A program made the translations under genes and the position numbers. The notes beneath the pieces are model-generated. The model was not told the DNA's origin. It did no database searches and worked only from the letters and a program-made list of their open reading frames with translations. This document shows, piece after piece, positions 1 to 64,000 of a DNA stretch of 64,000 nucleotides. Origin of the DNA: Lentinus brumalis (lineage: Eukaryota > Basidiomycota > Agaricomycetes > Polyporales > Polyporaceae); the NCBI GenBank assembly GCA_001792895.1, contig MARA01000049.1, positions 1 through 64,000 of the forward strand, given 5' to 3'. Position 1 is the first letter of the stretch. Each line of letters opens with the position of its first letter.

Positions 1-2077
1 CGCGCAATCGCTCCCAGGAGCAGCGCAATGTCGTGACATCCAGCGGGGACGATCAGCCTACCAGCGTCGACGCGGACGCGGTAGAGACAACGGTGGCGCC
101 ACCGAGCATTCAGCAGACCGGTCGCCGCAAGCGTGCCCGGGAGGAGTCCCAGTCTGGGGACGACCAGGATGTCAGCATGGATGGACGCCTGGGATCCCCG
201 GCACCCCCGTGCATGTATCGAAGCGTCCCAGGCAACATGCTAATCTCAACCTGAGTGTACCGCCTCCCACAGGTATGTACTTGCGTCTCGTCCGTGCATT
301 TCGGAAGCCGTGCTAATTTTCCACAGCGGCCTGGCGGGATATGCCCTCCTTAGAAGAGCGACTGAACCTTCGTGCACGGTTGTGCGAGCTAGGGAGGCTT
401 GCCATCGAGCGGGAGAAAGCCGGCGGACGGGAGCCACCGCTGGTTGATGACGAGGCGCTCGCGGCCTACGGGTTTGCTCCCGACTTTGATAGCGAGTTCT
501 CCTTCCACCAGTCATTGCCCTTCTTCATCTCGGACGTCACCAGCCATCTGCCACCCGAGGAGAATCTTCGCCGTCTCAATGTCAACTTTGCGTATGTTGA
601 GGGACAGACCTCCACGCTCTGGGACGCGTTCAACAAACTCGATACCTCACTGACAACCGGGCAGCAGTCATGGGAACGGGACTTTGCTGAACTGCGGTCG
701 TGCACGCTGCAGCTCATTAGCAACAACGACGACCTCTCCCGGCGACTGAGCAGGGCCTCTGAGCAGCTAGAGCAGCAGGCAAACGACATCGCCGAACTAC
801 GGACCATCGTAAACAACCTCCGTGCAGAGCAGGGCACGATGGCAAATTGGGAGGTGCGTATTCTGCGCGATTCTTCTGCTGATGTATCTGAACACATAAC
901 AGACAGATACATTGCACATGACTCCCGGCGAGGTGCCGCTGCAGCAGCAAACATGGCAGGAACGTTCGGCTGACTCCGCCGTACGGGATCAGGCCCCGGA
1001 CAGAATCCCGGGCAGCGGGCCGGGCACTGGGCTCGGCACTAGCGCGGGCAGTATCCCCGCGGCCGATGACGACGGATGCGAAGTTCCATTCGCTCCCCAA
1101 GCCAATATGCCCTCAGCCGAGCAAGTCACGGTTACCCCGGGACCGACGGACGCAGCCCCGGACAAGTGCACCTATCAAGGCGAGTCATCAGACCGCCAGC
1201 CCCTCTCTGCACACATCTTCATTCCGCGTGGGGTGTTTGATGAGCTGCCCAGGCCTACCACACGCCCGGGCACGGTGCCCGTCACCAGCATGGACACACA
1301 GTCACCTGGAAGCATTAACCTGCCGATCCTCGCTCCCTCTACTCCCCGCGCCAGGCGCAGCCACTCGATCAATCCGGCCCGTCTGTGGTCGTTCCCCCGC
1401 AGGAGCCCATCCCAAATCCTTCTACAGGCGATGGCATGGTCGAGCAATTCAGTGACCTAGTCCCCGCGGCAGCCGTGCAGCGGGATGGTCGGGAATCCAC
1501 CGGGCACGCCCAGGAGACGGTGACTGCGCGTCGGGCTTTGCCCGGCGCCCACCAGAGAACCCTTCTGGATGACGCCAATATGGACACCCTTGGTGAGCCC
1601 GTCCCCAGCCTAGTCCATCCGATGCCTGCGCAGGAACCTGCCCCGCATCCAGAGGAGATGGCCGGCATAGACACTCATTCGGTGCGCCTCCCCGATGAGC
1701 CCGTGCTGCACCATGCCACGGCTGCAGGCGGTGGCGAGCTTCGAGCGGGAGCTGCTGGAGTAGAGAACGAGAATTCAGGGGTCGCAGACGTCACTATGGC
1801 AGGTGGTGGCGAGGCGGACCCTGCGCCGGTCCATGTGGCAGGCGGGCAGATGGCGGGCATAGAGACTCCTCCGTCGCGTCTTCCTGATGAGCGCATGCTT
1901 TCTCCTGCCATAGCGCCAGGTCGTGATGAGCTTCAAGGAGCGACTGCCATGGTGGACAAGGGCAATCACGATGGCACCGACGATGATAGCAAGCCGCCGC
2001 ACGGCATCGATGACAGGGGTGATCAGTCGAAAGGTGCGGACGATGATGGAGAGCAGTCGATGGATCTTGGAGAGTAG
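1..2077 (+). CDS. Coiled-coil passenger protein of the KDZ element, 5' end outside the window
   Basis: The reading frame is open from the first base, so the 5' end is missing. The first exon fragment (to about 214) encodes a basic/acidic linker (RRKRAREESQSGDDQDVSMDG). After one or two introns ending at 326 comes an exon beginning near 341 with a long coiled coil (about 560-853, rich in Leu, Glu, Gln). A clean 49-nt intron is 854-902, phase 0. The rest is disordered, Pro/Gly/Asp-rich, and ends with an acidic tail at 2077. The frame changes between about 1245 and 1385; an intron with acceptor near 1360 or a one-base slip would explain it. Layout (KRxR linker, RxxNxNF motif, coiled coil, disordered tail) matches the gene at 14428-17502, so the two are probably paralogues. 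Function unknown; exon 1 and the frame change are uncertain. Confidence 0.6.
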
Positions 2078-2390
2078 GTGCTGCCTGGATACCCCGGGTA
2101 AAGTTGGGAGTGCACTTGTAGCGGGCCGTTATACTGTGATACCATGTTCCAGAGCCAGCGCTGTAGCACCTGCGACCGCCTTGGGGGTAATTCGCCCATA
2201 ACTCGGATGTTCTAGATGGCCCAAAAGACGCATCTACCGCAAAACATCTGCCTGATGTCGGATCTCCCAATGCTTGCACAATTGCCGGTATGAATGTCCG
2301 TAAGTCATCCTGGCAGTGGTGCAGCAAAAGTATTGTGCGGGGACAATGGGGAGCGTTCCTTCGATCCTGCCATTCTTTGCCTGCCAGGCA

Positions 2391-2480
2391 GTGGTGCCGG
2401 GCAGCGGTGCCGGGCAACGGTGCCGGGCAGTGGTGCCGGGCAGTGGTGCCGGGCAGCGGTGCCGGGCATTTCGTGCCGGG
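2391..2480. repeat. Minisatellite of a 10-bp GTGCCGGGCA unit
   Basis: About seven head-to-tail copies of a 10-15 bp unit built on GTGCCGGGCA lie in the 540-bp spacer between the stop codons of two convergent genes (2077 and 2616). This is the first dense cluster of the CCGGGCA motif that recurs through the first 22.5 kb. No conserved protein reads across it, so it is treated as non-coding. Confidence 0.85.
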
Positions 2481-2615
2481 CAGTTGCATGCGGGCACCAT
2501 CTTCGACGTGGTAGCACACAACCTAGCTTCGGAAACAGCACATGCTCGAGCATCATTGAGTATGAGCTAATTGTACATGCTAGACTATTGTGTGATTGAC
2601 GACGCCATGGAGACA

Positions 2616-5600
2616 CTACGCCCCCGGTTTCTGGCTCGTCCGGTTCGACCGTCGGGCACCAGCAGGCGCCGCTGCCTTCGACGAGCCCGCTGCCTTCGAA
2701 GAGCCCGCTGCCCTCGATGAGCCCGTTGCCTTCGACGATCCCGCTGCCTTTAACGAGCCCGCTGCCTTGGAAGAGCCCCCTGCCTTCGACGAGCCCGCTG
2801 CCTTCGACCGGCGCGTTGCCTTGGTCGGTCGTTCGACCTGGGTTGGCTCGGACGAAGTGTCCCTCCGGCGGGCAGGTTGACGACCACGGGTGTGGCGCGC
2901 GACTGCGCTGGACGCAATGGGGGTTAGGCCTGGCTGTCGCAGCCGAGTCTGAGTTGGACGCTGCGCGACAGGCTGTTCGGACATAGACTGGGGCTCCTCG
3001 TCACCCTCGGTGTGATTTAGGACCATGCCGTCATCTACCTGCTTCTCTACCTCCTCCGCCGAGTCCTCTGCGGAAGGGCTGCGGCGTCCAACAGGAGCAC
3101 GGCTTGCTGTGCGGAGGCGACTCGACCGGGCAACAGCGACAGTCGGCGGGAGGGATGTGAGTGCACTTGTCGGCGACGGTATGCCCAAGGATGGGACATG
3201 TGCTGATGTAGAAGTCGGGCCAGGACCAGTTGCGGAGGGTCCTGGAGAGGATGGCCCGGATGGTCCGACAACCGTGGGAGGACCCTGCACGGCCTTGCAT
3301 AGAGGTTCCAGCGTGCTAACTATGTCCCGGAAGGTGAACTCGCTGCGTGCTTTCAGGAAGGCAGGGCCGCCATTCGGGACCGGGGCGTCCTCCTCGATGC
3401 TATTCACAGTGTGCGCATCCCTCAGGGTGAGACCCATTGCAAGCATCCATTGCTGGACCGCCCCCGCCGAGGCATTTGCCGTTGGAACATGTTCCTCCAG
3501 CCAAGAGAAGACGTCCTGCAAACGTTTCCGGCTGCTGTGGACATTTGCCGGGAGGCCCCAACCTTTCGCATCCCACGACGCCCAGCTTCCCGGGCCAGCC
3601 GTGGGGAATGGGGCACGAGTCGTGAGCTTGATATGTGTCAGCATGATGCGGGGTGCTTACAAGGTAACGAATGCAACTCACTGCATTCTTCCACATCGAC
3701 AGCGCTGCCTGATAGTTTGTATCCTCGCACAGAGCCGAAAGGAACGGCAATAGTCGAGTCGCATTTTTCCCCACCCACCCGGGCGACTTGCCCTTGGCCA
3801 TCGCGACCAGAGAGGCATCAGGTCCTGCGCCGGCAGCCGAGTGGCCCGGTGCAGGGGCGGGCATTGTGCCGTGCGACTTGGCGGAAGGCGAATGGGGCCT
3901 CTCTTCGCCCCTCTTCGCCCGAGCAGCCATGCGCTCCTCACGGCTGCGGGCCGCCGTCCGAGGAGCAGGGGCGCCATCCTCAGAGCCGGAGTCGAGGTTC
4001 TCAAAGTCGACCTCTTCGGGGCTGTCGTCACCGTCCGACCCCAGAGGAGGAGACTCCGCACGGTTAGAGCCTACGTCGGAGGACCGAGCGGAGTCACTTG
4101 AGCCGTCACCGTCGGTACGGGCCTTCTTGTTTGGTCTTGCGGACTTCTTCGCCGGAGCCCTGGCGGGTTCCTTCCCCTTGCCCTTTGACTGCTTCGCCAC
4201 CTTCTTGCGCTTGCCCGAGGTCCCGACGGCTTCGGCGTCCTCAGAGCCGCTGTCACCGTCGCTGTCGGCACTGCCCGGGCTCTTATCATCCGCTTGCCCG
4301 GCGACCGGGGGCTGCCCGGTCCAAGCCTCGAACGCACCCTTCGGCGGACCGTTCACAACTCGGAGCCTACGGTCCTTCTTGGCCTTCCGAGGGTTCTTCT
4401 CCTGGGCCTCTCCGTCGTACTTCGCCTCGTGGCGCTCGCTCCCATCCCACCAGTGGGTGAAACGAAAGCGATCCTCCGGATCATCACTCTCCTGGAGCTC
4501 AATAACCCTCATCCACCACTGTCGCATTGGCTTCGAGTTCATGCGAGTCGGCTCGACGACGCGGATGTCGGGGAAGAGGTCGCGGCGGAAGTAGAGGTCG
4601 GGCCGGGCAGCCACCTCAGCCCAAGCAACAGGAGTATCCTTCGTGCCCGAGGCCAAGGCTATCATGCCGAGCGGTTAGTACGACTCGGAGGCAGGAATCA
4701 AGACACATACACCAATGAAGTGTCATGAAGGCCCGCATGACAGCCTCTTTGCTTGTCTGTAGGCGATGCTCGGCGATAGGCGGAAGTATGGGTGTACCAT
4801 CGGGATATGTCTCGAGGACGATGTCTGGCTCAACGCGTCTCTGTTTGAGGCCCTTTTCATTGTTGGGGTTGCGGGTCTCGGGGAACAGTGTCATGTTGGC
4901 GTACCGGGCAAACTGCCCGAGATAATCGTTCTTCCAGTCAGGGTATAGATCAACAAAGCGCGGATTCTTGGTGTCGTCACGATGCCAATGCATACTGGTG
5001 TCGTAACTACAGGGTACAGCGCAATTAGTACATGACGTACTACATGATTGCTTCAGCAACATACCGCCCCCACTTCATCTTCGCCATGAGATCACGGTAG
5101 TAGAACGTGAGTTCACTGACTGCGCCTGCCTGATTCCATAACAAGGTTACGAAGGATGCCACCCAATCCGCCAAACGCTTCTCGGCGATCCTAGCACATC
5201 ACAGTCAGCACATTGCACAAAGACGTCGGCCACTGCTGTACCGGAGCAAACATGACTTACATCGTCCTGAGATTCGGGTCCGGGCCGTCAAAGCTCCACT
5301 CATCAGCATCCCTCTCAAACTCCATCTTCTCCTCGTCGGACAGGGCAGCCCACAGCTCGGCCCGGGCAGCGTTCAACGCGGCGATGGAGGCCGTCTTCTC
5401 ACCACTCTCGAGGATCTCCTTCTGGCGCTCGGCAACAGCTTCCTGACGGCGTATGTTGAATACCTCTCGAGCGGTCCAAACCGTCCTCAGGGCACGAGGA
5501 AGGCGCGAATCCTTGGTCGGAGCGTTGTTCGAGAACCAATGAGTGATCTTCTGCATAGACTATGAGTGATATCCAAGCGCTGTCGAAAACAAAACACATA

Positions 5601-5796
5601 CCGCCATCAAAAACCCAGGGGCGTAGGGATTACTGTCGTCCACACCTCGTGCTCCAAGAAACTCGTCAACGAGTGCTGCCTTCATCTCACGCTTTTCTGC
5701 ACGCGACTTGGCCGCCCATGTCTCGAGAACCTCGCGCAGCCGGTCGATTTCTTTATGAGATAGTTGTATACTGTCGGCAGGAGCAGGGTCGGGCAT
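2616..5796 (-). CDS. 964-aa basic, partly disordered passenger protein
   Basis: Six exons join in frame with no stop: 5796-5602, 5550-5261, 5190-5065, 5006-4711, 4658-3682 and 3626-2616 (introns 51-70 nt, GTATGT/GTGAGT-type donors). The first ~330 residues are helical and charged; one stretch near residues 110-150 (ALSDEEKMEFERDADEW) resembles HMG-box-like fungal proteins, only a weak hint. Residues ~400-600 are Lys/Ser/Asp-rich with nuclear-localisation-like runs, and the last ~50 residues are short Ser-Lys-Ala-Ala-Gly repeats. It lies convergent with the upstream coiled-coil gene and divergent from the TET/JBP gene, sharing a ~490-bp spacer. I do not recognise a catalytic domain. A nuclear, DNA- or chromatin-associated role is inference from charge and context only. 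Confidence 0.8.
2665..2830 (-). repeat. Short coding repeat, SKAAGS-type, at the protein C-terminus
   Basis: A 15-bp unit (GCTGCCTTCGACGAG on the + strand) is repeated about ten times with substitutions, giving Ser-Lys-Ala-Ala-Gly pentapeptides at the end of the 964-aa protein. Length is a multiple of three, so copy number can vary without breaking the frame. Confidence 0.8.
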
Positions 5797-6288
5797 GGTC
5801 AAGCGGGCACGTAGAGGGCAGGAGTGGTTTGAGGGGTGCACTTTGTGGGCGAGCTGAAGCAGGGGGCGGGGCAGGTAGGGGGAGGGTAACTGCACCCCCC
5901 TTCGCCACCGGGCAGACGTTGTAGCCACTCCGATCGATCTCTGATTCCGATGCAAAGGATCTTGTATCCATGCGGGTGCACCCAAAGCTCATATTCCTCC
6001 CGACCAGGGCTTGATCGCAATATGCGAGAAGTCTCCGAAATGCGAGCGACGCTCTTAGCAGGACCCGCAATAGACGGACCAAGGAGGCATTGGCATTCAC
6101 CAGGAAGGGTATGCCAGTGTTGGTTGTCCCCAAATTGCCCGACCTTACATGGAAGGACGCACAAGGCTCAAATCAAGGCCCGCTTTAGTGGCGGATCGCT
6201 GGCACAGCCACGTGCCTCGAGGCGCCAGCATGTTGAACTTTCGTTCGTCCGCGTCATTCTTCGTTCCTGGCCCCACGCGACTGTCGAC
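5797..6288. promoter_or_regulatory. Bidirectional spacer between the 964-aa gene and the TET/JBP gene
   Basis: About 490 bp separate two divergent start codons (5796 on - and 6289 on +), so promoters of both genes must lie here or overlap. I see one CCGGGCA copy (about 5902) but no clear TATA box. No supported gene lies inside. Confidence 0.4.
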
Positions 6289-7591
6289 ATGGACGAAGAA
6301 CATACTCTGATGCTCGAGAATATCGCCTTTATCGACAGTGTCTCTGCTTTTCTGCAAGATCTCTTTCGGACAGTTTTGTCGGGCGAGAAGGCCTGGGTTG
6401 CTGCAGCGCGGCTGGGCTCCCAAATTGATCGCACCTGGTCGGATGAACTCGACGAGGATCTCCAACGAGCCGCCAAGGTTATGGCATCGGCATGGCGCTA
6501 TCGAGGTATGCAGCAAAGGGTTTATCCAGCTTTTTATTGATCGGGCGCATGCAGTGCCGATTGCCTGGAGCATGGACGACTACTGTGCGGCTTTGTCGAA
6601 GAAGCCCCGTGGGATGAATGCGAAAGTGGAGGACGATCTCTTGGAGAGATTTCCGCCGCTCTCATCTCCATCGGACGTCCTTGCGCACAATCATCTCCTC
6701 ATGCAACGTCCGGGTATATTCGTTGATACCACGGGCAAGGTGATCGCATGGAGTCTTCCGGGCATCCTATCCGAGACGCGCCAGGTGCGTGGCAGTCTAT
6801 CGCCATACCGGGCAACGATCGTGACGACCCAACGCAGGGCATGTGCCTCGATGCGACGGAAAACCTTCGGGATCAGATCAAAATGAAGGGCAGCAAGGCG
6901 ACCGCTTCCAAGCCCATGGTCCAATGGCGAACCGCACCCACTTTCTATCAACCGGGTCTGGATTGGCCCCCGGGCAGCTGGCTGGGGACCCCCGGAGGGT
7001 ACGCCGTCGGTCACAAGGTGAGCATAGCTTTCTGCCGTCGTCCTGCATACTGATCTGGCTGGTATGTAGAGTGCAAACTATGTGCCCGCTCCCAGTGCAA
7101 CCATGAGACATGAAGGAAGCTTGGCCTGGTGCCGAGACATGCGCGAGACTGGCGCCCTAATCAGCGCAATCCTTCGGGTGGCACATCCCGATCTCTATAC
7201 CGCGGGCAGGTCATCACTGCTGAGACTCAGTACGTCCGAACGCGTCAAGGATGTCCTGCCATTCTGGCCAAGCATCTTCAACAGCGTGCAACTCATATCT
7301 AATCGCGAGAGTCCATTCCATCGAGACACTGCCGGGCAACCGTCCTGGTACGACCTCCTCGTCACACTTGGCAGTTATCGCCGGGCCGAGTTGGTGCTCC
7401 GCAATTTCGGTGTACAGGTGGCGTACAAGCCCGGCACGATCGCTCTTTTGTCCAGCTTAGTTATCCATCACGGTGTTCGGGCAGTTGAACCAGATCGTCT
7501 TTGTTACTCTTGGTTCATGTCCGAGGCGCTGCACAGCAATTTAGATGTGCCGTCTGTGCCGTGGATGTCTGTAGACGTCTATCCTTACTAG
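6289..7591 (+). CDS. TET/JBP-family 2-oxoglutarate/Fe(II) dioxygenase
   Basis: Four exons join perfectly: 6289-6505, 6555-6784, 6838-7017, 7070-7591, giving 382 aa; introns are 49, 53 and 52 nt. The start is the first in-frame ATG after a divergent spacer. The catalytic core is in exon 4: an HxD iron motif (H293, D295 in SPFHRDTAG), a following YDLL segment, the distal His (H343, in VIHHGV) and an Arg nine residues later (R352) placed to bind 2-oxoglutarate. That order and the spacing around PGT-x-HHGV fit the fungal TET/JBP family, known to oxidise 5-methylcytosine or thymine bases; homologues in basidiomycetes are reported next to KDZ transposases. Here the KDZ gene starts 70 bp downstream on the same strand. 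All key residues are present, so it may be active. Substrate is not shown by sequence. Confidence 0.85.
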
Positions 7592-7661
7592 TCACTCTGT
7601 GACTCCCCACCTCGTGCTACGAACCCTTGTATCCCATCACTCCTCTTGTCTTGAATCCACC

Positions 7662-10600
7662 ATGGGTCGCCTGCGTATTCAGGAATACCACTCGATTTCC
7701 GAGGTCGAGATCGTCGCCAAACGCACGAAGCGCGGCACGCGTTCCGTTCTACGTGAAGCCCCCCTCGCGGACACCCATGACCCCGGCGCTCAGCCACCAC
7801 CACGGCCTCCCCAGCATGCGCCGACAACCTTCTCCTTGTCTCGAAGCGCGTCAATTGCACCCGAGTTCATGAATGATGCAGAGGAGGTCCACTTCACAGC
7901 TGAATATCGGACAAGGACACGGATGGTACGCACACTGTTTGTATGCTGTGACCCGATTCAAATGAGATTCAAAGAAACCACATGACTATCTGAGAATGTG
8001 GATGGAGGAGTTGCGAGACCCCTACCTCGACGTGCTGTATCAAGCTGAAGCTGGAGGTGATTCTGCCCAGTGTGGATCATGCGGCCATCCGGCATTATGG
8101 AGGTGCATGGACTGTATGGCTGTCCCAAAGCTGTGTGCTGGATGCATGCGCACGGCACATGCCCGGCTGCCATTCCACCGAATCGAATTCTGGGCGGTCG
8201 ATCACTACACCACCGCCTGGCTTCGGATGGTCGGTGTTCGGATCCTGCTTGGGCACAGCGGACAGGCCTGCCCGACCTCGGCCGCCTTTGCCCGGAATGC
8301 CGTATATCGCAGGGAGCCCCCCTGCCCGGCTCCTGCCAGTGCCAACAGTGTTCGGCCGACACCCGCACCTCCGTCAGGTTGTGACGACAACAGCAACAAC
8401 TCCCCCTTCTCCTTCGTTGGCATATCTACCACGCCGTTTGTGAATCCCTTCGCCAGTCCTCCTCCGTCCTCTCCCCTCAGTGCGGACACTCCGGGCAATC
8501 GCCCGCACAGTCGACTGTCGGGCACCTCTGATGACGAAGGTTCCGAAGGGTCCATGCGCAGCTCGCCCGTGCAATCATCGTCGGGCCATTACTATGGCTA
8601 CCGGAACTCCCGCAAACGGACGTCCGTCGAGGCCTCGCTGGAAGATGAGGCATTGCGCTATGACGACTTTGGAGCGGACGTCACCTACCCAGGCGATGAT
8701 GACGATCTGCCCGAGGAGTTGTTGGATGAGGACGAGTTCGACGAAGAGGCACCTAAAGAAGATCCGACCCTGGGAAACGAAGATCCTGCTGATATGCCGC
8801 GCATCGGGGAGGAGCTCCCGCACCCTCCCGATCCTGCTCGGCCCACCCGTCATCCTCGGTCGCAGCGATTTGGGGCAGCCAGGAGCATGGTAATTGTCGA
8901 TACCTCTGGCGTTCACGAGATACCTGTGGCATTTTGCTCCTGCCCGGATGCACCTTCCCCGGACTTGCAGCTGCTTCAGATGGGGTTGTACCCAGCCACT
9001 TCACGCCGACCAGAGACTGCATTCACATTCCGCGTACTCGACCACTTCCTCCTGACCAATAAGGTCTGCAAAACACCGGCCATGACATACTACATGCAGC
9101 TTAGACGCACTACCAATCCATTATTCCCCCATATGGTGCCGGTACGTGTCGACCAGTGACCGCTGTCGCGCCCTGAAAGCATCGATTGACCATGCATGTT
9201 CCAGGATCGCTACCGTGACCTCCTTCGAGTATCCCGTCAATGCGGAACCTGAAGGCCCGGAAGGCTACTGCCGTAGGGTTCGAGGATACACCACAGCCTA
9301 CGCGCGGAAGCTTCGCCGTCAGATGTCCGGCGTGCCCGTGGATAGGCGTCAACATGCCGGACGGCTGGGAGAATGATGCTGACCCGTACGTCACATAACC
9401 TGGCATTGAAGCGAGCTTACACATTTTTAGATGGAAGCACGGTGCTTCCGCGATCATGGACGGCAATTTCGGGGCTCAGCATCAAGCCATGAAACGTCCT
9501 GAAAACGACATCCGACTTGCAGATGGTCACGGCTTCATGGTGACTTCAGGACCTTACAAAGACCACCTCAAGAGTGCAAAGCAGTACCGACAGGTGTGTA
9601 CCGGGCCCGATCGTCACGGATAGGAGTTGACCCCGTGTACAGACCCTTGAATGCAACGAGCACCGGGCAGTTATCGCCGCTGCCCAAGAACGGGCACCGC
9701 TGGAGAGCACAGGCATTGGGGCGGCTGCCTGTAGTAGGCACGGCTTCTTCTTTCCGCACTGCGTAGTTGACTTCCAGAAGGGTGAACAGTACGTGTGTAT
9801 ATTGTGATGTCCCTGCGCGAACTGACGAAGTTTGCAGGCAAAAGAATATGGACTATTGTCTATTCTGGGTCGGGCAGAACCTTGCAGGAGTTCTGCTACT
9901 GCTGGTCCTGTACGACATATGGTGCCACTACTGGGTCCATCTACTGCGCCGGTTCAGCGACAGTCCGGCTCTGTCTTTCCCTCCGGGCATGGTGATCAGC
10001 GGAGGCATCGGGCAGTTCCACGTGCACGCCCACCGCCGTGAATGCTATCCTCGCTTCTCTCCAAACTTTATCCCGGGATTAGGAGTGGTTAAGAACGAGA
10101 TCATTGAGTCCCTATGGCCCGACACGAACGACATCGCGAAAAGTACCTATGGGATGGCAACCGGGCATCGTCAAGAGTCGATTGACGACCATATGAACGA
10201 CTCCAATTGGATGAAGCTCATCCGCCTACGTACGTCTACTTACCGAACATTAGCGATACTGCTGACGATGCTATCAATGTAGCTGCTGCACTCGGACGCA
10301 AGCTCAAGACGGCGTCGGAGGACATCGGCCCGGCCCGGGAAGCGCTCGAGGGCATGGTGAAGCGACATCCTCCCAGTAAGATCGCAAAATGGACCAAAGC
10401 CGCACAAGATGCCGCGAAGGAACGTCACAAAAACTACGAGGCAATGGACATATACGAAGTTGAGGATAAGAAGTGTAGGTGCTCTGCTATTACGCCCGTA
10501 CTCCTGCTGACCAGCGGCATCAGTACCGACTCGGGCACAGATCCAGCTCGAGCTTTCTAAGCAGGAGAACAAGAGGACAGGTTCAGCTCCCAAGGGATCC

Positions 10601-11785
10601 GCCGCATGGATTGTCGCGGGGCTGAAGATTGAGGAAACACGGTGGGTCCGATCAGCCCTATGTCTCTTTCCTCCTGACCGATACCATGTATGGTAGCCTC
10701 GCAGTTGCTGCGAAGGCACGCCAAATGCGTCCGGGCAGCTCCACGGAAGAGAAGATAGCCCTCGAACAGATGCGTGGCAAGCTGCTTCGCGACATCGAAA
10801 AATTCCACAAGGATGCCCGCAATTTTCTGTCGCAGGGAGCCCTACGTGACTTCCTGTCGGTACCATCCAACAGAGACTCTCTTGGCGCCCAATGGGACTC
10901 GATAGAGGAGTCTTCACAGAGCAACACCGCGCAGATGAATGACGGTGAAGATGAACCCCGGGTCCTCGCACCCGAGCATGTCACCATCGCTCTCCCATCG
11001 ACCCTTGGAGCGCCTCTCTGCAACAGGCACGGCTTGTCCAAGCTTCTAAAGCAGGAGCGCCAGTTACGCGTCGGCCAGATGAACGATGCACTTCATCAGG
11101 TCAGAGTAGGCGTAGGGTTGAAATCCCTGCTATATCGGACAGAGGTTCGACAAGCTACCTCGCAGCGGCAGAAGCTTCGAAGTTACGACGACGTCCATCT
11201 CACGGACACGGCCATCCTCGCAGCAGCCCGTCTATACGACACCTCACGGGTTGCCATGGGCCGGCTATACGACACCAGCCTGGAATCCGAGCAGGCTGCG
11301 CTCGACGTGCAGTTGCAGCGCTATCAGGTCTTGCGTAAAGGGGACTTGAAGTCAAACACGGCTCTGATAGAACACAGTGTTCGTGGCGTCTCAGACCTGC
11401 ACCTTCCATGGTTCTGGACGCTTTCCGCTCCTGGAGAGTCGCGGTCGGGCTCTTGGGATGAAGAAAGTGCGTGTTCCGTATGCTTATTGCATCTGTATGT
11501 GCTTACTGAACCACCGACCATCCAGTGTACCGTGTGATCTTCCTGCGAGCATACGCCCGCGTGCTGAGAGTGGAGGAGGAACTAGTGCACGTACCATTGG
11601 AGATGCAGCGGACTCTGGCGAGCTATAAAACACATCGAGAAGGGTGGAAGACGCGGGGAAGAGACACATCGCTCGGGGCCGGCGGTGAAGCCTGGGCTGC
11701 CCGGCAGGCTGCCTTCTGGCACTCTCTGCACGGGCATGCCGAGGCTGTGTTCTCGGCTGCTCGTATGCAGGCTGGGCTGCTATGA
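7662..11785 (+). CDS. KDZ transposase with CxC2-type cysteine cluster, one-base frame break
   Basis: Ten exons: 7662-7925, 7975-9141, 9205-9385, 9431-9593, 9643-9788, 9838-10229, 10283-10474, 10524-10641, 10697-11466, 11526-11785. The ATG sits in a caccATGg context. The N-terminal zinc cluster (about residues 121-156: six Cys plus His, ending PFHRIEFW) matches the CxC2 region of KDZ proteins. Family blocks follow in order: CPACPWIGVNMPDGWE, MDGNF, QKNMDYCLFW, YDIWC, GQFHVHAH, NEIIESLW and STYGMATGHR. Likely catalytic acids are D548, D667 and E728 or E731. The C-terminus is helical, with LPWFWT and WAARQAAFWHSLHG. Total coding length is 3653 nt, one short of a multiple of three; the break is in exon 3 near 9241, where a Trp codon lacks one G. 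With that base it would be 1217 aa. Either recent inactivation or an assembly error. Confidence 0.9.
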
Positions 11786-12212
11786 CAAAGGATTGTAGCC
11801 TTGCACGTATCGAATAAACGGACCCATCGTTGGGGTACGAATGCTGCCCGGGATGTCGACCGGTGCTGCCCGGACATTGACAGCGGCGCTCGATGCACCC
11901 TCGCAACAACCGACCAGCAAGTCGCATGGAGCCGTAACAGCCACAGCCGGTATGGTGACTGCACTAGCCATGCGGAGTGTCATTAAGTACAGACGAACGG
12001 TTTGAAATGCGGACTCCCCTTCCGGCACCGCACCCACTGCCCGAGACCGCGCCCGGTATTGCCCGATCAAACGTTGCGGCAAAAATTGCCCGATCAGCGT
12101 TCTGTCCCAACGATCCAAGCAATCGATGGGATATCTCTCATCAATCATCATAGTAGTGTGGTTCATGCCAGCGGAAACTGAGCACACTCATTCGAAACCA
12201 CCACTCACTACA
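11786..12212. other. Spacer rich in TGCCCG motifs
   Basis: No gene is supported. Between 11845 and 12090 TGCCCGG or TGCCCGA occurs about six times, often followed by ATCA or ACATT, in irregular spacing. This is the spacer just downstream of the transposase stop codon. Confidence 0.6.
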
Positions 12213-12625
12213 ATGCACCAAGCAGAGTCTCATGACGCACATGGGGAGAATGCCCCCCGGTCCCCCAAGAGCTGGGAGGACCATCAAATCATCGTCGATG
12301 GTTTGGACGATGCTCAATCTCCTCTGATTGTGGATGTAAGAAGTTGTCTGCGCGTAGTGGGTTTGATGACCGTAAACTCACGTCGCACTAGAGCAGTGGC
12401 ATCACCTATGGCAGTGTAGCCGAGAAGGATCCGGCACTTTGCCGCGGCGAGTTCCTGACAGCATACGACGAGGATTGCAAACGAGCGATTCTCGCGTGCC
12501 TCGAAAGGGATGAACAGACACGTGAGGAGGACGAAGAGGAGGAGGACATACCCGACCTGGTGCCGGTGCACAGCCCGGATGAACATGTGCACGGCGGGGA
12601 AGAGGCAAAAAAGCCCCAGTCTTGA
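12213..12625 (+). CDS. 118-aa acidic passenger protein
   Basis: Two exons (12213-12335 and 12392-12625, intron 56 nt, phase 0) give 118 aa. The second exon ends in a strongly acidic stretch (REEDEEEEDIPD) followed by a His/Lys-rich tail. There is no signal peptide or membrane segment. Start is the ATG following an A/C-rich leader. Not recognised; the clean intron and acidic composition support a real gene, but it is short and could be a fragment. Confidence 0.6.
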
Positions 12626-13147
12626 CGGTTTTGAGAGCTAGCCGTCGGTGAGTACGGCGCAAAGAAGAGGCTGAGACGCAGCTCACGGTGACTGTTGCAG
12701 TGGACAGGGATGGAGATCAAGTCGAGAGATGGCCCAATACCACCGATCCTTGACGGCGACCTCGGTGTACCAGGGCCTAATCTGAAATAATGCTATGTAG
12801 ATAGGCAGCATATGGCGTATTAGGTGAAGCGTATATTTGCGCTCAGGCGGGACGGGTCTATTGCAGCTGCCCGATACCGAATGAGTCGACTCGGGGACGC
12901 TACCCATGCGGTAGGGTGCATGCCCCTCATTGCATTATTCAAGCCGTGTTGTGGCCAGCGCATGAGCTAGGCACGCCCTGCCTGAACAACGGCTGCAGCC
13001 GCAACTGCCCGGATCCGGGCGACGCGTCTGCCCGGACACTGCCCGGTGCTGCCCGCAACTGCCCGATCAAACTGATCACGTGCAGATCAATCACAACGGG
13101 GGGCGTCTCGTTCGCAAACTACCCATTCTTCCATCTCAACTGCCACC
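12626..13147. other. Spacer with a TGCCCGG cluster at 13005-13070
   Basis: No gene is supported. A compact run of TGCCCGG/TGCCCGA copies lies at about 13005-13070 and one more near 12870. Confidence 0.6.
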
Positions 13148-13932
13148 ATGAAAGCGGCCTATGTTGAACTCCATCTCATATCCTGGCGGATTGTATCTGC
13201 AATGCGTGCTCTTCCTCCTGATGCCGGGCATCATGCCCTGCTGCGCTGGCAGATGGGAATCACCCGTGACCTGGTGCGACTCTCAGACTAAACATTTGTC
13301 TGCGCTCTAATGCATTGGAATAGTGGCGGGCCGTCTATGCCATGGGCATGGCCGCAGCCGGATCGGTGATGGACGGGCAGCCTGCGACCTGCAAGGAGGT
13401 CCCCTCCGTAATCAAAATGGCCTTGGCCAGTGCGCAGTTCAGCGGCACTGCTATGGCCCTCGAGATCAGGACCTTGGATCGCAATGCCATTATCGCAGCA
13501 TTCGGAGACGGCCCCGACTTTACCGGGACACCGCTTGCGGGCGACCTTTGGTGGGAAAGGCCTGAGCCCGGCTCGCCCGAGGAGGAAACGAGGCCGACAT
13601 GGTGGGATACCCCGAGTTCAACGATGGTAAGATCATCCTATATGCCGTGATGTACGTCGTTGTAACATAACCACCAGGCGCGTCCTGCTCTCGCCATACT
13701 CGAAGACGTCATCGATGTTTGCACCGCTGGTGCCGAATTAGCGACCTTGGCGGAACTGAAGCAAAGTGACGCGATGAAGGAACTGGTTGAGGAGAAGAGG
13801 CGACAGCATGCGACAAAGTCCACCCTTGCCCGGACAAAGTCGTGGCCACGCGAAGGCCTGGTCAGAAAGTGGCCGGCTCCTCCTCGGGCGGCATCCCGGG
13901 AACACGAAACTACTGAAGCGCCGTCTGGCTAA
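13148..13932 (+). CDS. 227-aa passenger protein of unknown function
   Basis: Three exons (13148-13273, 13324-13626, 13678-13932) join in phase 0 with introns of 50 and 51 nt; the ATG is in a strong caccATGa context. The middle exon has a small hydrophobic/Ala-Met-rich segment (AVYAMGMAAAGSVM), too polar for a membrane span, then a Trp/Pro/Glu region. The last exon is helical (AELATLAELKQSDAMKEL) and then basic. No family recognised. It lies between the KDZ transposase and a divergent block of further passenger genes and carries CCGGGCA-type motifs in its coding sequence. Confidence 0.65.
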
Positions 13933-14427
13933 GAGTTAGGAGCACAGCGACGATCGTGGGGGCATTCCCCGGGCATACGAGGCGCCCAAGGTGGGGACGG
14001 TCGACGTAGGATACTCGCGCGAATAAATCCATACGGCATGTACGCAGGTATTGGGCGTATCACCGCCAGGTTTTGTACCAGTTCAACTGCACCTTACATC
14101 TGAATGTATGGCCAAACCGCTGCTGCCTCAATCGGTATGCTGGTTTGGCTGCAATCCGGGCGCAAAAATCTGCCCGACGCCGAGCTGCCCGGTGACCGGT
14201 GCAGAGCGCCCCAACAGACAGTTTGAGGATCGGATAAGTATTGCCCGTATCGCGCCCGCCCTGGAGCTAATCGTCGGCGTACTTATTCAACAAAACTACT
14301 TCGCGGTTTGCAACAGAGTACCGTCACGCTACAGGAGCCGCACGACCTACCCGGACACAACTCCATGCCGCAGCTCACCAGCGATGCACTGCCTGCATCC
14401 ATGCACTGACCCGGTCCGTATAAACCA
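13933..14427. other. Spacer with scattered TGCCCG motifs
   Basis: Convergent spacer between stop codons at 13932 (+) and 14428 (-). TGCCCG occurs several times at 14175-14265. No gene is supported. Confidence 0.5.
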
Positions 14428-17400
14428 TCAAGGCTTCACATTGCCGACCGATTGCGTCGCAGCCTCCTTCATTCCAGATGTGGCCGGAATCCTACCAGTG
14501 TTGTCGTGGCCGGGAATAGGTTCGCTGCTCGGGACACCTTGAAGGCCGAGAAGCCCCTCATGAGTGACCGGGGGAGAGCGGACATTCGTCGTCATATCAT
14601 CAACAGGCTCATTGCTGGGGACGGGAGCAGCCGCACCGATGCTTGTGGGGTCGCCGGTCCCCTCGCTTACGGATGGCTCGGCGCCGCGCGACGAGGCGGG
14701 CAATTCGGCGGGCAATGCGGCGGGCAATGCGGCGGGCACAGCACGCGTTTCAATATCCGCACTGGGAGGAAAGGCGGACGAGTGATAGACGGGCGAAGAA
14801 GGCACTCCGCCCACGCTACCCGAGAACGCTGCTCCTGACTGCATTGTTGTCAGGTCCGTGTATCCAAGGAACGGAGTGAGGGGCGTAACATATGGTGGTG
14901 GCGAGCGCACCTCCAACATCGTTGTGCTGCCCTTCTCCAGCAGTATTGTGTTGAGCAAATGCTGCAGCCGCTGCACCTCTTCCTTCTGTGTCCGCAGCTC
15001 GTCCAATGCACCGTTCAGCCGCACGGCGAGCATACCTTGGCCTTCAATGGCTGTACGTGCCACCGTCCGGAGTTCAGAAATCTCGCGCTGGACATCCTGC
15101 CGGCTAGCTGCAAAAGAGTCCTCAAGGGTCCTAATCGATTTCGAGATGGAGTCGTTCTGCATGTGGAGGGTTTGGAAGTTTGAGTTGACGCGCCGGTATA
15201 TCTCGTCTGACCCTTGTGCATGCCGGACGACCTGGAGACTGTGCGAGCCCGTGACGGGCAGATCCATGTTGATGTCAGGAGCGGAGCTGGCACGGGGTGT
15301 AGACACTCCGCCACTGCTTGCTGCCTGCGAAGCCGCATCTGCGACACTGTCAGAAATCCCTGGCTCGGTCTGGACTGTGGGATTACATGCACCGAGTCAG
15401 CAACATACTCTGTTAGATCCCGCGAGAACAACGTACGACTCCACTTACGGATAGCCTTGGCGCGGCCATACATGCGCAGCCGCTTGTGGGGACGTTGGAT
15501 GTGCCGCCGGGCACCCTCTGCCGCATTGCCCGGGTCCCGGCCCAGGACCTCCCCACCATGGCTGTCGCCAGCATCCTCCTCCTGGGAGTCGGGTCGTGGC
15601 CGCTTGGAAGGCAGGGACTGGCCTGGCTCTGAAAAGGGACTGTATGTGAGCGACAGTCAGTGTTGGACTCCAGCCATGGCCAACTCACCATTGTCGTTGT
15701 CGTTGTCGCGCACAGGACCATCCTGGTCTGCCTCGTCGTCGTCGTCGTCAGAGCCGCCAGTCATTGTCGCAGCAGTGCGCTTCTTCAAGCGCCTCAGCGG
15801 CTGCGACCTTTCACTATCACTGCTGTCGGCGCTCGCTACTGGTGCTGAAGGAGCAGCAGGCCTACGAGCTGCACGCCTGCCAGTTCCCTTGATGGTTGCC
15901 GGAGGCGAGGGGGCCCGGGGAGCCTCAGAGGCAGAGCCGTCCTCAAACTCAGAGGTAGGAGCCAGAAACCGGGCTCTTGCCGAGTTGGGGGTTCGTGGCT
16001 TCTGCATACGCCATTCTGAGTTCTTGGCCCAGCGCGAGGGCTTAAGGGTCTGGAGCTTATTGAGGAACCATGCGGGGGGTGTAAAGCCGCGGTCGTTGGC
16101 AAACCGCGGGCGGATGGACTTTGCTGGGTGAGGAGCATTGAGACGGCCTCGGAACTGAAAGTCGTACAGAATGTACAGACGCTGTTCCTTGGTCCATGTG
16201 TCTCCCGCCACGTCCCGTGGGACCAGCGAACAAGCGGCCTGGTTGTTCGTGCAATGGTTGCACATTGCGCCGTGCAGGAAGTTCACGCGGCAGGTTGCGC
16301 GGCTGTCATGGCATAAGAGGCACGGAATGACCTGGAGTCGTGGTTAGCAACATGATCAAGAATGAGCTAGGAGCTCAACGAACCATGACTACCCAGTGGT
16401 CCAACAAATCTTGCTCGTTGAAGTTGAAGTTGTCAGGGAAAGGCTCGGGGAGCACAAGGCGCGGGTATCCTGCCTTGCCGCGTCGTACATCCCCGCCCGT
16501 TTGGCCTGACTGGCCCCCCCTCCTTCAGTGTTGGCTGCCTTCCCCTTTGGTCGTATGGTAATGGTGCCAGAACCGGATGCTTGTGGGTTGGCCGGGGCAG
16601 CAGCCGAGGTCTTCTTCGGTGCCTTGCCTCTGGACGAACGGCGGCGACGTGTTACACCAACCGTGCCCGGCGATTTAGCGGCTGCTGGCGTGCTCTTGAC
16701 AGCGGGCGGTGCGACCTTGTCTGCTGCCCGAGTACGTGCCCGGGTGCGTACGCCCTTCTTAGACGGGGATCGGCAGGGGGTGCTGTCTCGGACATGTCAA
16801 CATCGGACGGTTCAGCCTCGGGCCGCTCTACATCAGCAGTGTCGCGCTCGGCCGCAGGACCCTGCGACGGATGCGCATCTGGCGATTGGGTGATGGACGC
16901 GTGGGGTGCGGTCGGATTAGTGTTGGGGTCGGCCGCAGAGGTGCCAGCGTTCAAAGCTTGAGAAGCGGCTGCTTGCTGTGGCGGAAGACGTGCGGATGTG
17001 CTACTCCATCCGGTGCTGCAGTAGTGGCATGAGAGGGCGCTGGGGTCACAGGATGGGTCGGTGACGCTACGGGACAGGCTGGCAGAATGAGCGACTCAGA
17101 CAATGCAATAAGATCATGTAACGCACCAGCAGTGTCCCACCAGCCACCTACAACCGGCTGAAACTGATAGTTCCTGTCGCGCGTGAAATTGCGAACCGTC
17201 TCCGGGCACCGTGCGGGATCCAACGACTCAATGTCGAGGGGCCGCTTTTCAAGGAACGCCGTGTTGTATTCCTGGAGAAACGCGAGGGCAAATAGAGGAA
17301 GAGCAAGCTCTTGGGAGGGCAGCTGTTTGAGAAGGGCCGCAAGCTCGCGGAGCTCTTGACGAAGACCACGATCCCAGCCAGGGCGGGCAGGGCTGGGAGC

Positions 17401-17502
17401 GGGAGGCCGGGCAGTCCAGGCAGTCTGAGCCCGGGCAGATTGAGCATAGACTTGTTCGACAATGGTGGGCGACTGAGCAGCAGGAAGATTCATGGCGGAC
17501 AT
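14428..17502 (-). CDS. Zinc-knuckle plus coiled-coil passenger protein
   Basis: Resolved exons from the 3' end: 14428-15374, 15449-15628, 15689-16331, and one ending at 16393; they join in frame. The 5' part (ATG 17502 or 17493) contains at least one exon boundary at 16950-17150 and a frame change near 16780 that I could not settle (weak intron or a slip in a C5 run). The exon at 16331 opens with a two-CxxC cluster (CLLCHDSRATC then CNHC), typical of short zinc-binding motifs in basidiomycete element proteins, followed by basic and acidic disordered stretches, a KRPRPDS linker, a coiled coil (about 14925-15180) and a Pro/Ser tail. Architecture parallels the partial gene at 1-2077. Nucleic-acid binding is an inference from the zinc cluster. 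Confidence 0.65.
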
Positions 17503-17757
17503 ACAGGAGCAGTGTTGCGTGTAGTGGTAGCAGTAGGTAAGACCCGGGCACCGTGGATGACCCGCGGGCACAACGCGACGCGTCAACAAATCACGTGATC
17601 GCAAGAAGAACGAACCAACTTGGGGCTGGCATGCCCCGGCTGCCCGGGACCGCAAACCGTGCCGCACTTGTCCTGGACTGAATCGGTAAGTCGTTTGTAT
17701 CCTATACGTGTATGATAACTCACTGGTGGGCGCAAAAGCAACCGGCTCACAGAGACC
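17503..17757. promoter_or_regulatory. Divergent promoter spacer
   Basis: About 255 bp separate the start codons of the zinc-knuckle gene (-) and the tandem-repeat gene (+). CCGGGCA/TGCCCGG copies lie at about 17543 and 17640. No TATA box is obvious. Confidence 0.35.
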
Positions 17758-20700
17758 ATGCCCGTATGTATGTGATCTGATCAGACATCAACAGCTGTTA
17801 ATGATTTGTCTCTAGAAACGGAGCAAACGGACGGGCAGAAAACGTAATTCAGGTGCATACGACAGCGGTGAGGAGGATGGCACCCTCGTTGGGTCGCCAA
17901 TGCAGATTCCGCCGGGCTTGGGGACTGATCGTAAGTTCAATCACTGCGTATCTGATCTGAGTGCAGGGATAACTGGGGAGGCAACGCCCCTGGACCTGCC
18001 GCAGAAACCAACCCAGTTAGCCCCGATGTTGGTGCATCCGAGTCACTGGTACATAACATATCTGCGCCCGCAAGGGGCTCAATGAGCCCGCGTGCAGAAT
18101 ACCTTGGCGGCGCATCAAGGCGGGCGACGGGCCCAATAGGACGGACTCTCCGCCAGTCCCCCGAGGCTACCGAAGACCTCTATGGTCCACCAACCAGCCC
18201 CATCGGCAGCCTGCCCTTACTGCCAGGCAACCTCGCGGATGGCAGCCCGGGCAGGCCAGACGAGCCGGGCAACATGCCCTCCGACCCTCTCCTCTCTCCC
18301 GCGGGGAACGTCCCGGCACGCATTCCAACCGGCGGGCACGCGGAATATTTGGGCGGCGTCCCGGGCAGTTCATTCGGACCACCTACGAGCCCGATAAGCT
18401 ACTCGCGCCCCCAGCTGTACGACGATTCCGGCGATACGTACGAGCCGCTCGGTAGCCCCATCGGCAGCCTCCTTCCACTGCCCGGCAACCGCAAGGATGG
18501 CAGCCCGGGCAGGCTAGACGAGCCGGGCAGCATGCCCTCCGACCCTCTCCTTCCTCCCGCGGGGAACGTCCCGACACATACTCCAATCGGCGGGCATGCG
18601 GAATATTTGGGCGGCGTCCCGGGCAGTGTATTCGGACCACCGACGAGCCCGATAAGCTACTCGCACCCCCAGCTGTACGACGATTCCGGCGATACGTACG
18701 AGCCGCTCGGTAGCCCCATCGGCAGCCTCCTTCCACTGCCCGGCAACCGCGCGGACGGCAATCCGGGCAGGCTAGACGAGCCGGGCAGCATGCCCTCCGA
18801 CCCTCTCCTCTCTCCCGCGGGGAACGTCCCGGCACGCATTCCAACCGGCGGGCACGCGGAATATTTGGGCGGCGTCCCGGGCAGTTTATTCGGACCACCG
18901 ACGAGCCCGATAAGCTACTCGCGCCCCCAGCTGTACGACGATTCCGGCGATACGTACGAGCCGCTCGGTAGCCCCATCGGCAGCCTCCTTCCACTGCCCG
19001 GCAACCGCGCGGACGGCAACCCGGGCAGGCTAGACGAGCCGGGCAGCATGCCCTCCGACCCTCTCCTCTCTCCCGCGGGGAACGTCCCGGCACGCATTCC
19101 AACCGGCGGGCACGCGGAATATTTGGGCGGCGTCCCGGGCAGTTTATTCGGACCACCGACGAGCCCGATAAGCTACTCGCGCCCCCAGCTGTACGACGAT
19201 TCCGGCGATACGTACGAGCCGCTCGGTAGCCCCATCGGCAGCCTCCTTCCACTGCCCGGCAACCGCGCGGACGGCAACCCGGGCAGGCTAGACGAGCCGG
19301 GCAGCATGCCCTCCGACCCTCTCCTCTCTCCCGCGGGGAACGTCCCGGCACGTACTCCAACTGGCGGGCACGCGGAATATTTGGGCGGCGTCCCGGGCAG
19401 TTTATTCGGACCACCGACGAGCCCGATAAGCTACTCGCACCCCCAGCTGTACGACGATTCCGGCGATACGTACGAGCCGCTCGGTAGCCCCATCGGCAGC
19501 CTCCTTCCACTGCCCGGCAACCGCGCGGACGGCAATCCGGGCAGGCTAGACGAGCCGGGCAGCATGCCCTCCGACCCTCTCCTCTCTCCCGCGGGGAACG
19601 TCCCGGCACGCATTCCAACCGGCGGGCACGCGGAATATTTGGGCGGCGTCCCGGGCAGTTTATTCGGACCACCGACGAGCCCGATAAGCTACTCGCGCCC
19701 CCAGCTGTACGACGATTCCGGCGATACGTACGAGCCGCTCGGTAGCCCCATCGGCAGCCTCCTTCCACTGCCCGGCAACCGCGCGGACGGCAACCCGGGC
19801 AGGCTAGACGAGCCGGGCAGCATGCCCTCCGACCCTCTCCTCTCTCCCGCGGGGAACGTCCCGGCACGTACTCCAACTGGCGGGCACGCGGAATATTTGG
19901 GCGGCGTCCCGGGCAGTTTATTCGGACCACCGACGAGCCCGATAAGCTACTCGCGCCCCCAGCTGTACGACGATTCCGGCGATACGTACGAGCCGCTCGG
20001 TAGCCCCATCGGCAGCCCCCTTCCACTGCCCGGCAACCGCGCGGACGGCAATCCGGGCAGGTCGGACGAGCCGGGCAGCACGGCCTTACACGCGCTTCAG
20101 CCTCCGGATGCGGACATGCGTCCTACAGTGGGATGGTTTGTGAACGGACGAACCTCCCTGGGGACGAAGTTCTCCCTGGTGCCTATGGATGCCTCTGCCG
20201 ACGTGTCGGCTCCCACACCGCAGGCCACCAGTACATCACCCGTCGCTCGGACTGATAATCGGACCTTTTACCCCGATATCCGCTCGCCATCCCCACAACA
20301 CTCGATTGGAGATCGGATGAGGTTAGATGCACCTGACTCCACAACCATTATGCCCGTGGCGGACCAGTCCACCGTATCATCATCCCACACTGGACATGTT
20401 GGGGGCTCACCCTGCGGTAGCGGCCCAGGCCCTGCGGGCCGCCAGTCTCCGATTGCAGGTGGCAGTACAAGCAGACCTGTCGATAGAACAACCCCTGGCA
20501 CATACAGTAAATCTCTACTCCGCATGGCTGAAGAATCCACATACCGCAGTGGCGAACGCCTCACGTACTTGCGGGGCGAAAGTCGCGCGTGGAAAGAAGT
20601 GGTTGTGGCAGTACAAAGAGCGGATCTGACGACCATGATGAAGAACGCGGGGGAGTGGAGCTGCTATAACGAGATTCTGTGTAGCATCGGAGAAGAGTGG

Positions 20701-20898
20701 TATCCGACAAGACTCAGTAGTATAATGCATCGCTGCATAGGGGAAAACCTCCGATTCCACTGCCTCGCCCGACTGCCCGGGCATCCGATCTGCCTGCCCG
20801 GGAACCCGTTCTGCCCGAAAGATGCCCTGCCCGGGATGTCGTCTGCCCGGCAAAATGGCCTGCCCGGAGATGTGCTCATAGACCGTCATCGTATGTGA
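17758..20898 (+). CDS. Tandem-repeat protein gene (86-aa repeats)
   Basis: A two-codon first exon (ATG CCC, 17758-17763), 52-nt intron and basic second exon (17816-17930, KRSKRTGRKRN) resemble a normal 5' end. The long third exon is open from about 17967 to 20898, but joining exon 2 to it through the acceptor at 17966 misses the frame by one base. The body is one degenerate and seven near-identical 86-aa units (AEYLGG, GPPTSPISYS, YDDSGDTYEPLGSPIGS, PLPGN), all Pro/Gly/Ser-rich and probably disordered. After 20100 it is unique sequence. Beyond about 20460 another frame (SIEQPLAHTVNLYSAWLKNP) looks more protein-like, so the real 3' end probably shifts or splices; the last 130 bases are a TGCCCGG cluster and perhaps not coding. 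Function unknown. Confidence 0.5.
18336..20090 (+). repeat. 258-bp coding tandem repeat, seven units
   Basis: Units begin at about 18336, 18594, 18852, 19110, 19368, 19626 and 19884, exactly 258 bp apart, with a diverged copy before them (from about 18090). Units differ at a handful of sites (for example Arg/His before PQLYDD and Ile/Thr before PTGG), which implies recent amplification or gene conversion. Each unit carries about four copies of CCGGGCA/TGCCCGG. Confidence 0.95.
20766..20870. repeat. TGCCCGG motif cluster
   Basis: Six copies of TGCCCGG or TGCCCGA, each after CTGCC or TCTGCC, spaced about 15-25 bp. It lies just before the convergent stop codons at 20898 and 20921. Confidence 0.75.
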
Positions 20899-20920
20899 GT
20901 GCATAGGGGCGCTCGGCCAA

Positions 20921-22147
20921 TTAAATCAACATCGTTACATGTATTCCCTCGGGCAAACTATCCTGCAGATCGCTCAGATATGCCTCGAGCCTCTCTTGCT
21001 GCTCCTCATATGGTGTCCGAGTGCCTGCCTCGCACAACTCTTCTTCCATCTCAAGGAGAGCCGGAGGAGGCCACTCTGGCTCATCATCGACCGTGTCCCT
21101 GAGATCGAACCGCCTGCACCACTCCCAATCGGGGGAGTTGCCGTACCAGTAGTCCTCCCAAGACCATGGCGGCGCTGCACAACACTCCTCCGGGTCGTCC
21201 TCAATGTCTGTGTTGGACCAGGATGCTAACCATTGCAATCGATCAGCATTTAATCACATAGGGAAAAATACATCAGACATACCGAAGGCTGGCAGACTCT
21301 CTTCGAGATCGCGCAAGTATGCATCGAGGCCCTCTTGCTCCTCATCAGACGGTGGCTGCCCACCTACATCACGCCGCATCTCTTCTTCCAGCTCAAGCAG
21401 CGCCGGTGGAGGCCACTCTGGTTCATCCACCACTACATCGCCCAGACCCAGCCGCCACCGCCACTCCCACTCAGGGGCAGTCCCGTACCAATAGTCCTCC
21501 CACGACCACCGCACAGGAGGACTGGGACAGTCGTCCGGGTCGTCTTCGGGGTCCGGGTCGGACCAGGATTCCCCGTACTCGGATGGCACGGAGACCTCAG
21601 TTGGCTCCATGTCCGTCAATGGATCCAAGCTCGGACTGGCACTGATGTTGAAGCTCCGGAACTGGCGCATCAGATGCAGCTCGATGTCGCGTTCTGCCCC
21701 TGATGGGAAAAATTGTCATAGGCTATTTGGCCAGCCATGCAAGAGACGCACCGAAGAGATGATCATGCACACTCTCCAACAGAGCTGTGGTAGTGCTATC
21801 TTGTAGATCTCGACCAACATCAGCACAAAGTGTGTTACGAATGCAGGGAAGCAAGAGTATACCGGTGACCACCAGGGAATAATCGGATATACGAGTCTGA
21901 AGCAGATGCAGCTGTGCAAAATGACTGAGTTAATGCCCGTTTCCGAAACGTACGGAGGAAGCTCACCTGGACAACCAGAGCACTCAGATATTGAGACGGG
22001 GTCACGGGAGATGGCATGGTGTGGAGGAAGCGATGGTTTGGAACGAGAACCATGAAGAGTATGCCTTATCAGGGCATCATCACATGAGGGGCATCGCTTG
22101 CCGGACTTGAACGCCGGCATGGCGGCGACCCTCTCCCGTATGCTCAT
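20921..22147 (-). CDS. 300-aa protein with Cys-rich N-terminus and duplicated Trp/acidic domain
   Basis: Exons 22147-21967, 21699-21283 and 21225-20921 join in frame to 300 aa (introns 267 and 57 nt). Exon 1 has two CxxC pairs (CPSC and CSGC) about 40 residues apart, a possible zinc site. Exons 2 and 3 each encode a copy of the same module: acidic DxEDDP, then WSWEDYWYG, (P)(E/D)WEW, and DEPEWPPPALLE followed by acidic helix. The copies are clearly homologous but diverged, so this is an old exon duplication. I know no family with this signature. It converges with the tandem-repeat gene and is the rightmost gene of the CCGGGCA-rich block. Confidence 0.7.
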
Positions 22148-22796
22148 TGAGGAGGGAACATCCCCTCAACCCTTTGCGAACTGTTAATTGTGCAGGTCCT
22201 TGATGACGGCTTTGCAATCTGCGCCTTATGCAGACACAACGATCACCACGATAGGGCCGGGTGGGTGGTGCCCTGAGGATGGGAGCACTTCATGGGGCCT
22301 CCAACATTGCCGTAGCGCATCCAACTGGGCGCCAGAGATGGCAGAAGGATTCTCGATGGAGGCTGCTAGCCCGCGATTTCGGCCCGAGCGGGCCCGCGAA
22401 ACCAGCCCGCAGTGCGAACTGCCCCGAACAACTGCCCGGAACAACTGCCCGGAACAACTTCCCAGAACAACTGCCCGGGATGACTGCCCGGAATGACTGC
22501 TGCCCACAATAAAGGTGCTCTATGAAGAGATGGATGACAAGGACTGGTCTTCCATTGTGCTTAAGCACTGACCCTGGGGGTGCTTGCATTATGCTAATAA
22601 GCGGGAGGAACATTGGAACCAGTAACAGAATGTGGGGCGTCAGATGCGGATACCTGCAAGGGCAGGTGTTGGACGAGATATCATCCGGCAAGATCATAGG
22701 AAATGATCTTTCAGCTGTAGATGTGGATGGAGGTGTGTACAGAGAACCCAGCCGGACTGGACCGCTGATCTGAGCCGGACTGCACCCCTGAGCTGT
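22148..22796. other. Spacer at the right edge of the CCGGGCA-rich block
   Basis: No gene is supported. A cluster of TGCCCGG with the consensus GAACAACTGCCCG (22433-22500, about five copies) is the last dense cluster of the motif. The element's right end may lie near here, but I found no convincing terminal repeat, and its partner end is outside the window. Confidence 0.5.
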
Positions 22797-25771
22797 ACAG
22801 CTGCGACCGTACTGCCAGCGACCGGCAGTACCGAGCTGCTGCACGAGCTCAGGACCGCCGTATGTGACTCCGAGTCCCACAGAGCAGTGCTAGAGACGCC
22901 ACAGAAGTACATGGATGCTGTCGGGAGCTGCTACAGAGCGGCGCGGTGCTGGGCAGCGGCGCACCGGGGTGGGCCGGCCGGACTTCGGAAGCGGCCAGGG
23001 ATGTGGGCCAGCCGGACTGCACCCCTGAGCTGTACTCCCCCCCGCCGAAAGTGTTTGAACGCCTATGAATAGGCGCCCAGTGCGGGTAACTTATATCAAT
23101 GAAATCTCACTCATAAGCAAAGTTATGTCTGAGTCACTGGGCATGTATGATAGGTAGACATCTGATGTTCCAAGTGGTGGGTATAGAACTGTATAATGAT
23201 TTGGTAGAATAATGTAGAGGGAGAACCTTTTCCGTAGCATCATTCTTGCACTGACCCCAACTCTGCCCTGCATAAGGCCTCCTAGACTTATTGAGACAAC
23301 CTCAAAAGCATACTTACAGACACCTGAGAGCCTCACCTACATACCATATAAATTTCAGGATCTAACATTGAAATCCGGGGGAGTAACGGTGGGTATAACA
23401 CAGCAGTTGGACTTGCCTCAGCAACAGAGCAAGCAATCATCAGTGGGCAGTCCCTGATCAAGGGCTCCTGGTAGAGTGCTACTATAGCCAATAAATAGAT
23501 GAGGTACAGGTAGTGTGGCTACAGTCCACAATAGGCCCTAGGCATGAGAGTTGTAATGTCCAGGCTGCATAAGCTTGAAGCCGGGAAGTTAGCCTAGTCT
23601 GTCCACCAAGTTACACCCATGATTACTCCTCCAGAATTTCACGTTAAATCCTGAAATGTACATGGCACACCCATGAGGCTCTAGTGTACCTGTAGATAAT
23701 TATTTGAGGATGTGTCTATAAGTTGAGGCAGACTTAGGGAGGGCAAGATCCAGAATGGGGGTGAGGACACAGTTGGCGCTCTACAAAATTCTATCAAACA
23801 AAGCATGCAATGTTTCAAATGTGCACTATGGCCTTAAGTGTATGTCTACTATATGCACCTAGTGGCTTAGACGGAATGTGGATACTGAGTGCAATATGCT
23901 GATTATATTGTATGCATACGAGGCGCCGGCGCCTAGGTGTTCAAACACTTTTGGCGCCCGCTAGTACAGCTGCGACCGTACTGCCAGCGACCGGCAGTAC
24001 CGAGCTGCTGCACGAGCTCAGGACCGCCGTATGTGACTCCGAGTCCCACAGAGCAGTGCTAGAGACGCCACAGAAGTACATGGATGCTGTCGGGAGCTGC
24101 TACAGAGCGGCGCGGTGCTGGGCAGCGGCGCACCGGGGTGGGCCGGCCGGACTTCGGAAGCGGCCAGGGATGTGGGCCAGCCGGACTGCACCCCTGAGCT
24201 GTACAGCTGCGACCGTACTGCCAGCGACCGGCAGTACCGAGCTGCTGCACGAGCTCAGGACCGCCGTATGTGACTCCGAGTCCCACAGAGCAGTGCTAGA
24301 GACGCCACAGAAGTACATGGATGCTGTCGGGAGCTGCTACAGAGCGGCGCGGTGCTGGGCAGCGGCGCACCGGGGTGGGCCGGCCGGACTTCGGAAGCGG
24401 CCAGGGATGTGGGCCAGCCGGACTGCACCCCTGAGCTGTACAGCTGCGACCGTACTGCCAGCGACCGGCAGTACCGAGCTGCTGCACGAGCTCAGGACCG
24501 CCGTATGTGACTCCGAGTCCCACAGAGCAGTGCTAGAGACGCCACAGAAGTACATGGATGCTGTCGGGAGCTGCTACAGAGCGGCGCGGTGCTGGGCAGC
24601 GGCGCACCGGGGTGGGCCGGCCGGACTTCGGAAGCGGCCAGGGATGTGGGCCAGCCGGACTGCACCCCTGAGCTGTACAGCTGCGACCGTACTGCCAGCG
24701 ACCGGCAGTACCGAGCTGCTGCACAAGCTCAGGACCGCCGTATGTGACTCCGAGTCCCACAGAGCAGTGCTAGAGACGCCACAGAAGTACATGGATGCTG
24801 TCGGGAGCTGCTACAGAGCGGCGCGGTGCTGGGCAGCGGCGCACCGGGGTGGGCCGGCCGGACTTCGGAAGCGGCCAGGGATGTGGGCCAGCCGGACTGC
24901 ACCCCTGAGCTGTACAGCTGCGACCGTACTGCCAGCGACCGGCAGTACCGAGCTGCTGCACAAGCTCAGGACCGCCGTATGTGACTCCGAGTCCCACAGA
25001 GCAGTGCTAGAGACGCCACAGAAGTACATGGATGCTGTCGGGAGCTGCTACAGAGCGGCGCGGCGCTGGGCAGCGGCGCACCGGGGTGGGCCGGCCGGAC
25101 TTCGGAAGCGGCCAGGGATGTGGGCCAGCCGGACTGCACCCCTGAGCTGTACAGCTGCGACCGTACTGCCAGCGACCGGCAGTACCGAGCTGCTGCACGA
25201 GCTCAGGACCGCCGTATGTGACTCCGAGTCCCACAGAGCAGTGCTAGAGACGCCACAGAAGTACATGGATGCTGTCGGGAGCTGCTACAGAGCGGCGCGG
25301 TGCTGGGCAGCGGCGCACCGGGGTGGGCCGGCCGGACTTCGGAAGCGGCCAGGGATGTGGGCCAGCCGGACTGCACCCCTGAGCTGTACAGCTGCGACCG
25401 TACTGCCAGCGACCGGCAGTACCGGGCTGCTGCACGAGCTCAGGACCACCGTATGTGACTCCGAGTCCCACAGAGCAGTGCTAGAGACGCCACAGAAGTA
25501 CATGGATGCTGTCGGGAGCTGCTACAGAGCGGCGCGGTGCTGGGCAGCGGCGCACCGGGGTGGGCCGGCCGGACTTCGGAAGCGGCCAGGGATGTGGGCC
25601 AGCCGGACTGCACCCCTGAGCTGTACAGCTGCGACCGTACTGCCAGCGACCGGCAGTACCGGGCTGCTGCACGAGCTCAGGACCACCGTATGTGACTCCG
25701 AGTCCCACAGAGCAGTGCTAGAGACGCCACAGAAGTACATGGATGCTGTCGGGAGCTGCTACAGAGCGGCG
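22797..25771. repeat. 237-bp tandem array, interrupted by an insertion
   Basis: One unit at about 22797-23035, then a 928-bp insertion, then seven full units starting at about 23968, 24205, 24442, 24679, 24916, 25153 and 25390 and a partial unit to about 25771. Units are almost identical, about 65% GC, and contain short palindromes (GAGCTGTACAGCTG, GGCCGGCCGG). Because 237 is a multiple of three, long open frames run through it on both strands. No known protein is encoded. Confidence 0.95.
23036..23963. mobile_element. 928-bp non-autonomous DNA element with inverted ends
   Basis: It splits a 237-bp unit between CTGTAC and AGCTGC. Outer left sequence carries GCCGAAAGTGTTTGAACGCCTA and the right end carries the reverse complement of GCCAAAAGTGTTTGAACACCTA: 20 of 22 match. 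GTAC is present on both sides (23032-23035 and 23964-23967), so the target duplication is 3-4 bp. A second small palindrome (GGCGCC-based) lies just inside each end. The interior is much lower in GC than the array and has no open frame above 81 codons, so it needs a transposase from elsewhere. Superfamily not determined. Confidence 0.8.
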
Positions 25772-25830
25772 CGGTGCTGTCGGGAGCGGTGCTGTCGGGA
25801 GCGGTGCTGTCGGGAGCTGCTACAGAGCGG
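25768..25830. repeat. 15-bp repeat GCGGTGCTGTCGGGA, about three copies
   Basis: A short direct repeat marks the right end of the 237-bp array, made from a piece of the unit (GATGCTGTCGGGAGCTGC). It looks like slippage at the array edge. Confidence 0.75.
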
Positions 25831-26276
25831 TGCATAAAAGATACTGCAGGGTGGCAGGCGACAACCTATATGGCATTACAGAGAGCTACAATGAATCCAT
25901 ACGTTCACCAAAACCCGTATGCCTCCCAGCCAGCTGCAGTGAACATCCTTCAGGCAGAGCTGTATGTCACCCATAAGAAGGGCTCCAAACAGCAATCTTG
26001 TCCTTGCATAAGTACAGCCGTTGCATATGAAGCATGTATTTGAGCTAGTATGCTGTCCCTCAAGGGTCCGGCTGGGCCACAGTGCTGGCATAGTCCCTCG
26101 GTCCGGCCGGTCCACACCTCTGCACAGCTGCCCAAAACCCGGCTGGGCCACCTGAGCAATCAGCTGCAGCAGTCCAGCCGGGTCCCACTGGCCCACTATC
26201 GTGGGGTTTTGTACGTCCTACTGAGGCATGTTTGTGGGAAGGTCTACTGCATGGGCTCTGTGGCGAAGGTACTTAC
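25831..26276. other. Spacer between the 237-bp array and the F-box gene
   Basis: No gene is supported. 26060-26190 is GC-rich and repeats CGGCTGGGCCAC and GTCCGGCCGG, similar in flavour to the array unit and possibly a diverged relic of it. Confidence 0.4.
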
Positions 26277-27880
26277 CTAGGTCTTATTCGCATCTGTCTT
26301 CGGTTCCCTGTTGCGTCTTACAAGTTGACAATAATTCAACGCCTCGTCAAGCACCCGGTCCCACTCGCCACTCCGCAAGGCCGGAACAGGTGCAAGGGAC
26401 GCGTCGATGTCGATGTTCGGGAATAGGCGGTCCAAGATGAGAGCGAAGATCTTGTCGTCATCGATCTCCTCGGACGGAAACTGCACGCGCATGATCTTCA
26501 GGCCGTGGTCCCGGAGTGGGAATGTTGAGACGTCTCCCATGACCATATCAAGAGGCAAATCGAGGATAGGGATGCACAGTTCACGGAGGTCCGGACAAGC
26601 ATTTGCGAAGGCGAGGAGAATGAGAGGAGAGACATGGCCGTCTGGGTAGTCAGATAACAGTCGAAGGGAGACGATACACGGCCACGACGCAGCAAGCATG
26701 AGGAAGAGTGGGTCGGCGTATTTCATCGGTGCGCCCAGACGTCCAGTGAGCTTGAGCTCTACGTCCCGCAGCGAGCGTAGGCCGTTGAGCGGCGCGATCG
26801 TGGCGGCAAGATCGTCCGAGCCAGGCATACATATGGTGGCAGCCAGTCTCTCCAGCATTGGGCAGCGCTTCGCGAGCGCCCTGCATACCGCAAGAAGCTG
26901 TTGAGAAGACCATGAGCCTCCGCCGTTGTTGAAAGCGAAGTCGATGACCGTTTTCGAGCGGAATGTAGCAAGGACTTTGATTATCTCGCCTGCCGAGACG
27001 GAGTTGGTGATGTTGATCCTTTTCAGGCTGGGAAAACCGCAGAACTTGGGGTCAGAATTGTCGCCGAGCTCAATCAACAGCGTGAGGTCGGAAAGTGAGG
27101 TCATCCGAGAGAGCGTTTCCAACACGTGCAGGTCTACGATGGCGTCGCGTACTTCCAGAGTAGTAAGTTGATGGAGCGAGCCGACTGGCGATATAACGGA
27201 AGAGAGGTCATCCGTCTGAAGGTCGTAGAGGTGCAGTTCGGAAAGATTAGTCGCGCGAGGGACGATGTTGTGAAGCAGCGCAAGAAGACCGGTTGTCCAG
27301 TGATCCTGATACTGGTCAAAGTCTTTGAAGGTCAGGCTCAAGTGCCGCAGAGACGGTGACACGAGCAGAGCGAGCTCGGCGCTGGTCGAAGATACGACTT
27401 CCCAGTAAAGCTCCCGCACGGAAGGAAGAAGCGGTTTCTCTCCGAGAAGCATAGCGATATATAACCAGACGGATGATACGGCTGGCCTCGAGGATGCACC
27501 TTCGATGCAGCGCACGAAGCTCGCCAGGTACAGGCAGCGAGACCACTCATCCGATTTGATTGGACGTGTAAGGATCTACGATGTCACTCTTAGCGCGCAT
27601 CGGCTGCATTATGTATGAGTACGCACATATTCCTCGGCAAGTTGCTCGGTCTCCACCACTTTCAATGCTGACAGAATACGCAGAAGCGGGTCGATCGAGG
27701 GTAAAGTCGCCCATTCCTGGTGAAGAACGCGTTGAACGTTCTCCAAACTCGCGCCAGTCTCGACAAGGTGAGGCGAGTTTCAGAATCCGCTCCGGCTTGA
27801 AGGTGCTGGAAGAGCTCCTCGAGGATGTCGCAACACGCCAGAGCGCGATGTGTGGAACTTTGCGACTGGGAGATGAGCAT
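26277..27880 (-). CDS. F-box/LRR-like protein with a frame break in the F-box exon
   Basis: Exon 1 (27880-27627) reads an F-box start (HRALACCDILEELFQHL, ARVWRTF) and then, in another frame, the expected continuation (EWATLPSIDPLLRILSALK). Its length is 254 nt, one base short, so a single base is missing near 27730. A 51-nt intron leads to exon 2 (27575-26277, 433 codons) that is fully open and carries irregular leucine-rich segments (SLRHLSLTF, NLSELHLYDLQ, QLTTLEVRD). This is the common basidiomycete layout: F-box to bind Skp1 in an SCF ubiquitin ligase, LRR-like part to bind the substrate. Same family as the intact gene at 56783-58613. Pseudogene or assembly indel cannot be told apart here. 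Confidence 0.75.
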
Positions 27881-28724
27881 CTGCAGGAAGCCGGGCAAAA
27901 TACTGCGTCAGTTCTCCTGTATGCGGCATGATTGAAGCGCGATGGATTGCTCATCCAGGCTTTGCTCCGTCTCTGCATGATACGGCGCGTATGACATGGG
28001 TATGAGTGTCGAACAGGGATACAAGGACATCGGGCGGACTGTATGCGCACCACAGACCTCGCATTCTCACATCTTCCCATCAACGTGTGCACTGAGTCGC
28101 GTTTGCGCTCACTCATCCACAGCGAGATGCTATATCGTCGATAAGGGCATGCACGCGAAGAACCACTTCTTCCGATGACCCATAATGTGAACCTTCCCCC
28201 ACCCATCGCCCGAGTGCACTGGGATTGCGACGAAGATGCATACACAGAACTCCCAAGGCAGAGATCTCACACCAAAGTGGCCCGACGCAACTCGCGCATC
28301 CTGAAACTGACAGGAAAGGGCGACTCACAGAAGGGACGAAGTCGCAATCAGAAATCGAGTTCGTCTGCTGGCTCATCCCGTTCTTGCAGATTTGCGGTGA
28401 CCGTTGTAGCGAGGCTTGTCGTCGCGCAGGGGTTCGCCGACAACGTTACGGGACCACAGCGCGAGAATTCCGTGCAGTTGAACTGCAAGTGACCCAAGAT
28501 TGAGCAGAAAGTATCTCTCCTTAGGTAAAGACGAACCTGAACAGTTCCGAGGGCAATAGAGAAGGCGGCGAGGGCGATGTGGAAGGCGTCGGGAGTAAGT
28601 CCTCAACAGGAAATTCCCGCCGTTACTTGGTTGGGCATGTGATTGAGCGCGCATGCGTCACCGCATTGAGCCCTGCAGGCTCATCAACTTCTACTACGTA
28701 GTGCTATCTCTCTTCCCAACCACA
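27881..28724. other. Spacer between F-box and lipase genes
   Basis: About 840 bp between divergent genes. Short open frames exist on both strands, none with a recognisable domain or a convincing splice pattern. Confidence 0.4.
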
Positions 28725-30064
28725 ATGACCTCAGTCCCGAGCAGACGTCGAGCTCGACGGCCTCGACGCCGTACGTTGAGGCCTGGCTCGCCGGCCCCGC
28801 CAACACCCAGTTCTACACCCGCACCTACGCCACCCCATCTCCTCGGGCGGTCCTGCTCTTCGTGCACGGGTTCGCCGAGCACGTTGGGCGGTACGAGTGG
28901 GCTCACAGTACGTACGCGTCGCGCGGCATCACAGTGTTTACATACGACCAGCGTGGGTTTGGGCGCACCGCACTCGACAGAGAGAAGAAGAGCGGGCACA
29001 GCTCGTACGGGCGGACGAGCGCGAAGGAGCAGCTTGGGGACATTGAGTGGTGGGTGAGGTACCTCAAGAAGGAGTACGAAGGTCTCCCGGTGTTTCTTAT
29101 GGGACACTCAATGGTGCGTGGCTGGGGCAGCTCAATATATGCGCATTGTATGTGGGTGTATGCGCTAACGAGTACCCCTCTAGGGCGGAGGACTAGCTTT
29201 GGCATTCGGCACGCGGACGTCCCCGCCCCCCGACAAGGACACCCTGGCCATGTTGTCTGGCGTCATCGCGTCGAGTCCGCTCCTGCTGCAGACTTTCCCC
29301 GCGTCGAAGATCGCGCGTCGCGCGGGCGGGCTGCTGAGCGGGGTATTCCCTGGATTGGCTATTCCCGCGCCCGTCCCAGTAGAGGTGAGTATATGCGCTC
29401 TGGCAGTTGTATATATGCGCGAAGTTAACATTATAGACGGGCAGGATCTCTCGCATGATCCAGTCGCAAATAAAGCGAACGCCGCAGACCCGTGGATTAT
29501 ACAGAAGGGCTCGCTGAAGGGTCTGCATGACATGCTCAGCGGAGTACGGTATCTCGTCCGGTGGGTATCTTGATGTAGGCTCTGACATCGGTTGGCAGGG
29601 CGAACAACTTCTGTGGAACGACTACAAGCATTGGCCGAGGAGTCTTCCTGTGAGTCGGTCTTCGTATCAAGGCTGACCTTGTACCGACCAGCCCCGCAGC
29701 TCTTAATCGTGCATGGGGACGCAGATAGGGTGAGTTCAGCTTTGCACTCTCCATCCCTCCACAAGAAGTTGCTAATGAGCGTCGGACGCAGGTCACGTCG
29801 TTTAAGGCGGCCCAAGAGTTGTTCGACAAGCTGGACGCGGAGGATAAGGAGTTCAAACCATTCAAGGTCGGCTGTCCTACTGACGCTCCCTCGTTTCATT
29901 CACGGAGCTCATCTGTGTCCTTCTAGGGCGGGTATCATGAGCTCGTGCACGAACCCGACGGCGTGAAGGAGAAGTTCGTGGACGAGTGCATTGCTTGGGT
30001 GCTGAAACACGTCGAGGGCCAGGCGCCGCAGGGGGCGACGGAGATGACGGCGTCGAAGCTGTGA
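28725..30064 (+). CDS. Monoacylglycerol lipase (Yju3-like alpha/beta hydrolase)
   Basis: Exons: (28725)-29113, 29184-29384, 29445-29543, 29599-29649, 29700-29729, 29792-29866, 29927-30064; all junctions from 29113 onward are in phase. Signature parts are present: oxyanion region FVHGFAEHVGRY, YDQRGFGRT, nucleophile elbow GHSM|GGG split by intron 1 (Ser nucleophile), acid in LLIVHGDADRV, and catalytic His in GGYHELVHEP. It would cleave monoacylglycerols to glycerol and fatty acid in lipid turnover, at lipid droplets or membranes in yeast. The only ATG near the N-terminus (28725) is one base out of frame with TPYVEAWLAGP; exon 1 is 389 nt, one short. Either a missing base or a different start. 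Followed by a decayed copy. Confidence 0.88.
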
Positions 30065-30069
30065 TACCG

Positions 30070-30350
30070 CTAGGGTGACGCTCACTCACCCGGACACCTA
30101 CATCTCATTGGATACGCTCTTGAGGATACCCTCGGACGCGCATGCATACGACTCGGACGGTTGGGGCTTTGAGGTGAGCATCTGTACGATACCGACCGTT
30201 GCATCATAACTGCATTAGCTCTTTCTTTCGGACGGGCTTGCGCTGCAGCCACTTGAAGATGAGGTTCTCATGGAACTGTCGCGCGGCGGGGACGAGACTG
30301 AGGTGATGTCAGAACCAGATCTATCTGAGACGTCAGACGGAGTCTCGTAG
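30070..30350 (+). pseudogene. Short spliced-looking coding fragment
   Basis: A frame from about 30078 (HPDTYISLDTLLRIPSDAH) reaches a GTGAGC donor near 30175 and, after an intron ending TTAG near 30219, continues as LFLSDGLALQPLEDEVLMEL with an acidic tail and stop at 30350. It lacks a start codon and begins inside the lipase 3' region. It could be an alternative tail or a fragment of another gene. Confidence 0.35.
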
Positions 30351-30479
30351 CTCTTGTTTGCGTGCGCACTGAAGTTACTTGCGCATACATAGAAGAACGA
30401 TGCTATAGGTGGATCATCCGGACATGGCTTCGACTTTACCGCGAGTTCCGCAATTGACAATTAACGAGCAACCAGCTGC

Positions 30480-31320
30480 AGCATGCGCCCTCCACCGTGG
30501 CAGCATTTACTGAAGCCTGGCTCGAGCCCGCCAGTACTCCGCCCGCATTTATCCAGCGTCGTCGACCTTCCGTCGTACTGTCCTTCCGAGTGAGTTTGTC
30601 GATGCATGATTCGGCGAGCTTTTGCTAACGCGCAAGCATAATCCCGTCGCGAAGCTCAATGCCGACAGTGCGGAAGAGCCCGCGATGATCCAGAGAGGCC
30701 CACTGAAGATCCTATCAGTGCTTGCTTTGCTCGCGAGTCGCTGGGTCGAAACTGCCAGCACCGTTCGCGGAGCCTTCCTCTGAGCGTCCCAGCTAGCTGC
30801 GCGCACGGACTGTTCGGATACTGTATGCTGGCGTCAGACTATCGCCCGATGCTCTCATGCGTGTCGTCGCAGCCCACACTGCGGGCATATTTTTTAACTG
30901 TGGATCGTCCACGGGTCCATTGCGTTGTGCCCGCTTTGTGCTCCCCCTTGGTGAGCATCATGCATTAACCTAACCTTATCACCACCACCTTCTCACTCAA
31001 TGCATCTTCTTTGACTTCACATTGTGCGTCGTTACCTGTTTCGAATCGACCCCAAAGTTCATATGTACTCAATTACGCTCAAGCCTCAAGGTAAGTCAAG
31101 GCACCGAGTCTCTGCCAAGGACGTTGCTAACGGTGTTTGGTTGCAGGGCTGATTTGGGGCTGATGCATGATGGTGCGAGAGGTCGCGTCGTCGTCGGTCG
31201 AACGAGTTCTCACAATTTGATAGGCTGGAAAGCGGAGGATAAAGTGTTCAAACCGTTGAAGGTGCTTTGTCAATTTGAACCATTTCCGCCGTCCGGTGCT
31301 GATTAATGTTTCGCTGCGGG
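30480..31320 (+). pseudogene. Decayed tandem copy of the monoacylglycerol lipase
   Basis: Three collinear pieces match the upstream lipase: TEAWLEPASTPPAF near 30510 (N-terminus TEAWL/VEAWL), NPVAKLNADSAEEPAMIQRG at about 30640-30700 (upstream NPVANKANAADPWIIQKG), and EDKVFKPLK near 31240 just before a GT (upstream EDKEFKPFK). Between them are stops, missing segments (nucleophile elbow and catalytic His not found) and no coherent splice sites. Clearly a relic in the same order and strand. Confidence 0.75.
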
Positions 31321-31362
31321 GCGGGTATCTGATACATGCTTGAACAGGCACTGTAAGGTCAG

Positions 31363-32280
31363 TTGGGGGTTTTAATACCCCCGGACGGGGGTGTTTACCG
31401 GGAATCACCACCAACGGGGGTGATCAGGTTGGACTGCCGGGAGGCAACCGGGAGGACGGGCTCGAACAAGCGCCCGGAAATTGTCACGTGCCCGTCAAAC
31501 TTCACTCGGGTGTCGTCGTTTTCTCGTTCCACCACTTACTTTCACCATGGTCTGTTCTCTGCTTGTCGCTCATGACGATCTGCCATGTCTGGAGCTCCTG
31601 CTGGGTAGTCTGTCTAGCTAGGTCATCTATGGCTGGTCTAACTGAGGGCTTGGTGTCTCTAGATCTCTTGTCTCTCTGGCACTGTATCACTTGAGCTCGT
31701 CCCCTTGTGCCGCCATCTCGATGACTCTTGGAGGAACAATGCAGGTGAGTATTGATCCCATGTGTGTCCACCGCCTTCTATCACGTCGTACATTCTGCGA
31801 ACCCCGGGCTCTCCATTCCCTATGTATACACTTGTACACCTTCGCCACGTTCAAGCCCCTGTTGATATGTACCGTACCCGAACCTACATGCATTTACTCA
31901 CGCTCTGTGCCCTTATATGCGCATGCGTATGCGTTTAGCGCTACTATAGCTAGCTATAGCATAGTTGTATGCATACGTATACCCTGTACCATATATATAT
32001 GCCCGCTGCGTCGCCATTATACCTGTATTGTACACTCCATGTTGTCGCAATATACTCATGTCTCTAACTGTCCATATCAGTCTGTCTGCGACCTCAAAGT
32101 GGCCTGTATTGAGCACAGGAAGCGTCAGGTCACCTCGGGAGATGGGGGTGAAATCAGACATTTTGGTGTAACTAATCAACCCTAAAAATCACCCCCAAAA
32201 CCGGAGATTGTGTCGACCTTTTCCCTGGTTTTGCTCCAGTTTTCCGGGTGATTCCCCGGGGTGATTACCACCCCCACCTA
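31363..32280. repeat. Possible short element with G/C-rich imperfect inverted ends
   Basis: The left end GTTGGGGGTTTTAATACCCC and the reverse complement of the right end GGTGGGGGTGGTAATCACCCC match at about 18 of 23 positions. No target duplication is visible and the interior has no gene. Low confidence as a mobile element. Confidence 0.3.
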
Positions 32281-32590
32281 CCTCTACAGTGAGGGTGGAA
32301 TGAAGTCCGTGGACGAGCGCAAGAACGTGTCCAGCTCGAGGGCGGAGACGGAGAGGACGAAGGGGTAGTGATGCGGGGCCGTTTGAAGAGTATTTCCGTG
32401 TATTAGCCTGAGCGGGAAGTGGTCCGTGCGGTCGCGTGGGATGGTGATCGCTGGGGCGGCCATCACTGCGTTGGGCGCGTCGTCGTTGTCTGCTTTTCTG
32501 CTCTCGCCGTTCGTGCACGCCCGTTTCGCTGTCTCTTCCTAAGTTCCTTCTTCGCGCGGGGTGGGCAGCTCAGTTCCGTTCGCAAGAGCT

Positions 32591-32600
32591 TTTTAAATAA
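32591..32600 (+). promoter_or_regulatory. TATA-like box of the nrd1-like gene
   Basis: TTTTAAATAA about 180 bp upstream of the ATG at 32773, followed by a C/T-rich leader (32690-32760), the usual basidiomycete arrangement for an expressed housekeeping gene. Confidence 0.45.
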
Positions 32601-32772
32601 TACCTCATCGCTCATCGTCCGCACTCGCTCCCTTTTTGTGCGTGTCTTTTTCTGCCCCCACATTCGTTTGCCAGTCGTTCCAGACGCACCCTCCGCCGCA
32701 CCTCCCTCCCTTCGCGCTCTGACCTCCGTTCTCTCTTCTCTCCTACCGTACTCCCCTGCTCTGCCGCTCGCG

Positions 32773-35704
32773 ATGGACGACTCCCAGGCCGCGTTTGCAG
32801 CCCAGTACCAACCCTACGGCAGCTTTGAAATCGATATGATGAAGGTCAGCATCCCCCCGCAGCCCCCCTCTCCCCTTCTCGCCCAGCAGAGCGATATTCA
32901 CCACAGCCCTCCGCCAGCAGAGGTCCATGGAACCCGTCGGCGGCCCCGACGCGAAAAAGGCCCGCTGGTCGCCCACCTCCTTCGGCCCTGGCAACGGGAA
33001 CGGGAACGGGAATGCCAGCGCATCCGGCCTCAACCGCGGCGACGCGTTCGCAAACTACGGCTACGGCCCCCAGGCCGGCCTCGCGCAGCAGAACGGGTTC
33101 AACAACAACTCGCCCTCCGCCGGCTTCAACGGCAACGCGCTCTACTCGACCCCCACCCTCAGCCTCAACACGGCCGTCGCCGCCAACGGCATGTCCCAGC
33201 AGATGAGCCCCAACACCGCCGGCCCGTACACGCCCCAGAGCCAGCAGCCGCAGTCTGCGAACCCCAACTCCGCCAACCCGTACAACGGCTTCAACGGCTA
33301 CAACATGCTGGGCATGGGCTTGCCCGCGATGGGTGTTCTGGGAGGGTTCGCGTACAACGGCCAGATGGCGGCCAACTTTGCTCAGGTGAGTCTCTGTCGC
33401 ACTCTTGTTTCGCTCTGTCGTGGCTTTGGGTTGTCCGCTATCCCCGCTACCGCTACCGCTGCAAGATGTACGCTGCCCCCATCGTCTTGCTGGGGATCAT
33501 GTTCCGCCCTTTTCTGTTCCCTCACACCCCGCATTCCTCTATCTCGCCCTCAGTCCCTCCCCTCGCGCATAGGCTTCTCTCCCTGTCGCGGGACCCGCTC
33601 GGAAAGTGCCCATCCGCTGGAGACCGGATTACGTAAACCGTAGTCTCCAGCAGAAGCATCAGAGAGATTGGCCTCCCGTTGGCTGGGCAGTGGAGCAAAA
33701 GACCGTTGATACACGTTTCCGGCCCTTCGCGACATCAGCGTCTCGATTGCGTTGTGTTCGTGCCTGAGGCCGATGGACGGAGTCGGGGTCACTAGGTCCC
33801 TACGGGGCGGATTCACTCAGCGGGCAGGGAGAAGCCATACTATGTGGACGATGTTCAGCGACAGGGCGCGGGCACAGTCCCAGTGTCGCGGAGGTAGACG
33901 GAGTCCGAGCACTTGATCTCGGCCTTGGCGTACGTACCGTCGAGTGGGCGGCTGCGACGAGTGCTCGCGGCCCTGCAGGCTGCAGCGTGCTCGCGTTGTT
34001 TCGCGACGCCGACTATATGCGCGTTTGTCAGCGAGCGGAGGCTGGTTGCGGCGCCCGTGTCGACCTGGACGCAGTCTTGGTCGCACTGTGTGATGTTTTG
34101 AGATCGTGGACGCTCACCGCTTTTACTCACAGCAATCGTTCAACGGGCAGCGCCTGCCTTCGCTGCAGATCCCCTCGCCGGCTGGTTCTCCGTACTCGCC
34201 CGCTGCGATCACGGCCGCGCTCTCGGCGCAGAACAACCAGACCGCACGCACTGTTTACGTCGGCAACCTTCCTGCGACCGCGTCTGTGGACGAGCTCCTC
34301 AACCTCGTCCACTTCGGCCCTCTGGAGTCGATCCGTGTTCTTCCTGAGAAGTCGTGCGTCTTCTTGTCGTTCTTGGACGGGGCGACAGCGGCGGCGTTCC
34401 ACGCGGATGCGCTCATCAAGAAGCTGTCGCTTCACGGACAGGAGCTCAAGATTGGCTGGGGCAAGCCCTCCCCGGTCCCCAGCCAGGTTGCGCTCGCGAT
34501 CCAGCAGAGCAACGCGAGCCGTAACGTGTACCTCGGAGGTCTCGACGAGGTCACGACGGAGGAGCAACTGCGCGACGATCTGAGCCGCTTCGGCCTTATC
34601 GACCAGGTCAAGATCGTGCGCGACAAGAACATCGGCTTCGTGCACTTCCTGAGCATCTCGACCGCGACAAAGGTCGTCAACACGCTCCCGACGGAGCCCT
34701 CGTGGGCAGGCAAGCGCGTCAACTACGGCAAAGACCGTTGCGCGTACATCCCCAAGTCGCAGCAGGCGGCGGCGCAGGCTGCCCAGGCAGCAGCGGCTCA
34801 GTCGCTGGTTGCACAGTCCGCGGCCCTCTCGCCCATCTCTGGTCACGCCGCGAACCCCTTCGCGTCCCCTCTGTCGCCATACATGCCCTTCTCGCCTGAC
34901 GCGCTCTCGAGCCTCGCAGGCGGCCAAGGCCTCAACCGGACCGTGTACCTCGGTAACATCCACCCGGAGACTACCACAGAGGATCTTTGCAACGCCATTC
35001 GTGGCGGTGTTCTGCAGAGCCTGCGTTATATGCAGGACAAGCACATTGCTGTACGTATATGTATGCATGTGTACCGGATCTTGATCACTGACAGCTTCGT
35101 TCTTCTTGCGCAGTTCGTGACGTTCGTCGATCCTGCTGCGGCGCTCACGTTCTTCCAGGTGGCGTCCTACCAGGGCCTGACGCTGAACAACCGCCGGCTT
35201 AAGATCGGCTGGGGCAAGAACTCGGGCCCGCTGCCGCCTGCGCTCGCGCTGGCCGTGCACTCGGGCGCAACGCGCAACGTGTACGTGGGGAACATCGAGG
35301 ACTTTGACACCTTCACGGAGGAGAAGCTGAAGCGCGACTTTGGCGAGTACGGCGAGATCGAGCTGGTGAACTTCTTGAAGGAGAAGAACTGCGCGTTCGT
35401 GAACTTCACGAACATTGCGAACGCGATCAAGGCGATTGACGGGGTGAAGAACAAGCCGGACTACGCGAACCTGCGCATCGCGCACGGGAAGGACAGGTGC
35501 GCGAACCCGCCGCGGTCCGGGCCGCAGGGCGGATCTGGCGGGCGGAGGGGCGGTGGGGGCGCGAGCTCCCAGCCCCCGAGCGCGATCGAGCCTCCCGAGG
35601 GCGAGAACCCGCTCAAGTCCGCGACGGAGAACGGCATCAAGGATGAGATGAACGAGGTCGCGGACATTCCGATCCCGTCCGGCGAAGTCGAGGCGTCCGC
35701 ATGA
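32773..35704 (+). CDS. nrd1: Four-RRM RNA-binding protein, Nrd1/MRN1-like
   Basis: Exons 32773-32844, 32921-33385, 34133-35050 and 35114-35704 join in frame to 681 aa. The N-terminus (~180 aa) is Asn/Gln/Pro-rich and disordered. Four RRMs follow, each with RNP2-like VY(V/L)G and RNP1-like segments: about 218-292 (VYVGNLP), 309-385 (VYLGGLD, then GKRVNYGKDRCA), 448-520 (VYLGNIH) and 539-615 (VYVGNIEDF, ending RIAHGKDRCA). A Gly/Arg-rich tail follows. The repeated IGWGK and (Y/H)GKDRCA blocks are characteristic of S. pombe Nrd1 and S. cerevisiae MRN1, cytoplasmic regulators of mRNA stability and translation. The second intron (33386-34132, 747 nt) is about fourteen times the local norm. The symbol is by homology only. 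Confidence 0.88.
33386..34132 (+). other. Unusually long intron (747 nt) of the nrd1-like gene
   Basis: Donor GTGAGT after ...FAQ and acceptor CTCACAG before QSFNG are in phase 0, so the exons are secure. The interior has no gene on either strand that I can support. It may hold a regulatory element, an alternative first exon for the RRM part (an ATG at 34106 in frame just upstream of exon 3), or an insertion. Confidence 0.6.
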
Positions 35705-36923
35705 GCTGCACGTAGACATGACATACGATAACCGACAAGATGCGCACACACAACATACCCCCAGCGCACACATTGTAACATCCGGTGGCTGCTTGGATAC
35801 CCCTCCTCTCGTCTGTATATCGTGCTCTCGCCTCCGCCTCTCGATCTGTCCGAACGACGCGTCCCACAATGCTCTGCGACTGTACTACCTCACCTCGATG
35901 CCCACTTCTCAAAACCCCTCCGCGTGCCGGGCAACTCCGTGCTCGTCTATCTGGATCCATCCCCCGCGGGTCGCGTGAGCGAGCGAGTGTCCGCGCGTGG
36001 ACCTTGGGCTATTGGTTGCTCGCTCTTTATCAACTTGGCTTTCGTCCCCCGCGCCTCGTTCTTCCTCCTCCCCCATTCCCCATCCTCCCCATATGCCCCT
36101 TCTTCTCCTTCCCTTTTCGTTGCCTTGAAACGGTCACTACCCCACCCCGGCCCCCCAAACCCCTTTCTTTCGTTTCTCCCGCCTCTTTTTCTTCCTTCGC
36201 GATTACAGCTCTTTCTTCCCGTGCCCGTTACCAAATCTCAGACAGTGTGTGTACGCGGACGCGCACGGGCCTTTAGCGCCCGCCGCGTCCGGCGCCGCTC
36301 GTTGCCTCGTATAACGTACCTCGTACTCTACCTACCCATGGCTCCGTCGCTGTCTGACCGTGTGCACTTATCCCATCCCCATTCCATCCTCCTAGTCTCC
36401 CAGATCTCATGTCTCCCAAGTCTCTGAGTCTCGTTTTCCCCTTGATACCGGTACCATACTCCTCTGTGGCCGTAGTGCGATGCGTTCGATGCGGGTGCTA
36501 TAGCGATGCAGTAATTTTTCCCAATTTGAATCTGCGTGTATCCTCCAAACACACATAGTCTCTACGTCGAAGTAGCAATGGAGTCTCTTTTCCTCTCTAG
36601 AATCTGAAGAATGCGTGTTACGACGTCGGTGATGCCAGACGTGCGCGTCGGCTGCTGGTGCTGCGTGCTGCATGTTGCCGTGCCGATGGCCCCTCGGTGA
36701 GTCTGCCTGTCGCTGTACTTGCGCAGTACGTCTGACTCATTATGCATATGTTCTGTTGTTCAACCAATAGGTCAGGATGCTCTAATACGGTGGTTGAAAA
36801 CATTCTTCGGCAACTTCCGGAATTCGTGTCCTTCGACCAACACTGTGACCCGACCTCGACCTGATACTTCTGACTCTTCAGATCCAGACCTCACAAACAC
36901 TTCTACTGCGCATCATCACCAGA
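35705..36923. other. Spacer with a long pyrimidine-rich tract
   Basis: Includes the nrd1-like 3' UTR. 36040-36240 is dominated by C and T on the + strand, as seen just upstream of strongly expressed fungal genes, but I find no coherent coding region right after it. No gene supported. Confidence 0.4.
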
Positions 36924-37989
36924 ATGCTGAACAAGAGCCGATATCTTGCCAATGCTATATCGTCCCTGAAAGCCAAGCAGGTGCCGCCGCCGGCGACAGT
37001 CATCAGGGGATCTATGCTCGTTGCCCCTGAGGTGCTTCGCAGTATGAGCAGAGCGAACGACTTCAGGAATGATCCACCCATGGCCGACCTTTGCCGGCGC
37101 GTCCGTTTCTGGCAAGAATATGCGAAGGAGCCTTATCATGTGAGCATGCGTTGATAATATCAATCGAACGCAGCAGGGTTCGACTGACGACGCGACTTAG
37201 GGATACAATCCCCAAGTCATTCCAGAATGCGTCTATACGGCAGTAAACCGTATCTTGATGAAGTATCCGGATAGAAGTGTGGGGATAATTCCCCAGTTGG
37301 ACTTCAAGAATGACCTGGACGAGGGGGGTTTCTACGATCCCGAGGTTTCGACACCCTCGCTTGCCGGTTGCAGTCTTCGATATGCGCTGGTACATCATCC
37401 TGACGACGACTGTGAGTAAGGTTCTCGAGATGCAACCGAGTTGCGGAAGCTGACGACCGTTCAGGGACACTTCGCGTACGCATCGGCCTTGTCGATGCAC
37501 TGAAGGAACGCAAAGATCTCACCTGCTGCATCGTCATGGAGGCAGATCCCTGCAGAGGCGGTTATCGCACCTATCGCCCAGCTGTCGCCGCCGCCGCCTC
37601 CGCGCTCATGTCGCGGACTGCGTGAGTGCTTCATTCGTGCGCTAGCTCCTCCTCTCATTGGTCAGGTGCGGCAGACTCACAGAAGTGAGGACGTGCATCA
37701 CGGACGGGAGGTTCTGGATATTCGGTCGCCTCAAAGCGCAGGACGATGGTGTCCGAGTGTACACGGGCATTAGCCCACTGATTTTCGAACCTCCTGCGGA
37801 GGATTACAATGTTCCCACCGGCCCTGACGGGGACAGGACCATGCGATCGCAGCTCGCACTCGTGGTCGGACTGCTAGCAAGCTGGGTGAGTCTCTGGACG
37901 AGATTGTCCTCTGCAATGGCGCGCTGACTGTGTGGTTACAGATTGACGGAGCAGCCCCGTTCATTGGGGTGACCCCAAGGCGGGTTTGA
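36924..37989 (+). CDS. 283-aa member of an uncharacterised paralogous pair
   Basis: Exons 36924-37139, 37201-37411, 37465-37621, 37666-37885 and 37942-37989 join in frame to 283 aa. Shared features with the gene at 38767-40094: FWxxxAK/H followed by an intron, KYPD near residue 95, CC(I/V)(V/I)(M/I)EA, AAAA(S/L)ALMS, LxEVRTC(I/V)TDGxxWxFGRL, and a last micro-exon IDG(A/L)APFIG. Intron positions and phases also agree. The EVRTCITDGRFWIFGRL pattern is reminiscent of the core of PD-(D/E)xK nuclease-like proteins and Crinkler-type N-termini in fungi, but I cannot place catalytic residues. Function unknown. Confidence 0.72.
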
Positions 37990-38766
37990 GGGGAGTTACT
38001 AACCATCTTCACTGCAATCTGCGATTTGTCCCCCATGTAAGACAAGTATGCTAAGGCAGATTCAGACGGTAGTCGCCCAATCCTTGGCGACATCTGTGTC
38101 TCCAACGTCCCTCGACTCTTCGTGTACATGAGCGCATGCCATGCGCTCAGGTACATCGACTTAGGCTTCGGGTGCAGGTGAAGCGCCAGGATCAGTCCGG
38201 CAATTACTGCATCCTGCGCGAGAAACCGGTCCTGGCCTTGCGGTGAATGAGCAGGGACGTCCAAGGATGCCATGCTGAGGGGTTTTCTCGACCCCTTTTT
38301 CTCTCTCTCTTTTCGACAGTGTTGCCGTCGGTGATGGTGCTCGCGTTCGCGTTGTGGTCAATCGGGCATGTGACTCAATGTTGTGTGAATAGTTTGGGAG
38401 TCGTCCGAGCGGGCTCGGATGCGACACGTTCGCTTTTGTTGTCTTCGTCCATGACAAGGGGCGAAGTACGACTGCCATCGATTCGCTATGTTCCGTACAA
38501 GGTGTGCAGGATACAATATTACCTCCTACCGCTATACATGCGCTCGGGTACATCAAGAGTCGAAGGACGTTCGCGACGCGGATGTCGGAGTGGACCAGTG
38601 CTGAGGGATGGGAGTGCACGAGGTGACTGAGTCCGAACAATTCTCTCTACTGTATATCGTGTCATACATTGGGACGGGGCGCAACGCACACTTCGGTCCA
38701 TTTAGTGCCCTATGGTTCGAGATACTTTGAGATACTTTGTATCGTACGTTTGGAGCACTGTAGACC
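37990..38766. other. Spacer between inverted paralogues
   Basis: Lies between two convergent genes. One - strand open frame (38273 to 38033, beginning MASLDVPAHSP) is 80-odd codons without introns or known domain; I do not call it. No other gene supported. Confidence 0.4.
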
Positions 38767-40094
38767 TCAGGAAGAATGGTCACTAGCTTCTTCCCCCAAT
38801 TCCTGTCCGATGAACGGTGCTAATCCGTCGATCTGAACGCCAACGGTGAGCGCGCCATTGCAGACAGTGCCCTCGCTCAAGTGAAGACACTCACCCAACA
38901 TGCCAGCATTTTGGTCACTAGGGACAGACGCCCTCGCATGCTATCGATAGGAGGTGTGAAACGCGGAACGGTACACACGGAAACCGGTTCGAGGTCCATG
39001 TATACCCGGCGGCCGTCCCGCATCACGAGGCGACCAAACATCCAGTCCTCTCCATCGGTTACACACGTCCTCACCTCAGCGAGCCTGTGATACACCAGTG
39101 AGGAACTGAAGAGCAAGCGTGCCGATATCACGCAATGGTGCACTCACGAGGTATGCGACATCAAGGCCAACGCTGCCGCGATCGCATCTGGACGAAAGGA
39201 GAGGACGCCGTGCTTCCGGCCCTCCGCCGCCTCGATTATGATGCAGCAGGAGATATCGTTGCGTTTCTTCATTGCTTTAATTGCGCCGTTTTTGCTCTGG
39301 ATTATCGCGACTAGACGGACGTCAGCATGTGTTACTGCCCGGGGACGGGTCACGGCCCCGGATGCTCGATTGCTACATACCTTGGAGACCAAGCCTGCGG
39401 TCGTTGGGATAATGTAAGACCGCATAGCGAACCTGGCTGATTGTCGGAATGCCCATTCGCTCCCCGTTGGTAATACTGGGCTCGGTGGCGGCTGGAGATT
39501 GGTGTCCATCCGGTCCGCCGAGCTCAAAATGAGGCAGTATGGCGATGTCTTTGTCCGGATACTTCTCCATAATGCGCTTAGCAGCTACGCACAGGCATTC
39601 CGATATGAACTGAGGATTCCACTGTGTGTTCTGGAGGATGAGCTGTGAGTATAGATCCAGGAGTTCGGAAAGGGGCTCCCATAACCACCGTGGCACTCAC
39701 GTCGTAGAACGGCCTCATGTGCTGGTGCCAAAACAGAAAGCGGTCAAGAAGATCAATCATCATGGGATCCTCCCAGAATGCCTGTACGCTTCTCATACTG
39801 TCAAACAGCTCAGCTTCAATGAACATGGGTTCGTCGGAGATTGACTCCGACGACGATAGCTGAATCGTCCGCCTAGGGGAGACAAACAGCTGCGGAATCT
39901 AAAGGGAATGGCTACTTGGTAAATCTTTTTATGATCATGGAGGAGTGACCCACCATTTTCTCGCTCCCACGGGTCGCATCACTTGCGCTGGCGGGAAGAT
40001 TGAGTCCTTGAGCGATTTCGTACATCGCGTGGTCAGGGAACAACTGACGGTAAGCGCGGGTGAGCTCCCTCTGGGATGTGTTCGCTCTCTCCAT
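38767..40094 (-). CDS. 335-aa member of the same uncharacterised pair
   Basis: Exons 40094-39954, 39898-39701, 39630-39381, 39310-39148, 39084-38895 and 38832-38767 join in frame to 335 aa. It carries an extra N-terminal exon (ERANTSQRELTRAYRQLFPDH) absent from the + strand copy, then the same blocks: FWHQHM, MEKYPDKDIAILP, CCIIIEAAEG, AEVRTCVTDGEDWMFGRL and IDGLAPFIG. Intron phases at four shared sites match. Start chosen as the first ATG in the open frame; an upstream short exon at about 40165 is possible. Function unknown; a nuclease-like fold is a weak inference. Confidence 0.72.
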
Positions 40095-40394
40095 TGAACC
40101 GATACCACTACGCTCTTTAAGCTCCTTACGCTCCTTACGACTAGTACCGACATCACGCACCTCATGACCGATATAATCGCATATAATCAGTATACGCTCT
40201 TACCCCATACATACAGGAATCGCGTCGTGAACGCTCACGTTGATGTTGTATGTACCTACTGCATACCGCCCCACCAGCACCATTCGTGATACTACTACTA
40301 GCACAAGAACAGTAGAGTCAGATGAATACTGTTCTGTCCTGTAGAGGCTGTACGCATCCCTGGACCTGGTCGAAGTATCATTTTCAGCGTTCTG

Positions 40395-42620
40395 TCACCT
40401 CAAGGACCGAGTGTGATCGCCATCCGAACAGGGTCGACTTCTGTACCATGGCTCGTTGTAGCGCGGAGCACTAACAATGCGACGAAAATGATTACGCGCG
40501 GGAAGTGTCCCACGGAGTCCAGACCCGCTTTGGCTGTGCTCGTCGGTGTCAAGGTTCGGCGCGGCCTGCAGTTCGAGCTCCAGGTCCAGAGGACCCGACC
40601 GATCTGCAGCCTCTCGGAGTGACTTGCGCGAGTTCAGGCTGGATTTCGAGTTAGACCGTCAGTGCGATACTGCGAGGGGGCTGGACGAGTCGGGTTGCCT
40701 ACACTGCGAGGACGGAATTCGTGTATACTGCGAATGAAATTGGGAGGTCAGCCTGGACGCTCTCAGAACGAGGTACGGGGCGTTACTGACGCCTGACTGC
40801 GACGAACTCGATGGCGATCCATATCATGGTGTTTGGCCTGACGAGAGCCTGGACGCCACCTAGTCAGTTGACACCAAACGCTTGCCCCAGGGTGGGTGAC
40901 GGAGGCTTGCGGAATACTCACGAACACGAGCGCGAGGAAGTTGACGATCCTGCGGAAGACGTGGATGGTTCTCGTCAGCGAGACATACATACGAGCAGAC
41001 TCTCAGGTCGTACCCCGTGAGTAAACCTGATGTGCGTCAGCATCGTCCGCGAGTCGGAGGGAAAGGACACTTGGAGACGCACCGGTGTTGATGGTGTACA
41101 CGATCAGCGAGTTCAGCAGAGTGTTCGTCCTGCACGAGAAGATGTCAGACTGGGGCTCGATGATTATGGGAGGTCGCAACGGGCACCCACTTCTCATATG
41201 CAGTCCGCTGGCGAATGAGGGTCACGATCAGCACGCCGGCGGTCAGAGAGTCGGACAGGATGGCGGCGCCGCATGCCGCGGAGTCGATCCACTGCCGCAC
41301 AGTTCAGAATCACGGGCATGTTGTGAGCGTATTTCCCCGGCGTGCGTCCTTACATAGAAGTGCTCGTACTCGGCGTACGTCTTGTATTTGAACCTGAGGA
41401 CGACTCAGCTTTTTCATCGGGAGGAGTACATGAGGAGCACGCACGCTACCACGCTGCCCGCTATGCGGTGTCAATTCTGCGCGAGGGGGCTCTCGAGGTC
41501 AGTGCGACACTCACCAATAGCGAACCCTGGAGCGGGGTGTCAGGCAACGTCGGATATGCGAACGTGCTATACAGCCACGCACCGAACATGGTAAGCATGA
41601 GGATGACCTGTGCAACGGCAGCTTAGTAGGCTGTCCATCGGCGGTGACGTTGCTTGAGACTTACGGAGACAGCGACGAGAACCCTGTGTTTGCTGCTGAC
41701 TGGTTTTGATGAGAACGATGACGTCTCGGGAGGACAGCGATACAGGATACTTACGGATGTACACGCGGCGCGCGAAGAACCTGGGACGAGTCGAGCAAGG
41801 GATGAGAGCTGGCTCTGTGGCCGCGGATCGTTCAGACGACTCACGACTGGCAGATCATGACTGTGATGCCCTATATTTGCTTCAGAGGCTGGCGGGATCG
41901 CAAAATTGCACTTCCAGTGAATCGCTCACCGCCATCATGGGTTGAACCTTCCCGGTGTTTAAGCGTGAGTGGAGACTCAAACCGCAGGGACTTGCGACTT
42001 TACCTTGATGGACCTAGAATCTCGGCAGGTCAAACATAACAACTGCGGTCATTGGCAGCGCGGCGCACCATATGCCTCGCAGGAGCTCGAGCGGTTGGAA
42101 GTAGTAAGTTACCAGGTAGGTGTAACTGCCGATGATCCTTGTTAGGGACGCACCCTCTACGAAGGCTGGAAGTAAGGGCGCACCATGCGTGTACGATCAC
42201 AATGTTGTGGAAGGTATCCGTGACACTGGGATGGACGATGTTGGTCATGCATGTCCGACGACAAGTGAGATCTGCGGAAGCTCACAGTATGGAGTACACC
42301 TGTGTACCGCAAGTTAGTGAACGAGCAGTCGAGGATGTTCCCGATGACGACAACTTACGAATGCCTTGTTGATCGGCTTGTCGCCGCTATACACGCGGAA
42401 ATATCTGTATGCCTGATGTAATTGAATTCCGTATGAGCTGTGAAAGAGCCGGCAAGTCAGTGCATCATTCGAACAGTACGCTGCCTCGGAGTACACACAT
42501 CAGTCCGACAAAGCCGCCAAGCAGGAGCGCCCCATAAGTGTCGTCCAAGCTCGGGAAGCCGAACACCATCGAGAGTGATCTCGCGCTTCCCGACAGTACG
42601 GGTTCTGGGAGAGCGGCCAT
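40395..42620 (-). CDS. DUF6534-type multi-pass membrane protein (copy 1)
   Basis: Resolved exons include 42620-42499, 42437-42359, 42299-42286, 42225-42184, 42125-42044, 41947-41930, 41870-41845, 41780-41755, 41699-41665, 41607-41583, 41526-41515 or slightly longer, 41393-41354 and further ones to the stop at 40395. Exons are tiny (down to 12-18 nt) and the order of peptides is family-typical: PSLDDTYGALLLGGFVGL, HQAYRYFRVYSGDK, DTFHNIVIVH, YTYLVTYYFQPLELLRGIW, ITVMICQSFFARRVY, KHRVLVAVSVILMLT, WIDSAACGAAILSDSLTAG, LIVYTINTG, and NTMIWIAIEFVAVR. The C-terminal part is the DUF6534 block; about seven membrane spans are expected. No known function; such genes are expanded in Agaricomycetes. Junction near 41515 is unsettled. 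Confidence 0.8.
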
Positions 42621-43261
42621 AGGATCGCCACTTCGCCAGCACCGGCGTGCAGTGGGCTTATATGTTATTACGGGGATGCTTCTCAGGCATATGCATGGAA
42701 CTTGAAGAAGAGCAAGATGTCTATCGGCTAAGGGGGATTCCACACTGATCCCTGTCACCGAGCGGATGCGTCAGACACCCAATTCACCCACATACCACAA
42801 GCATGAGAGTACACTTACCACAGGGAGACCTAGAGCATGCATCATGTCGGAAAATAACATGCACGACAGGACTTCGTGATGTTCTAAATCCCATGATACA
42901 GAGAGCTGTAAGTATCCCATCCTATCTTGATCCTATCCGAAGAGTACGCCAGAAGGACTGGGCGCATCCGCCGCGGTCCTAAGAGTGGCGAGCTACAGTT
43001 CGATGGTCCCAGCACGACCTCAAGGCCCACACATCCATCGGAGATCAAGTGTATGATCCGGCTAGTCTGCTCCTTGTTGACACCTTGTTACCGTGGGTCA
43101 AGCAATCGGAGTTTGTCAGCAGGAATTTGATCTCCGCTAGCGCGTCGAGATCTATACACGGGCGCCTACGCGTCGACGCGTCAACGCGTCGCGCAAGCTG
43201 TTGCGCATCTTCTCTCGTGTTACATCCGCCCTGCCGACACGTAGTCTATGATTGTATCATA

Positions 43262-45479
43262 ATGGATGCTCCACCTAATGAGAGCACACATTCTACCTCC
43301 CCCTCGTTTATCTTCTCCTCTCCTGAAGGCTTCGCTCTCTGCCGCTCTATAATCACTGCACGTCTCGGATACGATCCGCATGACTACCAGCTCGAAGGCA
43401 TCTGCAAGTCCCTCGATGGTATCGACCTCCTCGCAATTACGCCAACTGGATCAGGGAAGACGGGCTTTCTCGTCATGTACCTGCTCGTCATGCACACGCT
43501 CATGCAAACGCCCTCGCGCCGCAAGCTTCCCCCGCATTTCCGCAAGGAGCCCGCTATGATAGTGGTTTGCCCGACCAAGTCATTAGAGCAGGATATGGTA
43601 TGTACTGTGCACCATTGTGCTATAATTCTCTCTAATAGCTGCATAGGAGCCAAGGTTCCGAGGTGCCGGGCTCTCAACGCGGGTGGTCAATGCAGACACC
43701 ACAGACAAGGCGCGACGCAGTCGTGTGGACATCTGGGCGGGTGTCGCTGAGGAAGTCCATGTCCTCCTTCTGGCTCCCGAGCAGCTGCGCAGCAAGGACT
43801 TCGAGAAGCTTGTCAACCGGAAAGACTATCAGCATCGCATTGTCGCGATCGGGCTGGACGAGGCCCATCTGCTCGACACATGGGGGAAGACTTTCCGCAC
43901 TGCATACAAGAGCATTGGCCCATCACGGATGCGCTTCGCCGACACCCCCGTTCTCATCGTTCTCACCGCCACTCTTCGAGAGGGAGCACCCATGAATTCC
44001 GTCTGTGGCTTCCTTGGGATGCCGGCTGGGTCCTTCCACCTCATTCGACGCTCGAACATGCGGTACGACATTCGGCTGCTCTTCCGTACGATCGAGTCTG
44101 CCGCTCGCGGGACGTCCTTCCGGGAGCTAGACTGGGTTCTCAAGGAGAAGCGCAGGGTCATCATGTTCTGCCCAACAATTGCGCTTAGCTTTCGAGTTTC
44201 TCATTACCTATGGAGACAGAGTGCCGGTCTTCCTGACCGTGAGCAGCGTATCCGCATGTACAATGCTCTGAACTGGCCGAGTTATAATGAAGAAACTCTT
44301 GGGTTCATGCACAACGACACTCGATCACGGGTGACCATTGCAACGGACACGCTGTCCGTGGGTATCGATGCCTCTCACGTCGACGACGTTGTCCTCTATG
44401 ACTTCAACATGCCCGTCAACTCGGATGCTGTCTTGCAGAAGGCAGGCCGTATCCGTAACGGCGAAGGAAGAGGATCCCGGGTTGTCGTCTACATACCCCG
44501 GGATGGGCTAGAGCTTGCCCAGAAAGTCCTCGGAATGGCCCCGCCTGGCTCGAGTGCTGGAGGGAGTCAGCGGAAAGTGTCGGCGAAGAAGGTGGTCGAA
44601 GTAGACAAGAGTACTGCGCGGCTCATAGTTGCGCAGTGCAAGGTCGCGGAGATCAACCGTCTATACGCCAACCCGTCGGACGAAGCACCATGTATGTGTG
44701 CCACTTGCAAAGAGCGTCCTCGCCGAGGCCCTCCGGATAGCTGCGACTGTAGTGGCTGCATGCCTGAATTCCCGCCCGAGGTCTCGGGCACCTCCGGCAA
44801 CTCGGACACTTCCCAAGACAACACCACTGCGACAGTACCAGAGATTCCGACAGGCCGACGCTCTCGTGACGAACACATTACCAAGGCCATGCGAACACAC
44901 GCCAAGGTGCGATTGCGCAAGTTCCAGCGGTGGCTGTTCGAGGGCGCAGACGACTGCCTTGATGCTCTCGATACACTCGGGTGTTTCTTCCCTGAAATCC
45001 TCATGGATGTGCTCCTGGACGATCTCTACACCATCTCCAACATTCCTTCGCTCCAAGCAGCTCTTGTCAACTTCAAGAGGCTCGAGGATCATTGGGATGC
45101 ATTGTACAAGATTGTCGAGGAACTGCGAGTCGAGTTTGCGGATATGCGCACAGCGGCTAAGGCTGCGGCTGCGGCCAAAGCGAAGGCGACTCGGGAGAAG
45201 AATCGAGCTCTGGCGGAGGCTGCACAGCGTCGTGCTCAGGTCGCCAATCAAGGGGATACCGAGGATGTGATTATGGTCTCCGCAGAAGGGGCGAGTGGAC
45301 ATGGCAGTGCCACATCGGAGGGCGAGGTTGAGTCGGAGTCAGACTCGGATTCAGATACCCAAGAACGTCTTACTATCCTACTTCCACGGCTCGGTAACTC
45401 CAATGCAGCTGCAGAACCCAGTAAAGGTCGGCTCACAATCCGCCTGCCTGCTCGGACTATCCGTGGACCCTTTCCGTAG
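43262..45479 (+). CDS. RecQ-like ATP-dependent DNA helicase
   Basis: Two exons (43262-43597, 43647-45479; 49-nt intron) give 722 aa. Superfamily-2 motifs: Walker A AITPTGSGKTG in exon 1, DEAH at about residues 183-186 (GLDEAHLLD), LTATLR (motif III), VTIATDTLSVGID (motif V) and QKAGRIRN (motif VI). A Cys cluster (CMCATC then CDCSGC, about residues 460-485) sits where RecQ proteins bind zinc. The C-terminus has an Ala/Lys coiled coil and an acidic Ser/Asp run. It would unwind DNA 3' to 5' using ATP. Such helicases recur in basidiomycetes in many copies; here the context inside a transposon explains that. Start: first ATG of the open frame. All core residues are present. Confidence 0.88.
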
Positions 45480-45549
45480 CTAGTACTCAGTCATAGAACA
45501 ACTTCAATACTACTGCATACTTAGTACTAGCCCGACTTCGCCTATGATA

Positions 45550-48500
45550 CTAGTCAATGTCCATATCTGATTCAAGTCCGCTGTCCGCTATGCCCTCGTC
45601 GGCCGAAGACTCGGACTGGTCAAGCATGTCCGAGAGCGGCTCGCCATTCTCGAGCTCGTTGACAATGAGTTGAGCCTCCATGGTGACGTCAATCTCATCG
45701 ACCAAAAGAGAGCCGTCAACCACGTATGGCATTGACAGAGTCGGATACCGCTGCATCTGAGCAAGTGGGACCCTACCACTGTCCCCATCCCCATCCTCCT
45801 CCCCCTCATCTTCATCCTCAGACTCCGAGTCCGATACAAAGAGATCCCCGAGGGGAGTGGGAAGACTGTCACCGGGCAGCGGAGCACTGGACAGGGGAGA
45901 TTCGGCTTGGAGTGGGTTCGGGGCACCACACTCTGTGTGCTCTAGGCCAGCAAGCATCTCACCCCGTACACTCCGCATGTGGAGCGTCTCTTGCACCCAC
46001 TTGTCCAACTTGCCGTTGCGGAGGTTCGCGACACCTTGGATGTGCTCCATAGGACGCTCGTTCTCGTCTGAATCGGGCGTAAACGTGCGGCCTGGGCGAC
46101 GGCAGTGGACCTCCTGTGTTCGGTACTCTCGGAGTAAGATTGTGAACTCCGGACGCGTGTGCGGCTTTGTATGACGGCTGGGGCGAGCCATGAGGCCAAC
46201 GCTCTCCTTCATATCATTGAGGAGACGAGCGAGATGGTGAAGATTTCGTGAGACGACATTGCGTATGAAGTGAGCGTTGTAGTCAGCACCCTTCCGCTCT
46301 GCGATAGCCTGGAGCAGGCGGTTGAAGTACTCCTGGATGAGATCCACGGGAGAAAAACGGCCGGGCTTGCCTGACAGATTTACGAGGAGGTTACCAAGGA
46401 TCGTCTCCCGCAGCTCGGCACTGGACTCGAGCTCTAGCGTGACGAGTACATATGACGTGTAGCGACAATGCGGTGAACCAGCAAAGGTAAAGATCATCAT
46501 CTAGTAGTAATGTCGTCAAGATGTCAGCTGCAGTTTGCGCATGTGGAGATAATCGGTCTGCACCTTCATTGCTTCGTAAACGCGGCCTACATCGCCCTCG
46601 GCAATAGCGTGGAGGAACTCGCGGCACACCCAAGCGTCACTCATGAACGCGATGGAGTTCGCAAGCACACGATCGCCGGTGAAAGGCTCCTTCGGCGCTG
46701 GCACCTTCTTCTGCCGCGGCTTCCGCTTTTTGCCTGAGCCAGCGGTAGCTGCAGACTCGGAGTGTCTAGGATTGGACGTCTCGCCACCTTGTGGATGGGC
46801 GGATGCGGTTGAAACACTCTCAGGCCGCGTGTCTGAGTTCGACGCACTCCGGTTCGGCACTGCTGGTTCCGAGGTAGACACGGACGACGACGCAGCAGGC
46901 TGAGGGGCAGGAGACGATGGCGAGGCTATGTCACGGAATCTCAGCATGTAGCTATCCATGTATTTGTACCAAAAATAATGCCATACCGTTGGCCGTATCT
47001 GTTGGACTGGAGTGCATATTCACCGGGATCCACGGCGTGCCTTGCGGGACGATCTTCTTCCATGCCGTCACATTGGGATGATCCTCCAAAGAGTCCTCTC
47101 CAGCGCACCCCAGGGCGCGTTCGAATGCTCGCGGTCCTGAGTACGCACGGAAGAGCTTGCGTGTGATGCGCTCGAGCTCTGTGAATGTCGGCAATCTCTT
47201 CGCAGATGCCAGGGAGGCAAAATGCGTGAAGAGGTCGTCGGTGCGGTAGTATGTCCTGCACGCAGTAGTCAGAGGCACGAGTAGACACCCAGAGCATATT
47301 GTGACGCACCTAAAGCAGTCGACGATGTGCGCCTCAAACATCAGGAAGATCGAGTCCGAGGCCTCCTTGAAGTCCGGCTTCTTCAGATTTGAGGGCGGTC
47401 GACGCCCAATCTTTGCAAGGCCATAGCCGAGGGTCGAAGGGTCCTTGGACAGCGCGCTCCCGTAGTATGCAGAGAAGATCCGAGAGAGATCTGCCCATCC
47501 TGTATGCCAAGGTGCAAGGACAGGCTGAACGAGCTCGAAGCTCTCGAAGGGATCGGGATGATGTTGTAAATAGTACTTGATTTGTACGATCTTCTCGTAG
47601 GTCAGTCCATCACCGCCAATGAGAATGAGGCGACGCATGTACGAGTCGCGCCGCTGTCCGCTCTGCTCCATAAAGTCCACGAGCCCGTCCTTCAGTTCTG
47701 TCGTCACGGTCTCGTTCTTCCCACTGGTAGCCAGGGGATGCACCACGGAGGGTGTCGTGGGCAACACTTGCTTCTTGGCACGTGTCCGGAAAGCGTACGA
47801 GACGTCGTCCTTGAGCCCCTCCAGCTCCGGAATGTAGTCGGTAATGACGCGCATCCAGTGAAGCACGCCGACAAGCTCACGGTGCTCCATGTCGATGAAG
47901 CCAAGTAGCTTCTCGACGGTGAGATTCCTCCGCTCGTTCGCTGCAAGTCGGCGGCGTTTGTCGTCGAGATCGAGGGCGGAAATAGGGAAATGAGGGGACT
48001 CGATATACGTGCCTGCGATGCCGATATTGATGTGATTCTCCCGGCCTATTCGGGCGTCGCGTTGCATCATATAGTATTGCACATTGTCGACCACACGAAA
48101 GTCGACGAGGCTCGAGTCTTGCCCGCGCGCCAGGACAACTGCAGCCTCGTGATCCGCAAGCTGTTCCAAGGTGTTGTAGATTGCTGAGTACGATGGCATG
48201 GCGCCGATACGAGAGTTGTACTGGTAGAGGTCGAACGGCGCAGAGAGGGCGAAATGGAGGATTCCTCGAGCTAGCGGCAGGAGATTGGCGCGGTGGGAAC
48301 GCGAAAAGTTGAGTGTGCTGATGACGTTCTGAACAACCTGCAGCAAGAGCGGTGAACGAGGGAAAAATAGAAGCAGGGGAAGCATACCACTGCGGTAGGG
48401 CGGCGCTGACGGGTCCGCGTTCCCGAGTCGGTCCTCGGCTTCTTCCTCGGCGGGCGCTCTGCCACCGCGAGAAGCAGCTTCTCAGTTGTAGGCTGAAGGT

Positions 48501-49371
48501 CCTTGATAACCTGCGCTGTTCGCGTAGCAGCGGCGTACCCGATGTCTGCCCATTCCACCGTAGTGCGCAAGTCCTCGGGGTCGTCTCGCTTCCTCTTGCG
48601 TGATGCGTGCAGCCCGCTTTCGGGCTTGATTGCCTTCTCAGCCTCGTGGACGAGCTTCTTCCGGACTGCCTGGACTGCGAATGATGTCAGCGCAACGCGC
48701 ACCGACCGAGCCTCCCTGTATGGTATCTCCAACGAGTACATATGCTCAGAATCTGACGGATTTCGACCGTCCGGATGCCTCTCCCACAGATGTATGATCA
48801 TAGCAGGTGTAACTTTTGATGTTCCCTTCAGGAATCGCTGCACCATTTGTGCATGGCTGTCCTCCCTATGAACATCTCTACCGAACTCGAATACACGGTA
48901 CAAGAAGTGACCCAAGGTCCAATGTAGTTCATCATGCATGTACTTGAGGATCATACTTAGCTTTTCCTCCTCCTTGTAATAGTTCCGTTTTGGAGGACGC
49001 GTGTCCGACGATCGTCCGAACTGTGGCTGCTGTAGCGGCTGGTTTTCGTTGTGCCTCCATCCGCTATGTGCCGGGCCACGCGTCTGAGGAGTTGGTGTAG
49101 TATGTTGTGAGATAAACGAGGCGTTCCCTGGGGTGTAGGCAAACGTATGCGACGCAGGAAGGTACGGGTAACCGTGTGCAGGAGAAGAAAAGAGATCCGC
49201 AGACGGAGTGGATGGCAGGTCGGCCAAGGTTGGAACCGGTAGAGTGTCGTGACTGGTCGATGCATAGTCGGCAGTGGCAGAGGATCGGAAGCGACCAGTA
49301 TGCTGCTTAACAGGAGATGGTGTCGAGGGTTGTTGCCAGCGAACTTTGAACGGACTACGGCCAGGAGTCAT
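45550..49371 (-). CDS. DUF6589-type protein, candidate transposase
   Basis: Exons 49371-48388, 48337-47310, 47255-46987, 46925-46564 and 46500-45550 join in frame to 1197 aa. The first ~230 residues are Pro/Ser/Thr-rich then helical. The DUF6589-like core follows: VVDNVQYYM (Asp about 412), LIGGDGLTYEKI (Asp about 571), HHPDPFESFELV, WHTGWADLSRIF, DPSTLGYGLAKIGRR and HIVDCFR. After a disordered Ser/Lys linker comes ILGNLLVNLSGKPGRFSPVDL and a strongly acidic tail. Conserved Asp residues in beta-strand contexts are compatible with a DDE nuclease, but that is inference. Being the only other gene in an element with a target duplication, it is the best candidate for the transposase. Confidence 0.8.
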
Positions 49372-49626
49372 GGTAGCGCGTACTGAAGGCCAAGTCGCGA
49401 GTCGCGACGCGCTGAGGGGTGATAGCCACGTGCGCGTGTGATCGAGTCTATCCCTTAACAAGAAGGTTGCCGAGTATGGTATGCCATCACTCGGCTAGTT
49501 CAAAGTCAGCAGAATCGTTGACCTACGGTTTCGGTAGCGCGTCTCATAGCAGACGTTTATATGATCGTCCTATCCCCCCTACATAGATCATATTTTACGT
49601 CTGCCTAGGGGAGACTATGATCCGGC

Positions 49627-50492
49627 ATGCTGTACTGGAAGGCGAGCAGGTTCAACAGAATCATATCTTCCGCAAAACATGAAGAACGGACCATGGACCT
49701 TTGCCACGCAAAGTGAAACAGTTCCTGTGCCCGTACATCATGGCAGATGATGGGTGCCACTGCCATGCATATTATGGACGGTGCACATCGACTGAGGTCT
49801 TGTTGCCATTCCGCGACCCGCCAGGGCCGCATGTACTGCCAGTGTTTCGCTAACGACACACAAGAACAATTTGCAAGGCTGCAGCCGTCGATGCTGTGAG
49901 CGTCGGCAAAGTTGTGCTTGTCGCCGTCCAGATCGTCGTGGAAGTCGTCGCCGTCGTCGTCGTTGTACTCGAGTACGACGGGCGCTACCCAATGAGGCAA
50001 ATACGCACAAACATCGCAGACGCGCCGCAGTCGCGCATCCCACCTTTGACGTCGTCCTGAACCTCGACCTCATTGTGATACACGCCTTGCTCGCCATCGA
50101 TCGCATTGGACACGCTTTTATCATCATAATGCTGTTGCTGCATTAAGAGCACTCTTTATAGATCGCTAGGCGAAGTCGGTGGCCAAGTTTGTCGTGTGAG
50201 TTCAACGTCGTGTTTGATATAACCGTCGACGTCCTCGCTGTCGGGCGCGTCGGGCGCGGCCAGTTTACGCATCGCTGGACCGCAGAATATGCCTACGCGT
50301 GCTGAAGAGCACAGGGCCCGACGCGCACAGGGCGGACGTCTCTGCCGTGGCTTATGCCAGGTACAATAAGTGCGTGTGCTATTGTTCTCCGCCTCGAGCT
50401 TTGCCAGCCGGCGGACAATTCTGTGTCCGACATAAAGACCCGAAAGCATAACCGGTACGCCGCTTCTCCTCTTTGCATCTTTCACGACCATC
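49627..50492. other. Spacer with GAC/GTC-rich segment
   Basis: A - strand open frame (MQQQHYDDKSV from 50145, continuing near VVLEYNDDDGDDFHDD) contains a GAC trinucleotide run and might be a small acidic gene, but splice sites and end are unclear. CTTTATAG at 50150 could serve the LRR gene. No gene called. Confidence 0.35.
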
Positions 50493-52286
50493 ATGAATCC
50501 GCCAACGTCCCCCGCCGCCGACCCAAGATACAACTGGGATCGCCACCCCCAGCCCCATGCACCTCCTGCAATCACCGTGCCACCACCACCACCACCACAC
50601 CACCACATCGAGACGGTTTCTGTCTCACAATACCTTCCCCAACGCTCCAGAAATACCCGGTCCCCTTCCGCTTGGACGAACAGCGAGACCATCAGGTCGC
50701 TCACGAAGGACCCGGAGCTCGGGAAGCAGCCAACACCTCCCCATACCCCAGGGCTTCGCGACCGCCTCTCGAAGTACCTCTTTGACATCCGAATGCCGAC
50801 CCGCGGACGCGACAGAGACTCAGAGTGGGTTCCGATGCAGGAGCCGCCTCTGCAGGCGTGGCCGCCGCTGGAGATCGAGAAGCGCCGCTTCTGCGAGCAT
50901 TGTCAAACACACACCGACGGGCGGCGGCGGAACAAGATTCTGATCGCGGTTCTCGTTCTCATTCTTCTCGGCCTGCTTGGGAGTACCATCGCCTTGGCCG
51001 TGCGCCTGTCATCATCTCAGTCGTCGTCCACGGCGACGCCGTCAGCAGCCACCCCAGCGCCAGCGCCAACGCGACGACCTCAGACGCATTGTCCGCGGAT
51101 GCGCAGCAGTGTTTGTCTCAGTACACGGTCAACGCGCCCTCGGACCCGTCATCCTACCCCTGCTCGACCTGCCTCTCTGTCCTCCAGCAAGTGCCCTCGG
51201 ATTTCGCTCAGAAGAACCCGGGCGAGGGCATGCAGATCCAGAACGCGATCCAGTTCTGCGGCCTGCGGAGCATATTCGAGACCTCCAGCGGGGATGGACA
51301 GACCGGGTTGTCAAATGCCGGATGGGCAAAGGATGTCCGTTTCTGTGCGTGGCAGGGCGTAAAGTGTGATGGCTTTGGACGCGTCTCGTCAATGTGAGTC
51401 TTCGATTGTTCGTATCTAGAGGGTTCTTCCGCTGACCTGGTTGCTGTCTCCAGACAATTGACCTTCCCGGCTGTCCCTGCGAAGATCCCGGACGAGGTCA
51501 CTGCGCTCACTGGACTTACGAGTTTGCAAATCATCGGCGACACGAACATCCCAGGTAAGTGGCGCATTTCGTTCTTTTGTCCGCATTGACATCTGCTTAT
51601 TAACCCAATGGATGCAGCCGGCGATCTTCCGACATCTTTCAACTCGTTGACCATGCTCACGAGCCTGCATCTGGAGTCGACGGCTATCAACACCATCCCC
51701 TCACCGCTGCTGAGCTCGCTTGGCAAACTCACGACGCTCGCGCTCGTCAAGAACGCGAAGATGACAGGAGATATGACTTCGGGTTTCACGGCGCTTCCTC
51801 TGCAGAACTTGTATGTTGTCGAGTTTGACTTTTATCTTGCGCATGCATATTGATACTTTTTCAGGGTGATCAACAACCAGGCTCTACCCACGAATCCCAT
51901 CTCCGCCCTGCTCTCCAGCCCAGCTGCTCACTCGCTTCAGATCCTGTACGTCCCTCCAGCTTTCTACCCGTGATCACGCATACTGACACTCCGTCGTGTC
52001 CAGTGACCTCTCGTCGACCTCTCTCACTGGGGGCCTCCCTACCGACCTCTCGGGCTTCACCGCCCTCACGGAGCTCCACCTCGACAGCAACGCGCTCACG
52101 AACCCCTTGCCCTCGAAGTTCCCTGCGAACCTTCAGGCGCTCACGCTCACGAACAATACGCAGCTCGGCGGCGCCGTGCAGTCGGGCACGTCGTTCTGCG
52201 GCTTGTCCGGGCTCAAGACGTGCGACGTGCGCGGGTCCGGGCTGAGCGTGACCGGGGGCGCATGTGGCGTGTGTCAGTTCCCTTAG
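50493..52286 (+). CDS. Single-pass membrane protein with extracellular leucine-rich repeats
   Basis: Exons 50493-51393 (with a frame problem), 51454-51554, 51618-51810, 51865-51945 and 52004-52286. The N-terminal ~145 residues are Pro/His-rich and cytosolic in style, ending with RRRNK. A membrane span ILIAVLVLILLGLLGSTIAL follows near residue 150. Beyond it the frame must change at about 51020-51060 to reach DALSADAQQCLSQYTVN and CSTC; a weak 42-nt intron (GTCGTC..CCAG) or a missing base would do it. The outer part holds plant-type LRRs (LTGLTSLQIIGDTNIPGDLP, LTELHLDSNALTNPLP) and Cys pairs at its C-terminus. Probably a cell-surface protein; ligand unknown. Confidence 0.75.
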
Positions 52287-54195
52287 GCGGAGGCGGGCGC
52301 TGGTCGCTTGCCTCGCCGCCTTTTCTCGGAGACTCTTGCTTCTCGTTTTCCTCTCGCTCGCATCATAGACGATCATTCCCGCTGCTTACCGTACCTCGGC
52401 CGCCACAGTGTCGACGTGGCGGCTTCGTAATCTTGCCCTCGGATGCTCCTGTAAGCGCTGCACATCTGTACCTATACGTTATGACCCACGACCCGCTCAC
52501 GACGCTCCTTTGTATCGTTATACTTACCGCGAGACATCCCTTCGCGCCTCCCCGTTCGTTTTAGTGTTATATACGCTCGCTTCGGTTCCGCTTGACTTGG
52601 ACTGCTGTGTGTATGTAGCAAATAGTATTACAGTGTTAGTGAACGTTCCAACCCCACTCTCATACGGAGCAGCTTATGCCGATGATCTTCAGCCCCCCGG
52701 CGGGCATGTCAGACGTCGAACTTGAATTCAGTAAGTACTTATTGGCGGACTCTACCTCCCTGCTGTGATCGCATACTCATGCTGAGTCGGCCTAGTGAAT
52801 CTGATTCCTCCGTGGTCAAGCATATATCAAGCACAGACTCAGTCTTATGACTGTTTGATTCTGCTAAGAAGTGGCCACCGCCCACCCTGTCCATAGACTC
52901 CGTCCGATGCGTCCCGTGCTTGGTGAGTTCCGTGCTCATGCTAGTGTGGCTGTGTCTGACGCGTCTTGTCGCGCTCTCTTCGCAGACAGCATCTCGCTCT
53001 CCTTCTATACGGGTGTCCGCGAAGTATCGATAATGAATGATATAAGGTGAATGGATTCCCCCGCGCGTCGCTCACCCCGTTGTTGCTTGGCCTCCCGAGC
53101 GTGGACGAGACATAGGGTGCACTGGAGTGTCGCGGAGATGGTGTGCTGACGGTGGACCACCCCCGGAGCTTTCTCTGATACATGGAGAAGTCACGGTTGG
53201 GCCGCAATAACCGCTCGAACGGCTTCTTCCAGGGCGCGCCCGGTCTCTGCGGCGAGATAGGGTTCATGCAAGTACAGGATTACAGTACTGAAGAGCAACT
53301 GCGCTCCAGCCTCACAGCCTTCTAGGGAGGTGTCCGGCGACCTCGATGGCGACGAGTCGGATGCAATTGATGCAGAGTTCATGCGCTGGGACGGCCACGA
53401 GATCCCCCTAGAGCACTGACATAGCGCAATCTTCGAACGGACGCATGGCGGTGACGAGGCGGACACAGCCAACTGAACATTGAAGGTTCGTGCGTCTCAC
53501 TGACACTGTTCATTGCTCATGACGGCCGGCAACTAGATAAGCCAACCGACTCAGCTCGGCGGCTCTTCTATCCCCGCCTCGTATTCTCTCGCTCTCATGG
53601 TCGCTTTCGCAGACGTTCTTTTCTCCCGCTATGCCCGTTTGCGTCTGACCACATCGCCCGCTCATGGAAGCTCGCATTCTCATGCGTCCGAACATCGGCA
53701 TTCGCCCAGACGCTCACGCATTCGTTTCTGTTACAGCATCTTTGCGTCGCCCGTCTTCGCGTGATGCATCGGCTTCAGGTAAGCACTTCTCTTATATGCT
53801 CTCTGTTCGTCTGCACTGACCATCGTGCATTTACTTCAGAGCCTTCCCTCATTGTCCTCCCGCTTGTCCTTCGCCTGGAACGACAAGCCGTCTGCGACAT
53901 GCTGAACACGCTTGCCCACACCAGTTTCGATTCCCCTCGCGCGTGGATATGACGATCAAGATCCGGTCGGGGTTCCTTGTCAAGTTGGCCGCTCTGCATT
54001 CGAGCTCCCATCAAGCACTTGAAGATTGAAGTCCTCCGTTGTTTCCCTGTCTGGCAAGTCACTCTCATAGCATTGTGGTCTGGGGGTAAAGTTGCATCGC
54101 TTCCGACCTGCATCTCGCCCCTGTCCTCCGCGAAGCATCCCTGGTGTTGCCTTAAATTGACCCACTACACTCCCTCGCTGGCGGCAGGACTTCTC
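52287..54195. other. 1.9-kb stretch without a supported gene
   Basis: Contains the LRR gene's 3' UTR. Short frames exist (for example MIFSPPAGMSDVELEF near 52680 before a GTAAGT, and MEKSRLGRNNRSNGFF at about 53181), but none extends through more than one plausible exon or shows a domain. Confidence 0.4.
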
Positions 54196-56426
54196 ATGGC
54201 TACTTTCTCATCGTCGCGGAGCGAAGTCTCCCCTCCGCCTATGCCGGGCTTTCCGAGCTTGAACGACACGTTTGGTGCACTCCTGCTTGGTTGCTTTGCT
54301 GGCCTAATGTGAGTACCCAGTTCCGCATGTCGTCCAAGAGGAACACTCAGACTTGCTGGTATGTCTGCAGCATGTACGGGATCCTGGTGCAACAGGCATA
54401 CCAATACTTTCGTGTGTATAGCGACGACCAGCGGATCAACAAGGTGTTCGCGAGTCACACCTCCTGTTTGGAAGTCCCTTGATCACCAACACATAGGACA
54501 TGATACCTTAGGTCATCTCCATACTGTGAGTTTGGCCGTATCTCAGCGGAAGCCAAAACCAGTCAGTCATGACCAACACTGGCCCAGTGCGATGGACACT
54601 CTCCGTAACATTGTGTTCATGCACCTATGGTACGCCGTTCCTCCCAGTCATCGCACAGTGCGAGCCTTCCGTGACGCATCCGACAGTTATACCTACTTGG
54701 TATCCGACTACTTCAAGCCGCTCGCGCTCCTGCGAGGTATATGGTGCGCCGCTGCCTTTATCAACGGAGCGGTATGCTTGACCTTCCCGATATCGTAGGT
54801 CAATACGGGTACAGTGTCAATTTTCTAGCTCCGTCGCTCGAGGTCTTACACTCAACCCTCGCAGGTTCAAGCCGTCATGAACGTGAGCGAGCCTGAGTCC
54901 AATTGCACGAATTTCTTGCCACCCACTGATCATCTCACAGGCCACAACAGTCCTGATTTGCCAGTCGTGAGTGGTCTGTACTCCCCTGCTCTGCCCGGCT
55001 CTCATTTGTTGGTCGAACCAGGTTCTTTGCTCGCCGAGCATACATTCGTACGTTCCTCGACCCCCCTCATCCTCCCGAGACGCTATAGGTCTTGACACCA
55101 ATCAGTCAGCACCAAACATAGGGTTGCTGTCGCGCTCTCCGTGAGTCTCCATCAAATCTTCATTGAATTATGCCACCCCGTGCGCATACGGTTCACTGAG
55201 CCACCCCCGCGCAGGTTATCCTCATGCTGACCACGTTAGGTGCGTGAAGAAATTTCGTAGCTTCGCGGTGGCCTCACGGCTCACGTCCAAGTCAGGATTC
55301 GCAATAGGTAAGCCTGAAGGAACGTCGGATCTCGTCGACGCCGTTAGCACTGACCACACCTTGACATGTCGTGCTTGAAGCGGGAACTGTGATAGCGTCA
55401 GTCGACCTCACTCAAGGCGTTTTGTTTGTTTTCCGGCAGCTGAAGTACCATTCTCAGGTTCAAGCCTGAGGTCGATACCTTCGCGCTGTACGAGCGTTAT
55501 TATGTAAGCTGCATGCAAGGTGGTACCCGTACGGTAAGGCTGACCATGATTCTGCGACAGTGGATTGACTCCGTGGCACTCGGCACCGCCGTCGCTGCCG
55601 ACTCTGTGACCGCTGGCACCCTCATTGTTTACCTATTTCGTAATCGAACCCGATACGCGAAGTCTGTACCCTTTGCCTATCCCTACATCCTAATCATTGA
55701 GCCCCGGCTCGCCCGTTGCTCCCGCAGGACCAACGCTATACTGTACACCTTGATCTTGTACACTATCAACACAGGCGCGTAGATCAGCATGCTGCCGGTG
55801 TGTCTATTGGACGGTGATGCTGACGCATGCTACCAGGGTTACTCACAGGGTACGAGTTTGGACCCTACAACTACTCCGCATGTTGTTCAAATCTGCTGAC
55901 ACGCTGACACGGCCCGTGGGCCGTTCATGCCACTGTGCAGTATCGTCAACGCCCTTGCAATCGTGCTTGTGAGTATTATGCATCCTGAACAAAGCCTGTG
56001 TTGTTGATATGACCGGGCTGCCACCAGGCTGTCATCATGCCCAACACTATGATATGGATTGCCATCGAGTTCGTCGGTTTTCGCCGTCAGTCCTGTTCTC
56101 TATGTAACCCAGTAGAGAACGTTCATTGACCTCTGCATTGAAGTGTACGCAAACTCGGTTCTGGCAGTGTAAGCATGCTGTTATTCTTGTCCGGTCCATC
56201 GCCGCTGACGTCCTGTCTCTGCAGCCTCAACTCGCGGCGGTCTCTCAGAGAGGCTGCGGATCGGTTGGGCATCAACCGTCCCACGGATCTGGAACTCGGA
56301 GTGCGGTCCGCGCAGAAACCTGACACGGAGGAACGCATCCAAAGCGGGTCTGGCGGGACACCTTCCGTGCGTACAATGTGTCGTCCTTCTGTGCGCTTTG
56401 CTGGTTCTCAGCCCTATTTTGCGTGA
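54196..56426 (+). CDS. DUF6534-type multi-pass membrane protein (copy 2)
   Basis: Follows copy 1 (40395-42620) exon by exon. First exon 54196-54308, second 54371-54449 (79 nt as in copy 1), a 14-nt third exon VISIL, then DTLRNIVFMHL, YTYLVSDYFKPLALLRGIW, TTVLICQSFFARRAYI, KHRVAVALSVILMLT, WIDSVALGTAVAADSVTAG, LILYTINTG, NTMIWIAIEFVGF, YANSVLA and a long last exon to TGA at 56426. Two donors differ: after exon 2 (GCGAGT) and after LYTINT (GCGCGT) the GT of copy 1 is GC, so these would need GC-AG splicing. One short exon near 55310-55440 is not placed. About seven membrane spans; function unknown. Confidence 0.8.
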
Positions 56427-56782
56427 ACTTACAGAAGGCAACGCTCGTCGGATGGCCGTCAGACACAGTCATTGACATCTCCGTCTAACGCCGGAGTAGG
56501 CGGGAGTTACTCCAATGCGCAGAACTAAAAGAGAGTTGAGACTGCGATATATATATGTATTCAGCCGTGTTTTGTCCCGCTTTGTGATATTGCGATTCTT
56601 GCAATGTACATTGAGCGAGCAGTCCGTTCAAGCTTGCAGCGGACAAATACCCACAAGTATCTCCAGCTGTCGTTGCAGTTAAGTACGCTCTACAATCGTA
56701 CATCTATCCATATAGTACATCAGCAACGAACACGAGGCGGAGCGCAGGGAACACATAAGTACCGCTGCGTCACGATAGTACG
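56427..56782. other. Convergent spacer
   Basis: Between stop codons of the DUF6534 gene (+) and the F-box gene (-). No gene supported. Confidence 0.5.
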
Positions 56783-58613
56783 TCACGTCAAACGCGAACG
56801 ACGAGACTCCCGTATACAGTGAAGAACATCTGCCCATTCTTTACTGCCCTGAATCTCTCCAGATCCGCCGTCACCAGACTCGTTGACGTCGAGGTTGGGG
56901 AAGAGCGTATCCATGAACATGCAAAAGGCCAGAAACTCCTCCGCCTCGCCAAGGTCGTTCCATAGGCTGCGTACTCGGATACTCCTCAGGGTCTGGCAGC
57001 ATGGCAGACTCTTCTCGTTCCGAGTCTCGGAAAAGGTCTTGGAGGACAGGTTAAGTGAATGAAATTGCACGGTTTTCAACTTCGCGCCAGAACGGGCGAG
57101 ACTGAGCAAGGCGGGAATACCGAGCCCCAGTGCACGATCAAAGAAGTGCGGCTGCTTCAGAGATAGGCTCGTCAGCTGTGGCCACGCCTCTGCCATTGCG
57201 GCGACGTCGGCGTCGCTCATGATAAACTTCGAATGACGGAGGTCAAATGATGCCACCTCGATGTTGGGTAGCTCGAAGAGTGGCTGAACGGCGGCACTGG
57301 GCATATCGTCACTGCGGGGCGTGCCAGGAGAGAATGGACGAAAGTCGATATGGATCGCGATTATGCTCGAAAACTGAGATGCGATGGTTTCGCAGATCCG
57401 CCGCCAGGCGGATTCTTTCAAGCGTGTCTTGTGAACGACAGTGAGCGAACGGAGGTTCGGTGCCTTGAATGCCCTGTAGACCTCTTCCCTGCCCGAGTGG
57501 TCGGCGATCGTGAGGGCCCTCAGGTTGCGATGTTCCTCCATGACCCTCAACTCCGAGGAGCGATACGCGGGCAACTGTGAGTACACGACGGCGAGCTTGA
57601 GGTCTTGAAGGTCCTCCAGCTCCGCGAACTTGTGCTCCCAGATGACCTCGTGATCCAGAGCGCACTCGGGGTTGTCACGCTCCAGCTCGAGGACGCGGAG
57701 AGCGACGCCGTGTCGCTTGCAATCTGCGACGATGGACTGGATATACTGTACTGGGACATTCTTGGAGGAGATTGTGAGGTGCGTGAGGAGAGGCGTGAGC
57801 TTGATCACAGAGCGGAAGAGGAGAGGGATGCTCATGGACCACTCCTCTTCAGGGAATGTCATTATCGTGCGGAAGCCGAGGTGCAGACGCCGCAGGCTGG
57901 GCGCCACAAGCCAGAGGAGTTCGGTGCTCGACGGGTCGTCGATCTCCCATTCGAGATACCGTATGCCGGGGAGGAGGGGTTGGTACGCGTTCTGACGCAT
58001 CAGGTACGCCCATATGGAAGATGAGATGGCGGTATAGTCATCGAGCTCCTCTTCTTCCGAGTCATCACCATCGTTATCTTCAGAGTCGGAGTCTTCATCG
58101 CCGCGGTCCTGATGATCGTAGCCGCAGTCCTCGCCCTCCTTTGACACTTCATTGACAGGAGCAGAAGGCGCAGCGAGAATTCGGACTGAGGACGCATGTC
58201 GACGAAAGCGCTCCCACTCTTGGGCATCAATCTCGTTGTTGAGTACCTAGGATGGTGAACGCCAGTTAGTCATCTAGATCTAGGTCGATAGCGAGTACAA
58301 GTCATCTTGCTTCAATCAGGGCACTCACATATGTGGGGTACTGCCTATCAATGTCCTGGTCTTCACGGCCCTCACGGATGAGGAACAGAGAGGATGGCAA
58401 TAGCTCGAGTAAAGGGAGTATATCCCCAATCTCAGCCCACAAGACTCGCGCTGCTGGATCCTCGAAGGCCTTGCATACTCTGGTGCACTGCGCCAGCTCG
58501 GTGCGTTGCCGACTCGTGCCCTCTGGCGACAGAACTTCCTTCAGAGCCTCGAAGATACGAAGTAGGATGTCGGCATTGCAAAGAACGGACTGCGAGGTGC
58601 TGGAGGAGGTCAT
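56783..58613 (-). CDS. F-box/LRR-like protein, intact
   Basis: Two exons, 58613-58329 and 58246-56783 (82-nt intron, phase 0), give 582 aa. The N-terminal F-box reads LCNADILLRIFEALKEVL, CTRVCKAFEDPAARVLWAEI and LLPLLELLP, a textbook basidiomycete form. Exon 2 opens with AQEWERFRRHASSVRIL, then a strongly acidic insert (about residues 125-155, DEDSDSEDNDGDDSEEEELDD), followed by irregular LRR-like segments (SLRRLHLGF, LLTHLTISS, NLRALTIADH, NLRSLTVVH, QLTSLSLKQ). Expected role: substrate adaptor of an SCF ubiquitin ligase. Same family as 26277-27880, but without its frame break. Confidence 0.88.
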
Positions 58614-59296
58614 GGAGCACTCGGAAAATCTCTGAGTCAAGACTCCGTGGCAACGCGGGCGTACTGCGCCGTATGTAAGCGCCGGGATCCTTAGCTTGTT
58701 TTCCCTCCTCCTCCTCCTCCTCACCTACAGAAATAACTACCTGCTTCAGTGCTCACGTGCACGGACTTGCGACGCCACCGTACTTCTCCGGCGCACCGGC
58801 GCGCCACCGTAGCGAGCGGACGAGGGGAGCTCGTAGGATACGCTATGCCTGATATGGCAATTCCCGACCGCCTTGCCGTCTCTTGCCAGTTCAAACCACT
58901 CGGATTCTAGACTTGAAGGACAGATCTGCTAAAGTATCTATCTGGTTAACCGGTAAAACCAGATTTAGGAAACTATCATCTAATGAGATCAGAGGGCTGG
59001 TTTCCAGGCCAGGACTCCTCGCTTAAGGACGAGAGGTAAGTACTTAAATGAACTTGCATGTTCGCGGATGACATCTGCTCCTCCTCCTTCATGTTATATC
59101 ACAACTGGATACACTAGAGTCAGAACTTTGCGAGATTGTACTGCACAGAATTTCATTATTCGTACCTGTCTCCTCCGCTCTAGAAGATCGGAAGTAATGC
59201 TACGCGTACTTCCGTCGTCACCGAGGAAGGTGAGCCAATGATAATGGAGGATTGACTCTGTAAGATGGAAGAGATGATCGGCGGGCCGCGTGAGCT
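58614..59296. other. Spacer, no gene seen
   Basis: Promoter side of the F-box gene, with a GAGGAGGAG-type purine tract on - (58705-58730) and AT-richer sequence near 58930-59050. No coding region supported. Confidence 0.45.
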
Positions 59297-59771
59297 TCAT
59301 CTCAATTGTAGATTCAGATTGAAGTAAGTGCTGACCGGGGTAGCGACATCCGTAGCTACGGCTACAGATTTCTCACCGGCGGAGGAAGGAAGGATCACTT
59401 GTGACATCGTCGAGGTCTGCTGGAGAAGTCAACGTCAACGTGTGCCACGGCTGCTGTGCGTCTGACCTGTGAGGAAGAAGATACCTTGAGAGGCCCCTCA
59501 CTCGGAGGTAAGGCAATCAGGCAGCCCATCTGACGGCATCCTCTGGCCTCCAAAGGCTGCATGACTTCTGTGTGGACAACACCACTCTGAGCTGGAGTCC
59601 GAAGATACGCACCACAGTGGTTGATACAAGGGGATACGCCGAAGCAGATTGCACGACGAGGGAAGCTACGAACAGTCAGGTTGGGATAGTCTGCCAGTCT
59701 GTATGGAGATGCCCACATCCGACAATGGCAGCGGAGATAACAAATGTGCGAGTAAGGATGAAGGACAGCAT
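59297..59771 (-). CDS. Small secreted protein (copy 1)
   Basis: Exons 59771-59717, 59665-59613, 59556-59485 and 59419-59297 join in frame to 100 aa. The N-terminus MLSFILTRTFVISAAIVG is a signal peptide. Exon 3 carries EARGCRQMGCLIALP with two Cys. Exon 2 has the same length (53 nt) and phases as in the paralogue at 62213-62888. The last exon bears no clear similarity to the paralogue and may be mis-joined. Family unknown; secreted cysteine-containing proteins of this size are common in wood-decay fungi. Confidence 0.6.
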
Positions 59772-62212
59772 GGTCGAGGGATTACGAAGGAGCGACTGCA
59801 CGAACTTGACGTGGGGTGGACGGACGAAGGGGGCGACTGTGAAGAAGTAATATCGGTCCAGCAGCTCTAGCTTTTATGTTCATCTCCTGCGAGACATGAG
59901 CGGGCGAGCGCGCCAACACTTCTGCATACTACATATGAGGATGAAACGGCGGCGACATACCTAGAGATGGACATCGCACTCCTTGACGCATCTCCCCAGC
60001 ATGTCCACAAAGCGGGAGGCAACATGTTCTGGTATCGTCGGCATGGAAATGGCGGCTGTATAGGGACATCCTGACAGGACACGAAGACCCTTGTACGACT
60101 TCGCCAGGGACAGCGGTGAGCGGTGATTTTAAGCAGCATACGTAAGCTACAGTTGGTGCTTGTGGCTGCTTGCCGTGAAGGTGACCGCTCACATCGTCTG
60201 CTGCAGGGAGGCGTATCTGCAACTATGCCATCAGGGATGGCCTGGCGAATGCATCAGGAGGAATCCAATCATCTCACCACTAAAACAACCCCGCTCATCG
60301 GGTCTTGATGACAGCGACTAGCCCTTGACGGTCAGGGTATCGCTCCAGCATGAGAGCACTCCTGCATCGTACGCCCTGGATAAGGTATGAAACACGGAAT
60401 TTGACAAGGCGGATGTGTTGCCACTTACATGTTTTGTATGGACGCTCCGCTTAGGGTGAGCAGCTCATGTCCTCAGGGTACATACCTTCTAACTTGAACC
60501 AGGGCAAGCACGGAGCGAGGACACATCCATCCGCAGACCACGACCCTCTCGTCGTGTAGAACCCGCAGCGCGTCTACTCATGGGTTTTCCCGAATCCCTT
60601 GGACGGGCGGAGACCATGGGTGGCGGATGAGTCCGGACCGAGTCTCGGACAGGCTAACAGCGTATCCTGGTAGTCCCTGCCCACAAGGATCTCTCCTGAC
60701 TGGCAGGCTGGGTATTTCGCGCTACCGAAGATCTCTGATGGGCACCGTGAGACGGGCGCGAAGGGCGCCAAATAGACGAGCCCGCTCGCTGCTGAGCGCG
60801 AGTATATCAGGACGTATCACGAACACCGCCGTAGAACAGAACGTACCTGGCGCGAACAGCGTGGATATGGCGATGGCGCGGCCCGGGTAAGGATGGATGT
60901 CGTACACTGGATCAAGCTCGGGCAAGGGCCTTCGGGATACCTGACAAAGTACCGATACGGCAGCGGAAAGGAGACAGGGAGATGAGCGGGAGCCTTTGAA
61001 ACTCGGAGTGATTGACGCACCAGGTCGACGTAACGGATTACGACGGACTGCAAGCAACGCGACGGTATTCGCAAGTTCAAGAATCACAGTAGGCAAGACA
61101 GCCGAGAAGCATCTAGGCTGGCGAAGACTTGCGAGTTCCGGTGGCAATCGCACTCTGAGCAGTCGACAGCACCTACTTACGTGGCAGACTTGAACGAGTT
61201 GCTAGCGAGGCTTGATCAGAGCTGTTCTGACGCATCCTCGAATGCCTCTAACTGTCAATCTGGACGGTCAGCATCAGCAGCAAGTAAATGGGATCAGAAA
61301 CGACGGGCGCACTCACTTATGCATGAGAGTAAGGAAGACCTTTGTGGTTTCTATATTGGGTGGTTCGTTTGAACTTACTCGTTTGTAGCCGAGCGGCAAA
61401 CTCAATCAAGATCAAGATCCTACACACAGACGCCCATAACTTCTCCCTCGACCACGATGATCCCCTTGTTACTTCTTCGTCTCCTCCCCGTCAGACTTCT
61501 CTAGATGCTCAGCGTATTAAGCTGATGCTATGCGACGTCTGCGGGAGCTATGATACCCGACTGACGGCGCACAAGACTCAGGTTAGTCGTCACGAACTCT
61601 GGCTTTCGCGTATGGCCAGGCCGCCCCCGCCGGCGGACAGCATGGCAAGCATCTCGTTCAAGGTGACTGCTAAAGGCCTTTCCAATTGCATAGGTAAGTT
61701 TGATTCTGCATGTGTGCCTGTAAGGTGCTGTGGCTGACTCCGGCGACTAACACGATGCTGGCGTTGCAGCGTAAAATACCGGATGGGTGCATCGAGGTCG
61801 GGGTCAACTACAAGAACACCTATACCTGGCAACGAATGCGCTCAAGCAATGTCGTAAAATGCCCCGTAGGCCGAGACCGGTATCCCTTGTAACCCAATAC
61901 ACGCCTACCCGTCACAAACTCACTACCCCATATGGACCTGCGCTTCCCGAAGCAAGGGCGACGTAATTCTCTCACCGCAGGAATAGCCACGATGTCATTC
62001 ACTCGCTCCTTCCTAATTTGACCAGTCCTTTGAGCAGCCATAGTAGGCCGCAGGTTGTCTGTGCAACGCAGTATAAGACTCGGCGCAAAGATGTGGCTGA
62101 AGGCCAGCGCGCCTTCACTGGATGTCCTGACCTCCTGCGCTCCTCTACCTTCACCAACTCCTCTCCTCCTTTTCGTTCTCTCCTCGAATACTCGCTTTGC
62201 TTCTGAGTCACC
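59772..62212. other. 2.4-kb stretch without a supported gene
   Basis: Several short frames occur. On - at 61150-60720 there are hydrophobic pieces (TVILELANTVALLAVRRNPLR, STLFAPGTFCSTAVFVI) that could be exons of another membrane protein, and on + at 61530-61690 a piece (SMASISFKVTAKGLSNC), but I could not assemble a gene from either. Confidence 0.35.
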
Positions 62213-62888
62213 ATGGTCCCTACTTTCATTCTCACCCGCACCTTCGCCATCTCTGCGCTCTTCGTCGGTGGTACGTGCGCATCATTCCTGCTGCGTTGAC
62301 GCATGCCTGACCGTCTTGTGCAGCCTTTCCCGTATCCTATGCTGCGCCTATTCCCAATGCAGCATCTCCTTCTCTGGTACGTCGCCGCCTTCCTGACTCT
62401 GCGATCTCTGTTTGCTGATCTTTTGCGCCAGCATCTCGCGGCTCGGGGTTGTCGTCAGATGGGATGCTTGTACGCCCTGCCTACTGGAAGTTCTGACACG
62501 GTGTGTTGCTTTGATGTTATCGCTCAGATGTCGCCACTCACATTACGATATGCAGTCCGACGACGCCAGCATCACTCCAACGCTGCAAATCCCACCCGGC
62601 GGCTTCTCACAAGAGTCAATGCAAGTCATAGACTTCCTCATTTCCGCCCTCACATCCGCACGCTCTGCTACGACCGACGCAAGTACTACGACGGTCGACG
62701 CTGTCGAACCCACCGACGATGCAGTGAAAGTAGACGGCTTCGCGACTGCGGCAATAGCGGCAGAGCTGGAGGAATCGGCTTCATCCGCAGCGTCGTCGCC
62801 CGAGAGACGATCGGAACTGCCCTGGGTACCCGAAGACAGTACTGCGGAACTCGCGAACCAGCTCAAGGCGCCGAAGACGATCCCTTGA
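62213..62888 (+). CDS. Small secreted protein (copy 2)
   Basis: Exons 62213-62270, 62324-62376, 62432-62500 and 62556-62888 join in frame to 170 aa (introns 53-55 nt). Signal peptide: MVPTFILTRTFAISALFVG, with possible cleavage near SYAAP. Exon 3 has AARGCRQMGCLYALP, shared with the - strand copy at 59297-59771. The last exon is helical and Ala/Asp/Glu-rich (MQVIDFLISALTSARSA, FATAAIAAELEESAS). No homology to a named family comes to mind. An extracellular or wall-associated role is inferred from the signal peptide. Confidence 0.72.
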
Positions 62889-63783
62889 GCGCTGGGAGCG
62901 GTTGCGAGGGAAGCGGTGCGTACTCTTGTTTACTTTGTAAGGCGAGACGGGAAGGCTGACGAATAACAATGCAGGCCAATGTGGACGTGCTCGTATGAGC
63001 GGCCTCCCGTCTCTATCCACTGTGCTCCGGTAAAAGACGTCTCCCAGTCTCGTCGGTTGGAGCCTCTCCCCACTCCCACACGGACTCCCATTCCTTTCCC
63101 CCCTCCTGCGTTACCCATCTCCGTCGCTGTGCGCGTGCTCCCCCACTCAGTTCGCTATCCGCTACTCCCTCGCGTCGCGCTGGTGCGCGAAACGATACGA
63201 GGCATGAAGCGAACGCGTACATCCTTCACTCATTCATTCACGGGCACGCCTGCGGTCGTCCTGCTCAATCTTCCACTTCCTCTCACCCCTGGCCCACGTT
63301 TTACTCAGTTCTGGTGCGAGCTCAGTCCTGAACTCTGAAGCTCTGTTGTAACCTACTGGCGGCGAACCATCACCGCATAAAGTTATTCATCACATATCAC
63401 AGTACATCTTTGTACCTCGTCTGCGCATCGTCCTCTGTCTCGCTTGCTGTCGCCCTCGTTGTCGCCCGTCTTCTTGTGTTTTGTGTATCAGTAGTACGTT
63501 ACTCTCTTCTCTCCGTCTTAGACACTTCCCTGCCGTCGTCCTCCCTTCGATCGTGTATTACTTACCAGCCCGTGTACTTACATAGGTCTTCATTAATTCA
63601 GCCGTGCTCATCCCGGCTCCATCTATGATCTCAGAGGACGAACGAGCAGGAGCTTCAGCCAACTTGGGGATTTTCGACTTTGAATGTTGATGTACTGCGG
63701 TGGATGTTGCCTTTGCGATTGGACGGGTTCAACCACACAAATATGCGGTTGAGCAAGTAATAACACCGAACCTTCGCAGGTAT
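62889..63783. other. Spacer before the tRNA gene
   Basis: C/T-rich (63060-63340) on +, no gene supported; one C/T-rich open frame (62979-63338) is of low complexity and is not called. Confidence 0.4.
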
Positions 63784-63882
63784 GGGCATGTGGTGTAGTT
63801 GGTTATCACGCTCGCTTAGCATGTTTAGCATTGCGGTGCATTTGCTTGCGAGAGGGGTCCGGTTCAATCCCGGACATGTCCA
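63784..63882 (+). tRNA. tRNA-Ala (AGC) with a 25-nt intron
   Basis: Acceptor stem GGGCATG (63784-63790) pairs with CATGTCC (63875-63881) with one G-U; discriminator A at 63882. D-arm/A box TGGTGTAGTTGGTTATCAC. Anticodon stem CTCGC (63811-63815) pairs with GCGAG (63848-63852). Anticodon AGC at 63818-63820, intron 63822-63846 after the base 3' of the anticodon, the canonical place. T stem TCCGG/CCGGA with B box GGTTCAATCCC. Confidence 0.95.
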
Positions 63883-63900
63883 TAATAGCAGGACAAATAG

Positions 63901-63905
63901 TTTTT
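63901..63905 (+). terminator. RNA polymerase III terminator
   Basis: A T5 run 19 bp downstream of the tRNA 3' end, the standard Pol III stop signal. Confidence 0.85.
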
Positions 63906-64000
63906 AGTTTGTTTGGTATCGATCCCCGTTCCGCAGTCGGTCTGTCGTGTCGGAAGTGTTCAATTTGCATGAAGAGCCAATTTACTTGCAACGGATTGCA

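What the first reader, a model, noticed from the sequence alone, without database searches (positions are those of the whole stretch)
43054..49626. RecQ-like helicase + DUF6589 form a transposon with a 9-bp target duplication
Exact TGATCCGGC repeats abut inverted TAGTCT/AGACTA and enclose only these two complete, tail-to-tail genes. This explains why both families are multi-copy in basidiomycete genomes and nominates DUF6589 as the transposase with a RecQ-type helicase partner, a gene pairing I do not know from any named superfamily.
Basis: partly seen in the sequence, partly recalled or inferred. Interest (0 to 1): 0.9.

Follow-up and report, generated by a model that had tools for sequence, protein, structure and literature searches.

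The report
Mushroom AcademH-type transposon with DUF6589 transposase
A 6.6-kb stretch of this fungal genome, holding a RecQ-like helicase gene and a gene of unknown function (DUF6589), is a jumping gene flanked by a 9-base duplication; DUF6589 is predicted to be the enzyme that moves it, so the element likely belongs to the already named AcademH group, and a protein family without a function would gain one.

Summary
The element is 43063-49617 (6,555 bp) between exact 9-bp repeats TGATCCGGC. Both genes are intact after splicing: a RecQ-like helicase (722 aa) and a DUF6589 protein (1,197 aa), tail to tail. I could bound 11 of the genome's 13 DUF6589 loci found by Pfam; all 11 are helicase + DUF6589 pairs with exact 9-bp duplications and inverted termini. 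So are 17 of 18 short copies; the eighteenth matches 8 of 9. DUF6589 is predicted to fold like DDE transposases (Hermes, P element, RAG1), and a D-D-E triad is conserved in 11 of 11 pairs. Helicase and DUF6589 diverge together and share a contig in other mushrooms. The claim of a pairing unknown from any named superfamily fails: published passages describe a RecQ helicase in Academ, and AcademH with 9-10 bp duplications in Basidiomycota. Most likely this is a new AcademH family. New here, as far as I could search, are DUF6589 as its transposase and an asymmetric right-end hairpin. Right-end-only remnants of 31-62 bp inside exact 9-bp duplications also occur (8 of 17 further right-end sites read), likely scars of aberrant excision. 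Direct comparison with Academ transposases was not possible.

The parts
43054..43062 (+). left copy of the 9-bp target-site duplication TGATCCGGC
43063..43182 (+). left end of the element, TAGTCTGC..., partly shared with 20 other places in the genome
   Evidence: (20 other places; 9 of them match to the terminus), ends shown
43262..45479 (+). RecQ-like helicase gene, exons 43262-43597 and 43647-45479, 722 aa
   Evidence: gene model; Pfam DEAD/Helicase_C; RecQ best by sequence
45550..49371 (-). DUF6589 gene, exons 49371-48388, 48337-47310, 47255-46987, 46925-46564, 46500-45550; 1,197 aa; predicted DDE transposase
   Evidence: gene model; PF20231; fold of a 55%-identical relative
48086..48088 (-). 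codon of D412, predicted first catalytic Asp (DNVQYY)
   Evidence: role inferred
47609..47611 (-). codon of D571, predicted second catalytic Asp (GGDGLT)
   Evidence: role inferred
46330..46332 (-). codon of E938, predicted catalytic Glu (LIQEYFN)
   Evidence: role inferred
49549..49604 (+). right-end hairpin: GCAGACG (49549-49555) can pair with CGTCTGC (49598-49604); GCAGAC is an inverted copy of the left-end GTCTGC
   Evidence: folding predicted
49603..49617 (+). right terminus GCCTAGGGGAGACTA; the 15-mer GCCTAGGGGAGACWA occurs 83 times in the genome
49618..49626 (+). right copy of the target-site duplication TGATCCGGC
39871..39885 (+). a second right-end motif GCCTAGGGGAGACAA, without a left end or a clear duplication

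Best explanation
Window 43063-49617 is a complete DNA transposon flanked by a 9-bp target duplication; its DUF6589 gene is predicted to encode the DDE transposase that cuts and joins its ends, its RecQ-like helicase likely helps to unwind or repair the DNA during the move, and it most likely belongs to the AcademH lineage of the Academ superfamily. Shown: boundaries, duplications, gene content, copies, co-divergence of the two genes and conserved D, D and E. Inferred: that the triad is catalytic, that the strand-transfer points lie 9 bp apart, what the helicase does, and the AcademH filing. Autonomous copies would also move the short copies that keep only the two ends.
Confidence: 0.87

Rival explanations
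1. A DNA transposon of a superfamily separate from Academ, with DUF6589 as a new transposase type that acquired a RecQ helicase independently.
For: No Academ sequence could be compared; RecQ helicases occur in more than one superfamily (KolobokH); Pfam reports nothing but DUF6589 for the three proteins scanned even at E 10.
Against: Helicase type, 9-bp duplication and host group all fit what papers say of AcademH. In the listings of ten literature searches I saw no competing named superfamily with this set.
Confidence: 0.1
2. A Mutator-like (MULE) element with a captured helicase, since MULEs also make duplications of about 9 bp (recalled; PMC10045372 gives 4-10 bp for MuDR and IS256).
For: 9-bp duplication; the fold neighbours include ISCth4, which I recall as an IS256-family transposase.
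Against: No MULE Pfam domain in the DUF6589 proteins scanned at E up to 10. A helicase is present in all 11 bounded pairs across divergent groups, so it is no recent capture.
Confidence: 0.02
3. Two host genes that happen to be neighbours and were spread by segmental duplication (for example subtelomeric RecQ genes).
For: Fungi do carry repeated subtelomeric RecQ genes (PMC4522978).
Against: Among the flanks of 28 insertions compared, the only match is a 27-bp one between the two flanks of C24; each insertion has its own 9-bp duplication; one element lies inside another.
Confidence: 0.01

Closest known systems
AcademH lineage of the Academ superfamily (Kojima 2020, Mob DNA 11:15; paper not held, known here only through papers that cite it)
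   Same: Helicase gene of RecQ type, 9-bp duplications (9 or 10 reported, PMC10045372), occurrence in Basidiomycota, transposase of DDE type (predicted here).
   Different: Transposase homology untested here. In the C81/C44/C43 group the perfect terminal inverted repeat is at most 6 bp, the right end is a predicted hairpin, and right-end-only remnants are common; I could not check whether AcademH was reported with these.
KolobokH
   Same: DDE transposase plus RecQ helicase, in fungi (PMC9587614).
   Different: Kolobok inserts at TTAA (recalled); here 9-bp duplications of varied sequence.
hAT, P and RAG1/Transib transposases
   Same: Predicted RNase H fold with a large helical insertion between the second Asp and the Glu.
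   Different: No similarity by sequence to any solved structure up to E 1; duplication length differs (8 bp for hAT and P, 5 bp for Transib, recalled).
Helitron
   Same: A transposon with a helicase and a hairpin near one end.
   Different: Helitrons leave no target duplication (recalled) and use an HUH nuclease (PMC12730594); here 9-bp duplications and a predicted DDE fold.

Membership tests
AcademH | encodes a RecQ-type helicase | tested here: met
   PDB RecQ E 1e-13; NCBIfam recQ E 2e-20, below the curated cut-off
AcademH | 9- or 10-bp target-site duplication (PMC10045372) | tested here: met
   28 of 29 two-ended insertions exact 9 bp, one 8 of 9
AcademH | transposase of the RNase H/DDE type | tested here: met
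   predicted model and fold neighbours, conserved D-D-E; active-site geometry not measured
AcademH | transposase groups with Academ transposases in a tree | not testable with these tools
   no Academ sequence held; source paper not held
AcademH | found in Basidiomycota | tested here: met
   named relatives in the rows listed are nearly all mushroom-forming fungi (the last rows are ordinary RecQ of a yeast and bacteria)
MULE | MULE transposase domain (PF10551, as named in PMC8290104) | tested here: not met
   only DUF6589 reported at E up to 10 for P0002 and two window exons
KolobokH | TTAA duplication (recalled) | tested here: not met
   9-bp duplications of varied sequence
Helitron | no target duplication (recalled) | tested here: not met
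   exact 9-bp duplications
subtelomeric RecQ genes | tied to chromosome ends | tested here: inconclusive
   copies lie inside contigs, but contig ends were not tested for telomeres

The most novel reading that the evidence does not exclude
An AcademH subgroup with asymmetric ends that leaves its right end behind. The right end is a hairpin whose outer arm, GCAGAC, is an inverted copy of the left-end GTCTGC and so mimics a left end. The transposase cuts at the true left end and at this internal false end, releases the body, and leaves a 31-62-bp right-end scar inside the old 9-bp duplication. Extrapolated from the sites read, such scars would outnumber the two-ended copies that carry the same right terminus and would record past jumps. 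A rival for the same data: the remnants are tiny elements that insert by themselves.
Probability: 0.4. Interest if true: 0.72.

Novelty: new variant of a known kind. Interest (0 to 1): 0.6.

Why it matters
Pfam family DUF6589 has no function on record in the library searched (0 papers name it). Calling it the transposase of AcademH-like elements would reclassify a large mushroom protein family, now annotated as hypothetical proteins, as mobile DNA, and would name residues for test. The Pfam model starts at residue 145 of P0002, after the first predicted catalytic Asp (residue 95), which may be why the fold went unseen. If the right-end scars are confirmed, they would make excision history readable in a single genome and give a handle on why some DDE transposons carry a RecQ helicase.

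Tried and rejected
Chance pairing of a 9-mer: rejected by the copies and the control. Empty site in the same genome: none for the C81 flanks; the other insertions were not tested. The left-end pattern was badly designed (3 hits against 5 in the control) and is not used. C51 was set aside: its left end is clear, but the second GCTGTCTGA is not preceded by the right terminus; the script still counted it, giving 27 of 28 exact. Idea that remnant lengths step by one helical turn (note): dropped, because L101 (50 bp) starts at the same sequence point as the 42-bp remnants. Not listed by the fold search and therefore not excluded: other transposase families. No Rfam family at gathering score and no tRNA in the window.

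Papers: passages only of PMC4522978, PMC10799480, PMC10045372, PMC9587614, PMC8290104, PMC12210899, PMC7805219, PMC10294476, PMC3627910 and PMC6416283; outline, abstract and passages of PMC12730594; PMC9674265 searched by term with no hit; other titles only in search listings. Kojima 2020 (AcademH) and Muszewska 2017 were not seen. Duplication lengths of MULE, Kolobok, hAT, P, Transib and Helitron are recalled unless a call is cited.

Full report
Observation. TGATCCGGC occurs exactly twice in the window, at 43054-43062 and 49618-49626, next to TAGTCT and AGACTA. Two such 9-mers are not rare by themselves (24 of 100 shuffles). What makes them meaningful is the rest of the genome, which is held as G000 (53.4 Mb, 136 contigs). 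A search with the left end found 20 other places: 9 of those matches run to the terminus (they start at 43059-43063, five exactly at 43063) and 11 begin about 42 bp inside it. A search with the right end found 6 other places, 5 of which stop exactly at 49617. The element is therefore 43063-49617 (6,555 bp).

Gene content. The helicase gene runs 43262-45479 on the plus strand with one 49-bp intron; the DUF6589 gene runs 49371-45550 on the minus strand with four introns of 50-63 bp. Both read through without internal stops. They are tail to tail. The helicase matches RecQ best (PDB E 1e-13; NCBIfam recQ E 2e-20, below that model's curated cut-off). The other protein matches only PF20231, DUF6589.

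All pairs in the genome. The Pfam model finds 21 matches that fall into 13 loci, and helicase relatives lie beside most of them. I could bound 11 of the 13. All 11 have exact 9-bp duplications and inverted termini: C81, C44, C43, C53, C64, C24-inner, C35, C2 and C126, C24-outer and C115. The termini form groups: TAGTCTGC or TAGTCTTG (C81, C44, C43), TAGTCTCG or TAATCTCG with inverted repeats alike in 18-20 of 20 bases (C53, C64, C115), CAGGCTCC (C2, C126, C24-outer), TAGGTTCG (C24-inner) and TAGGCTCG (C35). Ten of the 11 are tail to tail; C35 is head to head. The two remaining loci, on C63, are 99.9% identical inverted copies of a shortened DUF6589 gene; their surroundings could not be fetched. 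As a control, a search for exact 9-bp repeats 5-8 kb apart with inner ends alike in at least 8 of 12 bases and the terminal motif gave 0 hits in window 1-42500 and 0 in 30 shuffled 11-kb pieces; without the motif it gave 4 and 9. Eight of the 11 pairs meet exactly these criteria. C44 does not (7 of 12; it was found by the repeat beside its terminus), and C24-outer (12.8 kb) and C115 (21.3 kb) are longer because other elements lie inside them.

Short copies. Eighteen copies of 674-1,434 bp have both ends. Seventeen have exact 9-bp duplications and one (L021) has 8 of 9. The 28 left duplications tabulated, including that of C51, which I later set aside, all differ. Flanks are unrelated apart from one 27-bp match between the two flanks of C24. 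Some short copies are 97-98% identical to each other, so they likely spread not long ago. L007 keeps part of a helicase gene.

One mobile unit. Similarity matrices of the helicase halves and the DUF6589 halves of the 11 elements agree (Spearman 0.59; 2 of 10,000 permutations as high), and the terminal types follow the same groups. Two pairs have consecutive gene numbers: Trametes cinnabarina scf185013.g159 and g160, and Trametes versicolor VTO73DRAFT_4265 and 4264. Duplications in those species could not be read.

Known or new. The library holds no paper naming DUF6589. It does hold passages saying that Academ carries a RecQ helicase (PMC3627910), that fungal Academ copies carry DEAD/recQ_fam domains and are often annotated as host genes (PMC6416283), that AcademH makes 9- or 10-bp duplications (PMC10045372), and that AcademH is a low-copy element of Basidiomycota and other fungi (PMC10799480). 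The pairing is therefore known, and AcademH is the best filing. What I could not do is compare DUF6589 with an Academ transposase, since no such sequence and not the defining paper were on hand.

Mechanism. Best reading: DUF6589 binds and cuts both ends and joins them to target DNA at points 9 bp apart (inferred from the duplications). The helicase likely opens or repairs the DNA; PMC10045372 links the duplication length of AcademH to its helicase. Autonomous copies would also move the short ones.

Unexpected right ends. In the C81/C44/C43 group the right end is a predicted hairpin: GCAGACG, a loop region with an inner stem, and CGTCTGC, followed by CTAGGGGAGACWA or close variants. GCAGAC lies 42-63 bp from the right terminus in all 21 two-ended elements of this group listed (3 autonomous, 18 short), against 13 of 525 control pieces; the six other autonomous elements in that list lack it. 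The terminal 15-mer GCCTAGGGGAGACWA occurs 83 times in the genome and 0 times reversed. Sixteen of the 83 belong to two-ended copies by their positions. Of the other 67, I read 17 (L013 and L014, 14 new ones, and one in the window). Eight are right-end-only remnants of 31-62 bp inside an exact 9-bp duplication, two match 8 of 9, and seven have 7 of 9 or fewer within about 80 bp; some of these seven may be longer copies. At random positions an exact repeat at that distance occurs in 19 of 5,000 and 8 of 9 or better in 125 of 5,000. Taking 8 of 17 for the 67 would give about 30 remnants, against 16 two-ended copies with this terminus. L015, whose end differs by one base from the 15-mer, also matches 8 of 9. 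Of the 11 remnants with 8 or 9 of 9, six start exactly after the position of the internal GCAGAC of their parent group (L013, L090, L093, L094, L095, L101), one is off by one base, two are shortened by 6-8 bp, and two have no parent that I read. By contrast, 12 of 12 left ends found with a 17-base pattern have a right end at the expected distance, 11 of them read and one (C46) by position only. This asymmetry suggests that the transposase sometimes cuts at the internal false left end and leaves the right end as a scar. That tiny right-end elements insert by themselves is not excluded.

Verdict.

Noticed in passing
G000 genome-wide; L013, L088, L090, L093, L095, L097, L099, L101: Right-end-only remnants of 31-62 bp flanked by exact 9-bp duplications and lacking any left end (8 of 17 sites read); 83 copies of the terminal 15-mer in the genome.
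   Followed up: partly
window 39871-39885: A second copy of the right-end motif GCCTAGGGGAGACAA with no left end in 30000-43000 and no clear duplication.
   Followed up: partly
G000 C24:313139-325966: One helicase + DUF6589 element (318880-325787) is nested inside another (duplication ATAAGTACC), near its right-hand end.
   Followed up: yes
G000 C115:994221-1015562: Element whose helicase gene is split by an insertion of about 15 kb; a repeated stretch on both sides suggests an LTR retrotransposon.
   Followed up: partly
G000 C63:27290-31000 and 55489-59196: Shortened DUF6589 gene in two 99.9% identical inverted copies about 25 kb apart; bounds not determined.
   Followed up: no
G000 C35:842484-849840: The only bounded pair with head-to-head genes; its termini are imperfect inverted repeats.
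   Followed up: no
Pfam PF20231: The model begins after the first predicted catalytic Asp (residue 145 against 95 in P0002), so it cuts through the predicted RNase H fold.
   Followed up: yes
window 18196-20080 and 23964-25779: Two coding-length tandem arrays, 258-bp unit x 7.3 and 237-bp unit x 7.7, 96-99% alike, inside long open frames.
   Followed up: no
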